A DNA stretch of 33,909 nt from Deltaproteobacteria bacterium (GTDB taxonomy: Bacteria > Desulfobacterota > Syntrophobacteria > BM002): assembly GCA_019309045.1 (NCBI GenBank), contig JAFDGZ010000058.1, positions 1-33,909 on the forward strand, written 5' to 3'. How positions within the stretch are numbered: position 1 is the first letter of the stretch; every line of letters begins with the position of its first letter. The notes beneath the pieces are model-generated. The model was not told where the DNA came from and ran no database searches. It worked only from the letters and a program-made list of their open reading frames with translations. Position numbers and translations under genes: made by a program. Below are positions 1-33,909 of the stretch, in pieces.

Positions 1-1496
1 GCTATCATTACCACAGGGAAGACCACGATCTCCGCCTTGATAATGCCGCGAATGCTGGTGCCCGTCAATTCAATCTTGCGAAACTGAACTGTTGCTTCGC
101 CGTAGTTGTGAATGGGGATAGGAGCATACCAGATCTCGATTCCCTGGTAGCCAAAAAATTTTGCCCCGGCAATGAAACTTGCCTCCCTGACAAGAGGCAG
201 ACTGACGAACTGCCCGGCGATTCCTTCCATGCGTGCAGTAATATAGGAGATGATAGGGGTGTAGATAAAACCATATGCCAGAAAGAAGAACCAGGGAAAA
301 TTGGGAACCAGCCAGACACACATAGAGGTATAGGCCAGAGTGGAGGCCACATAAATACCGATGGCGATCCAGAAATTGAAGTCGCCTCGACCAGGCGGTG
401 GTCGGAAAAGCTCGCTGAAACTGGCTCGCCGACTTTTGGCGCTGTCTCCAAATGAACGGAGTACGTGCCATATCCCTATCGCTCCTATGGCCAGCCCCAG
501 GCCAATGCCAAAGCTCATGTAGAAATCAAAATTGTTGGCAAATACTGTATCTACCGTTCCCATTCCCTTGTGCCAGCGAGTCAATATGCCATGATGGTAA
601 AGAATGGGATTGGCTATCACCGTGATAATCAGCCCGGCCAGGCCGCCCACGACAGCCCAGAATGGCAGCACCATGCCAATAAAAATCAAACCCAGATCGA
701 GCTGCAAACCAGTAGCAACCGCAGGCAGAACGCCCTCGGTATTTCGAGTGAACTCAATCCAGGGAATAGGTATGAGTCGGATCGGCTCTGTGAGAAACAG
801 AGCAGACACTGCCGGCAGCAACACATATATCGACCCGAACACCATGCCGATAACACCGCCGATGCTGAAGACTCGCCACTTCCAGCTCTTCTGTTTGTCC
901 TCGGTGGACTCTGCCAAGGCCATGGTCCCCAGCGCGCCGACTGGAGCCATGGGAAAGGGAAGTTTCTCCACGTCTGAGGTAATGCGATAGAGTGCATAGC
1001 CAAGACCAAAATGATCGATCCGCTGAATGATCTGGGAGCCGATCAACAGCAGGATTGGAATCAGCCAGTCGCGGTGGAAGAAAGTCCTTTCTACCAGGGA
1101 CTCCGAACCAGGGCTGGGCGCCACCCAGTGTGGAATAAATTCGGTAACTCCCAGCATCTTGGCAGCATCTGACTGTACCAGATATTGATTCCAGAGCAGG
1201 CCTTGAAAGGGTGATGCCAGAGCAGCGCCAGCCATGTAGTAGAGCAGGAAAATTTCCTGCTGCTTCAACTCCGTGTACGAGCGCTTGGCAATTTCGGCAA
1301 AGAGAATTATTGTGACCCATCTGGCTGCCGGGCCAATGCCAGTGCCTATAACCAGTTGCAGGTACATGCTGCCGGGCATCATAAGAAACCCTATGAACAC
1401 CGCCCCCACAACTGTTTTCCAGTCGAAGCCCTCCTCGAAGTGATCCGGAGGCTTCAACAGATCACGATATTCCTGAAGTTCCTTGTCTTCATACAT
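1..1496 (-). CDS. OPT-like polytopic membrane transporter (partial, C-terminus off left edge)
   Basis: The reading frame is open from an ATG at 1496 to the window edge, giving about 498 residues. In-frame TAA and TAG codons lie just upstream of that ATG, so the start is well bounded, although no strong Shine-Dalgarno is visible. The protein is very hydrophobic, with many membrane segments separated by short loops. It carries motifs typical of proteins annotated as OPT-type peptide transporters, such as GIGPAARWVTI near residue 55 and VEKLPFPMAPVGALG near residue 180. Its stop would lie left of position 1. It follows the DUF6785-type gene by 57 bp on the same strand, so the two probably share a transcript and may work together in the membrane. 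Substrate is unknown; the OPT assignment is from motif resemblance and is moderate. Confidence 0.65.
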   Translation of the reverse strand, partial: MYEDKELQEYRDLLKPPDHFEEGFDWKTVVGAVFIGFLMMPGSMYLQLVIGTGIGPAARWVTIILFAEIAKRSYTELKQQEIFLLYYMAGAALASPFQGLLWNQYLVQSDAAKMLGVTEFIPHWVAPSPGSESLVERTFFHRDWLIPILLLIGSQIIQRIDHFGLGYALYRITSDVEKLPFPMAPVGALGTMALAESTEDKQKSWKWRVFSIGGVIGMVFGSIYVLLPAVSALFLTEPIRLIPIPWIEFTRNTEGVLPAVATGLQLDLGLIFIGMVLPFWAVVGGLAGLIITVIANPILYHHGILTRWHKGMGTVDTVFANNFDFYMSFGIGLGLAIGAIGIWHVLRSFGDSAKSRRASFSELFRPPPGRGDFNFWIAIGIYVASTLAYTSMCVWLVPNFPWFFFLAYGFIYTPIISYITARMEGIAGQFVSLPLVREASFIAGAKFFGYQGIEIWYAPIPIHNYGEATVQFRKIELTGTSIRGIIKAEIVVFPVVMI

Positions 1497-1552
1497 GGCG
1501 CTGCTGTCGTCTTTCTATTACGTCCTCTACTCTCTGCTGCAGTCTCAGTCCC

Positions 1553-3526
1553 TCAGGTAGGCAGCACGTGATAACTGCTGCTAGTGAACAGCCCCACTAT
1601 TCCCCAGAGTCCACCCATGAGAAAATCGCCAAGGATGAGGCCAACGAAAAAGAGGCGCACCTTTTTGAACAGGGCCACACCACCATATCTGAGGCTCAAG
1701 TGATTGCAAAGCCAGCCTACCAGAAAGCTGAACCAGATAATTTTCATGGCTGAACTGTAGGTGGTGAGATAGCCTAGCGGATGAATCGGCCACCAGTAGA
1801 AGCGCTGATAGCCCGTGACGAGCACAAGCATCACCAGAGCGCCAATCACGGAAAAGATGAACACCCACTTGCGAGGTCCCTCTGGAGCCTCCAGCAGCCG
1901 CTGCACATTTTCATATACTGACAGGGTCGTTCTAGTAGCCCACTCCAGGTGTAGCTCCCGAATCCCGTACTTGTAGCAAAGCGTCAGCATGGCCACGAAA
2001 GAGACCACCACTCCAGCAACGATCACAACCAGGATGCCTGCGAATATGAGTTTTCTATTCCTGCTGCCCTCTCCCACCTTGGCTCCATGCACCAGAGAGG
2101 GCATCAACGACTCCCGCATGTCTACGAAGAGAACCTTTTGCATTACGGCAGCCATGAGCAGTCCCACGTTCGTAAAGAAACGAGAGCCCCAGAAAGCCAA
2201 CATGCCGTCAGTGGGAGCTGCGCTCAGAGTAAAATAGGCAATACCTCCCTGACAGATAATCCTGCTGGCAACCAGGAGGATCATCAGGAAAACTCCCACC
2301 AGGATGAGAGTAACTTCGAGCGGCATGCCATACCGCACGCACCAGGCTATCAAAGCGATAGCCCCAAGAACAAAGCCCCAGAAGGACAAGCGCATGGAGA
2401 ACCACTCTACCCCAGAAGCTCGACGCGGGGCAGTGCTGAAGCTCTGCTTCAAGATATCCAGCAGGTGGTAGCGGGCCAGCCACAGCATAAAGAGAAAGAA
2501 GATCAGGTAAGCGCCGATCATCTGGGTCTCTTCAGGTCTCGACAGAGTGGGGCCAAAGGTGATGCCAAGAGCTGCCGCCGGGATGTTGTACCCCAGAACA
2601 CTCAGCAGTCCGAAAAGCAAGCCGCCAAGGAGAAAGAAGAACCAGAAACTGAAGGAAATCTGCCGAGGCGTCAAGAAAGCAAACCCAATAAAAGCGGGAT
2701 ATATAAAGATCTTCAGCTTGTGAAAGCCGGAAAAGATGCCGTACTTTGGAAAATATGGGCCTGCCAGAATCAGGGTGGGGATCTGGGGTATTGTGGGGAT
2801 ATAGAAATGCAGGCCATTGATCAAGTGAAGAAACACCGTGGCCAGAAGTCCGATGAGCAGAAACTTGTTTGCCAGAAATCCAAAAAATCTGTGGCCGCTG
2901 TATGCTTCCTCCATCAGCTGCGGCACTCGTAGCAAGGGAAAATTCATTCTTTCGTTTTCGATCCACTGGTGACTGAACAGGTTCACCATGCACATCATTA
3001 CCCAGTAGCAAAGCAGAACGAAGCCCGTCCACACCAGCAGCGGCGGCAGCCAACACTTCCATGGGATCTGCGCCAGTACCTGCAGCCATCCCAGCTGATG
3101 GCCACCTTCCAGACCTCGGTAGAGAGTCTCTATCGCCCGGGGATCCTTGGGATACCAGCCTGGCGGCAACAAGGGTTGCAGGACTTGCTGCCAGCGGTTC
3201 CCCACAGTGGCAAAGTGAATTGGAGCAGTAAGATTGATGAAAAATGTCCGCACAAGACCAGTGTAGGCAATCCCGGAGACCAGCACCATAAGTATCCAGA
3301 TCACCAGCAGCTCTCGCCCTGTGAGCCAGTAGGATGACCTGATACGCCCCAGAGCAGCAACACCTACAGAAATCCAGAAATAGAGAAAAAAAGGCGCCAG
3401 GGGGAAGTGGCCGCCTCCCAGGGGTGTGGCTCCCCTGTAGACATTGTTGAACGGTGTAATCGCAGCAATCAAAGTGGCCAGAATTACACCAATCAGCACC
3501 GCACGGAGTCTCACCGGCCCCTGCAT
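1553..3526 (-). CDS. DUF6785/DUF6784-type polytopic membrane protein (OPT-like)
   Basis: This 657-residue integral membrane protein has about 14-16 hydrophobic segments. The loop WIENERMNFPLLRVP (residues 188-202) and the C-terminal block WWPIHPLGYLTT (578-589) followed by LRYGG and a glycine-rich last helix are what I associate with the DUF6785 and DUF6784 domains, which are related to oligopeptide (OPT) transporters. The substrate is not known. The start at 3526 has an AGGAG about 10 nt upstream. It lies 106 bp downstream of the giant permease gene and 57 bp upstream of a second OPT-like gene, on the same strand, so a transport role linked to the ABC system is inferred. No truncation or frameshift is seen. 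Confidence 0.75.
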   Translation of the reverse strand: MQGPVRLRAVLIGVILATLIAAITPFNNVYRGATPLGGGHFPLAPFFLYFWISVGVAALGRIRSSYWLTGRELLVIWILMVLVSGIAYTGLVRTFFINLTAPIHFATVGNRWQQVLQPLLPPGWYPKDPRAIETLYRGLEGGHQLGWLQVLAQIPWKCWLPPLLVWTGFVLLCYWVMMCMVNLFSHQWIENERMNFPLLRVPQLMEEAYSGHRFFGFLANKFLLIGLLATVFLHLINGLHFYIPTIPQIPTLILAGPYFPKYGIFSGFHKLKIFIYPAFIGFAFLTPRQISFSFWFFFLLGGLLFGLLSVLGYNIPAAALGITFGPTLSRPEETQMIGAYLIFFLFMLWLARYHLLDILKQSFSTAPRRASGVEWFSMRLSFWGFVLGAIALIAWCVRYGMPLEVTLILVGVFLMILLVASRIICQGGIAYFTLSAAPTDGMLAFWGSRFFTNVGLLMAAVMQKVLFVDMRESLMPSLVHGAKVGEGSRNRKLIFAGILVVIVAGVVVSFVAMLTLCYKYGIRELHLEWATRTTLSVYENVQRLLEAPEGPRKWVFIFSVIGALVMLVLVTGYQRFYWWPIHPLGYLTTYSSAMKIIWFSFLVGWLCNHLSLRYGGVALFKKVRLFFVGLILGDFLMGGLWGIVGLFTSSSYHVLPT

Positions 3527-3632
3527 AGGTCAAAATCTCCTGCTAAAAGAGACTGTCAGTCTGTACTCAGGATCAAGGAAAAATAATGGTTGGCTATGCC
3601 TGGAAGAAACCAGCCCATGCCTCTGTGGGCAG

Positions 3633-6600
3633 TCATCCTTGCATCCCCTTCGCCTCAGTAGTCACGTGTACCAACAGAATTTTCTCGTATTGAGGTTTTT
3701 CCTCAGCCCCCAGTGAACGCCAAATGAGAAGTTGCTTGCGCAGATCGTCAAGAAAGCCCTTGTTCAAACGTTTCCAGGTAGTAGCCTCTCCAGCCTCTCG
3801 CACGAGTTTGACCTTGATCACCAGATACCGGGGATCCTCTGCGGCTGGATGAAAGCTGATGTCAGCATTCTGCTTGACACCGAAATCGAAAGGCGCCAGC
3901 CAAACTCTCGCATTTACCCGGATATATCCCCGGGAGTCTTCAGTGGCCAGCTCTCCTCGGGTAGTAAGGTTTTTCTCAGCGTCGCCAGAGCGGCCTTCCA
4001 GCTGGCTCAGGGAAACTTTCAATTCATCAGTGGAAAACAGACCGTGGGAGACGTCTTCGTGAGCAATGTAGTACTCGCAAAGGTAGCCGCCGATGCCGAA
4101 CTGCTCCTCTTTGCGCACCAGGAATGGCAGAGTGAGGTCCAGTTCCTGACCTTTGGGCTCGGGCAGAGTCCAGGCGCGGTTCACATCAGGTATGGCAATG
4201 TCAGCCGCCATCCTGGAGGGGTAGATAACAGAAATGAGCACCACCAGCACTACCAGCACTGTGGCGGCCACTCCCGCAAGGGAAGAATAGTTAACCGTTA
4301 TGCCATGCCACAGCGAGGTGCCCACCAGCAGGCTGGCCAGGGTTTGAGCCAGCAGATAGCCGAGCACCGCGCTGAGCACTGCAAAAGCCAGGGATTCGGC
4401 CACAAAAAGAAAGGAGACATGATTCGGCGCCAGACCCACAGAAGTGTATACGGCAATCTCTCTCTTCCTCTCATACACGCTGCTAATCATGGTGTTGAGA
4501 ACGATGAGCACCGAAATCAAAATGGGAATTATAATGTTGGGCACCCCGCTGTAGCTGAACGAGTCAGAGGCATGGTACATGAACCTTCCTTTAGCCTCGC
4601 CGCTGAAAAGGGTCAGACCGAAGCGATCAACGAGAGCACGTGCTGTGGATTCAACCGTGCGGTCTGATCCCAGCTTGATAGCCACCGCCTTGAGAATGCC
4701 GCCAATGCTCTGCAGAGTCTCGTACGGCAAAATGATGGTGAGATCTGCTGGTATATGATGATACCTCCCCTGGAATGCCTTGATATCTTCACCTGATTCG
4801 ATGGCATCCATCTCTACTTCGGTGATCTGCACGGCAGCTTCACTCGGAAAGGTCACTGGAGTGACCACCTCGCCATCTAAATCCCGATGCCGTTCCAGAT
4901 CCTTTCCTCGAAAGCATCCTACCACTCGAAATGAGGTGCCCCAGAGATCAATGCTATCGCTGCCGTCCGAACCCAGTCGGATGCCCAGCTCTTGAGCCAA
5001 CAGTTCCGGCAGCACCACCACCTGCAACTCTCCCGGACGAAACCAGCGGCCCCGGCTCAGATTCCTGCCGATGCCGCTGACAACAGGTTCCCGGGGACTG
5101 AGGCCCAGCACTCCCCTGGCCACAGCTCGCCGATCACCCCGCCGGAGAGAGGCTAGAAAAGGGCTCGATCTGTCGTCACTTTCCATCCAGCCGCGCGGCA
5201 CCACATCGGCATGAGCACCAAACTCGTTGGCCATCACCTCGAAGGCTTCAGAAGGCAAAGTCTCCCAATTGAGCTCTTTCAAAAGAATGCCCCTGTAAGG
5301 CGCCCTGTCTGCCAGGCGCAGCCTTCCCCGGAGTCGAATGCTTTTCACACTGGTAAAACTCATGATGGTAAAGGTAAGGATAATCAGGGTAACACAGGTG
5401 AGCCCCGTGCGCAGCTTTCGGCGACGCAGATTGCTCACCCCCAGAACAAAGGCTGCCATGAAGGCTTTACCCTTGGTTACCTCGGAGCGTTTCAACTGAT
5501 GTGCCTGTTTCTGCAGCTGGGCCATCTCCTGTTCAAAGCGATTGAAAATAATGAGGGAAACCATTATTGACAAGCCGACAATGAGAAAGGCAAGGATCAC
5601 CACAAATGGACTGTAGGTGAGCTGAAATGCCGGGTGCACCAGATAAATCACCCCGATCACAACCGCGAGGATGCTCATAAAGGCGATGATGCGCTTGTGT
5701 ATGTTGCTATATGAAAACAGCAGTCGTTCAGCACAGTAGGCAAACGGCACGAACAACGCCACATAAAAGAGCACCCCGAACAGCACATCTCTCTGGGTGT
5801 CTTCCACACTGTTATAGACCCGCAGCGCCAGCGCCCAGGAAGCCTTGGCCTCGGCCAGAAAACGGTCGTATCGCTTCTGGGCGCGCGCTTTAGCGGCCTT
5901 CTCCAGTGCTGCAGTACCCTCGCGCTGCAGAAAGCGAATCTTCTCATTAAAAATTCCGTGATTCTCCAGATTGGCTATCCTAGGTAGAAGAAGGGTCCAC
6001 ATATCCTTGGCCACTCTATACGGAGTAGCTGGTATGGTTGGCCACTGGTCGATATTGTAGCCTCTCCCTTCAGGCTGATCCGGATCGCCATTAAGCAGGA
6101 GAAGTTTTCTCTTGAGCACTGTGTCTGAGAGGGTCAGCTTCATGGAGATTCCCCTCTCGAGAAATATGCTTTCAATAGTTGAGGAACGGGTGTCGATCCT
6201 GCTCCAAAAATATCGTCGGGGGGCAGCATCTAAACCGGCGTCGAGAAGTTTAATCTTGGTAAGGTATCGAAAGGTTCTTGGCTCCAGGAGATCGAAAAGA
6301 GTTGTCATTCGGCAGGCAAACATTACCAGGTCTGTTTCCATGTTTCTGCGACGCATCTTGACGCGATAGGCAGACTTGCCGGTTTGCCTCTTGTCAATGG
6401 CCCATATTATGTGGCCGGTGTCAGGCTCGAAGCGATAAGCTTCGAGTATTGCCTTGCCCACCACGTGCTTGCGATCCGCAAGGCCCCGAATCCTGAAGAT
6501 GCCAGCTGTATCGACCATATTGTAAAAACGGGCGTTTCCCTGGTAGGTGAGGATGACGGTTCCAGGTGCTGGCTGGTCGGGGAAGAGCTCACCCTGGCGA

Positions 6601-8519
6601 ATGAAGTTGGCCCGACCTGTAAGGGTAGCAAAACCGTTGCGCGGCTGCGTTTCTGTTACCAGTCCTGGTTCGCGACTTAAAGCGCCAATCAAGGCAGAGA
6701 CCAGTCTGCTTTGTCTGCGCACATATTCAAGATTGACCGTGGGGAGCAGGTCATATGGTGTACCCCAGCGCGACCTGCTGTCATTCAAAGTCACCAGGGT
6801 CAAGCCAACCATGCCGGCCATGGTGCTGATTTCTCCCCCCAGGGCGGGTCTGTCGCCAAAATAGCTCTGCCACGGACGAGCAATATTCGGCCGCAAGGTG
6901 TCCTTGTAGAGACCTCGGACACCGATTTTTTCTTCCACCTGCGGGGCTATCCTCCACAAGACTCCGCTGATCAGGCTGAAACTGCGGACCATGTTTACTT
7001 CGGGTCGAAGCTGGTAAAACCAGCCTTTATAGAAACCGCCAACGCCATCACCATGGCTGGACAGGTGCAGGGAAATGCATGCAGGTATTTCCTTGCCCCT
7101 GACGAATTTTCTCAAACGGTGAGCACTTCGGACGCACTGCAGCTGTTCACGGCTGTCTGTCAGAACCCTCTGATGATAGGCCACAGCTCTGGGCACGATA
7201 TTGAGCAGAAGCTGCCGTTCCTCATCGGATAGACTGTCGTAGACAGTCTGCCACTCGAGCCGCTTCAGGTTGAGGCGCCGTCTGGCCAACTCCTCGATTA
7301 CTGCTTCGTTGTAGCTGCTTCCCTTCTGCAGCCGGAGCTTCATCAGCTGCTGACTGGCGATATTGATCTCTGTCTTGATCTGCTCTGCAAGGGCCTCCTT
7401 GAGGAGCGCCGCCTCCTCCTTCTTGCTCGAGTGCAATGAATCTACCCTCTGCAACAGGGCTATATACTTGTTGGCTGTCTGCATCCTTTTCTTGAGGGCC
7501 CTTTGCATCTTTCGCAGTTCTCTGTTCTTGGCACGTATGGCCCAGATGAATTGCCTCATGCCGGCCAGACTCTGAGCGTGCCCGCTAGTGGCCACCAACA
7601 ACACAGTACGTCCCGGCGGTTCTTCCTTGAAAAATCTCGCCATGTCAAGCAGAGAGGCGATTCCCACAGCCTCGTCAGCACCTGGACCGATGCCGGCCAC
7701 CAGGGAAGTGCTGTCGTAGAATGCTTCTACCACCAGAAGTTCATCACGGAGTTCAGGATCATTGCCGGGAATCAAGGCATAGATATTTTCAGCGGCTACA
7801 CGCTGCCAGCCCCCCCGACAGCTCAAGCGTATCAGAGGAGAAACCATCCTTTTCCTGGTCTTTGCAAAGGCGCCAAACAGTTCGCTGGCCTTGTCAGCAG
7901 GCACCCAGAAGCGGGGAAATTCTATCGGCGTCAACTCGAATTTGTCATAATAAAGGCCGTTGAGCCCCAGGCCCCGGTCAAGATAGACGACTGCCGCAGC
8001 TCCCAGCATGGCAGCATTGATCCAGTTCTTGCCTGAGTCGAGCTCCATGAGCACAATGCTGCCCTTTACTTCAAAACCATTGAAGTCCTCGAGCTCGCCA
8101 GTACCCACATAAATAAGCGGCCCCTGCAATCCTGAGATTGGGGTGGTTTGCGGGCTGACAGCATTCAGTTCCACTGGATGGATGATCAGGCTCTGTTCGG
8201 TCCCTGGCAAGCTAAGCCTTGCCTGCTGGTACAGGGTCACCGGCAGGAGAAAGCGCTGCCGCTGCACCTTTTCGATGCCCAGCCTCTTAAAGGCCTCGCT
8301 GATCAAATCCGCGGCCTGGCGACACCCTTCAGTGCCGGTGCTCCTGTCCTTGAGAGCGGCAAACTGGCGCACGATATCGCCAATACCTGCTGCCTGCACT
8401 GCTCCTTTAGAAACAATACAAAGGATCATTGCCAACAGCAGAATGGCTTTTGTGCCAGACACACTGAGCCTGGCTATAGTTGCTCTCATCTTGTGACATT
8501 TTCTAGCTGTTGCGCTCAT
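3633..8519 (-). CDS. Giant FtsX/MacB-type ABC permease with N-terminal degenerate M28 peptidase-like domain
   Basis: The 1628-residue protein has these parts in order: signal/anchor segment (about 24-43); M28-peptidase-like domain with a PA-type insert (about 45-330, insert near 150-190); coiled coil (330-400); extracytoplasmic region with a carboxypeptidase-regulatory-like beta fold (about 627-700); membrane segments near 912-935, 943-962 and 970-992; FtsX-type helix near 1035-1057; periplasmic MacB-like domain; three FtsX helices (1328-1345, about 1368-1400, 1415-1433); and a cytosolic tail of about 170 residues without a recognised family. Key M28 residues are lost: the first metal His is Phe267 and the Glu-Glu pair is His314-Ala315, so peptidase activity is unlikely. 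It lies 62 bp after the ATPase gene. The start is uncertain: the ATG at 8519 lacks a clear Shine-Dalgarno and another ATG follows at 8489. It is probably the large half of an envelope ABC machine. Confidence 0.85.
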   Translation of the reverse strand: MSATARKCHKMRATIARLSVSGTKAILLLAMILCIVSKGAVQAAGIGDIVRQFAALKDRSTGTEGCRQAADLISEAFKRLGIEKVQRQRFLLPVTLYQQARLSLPGTEQSLIIHPVELNAVSPQTTPISGLQGPLIYVGTGELEDFNGFEVKGSIVLMELDSGKNWINAAMLGAAAVVYLDRGLGLNGLYYDKFELTPIEFPRFWVPADKASELFGAFAKTRKRMVSPLIRLSCRGGWQRVAAENIYALIPGNDPELRDELLVVEAFYDSTSLVAGIGPGADEAVGIASLLDMARFFKEEPPGRTVLLVATSGHAQSLAGMRQFIWAIRAKNRELRKMQRALKKRMQTANKYIALLQRVDSLHSSKKEEAALLKEALAEQIKTEINIASQQLMKLRLQKGSSYNEAVIEELARRRLNLKRLEWQTVYDSLSDEERQLLLNIVPRAVAYHQRVLTDSREQLQCVRSAHRLRKFVRGKEIPACISLHLSSHGDGVGGFYKGWFYQLRPEVNMVRSFSLISGVLWRIAPQVEEKIGVRGLYKDTLRPNIARPWQSYFGDRPALGGEISTMAGMVGLTLVTLNDSRSRWGTPYDLLPTVNLEYVRRQSRLVSALIGALSREPGLVTETQPRNGFATLTGRANFIRQGELFPDQPAPGTVILTYQGNARFYNMVDTAGIFRIRGLADRKHVVGKAILEAYRFEPDTGHIIWAIDKRQTGKSAYRVKMRRRNMETDLVMFACRMTTLFDLLEPRTFRYLTKIKLLDAGLDAAPRRYFWSRIDTRSSTIESIFLERGISMKLTLSDTVLKRKLLLLNGDPDQPEGRGYNIDQWPTIPATPYRVAKDMWTLLLPRIANLENHGIFNEKIRFLQREGTAALEKAAKARAQKRYDRFLAEAKASWALALRVYNSVEDTQRDVLFGVLFYVALFVPFAYCAERLLFSYSNIHKRIIAFMSILAVVIGVIYLVHPAFQLTYSPFVVILAFLIVGLSIMVSLIIFNRFEQEMAQLQKQAHQLKRSEVTKGKAFMAAFVLGVSNLRRRKLRTGLTCVTLIILTFTIMSFTSVKSIRLRGRLRLADRAPYRGILLKELNWETLPSEAFEVMANEFGAHADVVPRGWMESDDRSSPFLASLRRGDRRAVARGVLGLSPREPVVSGIGRNLSRGRWFRPGELQVVVLPELLAQELGIRLGSDGSDSIDLWGTSFRVVGCFRGKDLERHRDLDGEVVTPVTFPSEAAVQITEVEMDAIESGEDIKAFQGRYHHIPADLTIILPYETLQSIGGILKAVAIKLGSDRTVESTARALVDRFGLTLFSGEAKGRFMYHASDSFSYSGVPNIIIPILISVLIVLNTMISSVYERKREIAVYTSVGLAPNHVSFLFVAESLAFAVLSAVLGYLLAQTLASLLVGTSLWHGITVNYSSLAGVAATVLVVLVVLISVIYPSRMAADIAIPDVNRAWTLPEPKGQELDLTLPFLVRKEEQFGIGGYLCEYYIAHEDVSHGLFSTDELKVSLSQLEGRSGDAEKNLTTRGELATEDSRGYIRVNARVWLAPFDFGVKQNADISFHPAAEDPRYLVIKVKLVREAGEATTWKRLNKGFLDDLRKQLLIWRSLGAEEKPQYEKILLVHVTTEAKGMQG

Positions 8520-8581
8520 GACTGCAGGGCAATGCTGGCTGAAGAATAAATAGTGTTCCTTTCTGGGTGTTCAGGAAGGTC

Positions 8582-9319
8582 TCAGGTGCGAGCGGCAATT
8601 TCTCCCACAGAAATCGACAGCTGCTCTCTGTCTTCTACCTTGTCAACAAGACCATCCCGTATCCAGACAACGCGATCTGAGACGCTCAACATCTTGAAGT
8701 CGTGGGTGGCAGAAATTATTGTCACTCCACGCTCTTCACTCAGCCTCCTTAGAAGTTCGATTATTTCTTCACCAGTGGTGAGATCAAGGTTACCGGTGGG
8801 TTCATCTGCCAGAATTATTGCTGGATCATTGGCCATGGCGCGGGCCACCGCAACTCTCTGTTGTTGACCGCCTGACAGTTCCGAAGGTTTATGCTGGAAA
8901 CGCTCGCCCAGACCAACCACCTCCAGAAGTTCAAGGCCCTTCTCCACAGCAGCGTCATTGTGCATGCCCGCAAAGACCATGGGCAGAGTCACATTCTCCA
9001 ACGCTGTCATTACCTGAATTAAATTGAAGGTCTGAAAAATATAGCCTATTTTGCGGCAGCGCAGCCAGGCGAGTTCATAGGCATCCAGCTGCGCTATATC
9101 CACCTCGTCAATAAAGACCTTACCCGAGGTTGGCTTGTCGAGGCCGCCAATCATATTGAACAAGGTGCTTTTACCCGAGCCGGAGGGGCCCATAATGGAA
9201 ACGTACTCACCGGCCCGTATCTCCAGGTTGATGCCTTTCAGAGCCTCCACCTTGTGTTTCCCCAATTGGAAGGTCTTTATTACTTTCAGGACACGGACGA
9301 TGTGATGTTCCTCTTTCAT
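8582..9319 (-). CDS. ABC transporter ATP-binding protein, LolD/MacB family
   Basis: This is a complete 245-residue nucleotide-binding subunit. Walker A GPSGSGKS is at 44-51, the Q-loop glutamine at about 96, signature LSGGQQQ at 148-154, Walker B IILADEP at 168-174 and the switch His in ATHD near 206. The DEPTGNLD string is typical of LolD/MacB/FtsE-type ATPases, which power FtsX-fold permeases rather than classical importers. A GAGG Shine-Dalgarno sits a few bases before the ATG. It is flanked on the same strand by a small FtsX permease (82 bp upstream) and the giant permease (62 bp downstream), so it most likely energises a heterodimer of these two. The cargo (lipoprotein, lipid or peptide) cannot be told from sequence. 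Confidence 0.95.
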
Positions 9320-9401
9320 AAATCCTCACCCAAGTGCTCTTGCAGTGCGACCACGCCAGCGGGGTGTGAAGGCCGCCACAGACGATCATCATCGTGGCAC
9401 C

Positions 9402-10088
9402 CTAGTGTTCTGCCCGCATTGCCTCCACCGGCTCCATCCTGGCCGCTACTATGGCCGGATAGAGAACCCCCAGAAGACTGAGGCCACAGCCTACGCCAAT
9501 GGACAGGAGAAAGGACTCTCCTACAGCCGCCCACGGAATGAACTTCCAGACTGCAGCACCAAAACGTACCAGGCCAGTACCGAGGGCAAAGGCCCCTCCC
9601 AACAACGACCCGGCTGTGGCCCCAACGAACCCCTGCATGCCAGCCTCCAGCAAAAAGAGGCGCAGGACAAAGCTGTCCAGGGCCCCCAGACACTTGATAG
9701 TGCCTATCTCCCGAAAACGTTCGGTCACCGCCATGAGTTGGGCATTGATGATACCCACAGCACACACGAGCAGCGACAGGAAGACGATCCATCTCTGCTT
9801 GGCACTGCTGCCCACCGAGGTGGTTCCTGGGGTCACGTCAAAGCCGGCCTGGATCAGTGCCCTGTACATGGCAGGATCATCGCTGGCCAGAGCGCCGTTG
9901 GCCACATCAGTTCCTACCCTTACATAGCTGAAAAACAACACCGCCAGCACCAGGCTCATGGTAGTAATGAGCGATCTGAAAAAGCGCACTCGCAGGCTTT
10001 TCAGGCTTATTTCTACAGATTTTCTGAATGGCAGCACCACCTGTCTGTCAACAGAACTGGGGGCACCTGCAGACGATCCTGAAGACAT
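9402..10088 (-). CDS. Short FtsX-type ABC permease
   Basis: The 228-residue protein has one N-terminal membrane helix (about 38-58), a very short extracytoplasmic stretch of roughly 40 residues, and a C-terminal FtsX block with three helices. It contains the conserved loop ERFREIGTIKCLGA, which in this family contacts the ATPase, and ends in the usual ARMEPVEAMRAE-type tail. Family members normally carry a periplasmic domain of about 200 residues, so this is a minimal permease. It is the first gene of the transport group, 82 bp upstream of the ATPase. With the giant permease it would form an asymmetric pair; that pairing is inferred from gene order. An AGGA lies about 11 nt before the ATG. 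Confidence 0.85.
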   Translation of the reverse strand: MSSGSSAGAPSSVDRQVVLPFRKSVEISLKSLRVRFFRSLITTMSLVLAVLFFSYVRVGTDVANGALASDDPAMYRALIQAGFDVTPGTTSVGSSAKQRWIVFLSLLVCAVGIINAQLMAVTERFREIGTIKCLGALDSFVLRLFLLEAGMQGFVGATAGSLLGGAFALGTGLVRFGAAVWKFIPWAAVGESFLLSIGVGCGLSLLGVLYPAIVAARMEPVEAMRAEH

Positions 10089-10217
10089 TCTCTACAATCC
10101 TGTATTGATTCAGTAGTGTGAGATTCCAGTTCTTTGAAAACGAAAAAATAGCACATATGGCAGTGGGCGCCAAACTGGAAATGATGCTCCTGCCGTCCCT
10201 GTCAACCTGTCACTCCC

Positions 10218-11024
10218 TTACCTTTGCCTTTGCTTTTCCTCGCCCAGCGTCCCCAGATGAACGATTCTCACATGCTGCCACTGCTTTAAAGTTTCCAGGA
10301 GAAAATCCAGGAAGCGGAAAGCCGCCCGGTTCATCCTCTGGTGATGTATCATGAAGCCGCAGAATCCGGCCTGCATGCTGTGCCGCATTTCGCACCACAG
10401 ACCGTTCCAGCCCTCTTCGGCTGAAGTCTCTTTTCGAGTGTGCAGGTCAACTGTCACTGGCAGGTGCAGAATGTTACCCTGCCAAAGAGGCCCAGGGGAG
10501 CCGCTGGCGGATATGGCTCTATAGCCGAGGCTGCTGAGGGCGGCCAGCGTCTCCTGATCGCATCGATTCCAGGGCGGGGTGAAAATACGGTGTAACTCCT
10601 CATTGATCAGTGAGCTCAGTCGTTGGAAGCCCTTTAGCAGATCAGCTCTTTTCGCTTCTCTGGAGCGACTCGGGCCAAACTCCTGCTTTTTCCCATCTTT
10701 TTCGTGGTTGCAATGGCGCCAACCGTGTTGAATCCAGGCCCATAATCCGGAATTTCCACCACAGCTATCAGCCAATTGCTGCCAACGACTGCAAGTGAGC
10801 CAGGCAGGGACGACCGCCAGGGTGAGAGGGACCGTGTGTCCTCGAAACAGTTTGACCAGGTGAGCAAAACTGCGGCTGGGAACCCCCACATCATCTGCTC
10901 TGAAAAATACAACAATCTCTTGCTTTGCTGCAGCAAGAGATTCAGCTAAGATGCACCGCAGCTGGTCGGCCATATCTGTTAGCGGCTCCACCCAGAGGGA
11001 GGAGATTCCCGAGCTCGCGATCAC
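10218..11024 (-). CDS. Polysaccharide deacetylase-like protein (CE4/WalW-like fold)
   Basis: This 268-residue protein starts at a GTG, 2 bp after the stop of the upstream glycosyltransferase. FRADDVG (41-47) matches the Asp-Asp metal/catalytic motif of polysaccharide deacetylases, HGWRH (100-104) the His motif, and TPPWNR (149-154) the active-site Pro/Trp/Arg region. CE4 enzymes remove N- or O-acetyl groups from glycans using a divalent metal. No signal peptide is evident, which suggests a cytoplasmic precursor as substrate. Last gene of the tightly packed glycosyltransferase group, so its substrate is probably the glycan made there. An in-frame ATG at 10973 is an alternative start. Confidence 0.8.
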   Translation of the reverse strand: MIASSGISSLWVEPLTDMADQLRCILAESLAAAKQEIVVFFRADDVGVPSRSFAHLVKLFRGHTVPLTLAVVPAWLTCSRWQQLADSCGGNSGLWAWIQHGWRHCNHEKDGKKQEFGPSRSREAKRADLLKGFQRLSSLINEELHRIFTPPWNRCDQETLAALSSLGYRAISASGSPGPLWQGNILHLPVTVDLHTRKETSAEEGWNGLWCEMRHSMQAGFCGFMIHHQRMNRAAFRFLDFLLETLKQWQHVRIVHLGTLGEEKQRQR

Positions 11025-11026
11025 AA

Positions 11027-12202
11027 TTATTCTCTATCCTTTCCTGCTACCCTGTCATACCGCGATTCCAGCCAGAGAGCAGTCTCGACAGCACCATCGA
11101 TTCTAATTTCCCCGCTCCTTGTGGGGCGACCTCTGGCAAGCTTTCTGGCAACCGCTGCTGCCAGCCAGTCTACATCCAGAGTCTCTACTGCCTCCACATC
11201 GACAAGACGCGATAGCTTGTCCACCCTGAACCGCTGTTCACGGTTCTGCTCGAAAGGCCAGAGAAGCGCTGGTACTCCACAGGCAACCACGTTCATGCAA
11301 GTATTGTATCCAGCCATACTGATAGAGAGATCTGCAGCATCAAGATAAGAAAGGAATAGCCTGGTAAAACGGCGGACAGTCACATTGGTGTATGCCCTGG
11401 CCTGCAACTGTTCAAATTCCAGCTCGCTCATATAGGGCCCAGTGAACATGAACAACCACATTCTCTTTTTGCCAGTCAATTCACGGTAAACATCCAGCAC
11501 TGCATGCAGCAGCGGCGCCCCTACCCTGCCCCCGCCAATGCTGGCCACGAGCACTGTTTCCGCTGCGCCGATCCCCAGGCGCTCTCGCAGTTTGGCGCCG
11601 GCATGCTCCTCTGGTCTGGCTGTGACGAACCCGGTGTACACCACAGGGATCTGAATATGCTCAGTGCTGCGAAAGGACTCAGCCAAAGTGACTACGGCAG
11701 GGTCAGCATGAACCAGCAGTGCATCGAAGTAGGTGTTGAGTACAGCCAGCACTCGCTGCTCATAGGCTCGCTGATCTTGCTTTTCAACCAGGATGTCTCT
11801 CAGGCTGCAGACAACCCTGGTTGGTCCCAACTCTCCGGAGCGAATACCCTCGAGGATAGGCAGCAATTCGAACTTGAAGCTGTTGCGCCCGAAAGGATAC
11901 AGCTCCACTAGAAAAAGATCAGGGTTGAAGCTCCTCATGAGCGCCATTAATATCCTTTGCCTCTCTTTCTTTACCTCCTTCAGTGAGCGGCCGGCTTCAC
12001 CTGGATACACTCTGGTAAATTCCGGGTCCATTCTCAGTTCAGGCAGCTGGCAAGTGCGCACCTGCTCCGGCAGCTCGATTTCCACAACAGGGCCTCCGGT
12101 GACCAGCACCACCTGGTGCCTCCTGAAAGCCCTGGTCAACTCCACGGTGCGGAATAGATGTCCCATGCCGAGGACATGCTGGCAGTATTGCACTATTTTC
12201 AT
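11027..12202 (-). CDS. MurG-like (GT28-type) glycosyltransferase
   Basis: This protein of about 391 residues has a two-domain GT-B architecture. An N-terminal GMGHLFRT motif resembles the glycine/histidine loop of MurG-type enzymes. A central SIGGGRVGAPLL starts the second domain, and ADLSISMAGYNTCMNVVACG near residue 291 matches the sugar-nucleotide-binding region (MGGYNT/E-type). The enzyme probably transfers a sugar from a nucleotide donor. ATG 12202 overlaps the stop of the histidine phosphatase gene by one base (TGATG), a sign of translational coupling; a GTG one codon upstream (12205) is an alternative. It is distantly related to the protein at 16130-17374. Donor and acceptor are unknown. 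Confidence 0.85.
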   Translation of the reverse strand: MKIVQYCQHVLGMGHLFRTVELTRAFRRHQVVLVTGGPVVEIELPEQVRTCQLPELRMDPEFTRVYPGEAGRSLKEVKKERQRILMALMRSFNPDLFLVELYPFGRNSFKFELLPILEGIRSGELGPTRVVCSLRDILVEKQDQRAYEQRVLAVLNTYFDALLVHADPAVVTLAESFRSTEHIQIPVVYTGFVTARPEEHAGAKLRERLGIGAAETVLVASIGGGRVGAPLLHAVLDVYRELTGKKRMWLFMFTGPYMSELEFEQLQARAYTNVTVRRFTRLFLSYLDAADLSISMAGYNTCMNVVACGVPALLWPFEQNREQRFRVDKLSRLVDVEAVETLDVDWLAAAVARKLARGRPTRSGEIRIDGAVETALWLESRYDRVAGKDRE

Positions 12203-12810
12203 CACTCTATGGGCTCATTCAGGCGCGCAACAGCAATATCAGCAGCATTGCAGGAAAGACGATGCAGCCGGTGCGGCTGCAGCAGCGGCGGTTCTTCCGG
12301 CAAGAACATCCTTTGCAAGGCCCGGTAAATTAAACACTTCAGTACTCCTCCATGAGTTACCACCAACAGTCGGCCGCCCTCGAATTCACTGCACAGATCT
12401 TTCACAGCCATGCTGCTGCGGAGAAAAAGTTCTTCTCTGCTTTCACCCCCTGGAGGCCGAAACTGCCATCCGCGTCTTTGCTGTACTGCCAGTTCTTCAG
12501 GATCCAGATCAACAATTCTCAGCCCCGACCAGCAGCCCCAGTCAAGCTCCCGCAAGCGCGGCTCAATAGACCAGGACAATCCTAGACTCTTGTTGAGAAG
12601 ATGGGCGGTCTGCCTGGCCCTGCCGAGGTCGCTCGACACAAGATGATTCCATTTGTGCCGGCGCAAGGCTCTCCCCCATGCCATCGCATGCAGGCGGCCC
12701 TCATAGGTGAGCATGCTGTCCTGCTGGCCCTGGATGCGCATTTCTCTGTTCCAGACGGTTTCAGCATGGCGAAGCAATACCACTTCCGTTGTCTGCTGCT
12801 CACGTCTCAC
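12202..12810 (-). CDS. Histidine phosphatase family protein (phosphoglycerate mutase-like)
   Basis: The 202-residue protein has LRHAET (13-18) with the phosphorylated His15, SDLGRARQTA (60-69) with the second Arg, catalytic Glu near 88 in the RELDWG segment, and VTHGG (151-155) with the second active-site His. The fold includes phosphoglycerate mutases, alpha-ribazole phosphatase and sugar phosphatases. It uses a GTG start that overlaps the stop of the upstream GT4 gene by 4 bp, and its own stop overlaps the next glycosyltransferase start. Being locked between glycosyltransferase genes suggests dephosphorylation of a sugar or lipid intermediate of the same pathway, rather than cobalamin synthesis; this is inference. 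Confidence 0.9.
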   Translation of the reverse strand: MRREQQTTEVVLLRHAETVWNREMRIQGQQDSMLTYEGRLHAMAWGRALRRHKWNHLVSSDLGRARQTAHLLNKSLGLSWSIEPRLRELDWGCWSGLRIVDLDPEELAVQQRRGWQFRPPGGESREELFLRSSMAVKDLCSEFEGGRLLVVTHGGVLKCLIYRALQRMFLPEEPPLLQPHRLHRLSCNAADIAVARLNEPIE

Positions 12811-13964
12811 TGGCAGTATCCAGGCGATCTCTTTGCAGCTGCTCTCTCAGCTGTCCTAGCTGTCTCACAAATAATTTCATTTACTCGACCGTAATTCCGC
12901 AGAAGGTCGTGATGCTGTCTGACGTATTGCTGGGCGGCCTGTCCCATTTGATACCGCTGTTGCCTGTCTAGTACCAATTTTTCTGTGGCGGCAATAAGTT
13001 GTTCTGTGCTGTAGGGCTCCACCAGCAGACCGCTCACGCCATTGGCCACAACCTCAGGAACACCACCATCCGCAAAAGCTACCACTGGCAGTCCGCATGA
13101 CTGCGCTTCAAGAAAAACCATTCCCAGAGACTCCCTGATACCGGGAAAAAGGAACAGGTCACCGGCGCTATAGAATCGATACATTTCCTCTCGGGGTACC
13201 TGGCCAACAAAACGAACTCTATCCTGAAGCCAACCTTTTGCCAGGCGCTCCAGGGTTCTTTTTTCTGAACCTCGCCCGGCAATAGCCAGGTAGATGGAAT
13301 TATTCTTTTGCCGCAATTTTCCACAACAGCGAATCACCAGGCCGATTCCATCACTTTTCACCCCGGGGCGAAACATGGCGGCAGACAAGACTACCACTTC
13401 GTCAGTTATTCCCCATTCATGCCGTAGCTGCTCTCTGGCCATGGGATCAAACTGGAACCTGTCGGGCTCGAGACCGGGCACTATATAGCTCAGTTTTTCC
13501 TGGGGCAGGAGTCTCTCGAGATTCAGTAAATCTTCCTTTCTATTGGTGAATACGTGCGCAGCCGCAAGCAGGGCGTAGCGATTCAACATGAATCCTGGCC
13601 AGGTCCGCCAGTCTTTCTTTCTTTTGGTGGAATAGATTCCTTGAAATATGAGGTAGGGAATCTGCAAACGCCTGCAGCAAAAAGGCCCGATTATGTCTGG
13701 CGCCTTATAATAAGTGTGATAGCTGAACCAGAGGTCCACCTGCATTTCTCTGGCCCTTTGGCAGGAGCGCTGCAATGCCAGCATTGCTCTGGGCCACAAC
13801 CAGGGTCGCCAGTAGACCCACCTGGCACGAAATCTACTCATCACTCCAAGGCTGTGGCCACACTGCTGCAGGTAGTGGTAAAGTCCGGTGCCGATGGTGA
13901 GATCTCCTGACGGACGTGGATGAGAAAGTGGTTTAAAGGGCGCATAAAAGCCGATACGTAGCAT
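12807..13964 (-). CDS. GT4 family glycosyltransferase
   Basis: The 385-residue GT-B enzyme has the GT4 signature RESLGMVFLEAQSCGLPVVA (277-296), an EX7E motif with Glu278 and Glu286. The donor-domain start is recognisable at LSAAMFRPGVKSDG (193-206), and the C-terminal loop GGVPEVVANGVSGLLV is typical. The N-terminus FYAPFKPLSHPRPSGDLTIG is a usual acceptor-domain glycine-rich opening. It overlaps the histidine phosphatase gene by 4 bp and starts 80 bp after the next upstream GT4 gene. It probably adds a sugar (retaining mechanism in this family) to a lipid-linked or membrane-associated glycan on the cytoplasmic face. Specific sugar unknown. Confidence 0.9.
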   Translation of the reverse strand: MLRIGFYAPFKPLSHPRPSGDLTIGTGLYHYLQQCGHSLGVMSRFRARWVYWRPWLWPRAMLALQRSCQRAREMQVDLWFSYHTYYKAPDIIGPFCCRRLQIPYLIFQGIYSTKRKKDWRTWPGFMLNRYALLAAAHVFTNRKEDLLNLERLLPQEKLSYIVPGLEPDRFQFDPMAREQLRHEWGITDEVVVLSAAMFRPGVKSDGIGLVIRCCGKLRQKNNSIYLAIAGRGSEKRTLERLAKGWLQDRVRFVGQVPREEMYRFYSAGDLFLFPGIRESLGMVFLEAQSCGLPVVAFADGGVPEVVANGVSGLLVEPYSTEQLIAATEKLVLDRQQRYQMGQAAQQYVRQHHDLLRNYGRVNEIICETARTAERAAAKRSPGYCQ

Positions 13965-14044
13965 TGTCTCTCAATGGCTGCTGGGGCATGCTTACCCTAC
14001 TACCAATTTGCCGCTGTCTTCAGTAAGTGCCAAGAGCAGCGTAG

Positions 14045-15316
14045 CTAGCCAGCCATGACCTTGCCTGGTCGTCTCGGCAAACCCGCATCTGCAAACAACT
14101 CCCCCAGCTGGCCGATAAGATGTCGATTGTCGAACTGGCGCAGCACCTTGTCTCGGGCCGCCTGAATAATGCTGCTGCGCAGCTCCTGGTCCAGCAACAG
14201 CCTTTTCATTGCTGCGGCCATGGCTTCGGGTCGACCTGGCGGCACCAGCAGGCCATGGCGACCATCTTCCAGTGCTTCCGGAATGGCAGAAACCGTCGTG
14301 GCCACTACCGGTAGTCCCATGGCCATACTTTCAAGAAGCACGTTGGGAATACCATCTCTGTCACCGTTTCTGGCCACCTCGCAGCCCAGGACAAAGAGAT
14401 CAGAATTCTGGTAATGCTGCAGAACTTCCTCGTGAGGCAGCGTGCCGAGCCATTCGCTCATCCGACCAAGATGGAGCCGAGCGAGTTCCTGGAGGATCTG
14501 CTGCCTCTGTTCGCCATCCCCTATGAGGGAATAATGAAAGTCCGTCCCCCTATCTCGCAGCAGCTTCAAAGCACGGAACACTGTGGGCAGCCCTTTTTTT
14601 TCCACCAGACGCGCCACCGACAATAATCTATAGGGCGGCTCAGGTCTCCGCTGTGTAGAAACTGCGGAAAAAAGGCGCACATCAATGCCATGATAGATGC
14701 AGTGAATGGGGCCAGCTCCAGCAGCAAGTCGCTCGAGATACCTTTTATTGTATTGTGTACAGGTAACCACAAATTGCGCCAGTCTGATCTTTTCCTCGAG
14801 CTGCTCGGGAGCCGAGGTGTAAATGTCTTTGGCGTGCGCCGTAAAACTGAAGGGCAAACCAGAGAGACAGCTGCTAAACAAGGCCACCGAAGTAGGCGAA
14901 TGAGCAAAGTGAGCGTGAATATGCTGTACCCCCGAGTTGGGCAAAACCGCATGGACAAGGTAGCCTGCCTGCAGCAGATGCTTGATAGAGGCAAGCTTGT
15001 GGCTGCGCCTGTAGCGTTTCACCATGAGCCTGTACGCTTTTGCGTAGGCTGCAGGCCGCCTGCCCATCAACTGGACATTGTGGTACATCAAGCGGGCAAG
15101 GGGTGCGATGAGCGTTTCCGGCAAATAGTCCACGGGTGCTTTGATCTGGCTGACGCTCTTATGACTAAAGGCTTCTCGCGGCTGGCGCATAGAAATGATA
15201 TGCAGAGGAAACCCCATGTCTTCCAGGAGTAGAATCTCATTTGAGATAAAGGTCTCTGAGATGCGGGGGTAGCCTTTGAGCAGGAAACCAAGCACTTTTT
15301 CAGGACGACAGGTCAT
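14045..15316 (-). CDS. GT4 family glycosyltransferase (colanic-acid WcaL-like)
   Basis: This protein of about 423 residues belongs to the WcaL/exopolysaccharide type of GT4. It opens with FLLKGYPRISETFISNEI, a hallmark of that subgroup, and carries HIHAHFAHSPTSVA and the donor-site segment DGIPNVLLESMAMGLPVVAT, where Asp replaces the first Glu of the usual EX7E, as is common in this subgroup. ATG at 15316 is preferred over a TTG two codons upstream; no strong Shine-Dalgarno is seen at either. It heads the dense part of the cluster and is preceded by an 813-bp non-coding region, so a promoter is expected just upstream. It probably transfers a sugar to a growing envelope or exopolysaccharide unit. 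Confidence 0.9.
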   Translation of the reverse strand: MTCRPEKVLGFLLKGYPRISETFISNEILLLEDMGFPLHIISMRQPREAFSHKSVSQIKAPVDYLPETLIAPLARLMYHNVQLMGRRPAAYAKAYRLMVKRYRRSHKLASIKHLLQAGYLVHAVLPNSGVQHIHAHFAHSPTSVALFSSCLSGLPFSFTAHAKDIYTSAPEQLEEKIRLAQFVVTCTQYNKRYLERLAAGAGPIHCIYHGIDVRLFSAVSTQRRPEPPYRLLSVARLVEKKGLPTVFRALKLLRDRGTDFHYSLIGDGEQRQQILQELARLHLGRMSEWLGTLPHEEVLQHYQNSDLFVLGCEVARNGDRDGIPNVLLESMAMGLPVVATTVSAIPEALEDGRHGLLVPPGRPEAMAAAMKRLLLDQELRSSIIQAARDKVLRQFDNRHLIGQLGELFADAGLPRRPGKVMAG

Positions 15317-15506
15317 ATACAAACTCTAGAGATGGCTGCTGGCATGGCAACGACGGGCTCTAGGCTCTGCACTCTGGCAGGAAACAATCACCCAGTATCT
15401 TGATACGAACAGAGGAGCCAGGAGTTTTCACACTCCACCATTCATGGCCAATCATCTGCCTTGGTGTAGCTGTCTGCCGAAGGGCGCTCCCTAACGCTAA
15501 GCAGTA

Positions 15507-15534
15507 TCGGTTGACGGCAAAATGAAAGTGCACC
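15507..15534 (+). repeat. Diverged inverted repeat, left arm
   Basis: These 28 bases match the reverse complement of 15695-15722 at 24 positions by eye. Weaker similarity continues outward to about 15486 and 15745. Read on the plus strand, the frame gives VSVDGKMKVH but is interrupted by stops on either side. Confidence 0.7.
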
Positions 15535-15640
15535 CCTTGCACTAGCCGATTGCTGCCGGCTAACCTGAAGGCTGAGCCAGTGGCTCAGTATTACAATGGC
15601 GCCATGGCGCAATTGCTTGCCGAAATAGATAGCAACACAG

Positions 15641-15670
15641 GGCAACGCAGGCTAAAGCCTGCGGCTACCA
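15641..15670 (+). repeat. REP-like palindromic repeat, copy 1
   Basis: The core CGCAGGCT-AA-AGCCTGCG (15646-15663) is a perfect 8-bp stem with a 2-nt loop. It is flanked by GGCAA on the left and GCTACCA on the right. A second copy with the same flanks lies at 32219-32248; about 27 of 32 bases agree. Dispersed elements of this form are common between genes in many bacterial chromosomes. Confidence 0.75.
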
Positions 15671-15694
15671 ACTGGCTGCCGATCTTGGTTATCA

Positions 15695-15722
15695 GGTGCA
15701 TTTCAATTTTGCCATCAACCGA
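15695..15722 (-). repeat. Diverged inverted repeat, right arm
   Basis: Partner of 15507-15534 in opposite orientation. On the minus strand it reads as GYRLEVSVDGKIEMHL with no stop, so the pair looks like two copies of a short coding-like segment, one decayed. The parent gene was not recognised. Confidence 0.7.
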
Positions 15723-16129
15723 AACTTCTAACCGATAGCCAGGTTTTAGAAGCCTCTGCCCTTACCTGACCCATGGCTCCGGCAAGCCGTACAGGGTCTG
15801 TTACGTCTTTCGGCTAGCCGTTTCGAGGAAGAATGCTAACATGTAAAGCGCTGTCCAGTCCAGCAGGAAGAGCTCGTTCATTGCCGCGGCAATCAGACAT
15901 CTGCACATACGATGTTGGTTGCAATACTCTGGGGAAATTCTCCAGATGATTGTCTGGCTATTGCGTGAATCGCAGCGGCCTGGCTGGAAAGGCTTAGATA
16001 TTCGCAGGCAACGCCTGAATGTTGGCTGGACCAGAACCAGCTGAGGGCAAGCACCAACTGCCCCATTAGGGCCTGCATGAAATAAGGATGTGCCAGGAAG
16101 GGTCTCGGCCAGCTGCTGTCAGCAGGAAA

Positions 16130-17374
16130 TCATGCACTCGCAGTCATGCTGCATGAATTCCTCTGTTGATCCCCTTCATTGTTCAGCAGGCGAAATTCGG
16201 CAAGCCGCCGCCGAATTACTTCTATGGCAGTAAAGCGGAAGTCTTCTATGGCCTGCAGGTAAGGCTCCGGCCGTTCGAGAAGAGAATGCACTTTCTGACG
16301 GAGCAAATCTGGTTCGAGCTGCCGCCACGGAATATAGTCCACCAGTTGATGCTTGTGCAGGATCTGCGCCCGTATGAGCTGCTCCCGCCTCGGTTGCTCT
16401 CGCGGCACGATGAGAGAGAGCTTTTTCTGGCTCAACAGTTCACAAACCGTATTGTAGCCGCCCATGCTTACCACCAGATCAGCAGCACCGATTATTCGCT
16501 CCATCCGTCGGTAGAAGCGATAGAAGCGGATTTGTAGACGCCTCGCCCGCCGGGCAATCTCGTTGCGCTTCTTTTTGGGCATAAAGGGTCCGGTGATAAT
16601 AACCGTCTTGTAGTAAGGAAGTTCTGCTTCATTCTCCAACATGGTCAGGTAGGTGTCCGTCAAGGCATAGCCGTCACCCCCACCTCCAGTTGTGACCACC
16701 ACCAGTTTGTCTCCTGCACCGAGTCCTTGCTCTCGCCTCACCTCCCTCAGGGTGGCTGGCTTGGTTACCGCCCGGGCAATATAGCCGGTAAACAAGGTCT
16801 TGCGGGCGATTGATTCAGGAAGCTGATATTCTCTGATAGGATCGTAATATTCTTGTTTGCCATACACCCAAATTTCCGAGTAGTATCGCTGCAAAACCTG
16901 ATAGACGCCTTTTTCTTCCCAGTCCCGCCGCGTACTTTCCGCATCGTCCATTATGTCTCTCAGGCCCAGCACTGTTCTGGTGCGGGGTTGACAGCGCTGC
17001 ATCCATTTCAGGGTGGGAATAACCTCCCTTTTAAGACCCAGGGGAGCTTTATCAACAATAAACAGGTCTGGCTGAAAGGCCTTGGCTGTGGCGGTGATAA
17101 TTGTCTGCCTGATGTTGAGAGCATGCTTGGCATCTATTTTGATGGAAAGCGGCAGGTACTCTTCATTGGTCATCTTGATCATGCCGGGAATTCTGACAAA
17201 ATCAATCTGGCTGGGAAAATCGAAACGACCCACAATAGGAGAACCCGTAAGGATGAGGATATTGACATTTGGTTCTCTCAGTTGCGTGGCTATAGCCAGA
17301 GTACGCCGGATATGGCCCAGGCCATAGGTGTCGTGAGAGTACATGAGAATATTGTAGGTGGGCCTACGGGCCAT
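16130..17374 (-). CDS. MurG-like predicted glycosyltransferase (COG4671-type)
   Basis: The 414-residue GT-B protein opens with YNILMYSHDTYGLGHIRRTL, a His-containing loop seen in predicted glycosyltransferases related to MurG. The second domain begins with VVVTTGGGGDGYAL (225-238), and SMGGYNTVCELL (303-314) matches the UDP-sugar-binding region. A basic patch PRREQ follows. It probably acts in the cytoplasm on a membrane-associated acceptor. It lies on the same strand as the acyltransferase 268 bp upstream and the GT4 genes downstream, so it likely belongs to the same envelope-glycan locus. A promoter-like pair precedes it. Donor and acceptor are unknown. Confidence 0.85.
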   Translation of the reverse strand: MARRPTYNILMYSHDTYGLGHIRRTLAIATQLREPNVNILILTGSPIVGRFDFPSQIDFVRIPGMIKMTNEEYLPLSIKIDAKHALNIRQTIITATAKAFQPDLFIVDKAPLGLKREVIPTLKWMQRCQPRTRTVLGLRDIMDDAESTRRDWEEKGVYQVLQRYYSEIWVYGKQEYYDPIREYQLPESIARKTLFTGYIARAVTKPATLREVRREQGLGAGDKLVVVTTGGGGDGYALTDTYLTMLENEAELPYYKTVIITGPFMPKKKRNEIARRARRLQIRFYRFYRRMERIIGAADLVVSMGGYNTVCELLSQKKLSLIVPREQPRREQLIRAQILHKHQLVDYIPWRQLEPDLLRQKVHSLLERPEPYLQAIEDFRFTAIEVIRRRLAEFRLLNNEGDQQRNSCSMTASA

Positions 17375-17461
17375 GCCAGTTTCCAGTCGGTGTGGGTATC
17401 AAAAATATAATAGGAAGGTACTTCCGAGTGGCCCTTTTGGTTCAACGGCCAAAACAGAGAG

Positions 17462-17490
17462 ACTTTACTAGATGGATCTTCAAAGGTCAA
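17462..17490 (-). promoter_or_regulatory. Candidate sigma70 promoter for the MurG-like gene
   Basis: On the minus strand TTGACC (17485-17490) and TAAAGT (17462-17467) are separated by 17 bp and lie about 90 bp upstream of the ATG at 17374. The -35 matches the consensus at 5 of 6 bases and the -10 at 4 of 6. Chance occurrence is possible. Confidence 0.4.
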
Positions 17491-17642
17491 GAGAAACTCC
17501 CGACTCCTGGCGGTGTGATTGAATGGCGTAGGGTTCTGCAAGTGAACCGTCTTAGGTGGGCAAAAACAGCTAGTTCAATAGAGGTCCCATTATTCCAGGG
17601 CTCAGGCAGCTTTTGGCAGCCAAAAAATCATTGCCACTGGCG

Positions 17643-18602
17643 CTATGCGCCAACATGTATTTCTTTCTTCTTCCTCCTCAGCCTTCTTCTATTCCACTCT
17701 TGATACAGATGGGGATAGGTGACCTTCCACAACCTTTGATACCAGACCCATTGTGCGGGATATTGTCGAACTATCTCTTCCAGGGCATGCATCACCATCT
17801 GGGTATTTCTTTGCAGATCAGCTCTGATATCCCCAGTCTTTTGCATGGTCAGGGGACTGCCCACATGAACCCAGAGCCCATAGTCTGCCTTTCTCAAACA
17901 AAACATTGGAATGACCGGGCTCTTGCATCGCATACCCAGCAAAGCAGCAGCCGGCGTCACAGTAGTGCGCCTCCCCAAAAAGGATACCTCGACCCCATGC
18001 TTGCGTCTGCTTTGATCCATGGTGAAGGCAACAATTTCTCCTGAGCGTAGCGTTCTTCTCATCTCCTCCAGGGCATCTTTCTTGTACAGCACCCTGTTGC
18101 CAAATCTGGTTCGCAAATGATGAAGCCAGCGATCGAGCCGCTTTTGCCGCAGACTTCTGGCTATCCCTGTAAGAGACCTTTTTAGATAGCAGCCAATGAA
18201 CTGAAAGCCCATCTCCCAGTTCGCCAGGTGTGCAGAAACAATAATTGCCCCCTTGTTTCTCTGAAGGGCATCCTGCAAATTTTCTTTGCCTGTCAGGTTG
18301 AACATGGCCAGCAGGTCTTGCCGTCTGACAAACGTCGAATGCACAATTTCCAGAATAGTAATCCCCGCGTGTTTGAAAATGTCTCGACGAAGTCTGCGAA
18401 TACGGTCTTCAGGCCAGTGTGGAAAGCAGAATCGCAAGTTGGTTGTCACCAGGCGCCGGTGAGGTGAGTCCATGGCGTACAACACCATTCCCAGCAGCTT
18501 CCCCGAGTTCACGATATGCCTTCTGGGCATACGAGCAATAAAAGCGCGCAATTCTTTACCTGCCTTCTCACTCAATAATCTAGACCTCAACTGAACATGC
18601 AT
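17643..18602 (-). CDS. LpxL/HtrB-like lysophospholipid acyltransferase
   Basis: This protein of about 319 residues belongs to the LpxL/HtrB/MsbB acyltransferase family. Its catalytic HX4E motif is in SAHLANWEMGF (His125, Glu130 counting from ATG 18602), followed by the conserved block EMRRTLRSGEIVAFTMDQS and by VTPAAALLGMRCKSPVIPMF. These membrane-associated enzymes add acyl chains to lipid A precursors or related glycolipids. A GTG at 18707 in the same frame would add 35 residues; I prefer 18602 because the extension does not resemble the family. It lies upstream of a MurG-like glycosyltransferase on the same strand, suggesting an acylated glycolipid product. A small hairpin overlaps its stop codon. 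It is divergent from the muramidase gene. Confidence 0.88.
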   Translation of the reverse strand: MHVQLRSRLLSEKAGKELRAFIARMPRRHIVNSGKLLGMVLYAMDSPHRRLVTTNLRFCFPHWPEDRIRRLRRDIFKHAGITILEIVHSTFVRRQDLLAMFNLTGKENLQDALQRNKGAIIVSAHLANWEMGFQFIGCYLKRSLTGIARSLRQKRLDRWLHHLRTRFGNRVLYKKDALEEMRRTLRSGEIVAFTMDQSRRKHGVEVSFLGRRTTVTPAAALLGMRCKSPVIPMFCLRKADYGLWVHVGSPLTMQKTGDIRADLQRNTQMVMHALEEIVRQYPAQWVWYQRLWKVTYPHLYQEWNRRRLRRKKKEIHVGA

Positions 18603-18797
18603 GCGGCTGCTGTTCCACTTGCCGCAGCCACATGCCCCCTTGACTGTGCTGGCCGCCCATTTATAATGGACAACAACACTGCCGTACAGTATGGCTTGAA
18701 CCTCCACTCGGGTCCAGGAGAAAGTTCTGTTGTTCTTCCTGCCGCCGACCCGGAAATCTTTTTGGAAATATCTCTTTTATCACCCTGGATAAACTGC

Positions 18798-19973
18798 ATG
18801 GCATCAATTGCTCTCGGTATCGACGCCCTTCTTCTGACAAAGCCGCAGTGGCTCACCACAGCGCGACTGGGGCTGCTCGCCAATCAGGCTTCAGTCGACA
18901 GCCAGCTCATTCATACCAGTCAGCGACTGTTGGCTGCCGGCGCTCATCTGACAGCCCTTTTTTCTCCGCAGCATGGATATCATGGTGAACAACAGGCAAA
19001 CATGGTCGAATCCGCCAACTTTGTGGATGAGGAACTCAAGATTCCCGTGTTCAGCCTGTACAGTGATACCAGGAAGCCCACTGCTGAAATGTTAGATCTC
19101 ATCGACATACTGCTCATCGACCTCCAGGACGTGGGCACCCGCGTCTACACTTTCGGAACTACCCTGGCACTCTGCCTGGAGGCAGCCAGGCAGCATGGCG
19201 TCAGGGTTGTGGTGCTGGACAGGCCGAATCCTGTGGGCGGCCTCCACGTCGAAGGCAATATTTTGGACATGGAACGGCGCTCTTTTGTGGGCTACTTCCC
19301 TGTGCCCATGCGCCACGGCCTCACCCTAGCGGAAATGGCCCGCTTTTACAACATGGAATTCGGCCTTGTGGCTCAGCTCGAGACCTTTGTCATGGCAGGC
19401 TGGTCGAGAGCTATGTTTTTTCGCCAGACAGGGCTTAACTGGGTGCCGCCGTCACCCAACCTGCCCACGCCGGAGTCCGCCCTAGTTTATCCAGGCCAGG
19501 TAATCCTGGAAGGCACAAACCTCTCAGAAGGCAGGGGTACCACCACTCCTTTTGAACTCTGGGGCGGACCTTATGTACAGCCAAGAAAAATCTTGGAGAA
19601 ACTGGCAGACCCTGAACTGGAGGGGGCCCTGCTGAGACCTGCTGTGTTTCAGCCCTGTTTCGACAAGTGGTCCGGCCAACAATGCTATGGTTTCCAGATC
19701 CATGTCACCTCAGCTGATAAGTATAAACCCTTTGCCACCTCTCTCAGCCTCCTCCAGGCCACAATTCTATCTCATCCAGACGAGTTCGCCTGGCTGCCGC
19801 CGCCCTATGAATATGAGTTTCATCATCTACCCATAGAGATCATTCTCGGTAGTTCCACCCTGCACAAAGATCTAGAGGCAGGAGTGCCCATAAGGGATCT
19901 GCTTGACAGTTGGGCTCCGCACCTCAAAGACTACCAGGAATGCTGCCAACCGTATCTACTTTACCGGGATTGA
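18798..19973 (+). CDS. namZ: DUF1343 / NamZ-like exo-beta-N-acetylmuramidase
   Basis: The protein of 391 residues from ATG 18798 spans the whole DUF1343 family. It opens with LGIDALLLTKPQWL and RLGLLANQASVD, then has FSPQHGYHGEQQANM, VDEELKIPVFSLY, the acidic stretch LLIDLQDVGTRVYTFGTT, VLDRPNPVGG and ILEGTNLSEGRGTTTPFE. The family's characterised members release N-acetylmuramic acid from the non-reducing end of peptidoglycan fragments. The open frame extends upstream to 18597, but those 67 residues do not resemble the family. No signal peptide is seen at the chosen start, so turnover of imported fragments is possible. Its stop overlaps the tail-to-tail helicase gene by 13 bp. Confidence 0.88.
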   Translation: MASIALGIDALLLTKPQWLTTARLGLLANQASVDSQLIHTSQRLLAAGAHLTALFSPQHGYHGEQQANMVESANFVDEELKIPVFSLYSDTRKPTAEMLDLIDILLIDLQDVGTRVYTFGTTLALCLEAARQHGVRVVVLDRPNPVGGLHVEGNILDMERRSFVGYFPVPMRHGLTLAEMARFYNMEFGLVAQLETFVMAGWSRAMFFRQTGLNWVPPSPNLPTPESALVYPGQVILEGTNLSEGRGTTTPFELWGGPYVQPRKILEKLADPELEGALLRPAVFQPCFDKWSGQQCYGFQIHVTSADKYKPFATSLSLLQATILSHPDEFAWLPPPYEYEFHHLPIEIILGSSTLHKDLEAGVPIRDLLDSWAPHLKDYQECCQPYLLYRD

Positions 19974-22888
19974 CTGGACACTGCTCCGCCTCTGCTGTTC
20001 TGTGCCTGCCTGATAATGGTTTCCAGTTGCCAGTCCAGCGGCAGTCGTACAGCCTTCCCCTGCCTGGTGGTGTAGAGCAGGTAGCCATTTTGCAGCCCAA
20101 ATTCAAAGAGTCTCCAGGTGATGCGGACATCCTCCTGACAATAGCTGATGAGCGCCTGCAGATTGCCCTGTTGAAACCAGCGAACCGCCTGGATGCCGTC
20201 AGCGCTTTTTGGCTGCCCCAGGGTCTGCTCCGCCAGATGGCCAAGGGCAATGCGGAAGCCCAGCCGCTGGTAGATGTCTTCCAGAATGTCAAAAGTAGGC
20301 AGTTGCTGCAGGTCAAACGAAGTATAAGCCCCAAGCACTCGAAAGTCGAATCTCTTGATGTTGAAGCCCACTAGTAAATCAAACTGGCTCAGCCGTTCTA
20401 TCAATTGCTCCACTCTCTGCTCATCGAACACTTCGAAGCGCTCGGCGCGCTGGTCGTAGAGCACTGCAACCGCGAGACGCATCAGGTGAATATTGCCCCA
20501 GCCGCCAACCTCATCCGCCAGTCTCTGAGTTTCCAGATCCAGGCAGGCGATTGCCGGCTCGCTGGCAGCGACCTCTTGTGATTCACTAGCCTGGATTTGC
20601 AAATCCACTTCCGTCTCCTCCCCCACTTCACTGTGCAAGGGCAGTTCATCCAGAAGAATCCGAGACAGCAGAATGGTCGCCTGTTTGTCCAGAGGCTTGT
20701 TGCCGGAGCCGCATTTTGGTGAATGGATGCACGAGGGACAGCCGCTGTCGCAGGGGCAGGAAGCTACCAGATCCGACGTCTTGCGCAGCAGTTCCTCGAT
20801 CATGTCGAAGCCCCGCGCCGCCAGCCCCACCCCTCCGGGGGTGCCATCATAGACGAATACCGCGCTCTTGTGCAATTGCGGGTGCAGTGGAATGGCAATG
20901 CCGCCGATATCATTGCGGTCGCACAGGGCAAAGAGGGGAAACATACTGATGAGGGCATGTTCCAGGGCGTGGATGCCTCCCATGAAATGAAAGTTGCGGC
21001 GGCGAATCATTTCCTGGACAAGGTCTTCTATTTCCAGCCAGAACCCCATGGTTTCGAAACTCTGGGGCGGCAGCTCCAGCGGTTCCCTGGCAAGAAGTTC
21101 GCCGCTGTAAAGGCTGCGCTTTTCATATTCCACCACCTGTTCTGTAACGCGCAGTCGTCCAAAGCGGGCAAGAAAGTTGCCCACGGGTCGACTCCTCTCC
21201 ACAGCAAGGATCCGGGTATCTTTGCTGCTCAGCGCCCTGGTGTAATAGCGGACATTGGTGGGCTTCACCAGGACATTGCACCTCTTGAGGTCCAGTCTGG
21301 TCACCAGATATTGCTGCCCGCGGTGAAGATAGACGGCGCCCGGATGGCATTCCTTGAACACTCGCACCCCGTCGTTTTTCCCAACCACCTCCTTTTCCGG
21401 CTCCTGAATAATAGTATATCCTTTGCCAACAGTCCGAATATCCACCATTCTATGGGGCCGACGGGAGGCTGCATACCATTCGTCCCCGGCAGCACTCCTC
21501 AGAAGTTTTCCCTGCTTTTCCAGCCTTGTCAGGCATTGGCGCAGGGGACCATTGTCTCCGTAAAGATCAGTGTCGAGCCGCATGGGGAGTTCTGCCGCTG
21601 CACAGGGTAGATGCGCTTCCACCACCTGTTGATTGTCTGGGTCGACCACAGCCGTTTCAAAAGAGCGCCGAAAGAAGTCGTCAGGATAGCGCATGAAGTA
21701 TTGATCCAGGGCATCGGCTTGCGCCACCAGAATCACAACCGAATCGCGCCCCCCCCGGCCCACCCGACCGCTTCGCTGCCAGGTGTTGATTATGGTCCCT
21801 GGATAGCCCACCAGTATGCAGACATCTAGGCCGCCAATGTCGATTCCCATCTCCAGAGCGCTGGTAGAAATCACGCCCGCCACCTGACCGCTAGCCAGCC
21901 CCTGTTCAATGTGTCTCCGTTCTTCAGCAAGAAATCCTGCCCGGTAGGAACTCACCCGCGATGAAAACTCTGGTGCGGTTTGGCTTACTGTCATATGAAG
22001 AATCTCTGTAGTCTTGCGAGCTTGAGTGAAAGCAATGGTCTTGAGCCCTCGCCGCAGGGCATGCACAAAGAGCCTGCCAGCCACTGTGGTGGCGCTGAGT
22101 TCAGGGTTGACGAAAAAGAAATGCCGTCCGGCCTGTGGCGCACCATTGGCATCCACGGCCGCAAAGGGCAAACCTGTCAGGGTGGCGGCGAATTGAGCTG
22201 CATTGGCAATGGTCGCAGACAGAAGAATAAACTGCGGTCTGGACCCGTAGAGCCTGCACACCCGCTGCAGTCTTCTGAAGATCTGGGTGATGTGCGAGCC
22301 AAAAATGCCGCGGTAGGTATGCACCTCATCCAGCACCACCAGTTTGAGCCGTCGAAAGAACTTTTCCCACTGCTGATGGAACGGCAGCAGGGCAAGATGG
22401 AGCATATCAGGATTGGAAATGATAAGATCCGGCATTTGTTTCTTTATGCGTCGCCGCTCTGTTGGAGCTGTATCGCCGTCATATATTGCAGCCCTGAGCT
22501 GCATCTCCTCGGGGAGGGTCTGATTGACGGAGAGAAAGGCTTGCAGTTGGTCCTGGGCCAGGGCCTTGAGGGGAAAGAGGTACAGGCCATGGCCTCTTTC
22601 TTGCCCGGTCAGGAGTTCGAACAGGGCCAGATTATAGATGAGTGATTTGCCGGTGGCCGTGGGAGTGGCCACAACCACGTTCTTCCCCTGGCGGCAGAGA
22701 TCGAGCGCTTCAACCTGATGCTGATAGAGGCGCCTGATGCCCAGCTGGGCAAGACCGTTTTGCAACTGGGGCGCCAGAGGTTGCCGCAGGCTGCCATAAC
22801 GAGCACTGCGCCGGGGCAAGAACTGATAGTGTGCCAGTCGAGCGCCGGGAAGTTCAGCAGTTTTGAGGAATTTCACAAATTGTTGCAT
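19961..22888 (-). CDS. MrfA-MrfB fusion: DEAD/DEAH helicase (DUF1998) with C-terminal DEDD exonuclease
   Basis: The 975-residue protein combines two parts. Residues 1-740 form a YprA/MrfA-type helicase: Walker A ATPTATGKS (74-82), DEVH (187-190), LSAT (223-226), QRSGRVGRGG (371-380), then a DUF1998-type region with a four-Cys cluster (Cys713, 717, 720, 726). Residues 775-945 form an RNase-H-fold exonuclease like YprB/MrfB, with CLDLET (782-787), FNIKRFD (842-848) and YCQEDV (916-921), giving Asp, Glu, Asp and a Tyr-x3-Asp (DEDDy) set. In Bacillus subtilis these are two genes, mrfA and mrfB, that repair mitomycin damage. The fusion predicts a self-contained unwinding and trimming enzyme. The start at 22888 has AAGGA at 8 nt. 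Confidence 0.92.
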   Translation of the reverse strand: MQQFVKFLKTAELPGARLAHYQFLPRRSARYGSLRQPLAPQLQNGLAQLGIRRLYQHQVEALDLCRQGKNVVVATPTATGKSLIYNLALFELLTGQERGHGLYLFPLKALAQDQLQAFLSVNQTLPEEMQLRAAIYDGDTAPTERRRIKKQMPDLIISNPDMLHLALLPFHQQWEKFFRRLKLVVLDEVHTYRGIFGSHITQIFRRLQRVCRLYGSRPQFILLSATIANAAQFAATLTGLPFAAVDANGAPQAGRHFFFVNPELSATTVAGRLFVHALRRGLKTIAFTQARKTTEILHMTVSQTAPEFSSRVSSYRAGFLAEERRHIEQGLASGQVAGVISTSALEMGIDIGGLDVCILVGYPGTIINTWQRSGRVGRGGRDSVVILVAQADALDQYFMRYPDDFFRRSFETAVVDPDNQQVVEAHLPCAAAELPMRLDTDLYGDNGPLRQCLTRLEKQGKLLRSAAGDEWYAASRRPHRMVDIRTVGKGYTIIQEPEKEVVGKNDGVRVFKECHPGAVYLHRGQQYLVTRLDLKRCNVLVKPTNVRYYTRALSSKDTRILAVERSRPVGNFLARFGRLRVTEQVVEYEKRSLYSGELLAREPLELPPQSFETMGFWLEIEDLVQEMIRRRNFHFMGGIHALEHALISMFPLFALCDRNDIGGIAIPLHPQLHKSAVFVYDGTPGGVGLAARGFDMIEELLRKTSDLVASCPCDSGCPSCIHSPKCGSGNKPLDKQATILLSRILLDELPLHSEVGEETEVDLQIQASESQEVAASEPAIACLDLETQRLADEVGGWGNIHLMRLAVAVLYDQRAERFEVFDEQRVEQLIERLSQFDLLVGFNIKRFDFRVLGAYTSFDLQQLPTFDILEDIYQRLGFRIALGHLAEQTLGQPKSADGIQAVRWFQQGNLQALISYCQEDVRITWRLFEFGLQNGYLLYTTRQGKAVRLPLDWQLETIIRQAQNSRGGAVSSQSR

Positions 22889-22995
22889 GCAGCTATCCTT
22901 GCTCTGTCAGACAATTCCAGAATTCGCCAGGTGAAATCGCAAAATTTCTCGGCTTCTCAGGGGGCGTTCAGCAGAATTATATATCAACTGGAACC

Positions 22996-24735
22996 CTATT
23001 CACGGACAGGGGCATCATCCACAAAGAGCGGCACCTGGGCAAGCTGCTCGCCATCAACCAGGCCGTAATCCGTGATCTTCAACCTGGGTATCACGGGAAG
23101 GGCCAGAAAAGACAGGGCCATAAATGGATGCTCCACAGTGGCACCCAGGGCCGCAGCCGCCTCGTTCACTTTGCTGTTGCCGGCAACCACTTCCTGCAGT
23201 GAAGCAGTAGACATGAGACCAGCGAGAGGCAGTGGCAGTGTGGCTATCACCTTCCCTCGGTCTGCAACTGCCAGTCCGCCGCCAAGCTCTCGCAGACTGT
23301 TAACCGCGGTGACCATGTCCGCATCATCTGCGCCAACCACCACTAGATTATGAGAATCATGGGCAACTGTGGAAGCCAGCGCTCCACTGCGCAGGCCAAA
23401 ACCATGAACAAAACCAAGCCCCCGACGACCACTGCCGTGATGCCGCTCGAACACAGCCACCTTGAGAAGATCATTTTGTGGATCGCTCACCGCCTCACCG
23501 TTTCTCTCCACCACTCTGACAATGTCTTCTCCAGTGATCAGGGAGCCAGGAATGAGCCTTATGACGCGCAGCCATTGACCACGGCACTCAATGCGCAGAT
23601 CCTCTAGCCGTACTGCCGACAGCTTCATGGTAACAGGCAAACCTGCTGTCTTCACAACCATCTCCAGCAGGCAGCCGCCTGCGGCAGCCACCAACTTTCC
23701 TGCCTTGTATACTCTGTCGATATGAAACGGCTGCAAAGTTGTAAGTACCAGCATGTCTGCCTGGCAGCCAGGGGCAATGGCGCCCAGCCGGCGAAGGCCA
23801 AAATATTCCGCCGGGTTTCTGGTGGCCATTCGAATAGCCATCATTGGCTCAATGCCCAGGTTCATGGCCCGGGAAACCATACTGTCCATGTGCCCCCTGG
23901 TTGCCAGCTCTTCCGGATGGCAATCGTCGCTGACCAGCATGCACCGCCGCTCATTTCTAACGGTTACCAGAGGAGCTAGATTTTCCAGATCTCTGGCCTG
24001 GCTTCCCTCTCTAATCATTATGAACATACCTTTGGAAAGTTTCTCTTTTGCTTCTGCCAATCGAATGCATTCATGGTCCGAACCGATGCCCGCGCTTAGA
24101 TAGGCATCGAGTCCAGCACCTGAAAGGCCAGGAGCATGTCCATCAACGACCTTGCCACAAAATCGTTGGATCTTGTCCATGATCTCCGCATCACCTTCAA
24201 TTACTCCTGGAAAATTCATTACTTCTCCAAGACCAAGGATGCGGGAAAATTGCTGCAACGACTGCAGATCATTTCCGTCCAGTCTGGCACCTGAACTCTC
24301 CAGGTGGCTTGCAGGCACACATGATGGCGCCATAAAAAAGACGTCAAGTCCTATGTCCTCAGTAGCCTCCAGCATAAATTGGACACCTGGAAGGCCAGCC
24401 ACGTTTGCTATTTCATGCGGATCAGCTACCACCGAGGTGGTCCCATGGGGCAGCACGGCCCTGGCAAATTCAGCTGGATGCAACATAGAACTCTCCAGGT
24501 GAAGATGGCCGTCAATCAGGCCTGGACAGAGTATAGCACCTGCCAGATCCACCTCTTCCCTGGCTGGCCGCTCTCCAAAGCCGACTATCTGGCCGTCGAA
24601 GACTGCCACCTCCGTCTCTTGCAAGACACCTGCAAACACGTCCACTATCTGACAATTCTTGAACAGGAGGTCAACGGGCCTTTTCCCTCGGGCAGCCTCG
24701 ATACGTTGCTTCAAAGTATCAGTCCATACAGTCAT
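22996..24735 (-). CDS. ade: Adenine deaminase
   Basis: The 579-residue amidohydrolase matches bacterial adenine deaminase in length and motifs. GLIDGHLHLESS (72-83) carries the first metal ligands, HGTTSVVADPHEIANV (97-112) follows, then DGHAPGLSG (198-206), GSDHE (218-222) and SDDCHPEEL (269-277) with later ligands. The enzyme converts adenine to hypoxanthine and ammonia in the cytoplasm, for purine salvage or nitrogen release. The ATG at 24735 has only a weak GAGA upstream. It lies 107 bp upstream of the MrfA-MrfB gene on the same strand, with no obvious functional link. No anomaly is seen. Confidence 0.95.
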   Translation of the reverse strand: MTVWTDTLKQRIEAARGKRPVDLLFKNCQIVDVFAGVLQETEVAVFDGQIVGFGERPAREEVDLAGAILCPGLIDGHLHLESSMLHPAEFARAVLPHGTTSVVADPHEIANVAGLPGVQFMLEATEDIGLDVFFMAPSCVPASHLESSGARLDGNDLQSLQQFSRILGLGEVMNFPGVIEGDAEIMDKIQRFCGKVVDGHAPGLSGAGLDAYLSAGIGSDHECIRLAEAKEKLSKGMFIMIREGSQARDLENLAPLVTVRNERRCMLVSDDCHPEELATRGHMDSMVSRAMNLGIEPMMAIRMATRNPAEYFGLRRLGAIAPGCQADMLVLTTLQPFHIDRVYKAGKLVAAAGGCLLEMVVKTAGLPVTMKLSAVRLEDLRIECRGQWLRVIRLIPGSLITGEDIVRVVERNGEAVSDPQNDLLKVAVFERHHGSGRRGLGFVHGFGLRSGALASTVAHDSHNLVVVGADDADMVTAVNSLRELGGGLAVADRGKVIATLPLPLAGLMSTASLQEVVAGNSKVNEAAAALGATVEHPFMALSFLALPVIPRLKITDYGLVDGEQLAQVPLFVDDAPVRE

Positions 24736-25172
24736 GCCGATCTCTAACTATGAGGGAGGCAAATCTTGCTGTCCACAATAACTGGCACAAAGAAGCGCCT
24801 GCCGGATGACCCTATTCTCCCGCCCCGCCAACAACATCAAAGATTATCCACTTGAACCATGGGCAAGCACCGACCCTTTCCCATGTTGGCAGCAGTCTGT
24901 GGGCAGAAGGAGAGTTTGCCGCCATGTTTTCTCAACCTGTCTTGCCAGTGATTAGTCCCAGCCAGTCGAAACCCTCGTTATCAGAGAGGCTGTTGGCTGC
25001 TGCTGCCGAGGCAAAAGCATTGAGGATAGAGTCCGATGCCGCCTGTAGGCGGCGTGCGCCTGTACCTTCTCTTCTGGCAAGAACCAGTTATGGCAATATA
25101 ATGGGCATAAACCGCTTTTCTCAGCTGATATTTCAAGAGCAACTCCAGGCAGTTTCCTTAATCCACCTCCTG
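24736..25172. other. Intergenic stretch without a recognised gene
   Basis: No supported gene lies here. A rightward open frame beginning at 24852 runs into the antisense of the cupin gene and has no family resemblance. The only structured element I see is a GC-rich palindrome, GCCGCCT-GT-AGGCGGC (25038-25053), without a T-run on either side, so it is not an obvious terminator. Confidence 0.55.
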
Positions 25173-25517
25173 TCAAGGTCTGCTCCGAGGTTGATAACGA
25201 TCTACCTGAGCAAAAAAATCGATGAGCCACGTCCTTGCATTGAAGCGGGCCGAGTGGATCACTCCACCTGGGATGTAGTAGCTGTCTCCTTTACGGTAAG
25301 TTCGGGTCTCCTCCCCGATAGTAAGCACCATCTCTCCTTGCAGAACAACTCCCCATTGCGGTCCGTGGCTGTGCGGCTTCACCTCGCCTATCGGGCCTAT
25401 ATCAAAAAAAACTAGCTGCTCCTGACGGCCCTGCATCAGGTAGCCTTTAACTCCCGGGAGGGACACATCAATCTCGGGGAGGTTGCGGATTTCCTCTGGG
25501 TAGAATTCCTCTTCCAT
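25173..25517 (-). CDS. Small cupin-domain protein
   Basis: This 114-residue single-cupin protein has motif 1 around VKPHSHGPQWGVVLQGEM (His residues followed by Gly) and motif 2 around GDSYYIPGGVIHSARF. The usual Glu of motif 1 appears replaced by Gln or Gly, while the His of motif 2 is present, so metal binding is likely but altered. Cupins serve as small sensors, isomerases or dioxygenases, and the function here cannot be specified. The ATG at 25517 has AAGGTG 6 nt upstream. It is divergent from a small Cys4 protein, and the 105 bp between them hold a strong promoter and a palindromic operator-like site, so the two genes may be co-regulated. Confidence 0.85.
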   Translation of the reverse strand: MEEEFYPEEIRNLPEIDVSLPGVKGYLMQGRQEQLVFFDIGPIGEVKPHSHGPQWGVVLQGEMVLTIGEETRTYRKGDSYYIPGGVIHSARFNARTWLIDFFAQVDRYQPRSRP

Positions 25518-25542
25518 AGCTGCACCTTATCTATCCTTTCGT

Positions 25543-25570
25543 TTGACATGTAAAGCATGTCTGTTACAAT
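25543..25570 (+). promoter_or_regulatory. Sigma70 promoter for the small Cys4 protein
   Basis: A perfect -35 TTGACA (25543-25548) and a -10 TACAAT (25565-25570, 5 of 6) are separated by 16 bp. Transcription would start near 25577, about 46 nt before the ATG at 25623. It is the best promoter match in the window. Confidence 0.7.
25545..25561. promoter_or_regulatory. Palindromic operator-like site within the promoter spacer
   Basis: GACATG-TAAAG-CATGTC is a perfect 6-bp inverted repeat with a 5-bp centre, overlapping the -35 and spacer. A further ACATGT lies at 25585-25590, downstream of the -10. The position suits a repressor that would block polymerase. The regulator is unknown. Confidence 0.5.
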
Positions 25571-25622
25571 ATAAAAAATAGTTAACATGTCCTCACAACA
25601 GCCTCGAGAGGGGGTGAGGTGG

Positions 25623-25808
25623 ATGGATCTCAATGAGCGTCTTATCGTTCGTACTATGGAGAGTCCCTGCCGAACCTGCCAACGCCGCAATGAGAACAGA
25701 GAGTTGTGCATGCGAGACTGCCGCAAGTTGGAAGAGTTCCAGGATGCCATGATTCAGAGTCATGAACAGAGGATCGTCTGGTTTTCTTCCCGGCTGCGAG
25801 CTGCCTGA
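25623..25808 (+). CDS. Small CxxC...CxxxC protein, function unknown
   Basis: This 61-residue protein begins at ATG 25623 directly after a strong GGTGAGG ribosome site; an earlier in-frame ATG at 25587 has none. It contains Cys16, Cys19, Cys29 and Cys33 in the pattern CxxC-x9-CxxxC, in the stretch PCRTCQRRNENRELCMRDC, which suits a small zinc or iron-sulfur site, followed by a basic and acidic helical tail. A near-consensus promoter with an operator-like palindrome lies just upstream, which supports a real and regulated gene. Similar small Cys proteins recur in deltaproteobacterial genomes to my recollection. I do not recognise a function. Confidence 0.7.
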   Translation: MDLNERLIVRTMESPCRTCQRRNENRELCMRDCRKLEEFQDAMIQSHEQRIVWFSSRLRAA

Positions 25809-25972
25809 CATGGTGTAATTGCCGAAGCTTTCGCGTTGTTTTGCTCAAATGACAGGTAGGACAGAGTACAGCTCTGTGCCAGGTAGAGGGAGCAATACCT
25901 GGCTGCATCCTTAGGATTGTCGTCTTTCAGGAAAGAAGATGTTTGCTCTGGATGCAGGTTGCTGTCCCGACA

Positions 25973-26161
25973 TCAGTGCAAGGTGTTCTCGTGCTCCCAT
26001 TCATCTGGCAGATAGCGGGACCAGGCATGCTGGCAAAGAGGGCAAGCCAGCGGCACCAGTTCCCCTGGTTCAGCACTCATACCCTCGAAGGCCAGATCAA
26101 AATAGAAAAATTCCTTGCATTCTTCACACTGGAAGCGATCCATATCCTCCTGTCCTGTCAT
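25973..26161 (-). CDS. Small zinc-ribbon protein
   Basis: The 62-residue protein has two CxxC knuckles, FQCEECKEF (Cys12, Cys15) and ACPLCQHAW (Cys40, Cys43), the layout of a zinc ribbon. Its ATG overlaps the stop of the lipase gene by 4 bp (ATGA), indicating translational coupling; an internal ATG at 26143 is an alternative start. Such proteins often act as small adaptors or nucleic-acid binders, but nothing here fixes a role. It converges with the small Cys4 gene across 164 bp. Confidence 0.75.
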   Translation of the reverse strand: MTGQEDMDRFQCEECKEFFYFDLAFEGMSAEPGELVPLACPLCQHAWSRYLPDEWEHENTLH

Positions 26162-26991
26162 TCACCCCTTTCCAGACACTTCCTGACAAGTTGAGCCGTC
26201 TGTTTGCAATAGAGAAGCCCTACATGGTCGACTTCTTTGGTTTCTATGGATTCCACTCGCTCACCCACCACCTGGGCAGATTCATTGGGAAGTACCATAT
26301 TATCAAGTACTGTGTAGATTGAGTAGAGACTTCCGGCCGGCGGGGCCATGACCCCTTCACCATTCAAACTCTGGAGAAGCTCACTGTGCGGCAGCAACTC
26401 CCGTGCAGCTTCTCCTACGCCAAATACTGCTAGTTTTGAACCGTTATGAGGACTGCCGAGGGTAACCACATTTCTGACCTTGCTTTCGGAAAAATGGTCC
26501 CGCAGATAAGCGCGGATTACTATGCCCCCCATACTGTGGCCCACAAGGTCTACCTGATCACAATCTGCTGCCTCGAGTACTCTGTCGATTGTCTGAGCCA
26601 GGGTTTGGGCGTGAACATTGATAGAGCGAAATTTCCCTGGCAGATTCACTGCCTCCAGGTAAGACCACCCCCACTGCCTGAACCATCTCAGATACATGAA
26701 CCAGGCGGTACGATTGTGATAGAGGCCGTGGACAAATATGACAGGCAGTTGCTCCCCCTTTTGGCGTGAGCCTCCCCAGTAGCTGCTGCTCCAATTGGTA
26801 AACCAGCAAGCCACCGCCATCAGGTGGCTGTAAATATTCCAGGTGAACCCTTTGAGAAAAAGAGTAACGAGTGATCCTCGGCCCCGCAGCTTTTCAAGAT
26901 GGCTGCCATTGGCGGACTCGTAGTACATGACAAAGTAAGTCCAACTCAAAACAGCCACATAACAGAACAACAACAGCCACAACCAGCACAT
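26158..26991 (-). CDS. Membrane-anchored alpha/beta-hydrolase, lipase-like
   Basis: The 277-residue protein has an N-terminal hydrophobic anchor (about 3-23) and an alpha/beta-hydrolase domain. The oxyanion loop HGLYHNRTAW starts at residue 88, the nucleophile elbow GHSMGG is at 151-156 (Ser153), and TLGSPHNGS (177-185) is typical of triacylglycerol lipases and PGAP1-like esterases. Asp230 or a neighbour and His256 (in EVDHVG) are candidates for the rest of the triad. It probably hydrolyses ester-linked lipids at the membrane. The ATG at 26991 is preceded by GGTGAG. It is translationally coupled to the zinc-ribbon gene downstream. Confidence 0.85.
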   Translation of the reverse strand: MCWLWLLLFCYVAVLSWTYFVMYYESANGSHLEKLRGRGSLVTLFLKGFTWNIYSHLMAVACWFTNWSSSYWGGSRQKGEQLPVIFVHGLYHNRTAWFMYLRWFRQWGWSYLEAVNLPGKFRSINVHAQTLAQTIDRVLEAADCDQVDLVGHSMGGIVIRAYLRDHFSESKVRNVVTLGSPHNGSKLAVFGVGEAARELLPHSELLQSLNGEGVMAPPAGSLYSIYTVLDNMVLPNESAQVVGERVESIETKEVDHVGLLYCKQTAQLVRKCLERGE

Positions 26992-27343
26992 AAGCTCACC
27001 TCGATGTAAACGCCACTACTTTTTCATGGTATTCTCGGAGAAAATCCCAGAACAATCCTCGCCCTGTTGATCCAGTTTACAATATCAGATATTTTGTCAA
27101 TGGTCATATCCTTCAGCCTGAGCTCAGCTTCCTGGGCCAAGTAGACTGTGCCAGGCAGTACTGCTCCATGAAAGGTCCATATCTGCCTGCCAGCAAGAGA
27201 TCTGCCCAGAGGGCTGTCTCGGGGGCTCAGGCTGTTTGTTGCACAGCAAAGCTGAGGGCAGGCTCTGGAACTAGCCAGAATTACATCTTAATTCTGGTTC
27301 CACCTCAAGAAGTTTATCTTCTTTTCGGAAGCACCTCCTCGTC
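26992..27343. other. Divergent intergenic region between lipase and dihydrouridine synthase genes
   Basis: These 352 bp contain no supported gene. The start regions of two divergent genes lie at its ends, so at least two promoters are expected, but no convincing -35/-10 pair was found. The notable element is the hairpin at 27267-27301. Confidence 0.55.
27267..27301 (+). promoter_or_regulatory. Stem-loop in the leader of the dihydrouridine synthase gene
   Basis: CCAGAATT (27275-27282) and AATTCTGG (27290-27297) form a perfect 8-bp stem with a 7-nt loop. GGAA and TTCC extend it by four pairs across a CTAG bulge. It ends 42 bp before the ATG. There is no T-run, so an operator or leader structure is more likely than a terminator. 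Confidence 0.45.
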
Positions 27344-28357
27344 ATGGCAGAGAAACGGTTGAGCAATAGTACTTCTTGCACCATCAAAGGCTTGTCAGTC
27401 AACCCTCCACTGCTGTTGGCGCCAATGGCTGGCTTGACCCACACAGCCTTCCGTCAACTCGTGGCTGGCTTTGGCGGCTGTGGGCTGTTCTACACAGAAA
27501 TGTTGAGCGCTCGCGCCCTGCCCCACGAGTCGCCCTCCTCGTCACCATGGCTCAAGAGGAACCACCGTGAAAAGCCCATCATGTATCAACTCCTCGTCAC
27601 CCGTCCAGAGGAGATTGCCCCGGCCATCCACAAGGTGGAGATGAGCGGCGCCGATGGCATCGATCTCAACATGGGCTGTACTGCTGCGGCCATCATCAAG
27701 AGAGGCGGCGGTGTTGCCCTGATGAAGGACACCAGCAGAGCACAGAAAATTGTAGCTGCCGCTCGCCGCGCCACCAGTCTGCCGCTGACCGCAAAGATCC
27801 GCCTGGGCTATGCCAGCCAGGCAGCTCATCTGACCGAATTCGCCCGGATGTTGGAGGATACTGGCGTAGACGCTCTGGTGGTGCATGCTCGCTTCAAAGA
27901 GGACAGACTGAAACGGCCGGCGAGGTGGCAGCATATTGGCAATCTCCGGGCAACTCTGGGCATACCTATAATTGGCAACGGTGACATCGACTCTCCTGCC
28001 GCAGCCTTGCGCATGTTCCGGGAGACTGGCTGCCACGCCGTCATGATCGGCCGCGCAGTTGCCCGTCGACCCTGGCTGCTGCAGCGCATTGCCGCCGAGC
28101 TGTTCGATTTTCCCTGTGACAACCTGCAAATAGACCATGCGGCGGTATACAACCGCTTCATCTCTCTCCTGCAAGCCAGTCTGCCGCCCGAATATCAGTT
28201 TCCTCTTCTCAAACAGTTTACCTTCTATTTTGCCCGAAACTACAGCTTCGGCCACACCCTCTGGCGCCTGGTGCAGAAGGCCCCTTCCCTCGACGAAGCT
28301 CGCATAGTCGCCAACAAGTTTTTCAACACAGAAAAACCTCTACCGAATGTTTGCTGA
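27344..28357 (+). CDS. dus: tRNA-dihydrouridine synthase family protein
   Basis: The 337-residue FMN-dependent enzyme reduces uridine to dihydrouridine in tRNA. LLLAPMAGLTHTAFRQL (23-39) is the family's FMN-binding opening. The catalytic Cys112 sits in NMGCTAAAIIKRGGGVALMK; most relatives have Pro after this Cys, here Thr. IIGNGDIDS and MIGRAVARRPWLLQ are the phosphate-binding end of the barrel. The C-terminal helical part (about 255-337) is the tRNA-binding domain. Which Dus subfamily it belongs to is not clear. The start has no good Shine-Dalgarno, and a hairpin precedes it. It converges with the radical SAM gene across 75 bp that contain a 6-bp-stem hairpin (28387-28402) lacking a T-run. 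Confidence 0.92.
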   Translation: MAEKRLSNSTSCTIKGLSVNPPLLLAPMAGLTHTAFRQLVAGFGGCGLFYTEMLSARALPHESPSSSPWLKRNHREKPIMYQLLVTRPEEIAPAIHKVEMSGADGIDLNMGCTAAAIIKRGGGVALMKDTSRAQKIVAAARRATSLPLTAKIRLGYASQAAHLTEFARMLEDTGVDALVVHARFKEDRLKRPARWQHIGNLRATLGIPIIGNGDIDSPAAALRMFRETGCHAVMIGRAVARRPWLLQRIAAELFDFPCDNLQIDHAAVYNRFISLLQASLPPEYQFPLLKQFTFYFARNYSFGHTLWRLVQKAPSLDEARIVANKFFNTEKPLPNVC

Positions 28358-28432
28358 TTCAGGCGAGGCCCAACGGTATCGCCACCCGGCCACTGCTGGC
28401 CGCTCCTGTTCGATCACCGTAAATCCGGGTAT

Positions 28433-29629
28433 TCAGGTGGTCCAGCGATTCGACATGCCCTGGGCTCGAGTGTGCTGCGGCAGCTGCCAGATGCCAGGAA
28501 TGGCCTGGCCACACTGGCGGCACTTCCCTCCACTCAAGCCAACTATCTCAACCCTGTAGCCAGTGCGACTTATCAATCTGTTATTGCAGCGCGGGCAGTT
28601 GGTGTTCTCAGCAGGATGTCCCGGTACGTTGCCAATGTAGACATAATGCAGGCCCGCCTGCCTGGCGATCTTCACTGCTCGCTCCAGGGTGGATATCGGA
28701 GTCGGTGGCAGACTCTTCAATTTGTACATGGGATAGAATCGGCTGAAATGAAGCGGCACCTGGGTGCCGAGCTCTTTCTTGATCCACTGGCACATGGCGC
28801 CTACTTCTCTGGGATCATCGTTCTTGCCGGGAATCATCAGATTGACAATTTCCAGGTGCACTCCCTCATGCCGCAAATATTTGAGCGTTTCCAGCACAGG
28901 AGCCAGGGTTCCTTCAGTAATTTCCTGGTAATAGGACTCGGAGAAACCTTTGAGATCTATACAGGCAGCATCCAGGCGCCTGCAGAGCTCCGCAAGGGGC
29001 CGCTCGTTCACATAGCCGTTGGAGTGCATGACGTTGAGGATGCTCTTCTGCCTGACAGCTGCGCCTATGTCTTGCATGTACTCCATGAATATGGTGGGCT
29101 CAACGTAAGTGGAGGCAACAGAGCTGCATCGCATTCTTTCTGCCTGGCGGGCCACTTCTTCTGGAGGCAGGTGGTAGTTGTAAGTATCATCTGGCAAGGC
29201 CTGGGATATCTCCCAGTTCTGGCAAAATTTACAGTCAAAATTACAGCCGGCAGTGGCAAGCGAAAAAGATCGACTTCCGGGCAGCACGTGGAAGAAAGGC
29301 TTCTTTTCTATGGGGTCAACATGGACAGCGCAGGGATTGCCGTATACCAGGGAATAGTACTTGCCGTTGTTGTTTTCTCTAACACCGCAGTAGCCTCTGT
29401 CCCCATCATCAACTTCGCAGAAGCGGGGACAGAGCTCACAGCGAATCCTCTTCTCTGGCAGAGCAGTAAAATAGGGTGAAACTTTGCGGCCGACATATCC
29501 CTTTTCCAGATCTAGAAGGCCAGCTTCTGCGGTAGTCAGGGCCTGAGACAGAAGCTCCACACTGCTACACAGGAGAATGCCCCGGCCGCACTTCTTGAGA
29601 AATTCCCGTCTGTTCATGCTGCCCCACAT
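28433..29629 (-). CDS. AmmeMemoRadiSam system radical SAM protein (AmrS-like) with twin-arginine-like N-terminus
   Basis: The 398-residue protein has the radical SAM CxxxCxxC motif in GCNFDCKFCQNW (Cys129, 133, 136), an N-terminal Cys cluster (Cys64, 67, 71, 81) and a C-terminal four-Cys zinc-like cluster (NCPRC and KCRQC). This layout matches the radical SAM member of the AmmeMemoRadiSam trio, whose reaction is unknown. The N-terminus MNRREFLKKCGRG followed by a hydrophobic stretch looks like a Tat signal, which is unusual for a SAM enzyme. ATG 29629 has GGGAG 6 nt upstream; ATG 29617 would also keep the signal. It lies 68 bp after the Memo-AMMECR1 gene on the same strand. Confidence 0.92.
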   Translation of the reverse strand: MWGSMNRREFLKKCGRGILLCSSVELLSQALTTAEAGLLDLEKGYVGRKVSPYFTALPEKRIRCELCPRFCEVDDGDRGYCGVRENNNGKYYSLVYGNPCAVHVDPIEKKPFFHVLPGSRSFSLATAGCNFDCKFCQNWEISQALPDDTYNYHLPPEEVARQAERMRCSSVASTYVEPTIFMEYMQDIGAAVRQKSILNVMHSNGYVNERPLAELCRRLDAACIDLKGFSESYYQEITEGTLAPVLETLKYLRHEGVHLEIVNLMIPGKNDDPREVGAMCQWIKKELGTQVPLHFSRFYPMYKLKSLPPTPISTLERAVKIARQAGLHYVYIGNVPGHPAENTNCPRCNNRLISRTGYRVEIVGLSGGKCRQCGQAIPGIWQLPQHTRAQGMSNRWTT

Positions 29630-29697
29630 CAGTTGCTCCCCATGAGAGAATCTTGCTGTATTTTTGCTTTGCGCCCGGAATGAAGTCCGAGTGTGAC

Positions 29698-31196
29698 CTA
29701 GAACACATCTGCTGCAAAGATGTAAATCTCAGTTTTGTTGTCCTTCCAGGCCTCCTTCTCTAAATAAGCTTTCTGGCAGGTGTGCTCGAGAAACGTCTTC
29801 CGGTCCCAGCCCCACTCTGTAGCCACCTGCGGCAGCAGCAGACCTGAGTAGCCGTCCCGGCGTATACTTCCACATTGTGGATGCGCTTCAATGGAGTCAA
29901 CACAGAGATCTCTATCTCCAGCTCGGGCAGTTCTTCTCTGGTCACTGCTGGAAACCTGGGGTCCTGAAAAGCGGCAGCAATCGCCATTTCAGAAACAGTC
30001 TCAATGAGAGGCTGCTGCCCCCTGATATGGCCAATGCATCCTCTCAATTTGCCATGCTTGTGGAGAGTGACAAAAGCACCCATATGTTCATTCAGCTTGG
30101 GGGAATCGACCCGCAAGTTGGGCATGGCCTTGTTCAAACAGTGGGCCTCGATGGATTCTCTGGCTATCTTGTGAAGCAAAGCCTTCTCTTCTGGGCTTAG
30201 ACCCAGATCAACACCCACCTTTTTATCACTTCTGCCCTGCTTCGAATCTTTTCCGGGGTTAGCCCAGAAAGCCGCAGCCATATACCCCACCACACTGCTG
30301 CGGTCACCAGTCACGTCACCAGAGTTGGCATAATGAAGCACCCTGCTCTTGTTGGCGCCCAGCTGGCGAGCCAGCAGCATGGCCGTGACCATGGGGCCGC
30401 CGCCGCATGCTTCACACTGGTGCTCGGCCAGGCTGTCGCTCAGACCTCTGGCATCGAAGCCGTTCACCTTCTCGAGCACCACACTGTCCAACTTCTTTGC
30501 CTGCTCATAAGGATGAAAGTGTGACAGATCCGAACTGGCCACCACCAGTATAGATTTTCCTGCAATACAGTCAGCCAGCGCCTCTGCAAGCCATTGGCAG
30601 GTGGCAAAGCTCTGATCACCCATAACCAGAGGAACCAGCTTGAAGTCGGCCAGCACAACCTGCAGGAAAGGAAGCTGAATCTCCAGCGAGTGCTCCTGAG
30701 CATGCGCCTCGGGTACGTATCTGATGCGCGGCTCCCGTCCTTCGAGAGCTCTGATAAGATCCTGATCCAGGGGCACAATACCCAGAGGCGTGCGATAGCC
30801 GCCGCGGTCGTATACGGAAACCCCTGGGAAATAGGCCCTGTGACTGGGGGCAATAATCACCACAGTGGCAAATTTTCGTTCTGCAAGCAGCTTGTAGCCG
30901 TAGGCTGCCACCTGACCCGAATAGCGATAACCCGCATGGGGGGAAATCAGGGCAATGAGATTTCCCTCGATGTGCTGCTCGGGCACGGCCTTCAGGTATC
31001 TGTCGATCTCCTGCCGCAGGCGGTCGGCTGTGCCTGGATACCACGTTCCTGCAATTACCGATTCACGGATTTGCTGTGCTTCCATAGTAGGTCCCTCCTT
31101 AGCGGCCGCACTCTCCGCGGGCACACATGTGAGAGAAAACAGAAGCATGACCGTCGAAAAGAGCACTACGGTGATGGCAGATGATTTATCCAACAT
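29698..31196 (-). pseudogene. Memo-AMMECR1 fusion (AmmeMemoRadiSam A+B) with frameshift near the C-terminus
   Basis: The intact frame (29760-31196, 478 residues) has a signal peptide (about 1-30), a Memo domain (46-313: SPHAGY with His87, EAHAQEHSLE, SSDLSHF) and an AMMECR1 domain (from about 330, LRGCIGH at 384-390). After residue 443 the frame continues as unrelated, Cys- and Arg-rich sequence. Near 29865 another frame restores the family C-terminus, IRRDGYSGLLLPQVATEWGW through EIYIFAADVF, and ends at TAG 29698-29700. The shift equals a loss of 1 nt modulo 3, and roughly ten family residues are also missing, so I read it as a small deletion rather than a single-base slip. The Memo part should still be made; the AMMECR1 domain may be damaged. 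It may instead be a sequencing or assembly error. Confidence 0.85.
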
Positions 31197-31335
31197 GGTC
31201 TCAGCGCTGCCTTCTGGATGTCTTACCTATGAGAGGTCGAGGAGCACAGAGTACGCATTCCACACTGGCGCTGGAACATGAAATCATTCTAATGAATCCC
31301 CTCGAGAGCTGTCAACAACAGGATTTCGAATGCCC

Positions 31336-31364
31336 TTCAAAATAGCTGCCACCTCCGCTATACT
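31336..31364 (+). promoter_or_regulatory. Candidate sigma70 promoter for the TrmJ-like gene
   Basis: TTCAAA (31336-31341, 4 of 6) and TATACT (31359-31364, 5 of 6) are 17 bp apart and lie about 32 bp upstream of the ATG at 31397. The position is right for a short leader. Confidence 0.5.
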
Positions 31365-31396
31365 TTACCTTGCAACGAGCTCTTGACGGGAACATC

Positions 31397-32155
31397 ATGA
31401 AATCCACCACAACCTATCTCGACAACATTGCCATTGTACTTCATCGCCCGCGGTTTCCTGAAAACATTGGCGCAGCAGCCAGGGCAGCCTGCAACATGGG
31501 GCTGTGGCGCTTGATTCTGGTGGATCCCGTAAACTGCGATCTCACCCGGATTCTCCGGATGGCAACGCACGCTGCTGCTGAGGTGGTGGAGAAAATGGAT
31601 GTATACCCAGACCTGGCCGCAGCGCTCAGCTCTTTCAGTTACGTGGTGGGAACTACGGCACGGGTGGGCGGCCAGCGAAGAGAGCTCAGAACGCCCCGCA
31701 AGATGGCTGCCGAACTGGTTCCCATTTGCAGACACAATGAAGTAGCCATCGTCTTTGGTCCTGAGGATCGCGGCCTCACCAACGCCGACCTGCGGTTCTG
31801 TCACGCCCTGGTAACAATTCCCACCAGCGGCTTCTCTTCTTTGAATCTGGCGCAAGCAGTCATGATCATCTCCTACGAACTGCTGCTGGCCGGCCGCACT
31901 GAAGTGAGTGAATTTGTGCCGCGGCTGGCCAATCGTCAGGAGCTGGACGCCATGTATGACCACCTCGAGGAAACCTTCATCAAGATCGGCTTCATCAATC
32001 CGGAGAACCCTGACCACTGGATGCAGAACATCCGGCGCTTCTTTTCCAGGGTGGGATTGCGCGCCAGGGACGTAAAGGTAATCCGCGGCATCTGCCGGCA
32101 GATCGATTGGTACACGCAAAGGCGCCTCGAGGCTATGGAAAGAAGGCAAAAGTAA
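31397..32155 (+). CDS. trmJ: TrmJ-like SPOUT RNA methyltransferase
   Basis: The protein of 252 residues from ATG 31397 (GGGA 7 nt upstream; a TTG at 31370 would add nine residues) is a SPOUT methyltransferase. It carries VLHRPRFPENIGAAARA at the start, VFGPEDRGLTN in the middle and FSSLNLAQAVMI in the knot that binds S-adenosylmethionine. TrmJ family members methylate ribose O2' at position 32 of some tRNAs; the C-terminal helical extension of about 85 residues fits that subgroup. It is divergent from the Memo gene and converges with trpS. A REP-like element follows its stop. Confidence 0.9.
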   Translation: MKSTTTYLDNIAIVLHRPRFPENIGAAARAACNMGLWRLILVDPVNCDLTRILRMATHAAAEVVEKMDVYPDLAAALSSFSYVVGTTARVGGQRRELRTPRKMAAELVPICRHNEVAIVFGPEDRGLTNADLRFCHALVTIPTSGFSSLNLAQAVMIISYELLLAGRTEVSEFVPRLANRQELDAMYDHLEETFIKIGFINPENPDHWMQNIRRFFSRVGLRARDVKVIRGICRQIDWYTQRRLEAMERRQK

Positions 32156-32218
32156 AGTAGCTCGGGGACGGTGTTTACAAAGTGTACTTATCTATTTCTA
32201 CACAATATCTGCGAGACT

Positions 32219-32248
32219 GGCAACGCAGTCTGAAGTCTGCGCCTACCG
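32219..32248 (+). repeat. REP-like palindromic repeat, copy 2
   Basis: The core CGCAGTCT-GA-AGTCTGCG (32224-32241) is an 8-bp stem with one T-T mismatch. The GGCAA and CTACC flanks are shared with the copy at 15641-15670. It lies in the convergent gap between the TrmJ-like gene and trpS, a usual place for such elements. Confidence 0.7.
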
Positions 32249-32290
32249 ACTTGTTGCCAGGAGGTGCGCCAATAGCAGTTACCCCCAGAC

Positions 32291-33256
32291 TCAATAAACC
32301 AACCCCACACGCTGCCGGACAAGCTCCAGGGTGGGGATCGCTTTATTCCTTGCCTTTTCCGCGCCGCTCTTTAGAATCTGGCGGATCTCGTCCACGTTAG
32401 CGGTCAACCGCTCCCTTTCTGCGCGTGGAGCCCGGAAGTACTCCCAGATCCGTTCAAATAGCTCTTTCTTTACATCGCTGTACTTGAGTCCTCCCTGTCT
32501 GTAGCGCTGTGCCAGCTCTTGCTTTTCTTTGTCTTCGAGGAATAAGGAGTATATGGCAAAGAGATTGCATTTATCCGGATCTTTAGGGTCCGCCACGGGT
32601 GTGGAGTCAGTCACAATCCTGGCAATTTTCTTGCGCAGGGTCTCTTCGTTCGCAAAAATCTCGATAGTGTTGTTGTAGGATTTGCTCATTTTCCTGCCGT
32701 CGATCCCCAGGACCGTGGGGATGTCCGGATTGATCTCAGCCTCAGGGATAGTGAATGTTTCTCCATACAGTCCATTGAACTTCTCAGCGATATCGCGACA
32801 TATCTCCAGATGCTGCTGCTGATCCTTGCCCACCGGCACCCTTTCGGCCTGGTAGAGCAGAATGTCTGCGGCCATGAGAACCGGATAGGAGAGGAGCCCG
32901 TGATTGGGCGCCAGGCCCTGAGCAATTTTATCCTTGTAAGAGTGGCTTCTGAGCAAAAGCCCCACTGGAGTCACGTTGTTCAAAATCCAGGTGAGTTCCG
33001 TGACCTCCGGCACATCTGACTGCACCCAGAATATAGCCCTGTCTGGATCCAAACCCAGCGCCAGAAAATCAATGGCTGCCTCCACTGTTCCAGCGGCAAG
33101 AAGCGCCCCCTCCGTTACAGAAGTCATTGCATGATAGTTCACTATGAAGCAGTAGAGTTCATTCTCTTCCTGGTACTGGATCATAGGCTTCATCATGCCA
33201 AAATAGTTGCCAATGTGTAGATTGCCGGAGGGCTGAATACCGGAAAGCACTCTCAT
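32291..33256 (-). CDS. trpS: Tryptophanyl-tRNA synthetase
   Basis: The protein of 321 residues is a class I synthetase that charges tRNA(Trp). MRVLSGIQPSGNLHIGNYFG contains the HIGH-type signature, and GRKMSKSYNN the KMSKS loop. AILLY-type and VGKDQQQHLE segments between them are typical of TrpS. The open frame extends 16 codons upstream to 33304, but ATG 33256 has AAGGAG 9 nt upstream and gives the usual family N-terminus, so I choose it. It lies downstream of a strong terminator of the preceding gene and so should have its own promoter in 33257-33412. Confidence 0.95.
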   Translation of the reverse strand: MRVLSGIQPSGNLHIGNYFGMMKPMIQYQEENELYCFIVNYHAMTSVTEGALLAAGTVEAAIDFLALGLDPDRAIFWVQSDVPEVTELTWILNNVTPVGLLLRSHSYKDKIAQGLAPNHGLLSYPVLMAADILLYQAERVPVGKDQQQHLEICRDIAEKFNGLYGETFTIPEAEINPDIPTVLGIDGRKMSKSYNNTIEIFANEETLRKKIARIVTDSTPVADPKDPDKCNLFAIYSLFLEDKEKQELAQRYRQGGLKYSDVKKELFERIWEYFRAPRAERERLTANVDEIRQILKSGAEKARNKAIPTLELVRQRVGLVY

Positions 33257-33412
33257 AGTCTTACACTCCTTCTGCAAGTCTTCCACAATAGACATCTCGC
33301 TCAAATCAACCTTTTTACTCTATTCTACTCATTATGCAACCCCAAAATCGTTCAGAGTCAAACATGACGGTGACTAGCACGTAGTCCTGCCATAGCTGCC
33401 TATCTGCCGGCG

Positions 33413-33482
33413 CCAACAAAAACCAAGCCCGAATGTTTCAAGAATCATGCCCTGGTTTGATTCAGAAAACATTCGGGCTTGG
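33413..33482 (-). terminator. Strong intrinsic terminator (leftward)
   Basis: CCAAGCCCGAATGTTT (33423-33438) and its exact complement at 33467-33482 form a 16-bp stem. Inside it AATCA pairs with TGATT (33443-33447 and 33458-33462), across 4-by-4 internal mismatches. On the minus strand the stem is followed by TTTTTGTT. It should end transcripts of the small Cys-rich gene to its right. Confidence 0.85.
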
Positions 33483-33578
33483 GAGGTTCCTGATTGCAAG
33501 GAGAAGCAGAGAGGCTCACAGCCACCTCAATCGTGGCGGTGCTCCTGACCGCCTTCTCATCCCTGCACCAGCATTCTT

Positions 33579-33833
33579 CTATTCACCTGGCACAATGCGC
33601 AGCCTGGAACTGCCGTATCTCGGCCTCTTCTTGTACCTGCTGCAGGACATACACTTTTGCCCGCAATCTGCTCTCTCGGATGCAGTGAGCAGTCCAGGAA
33701 TAAGGTAGGCTCTCTCCATTTTGGCCTGATACGGACACTGTCTATTGAAAAAGAACGGACAGGAATCGAGACGATGAGCCAACATGGCATCTCCATCTTT
33801 GCTGGTGGTTATTTCAGTAATTTTACGGTTCAT
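33579..33833 (-). CDS. Small Cys-rich protein, function unknown
   Basis: The 84-residue protein has six Cys in CPFFFNRQC (25, 33) and DCGQKCMSCSRYKK (57, 61, 64 and one nearby), with an aromatic and basic middle part. Such short proteins with paired Cys are common in Desulfobacterota, but I do not recognise this one. Support for a real gene is indirect: it is on the leftward strand about 100 bp before a strong leftward terminator, and a GAGTGGG-type ribosome site lies before the ATG. Base composition gives no further clue. It could bind a metal; that is a guess. Confidence 0.5.
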   Translation of the reverse strand: MNRKITEITTSKDGDAMLAHRLDSCPFFFNRQCPYQAKMERAYLIPGLLTASERADCGQKCMSCSRYKKRPRYGSSRLRIVPGE

Positions 33834-33909
33834 TTAAACACCCACTCATCCTGTTGTTGTGGTTGTCGTTGCTTGCCTCCACAAGATCTGCGAACCGTTC
33901 ATCTCTTGA
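33823..33909 (-). CDS. Possible C-terminal end of an upstream gene (partial)
   Basis: A leftward frame is open from the right edge to TAA at 33823-33825, about 28 residues, reading DERFADLVEASNDNHNNR and ending in CLNEP. It would overlap the start of the small Cys-rich gene by 11 bp. Nothing identifies the protein. The short length makes chance quite possible. Confidence 0.25.
   Translation of the reverse strand, partial: SRDERFADLVEASNDNHNNRMSGCLNEP

Follow-up and report, generated by a model that had tools for sequence, protein, structure and literature searches.

Metallopeptidase folds without catalysis are already known as receptors, as in transferrin receptor 1 (TfR1) and nicastrin, or as force-driven switches, as in EnvC. 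In TfR1 and nicastrin, the combined PA and M28 fold has no catalytic activity and works as a receptor or scaffold, and nicastrin and nicalin are dead M28-like receptors of this same architecture. These proteins are eukaryotic and stand outside ABC transporters. In the type VII ABC systems, including MacB, LolCDE, FtsEX, YbbAP-TesA, BceAB and HrtBA, periplasmic domains are set in motion by ATP cycling (PMC7668044). As EnvC demonstrates, the part of such a machine that does the work can be a peptidase domain without activity (PMC7668044), and in YbbAP-TesA a type VII ABC is joined to a hydrolase-fold partner (PMC12646458), TesA being an active and separate lipid hydrolase.

Here we describe a locus of Desulfobacterota in which a dead M28 fold is predicted to be fused to a type VII permease. 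A literature search, confined for the most part to papers readable without subscription, returned no report of an FtsX/M28 fusion or of DUF6785, nor of an ABC permease that contains a dead M28 fold.

Layout of the giant permease gene

The window, that is, the whole stretch of 33,909 nucleotides analysed, carries on its minus strand an open reading frame of 1628 amino acids (3633-8519, read 8519..3633), hereafter the giant permease. A plus-strand reading of the same interval was rejected because of many stops in that frame. All features of the gene are given below in window coordinates on the minus strand.

The protein begins with a hydrophobic segment, either a signal peptide or an anchor (residues 18-43, 8391..8468; hydropathy and sequence), followed by the first half of a pseudo-M28 fold with a PA domain (residues 44-327, 7539..8390). 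A coiled-coil-like insert, predicted as long helices in the AF2 model, occupies residues 328-471 (7107..7538), and the second half of the fold follows at residues 472-625 (6645..7106), as placed by alignments and the AF2 model. The insert is the least conserved part of the N-terminal region (mean identity 0.32), and the beta-rich and stalk region behind the fold is strongly conserved (residues 626-905, 5805..6644; AF2 and conservation). Three additional transmembrane (TM) helices (residues 906-1000, 5520..5804; hydropathy and AF2) lead into the transport core (4185..5462), which consists of TM1, a MacB-PCD-like periplasmic domain (about 1060-1325) and TM2-4 of the FtsX type, as delimited by Pfam, hydropathy and Foldseek. 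The conserved C-terminal domain (residues 1446-1628, 3636..4184) is predicted to be cytoplasmic from the AF2 model of the core region. Residues 44-905 would face the periplasm, because hydropathy places a hydrophobic segment before them and TM helices from about residue 911 behind them.

Predicted PA and M28 fold

Pfam detected Peptidase_M28 (PF04389) at residues 245-383 with 38.2 bits against a cut-off of 21.3, and PA (PF02225) at residues 132-185 with 20.6 bits, just under the cut-off of 23.9. The AF2 model of residues 40-905, built from 61 sequences, reached a pLDDT of 91.4 and a pTM of 0.91. When it was compared with the PDB by Foldseek, M28 aminopeptidases with a PA domain ranked first, including BSAP (6hc6, E 7e-19), the Aneurinibacillus aminopeptidase (2ek8, 1e-18) and PaAP (3e-18), followed by TfR1 (3e-17) and GCPII (3e-15); the alignments, among them those to PA-containing M28 structures, span about 600 columns. 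A profile search with sequence only was in agreement (2ek8 2.4e-12, YwaD 6e-11, TfR1 3e-3), and hhalign also supported the first half.

In the model, residues 44-625 thus form a PA and M28 peptidase fold of about 580 residues, with the same fold, PA domain and order of segments as BSAP/YwaD, PaAP and the Aneurinibacillus enzyme. The sequence-only reading had recognised an M28-like region with a PA insert, fused to a transport core and facing the periplasm. Pfam, AF2 and Foldseek agree on the fold and on the fusion, with the PA domain below its profile cut-off, and the side of the membrane is a prediction from hydropathy. The proposed length of 330 residues has to be revised, since the insert splits the fold and the second half lies beyond it.

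Loss of the metal and catalytic site

An active M28 enzyme encoded in the same genome (L001) retains the motifs AHYD, MDN, GEE, NLD and YHTPxD, at which the giant permease has AFYD, ADE, GHA, SLH and WGTPxD. In the first half, hhalign aligned AFYD to AHYD and ADEA to MDNA; in the second half, with the insert taken out, the alignment support was weak. Of the five M28 metal ligands (H, D, E, D/E and H), only the bridging Asp remains, as D282 (7674..7676). The first metal His is F267 (7719..7721), and the catalytic Glu and the ligand Glu are replaced by H314 and A315 (7575..7580). In the NLD motif, H485 probably takes the place of the ligand Asp, an assignment made by strand position, one weak hhalign run having put D491 there. 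The last metal His is lost at G586, because W585-G-T-P-x-D590 stands in place of YHTPxD. Thus, four of five ligands and the catalytic Glu are gone (H267F, E314H/E315A, probably D485H, and H586G), whereas the aminopeptidases named above are active zinc enzymes with all ligands.

These losses are fixed in the family. In an alignment of 81 sequences, residue 267 was F in 73, P in 4 and A in 3; residue 315 was never E; residue 586 was G in 78, S in 2 and N in 1. Asp was found at residue 269 in 80/80 and at residue 282 in 78/80, and W585, P588 and D590 were invariant. Among 19 remoter members, with identities of about 35-42%, residue 267 was F, S, P, A or R, residue 586 was never H, the EE pair was absent, and D269 was retained. 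Neither the metal His nor the Glu pair was found in any of about 100 aligned homologues, down to about 35% identity. The replacement of the metal His by Phe267 and of the Glu pair by His314-Ala315, with survival of Asp269 and Asp282, had been read from this one sequence, exactly as it turned out, and the homologues dismiss the possibility that the substitutions are lineage noise. The dN/dS values of both M28 halves in close pairs (0.07-0.28) indicate that the dead domain is kept by selection. Taken from alignments, these patterns support a pseudo-M28 domain conserved for binding or structure, not for catalysis.

Transport core and its immediate partners

FtsX (PF02687) was detected at residues 1331-1439 of the giant permease with 48.8 bits, above the cut-off, and a MacB_PCD match fell below its cut-off. 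The AF2 model of residues 735-1628 was moderate (pLDDT 73.7); its best Foldseek match was MacB (E 4e-13), followed by LolC/LolE, HrtB and FtsX. Hydropathy indicated three TM helices at about 911-996 in addition to the four of the FtsX type. Upstream on the same strand, a gene at 8582..9319 encodes an ABC ATPase of the LolD/MacB/FtsE class by Pfam/NCBIfam-type scores, with Walker A, LSGGQ, Walker B and H-loop intact. It is followed, still further upstream, by a gene for a mini-FtsX permease of 228 amino acids (9405..10088, minus strand), which by Pfam and hydropathy has the C-terminal TM part of FtsX and no MacB-PCD. With an FtsX-like core of four TM helices per half, a MacB-type periplasmic domain and a cognate ATPase, the core of the giant permease is a MacB/LolCE-type (type VII) ABC permease.

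The system shares the FtsX-like core, the MacB-type domain and a separate LolD/MacB-class ATPase with the type VII systems listed above, and falls outside LolCDE, MacB and FtsEX by equivalog profiles. For LolC/LolE the giant permease gave no match and mini-FtsX 45.8 bits against a cut-off of 362; for MacB the score was 16.5 bits against 966, the ATPase here being a separate gene; for FtsX it was 18-20 bits against cut-offs of at least 250. In contrast to the known systems, the giant permease adds three TM helices and a periplasmic N-terminal region of about 860 residues with the dead M28/PA fold, its partner permease is almost without a periplasmic domain, and two constant polytopic partners are present. 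In mini-FtsX, only about 40 residues lie between TM1 and TM2, and therefore the periplasmic side would come from one half only. We infer that the giant permease, mini-FtsX and the ATPase form one complex.

Gene neighbourhood and co-occurrence

Around 90 homologous loci were compared for neighbours on the same strand. The ATPase was found in 79/80 and mini-FtsX in 72/75 loci with room for them. Two polytopic membrane proteins are encoded on the other side of the giant permease, both on the minus strand: a DUF6785/DUF6784 protein (1553..3526; Pfam), a constant partner found in 66/71 loci, and a member of a 653-amino-acid (653-aa) family (3..1496), cut by the contig end to 498 amino acids here and found in 55/60 loci. 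The 653-aa family is 72-91% identical across Desulfobacterota, far above its partners, and matched no Pfam family. A GT28-like gene was present in 41/57 loci with room. The conserved cassette comprises two GT28-like and two GT4 glycosyltransferases, a histidine phosphatase and a DUF2334 deacetylase-like protein; in the window, Pfam and neighbour analysis place DUF2334, GT28-like, histidine phosphatase, GT4 and GT4 genes at 10218..15322, and a further GT28-like gene at 16130..17374, all on the minus strand. Distant genomes repeat the order GT28-GT4-GT4-phosphatase-GT28-DUF2334-miniFtsX-ATPase-giant.

Several assignments of the polytopic proteins were tried. A GT-C/STT3 identity of the 653-aa protein was rejected (NCBIfam E 0.01 only, and nothing by hhalign), and an OPT identity serves as a lead only: PF03169 gave 7.9e-4 in one member (G016), below the cut-off, and the hhalign match (E 0.018) had a very low probability. 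No homology between the DUF6785 and 653-aa families was detected by comparisons including hhalign, and profile searches of the PDB with both families gave no match. In plasmids, the search for relatives of the giant permease returned only one ordinary M28 enzyme, and that for DUF6785 returned no match.

Other genes accompany the locus. A gene for an LpxL-like lipid A acyltransferase (17643-18707, minus strand) adjoins the glycosyltransferase cassette and is not at that place in 20 relatives. A divergent gene, which as mechanically called shares about 110 bp with the start of the LpxL-like gene, encodes a NamZ-type exo-beta-N-acetylmuramidase (18597-19973, plus strand). In many relatives (L044 11036-12953 and similar loci), the 3' side of the 653-aa gene carries genes for an exported protein of roughly 206 amino acids, a 295-amino-acid protein without family and a PqqD-like protein.

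The 80 named relatives (the best 80 of 196) belong to Desulfobacterota, with Desulfobacterales, Desulfobulbales and Desulfovibrionales among the orders, or are deltaproteobacterial MAGs. Across 395 sampled Desulfobacterota genomes, the giant permease, the 653-aa protein and DUF6785 were each found in 28, an identical set, these positives belonging to 20 genera and not being phylogenetically independent. Presence and absence were joint even within families: f20 contains G141 with all three and G069 without any, and f6 contains G024, which has none of the three. In four genomes (G018, G016, G301 and G340), both polytopic genes lie off the giant gene, on another contig or more than 10 kb away, in single copy; the partner genes of G340, G301 and G016 are on different contigs. 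Because these single-copy partners persist away from the giant gene, the co-occurrence does not come from linkage alone. A genome search with the GT28-like protein of 16130-17374 found it in all 28 genomes (28/28, E at most 5e-93), often unlinked or far from the giant gene; outside the 28, only weaker matches of 36-40% were found, in five other genomes.

Discussion

The locus may represent an asymmetric type VII ABC machine of Desulfobacterota, with a fixed dead-M28 receptor or transmission arm and a glycolipid or lipid-linked glycan as client, a reading whose chances we consider evenly balanced. The giant permease would carry all the large periplasmic parts, namely the MacB-type domain and the 580-residue PA and M28 fold, and binding and release of ATP would move this arm by mechanotransmission. 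The dead domain could act as a receptor or as a transmission arm, binding through a remodelled conserved pocket (D269, D282, W585, D590) or through the domain surface, in a role like that of the dead M23 domain of EnvC for FtsEX. The client would be produced by the associated glycosyltransferase cassette, and the machine might pull it from the inner membrane or pass it to the two polytopic partners. It may export, or it may transmit force as FtsEX does. The nature of the substrate is suggested by gene neighbours and co-occurrence: since the two polytopic proteins and GT28 always co-occur with the giant permease in the sampled genomes, handling of a glycolipid or glycan is probable rather than of peptides. 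The broader proposal, a new envelope-building machine in which the type VII ABC, the dead PA-M28 arm, two obligate polytopic proteins and a dedicated GT28 make and move a novel outer-surface glycolipid or glycan, is tentative and falls a little short of an even chance.

An unlikely alternative is a regulator without transport, in which ATP cycling would move the dead peptidase domain to recruit or activate a separate periplasmic enzyme such as a hydrolase, ligase or glycan polymerase. Type VII includes the non-transporting FtsEX, and EnvC has a dead M23 domain on a coiled coil (PMC7668044). The likeness extends to a periplasmic dead metallopeptidase domain with helical elements, driven by a type VII ABC in EnvC (PMC7668044) and proposedly so here. 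The dead M28 domain likewise bears a helical insert, and the ATPase scores near FtsE as well as LolD. EnvC differs, however, in being of M23 rather than M28 type and a separate protein rather than a fused domain, and nothing here points to amidase clients. No need of FtsEX for further polytopic partners or for a glycosyltransferase set is known, whereas both always accompany the giant permease, and no conserved gene for a soluble periplasmic enzyme was seen in the cassette. YbbAP-TesA also joins a type VII ABC to a hydrolase fold, but here the fold belongs to a dead peptidase and forms part of the permease.

Recognition of peptides or lipoproteins for export, as the sequence-only reading proposed, appears improbable. 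In its favour, peptide-cutting enzymes have this fold and the pocket is still conserved, the related LolCDE moves lipoproteins, and the weak OPT-like signals of the 653-aa protein would suit oligopeptides. However, the metal site and the Glu pair of an aminopeptidase are lost, and nothing at the locus points in that direction: in the cassette, no gene for peptide biosynthesis or of LolA/LolB type was seen, and the neighbours are glycan and lipid enzymes. Still more doubtful is a structural scaffold without a ligand pocket, serving dimerisation, spanning of the periplasm or docking of an outer-membrane partner. TfR1, which resembles the giant permease in sequence profile and fold and uses a PA and M28 fold without a working site as a receptor, is among the PDB matches; yet D269, W585, T587, P588 and D590 at the former metal site are nearly invariant, a degree of conservation beyond what a bare scaffold would seem to require. 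A rebuilt active site, with H314, H485, H489, D282 and E563 forming a new hydrolase or metal site, is very improbable, for although four of these residues are frequent in the main subfamily (H314 62/80, H485 75/81, H489 76/81, E563 81/81), the distant subfamily, which has the same partners, carries N, S, Y or D instead of H314 and H485, and this argues against a new active site common to the whole family.

The co-occurrence gives DUF6785/6784 and the 653-aa family, both without assigned function, a testable context. The strict co-occurrence of the permease, DUF6785/6784, the 653-aa protein and GT28 suggests that sulfate-reducing bacteria have an envelope pathway not yet studied.
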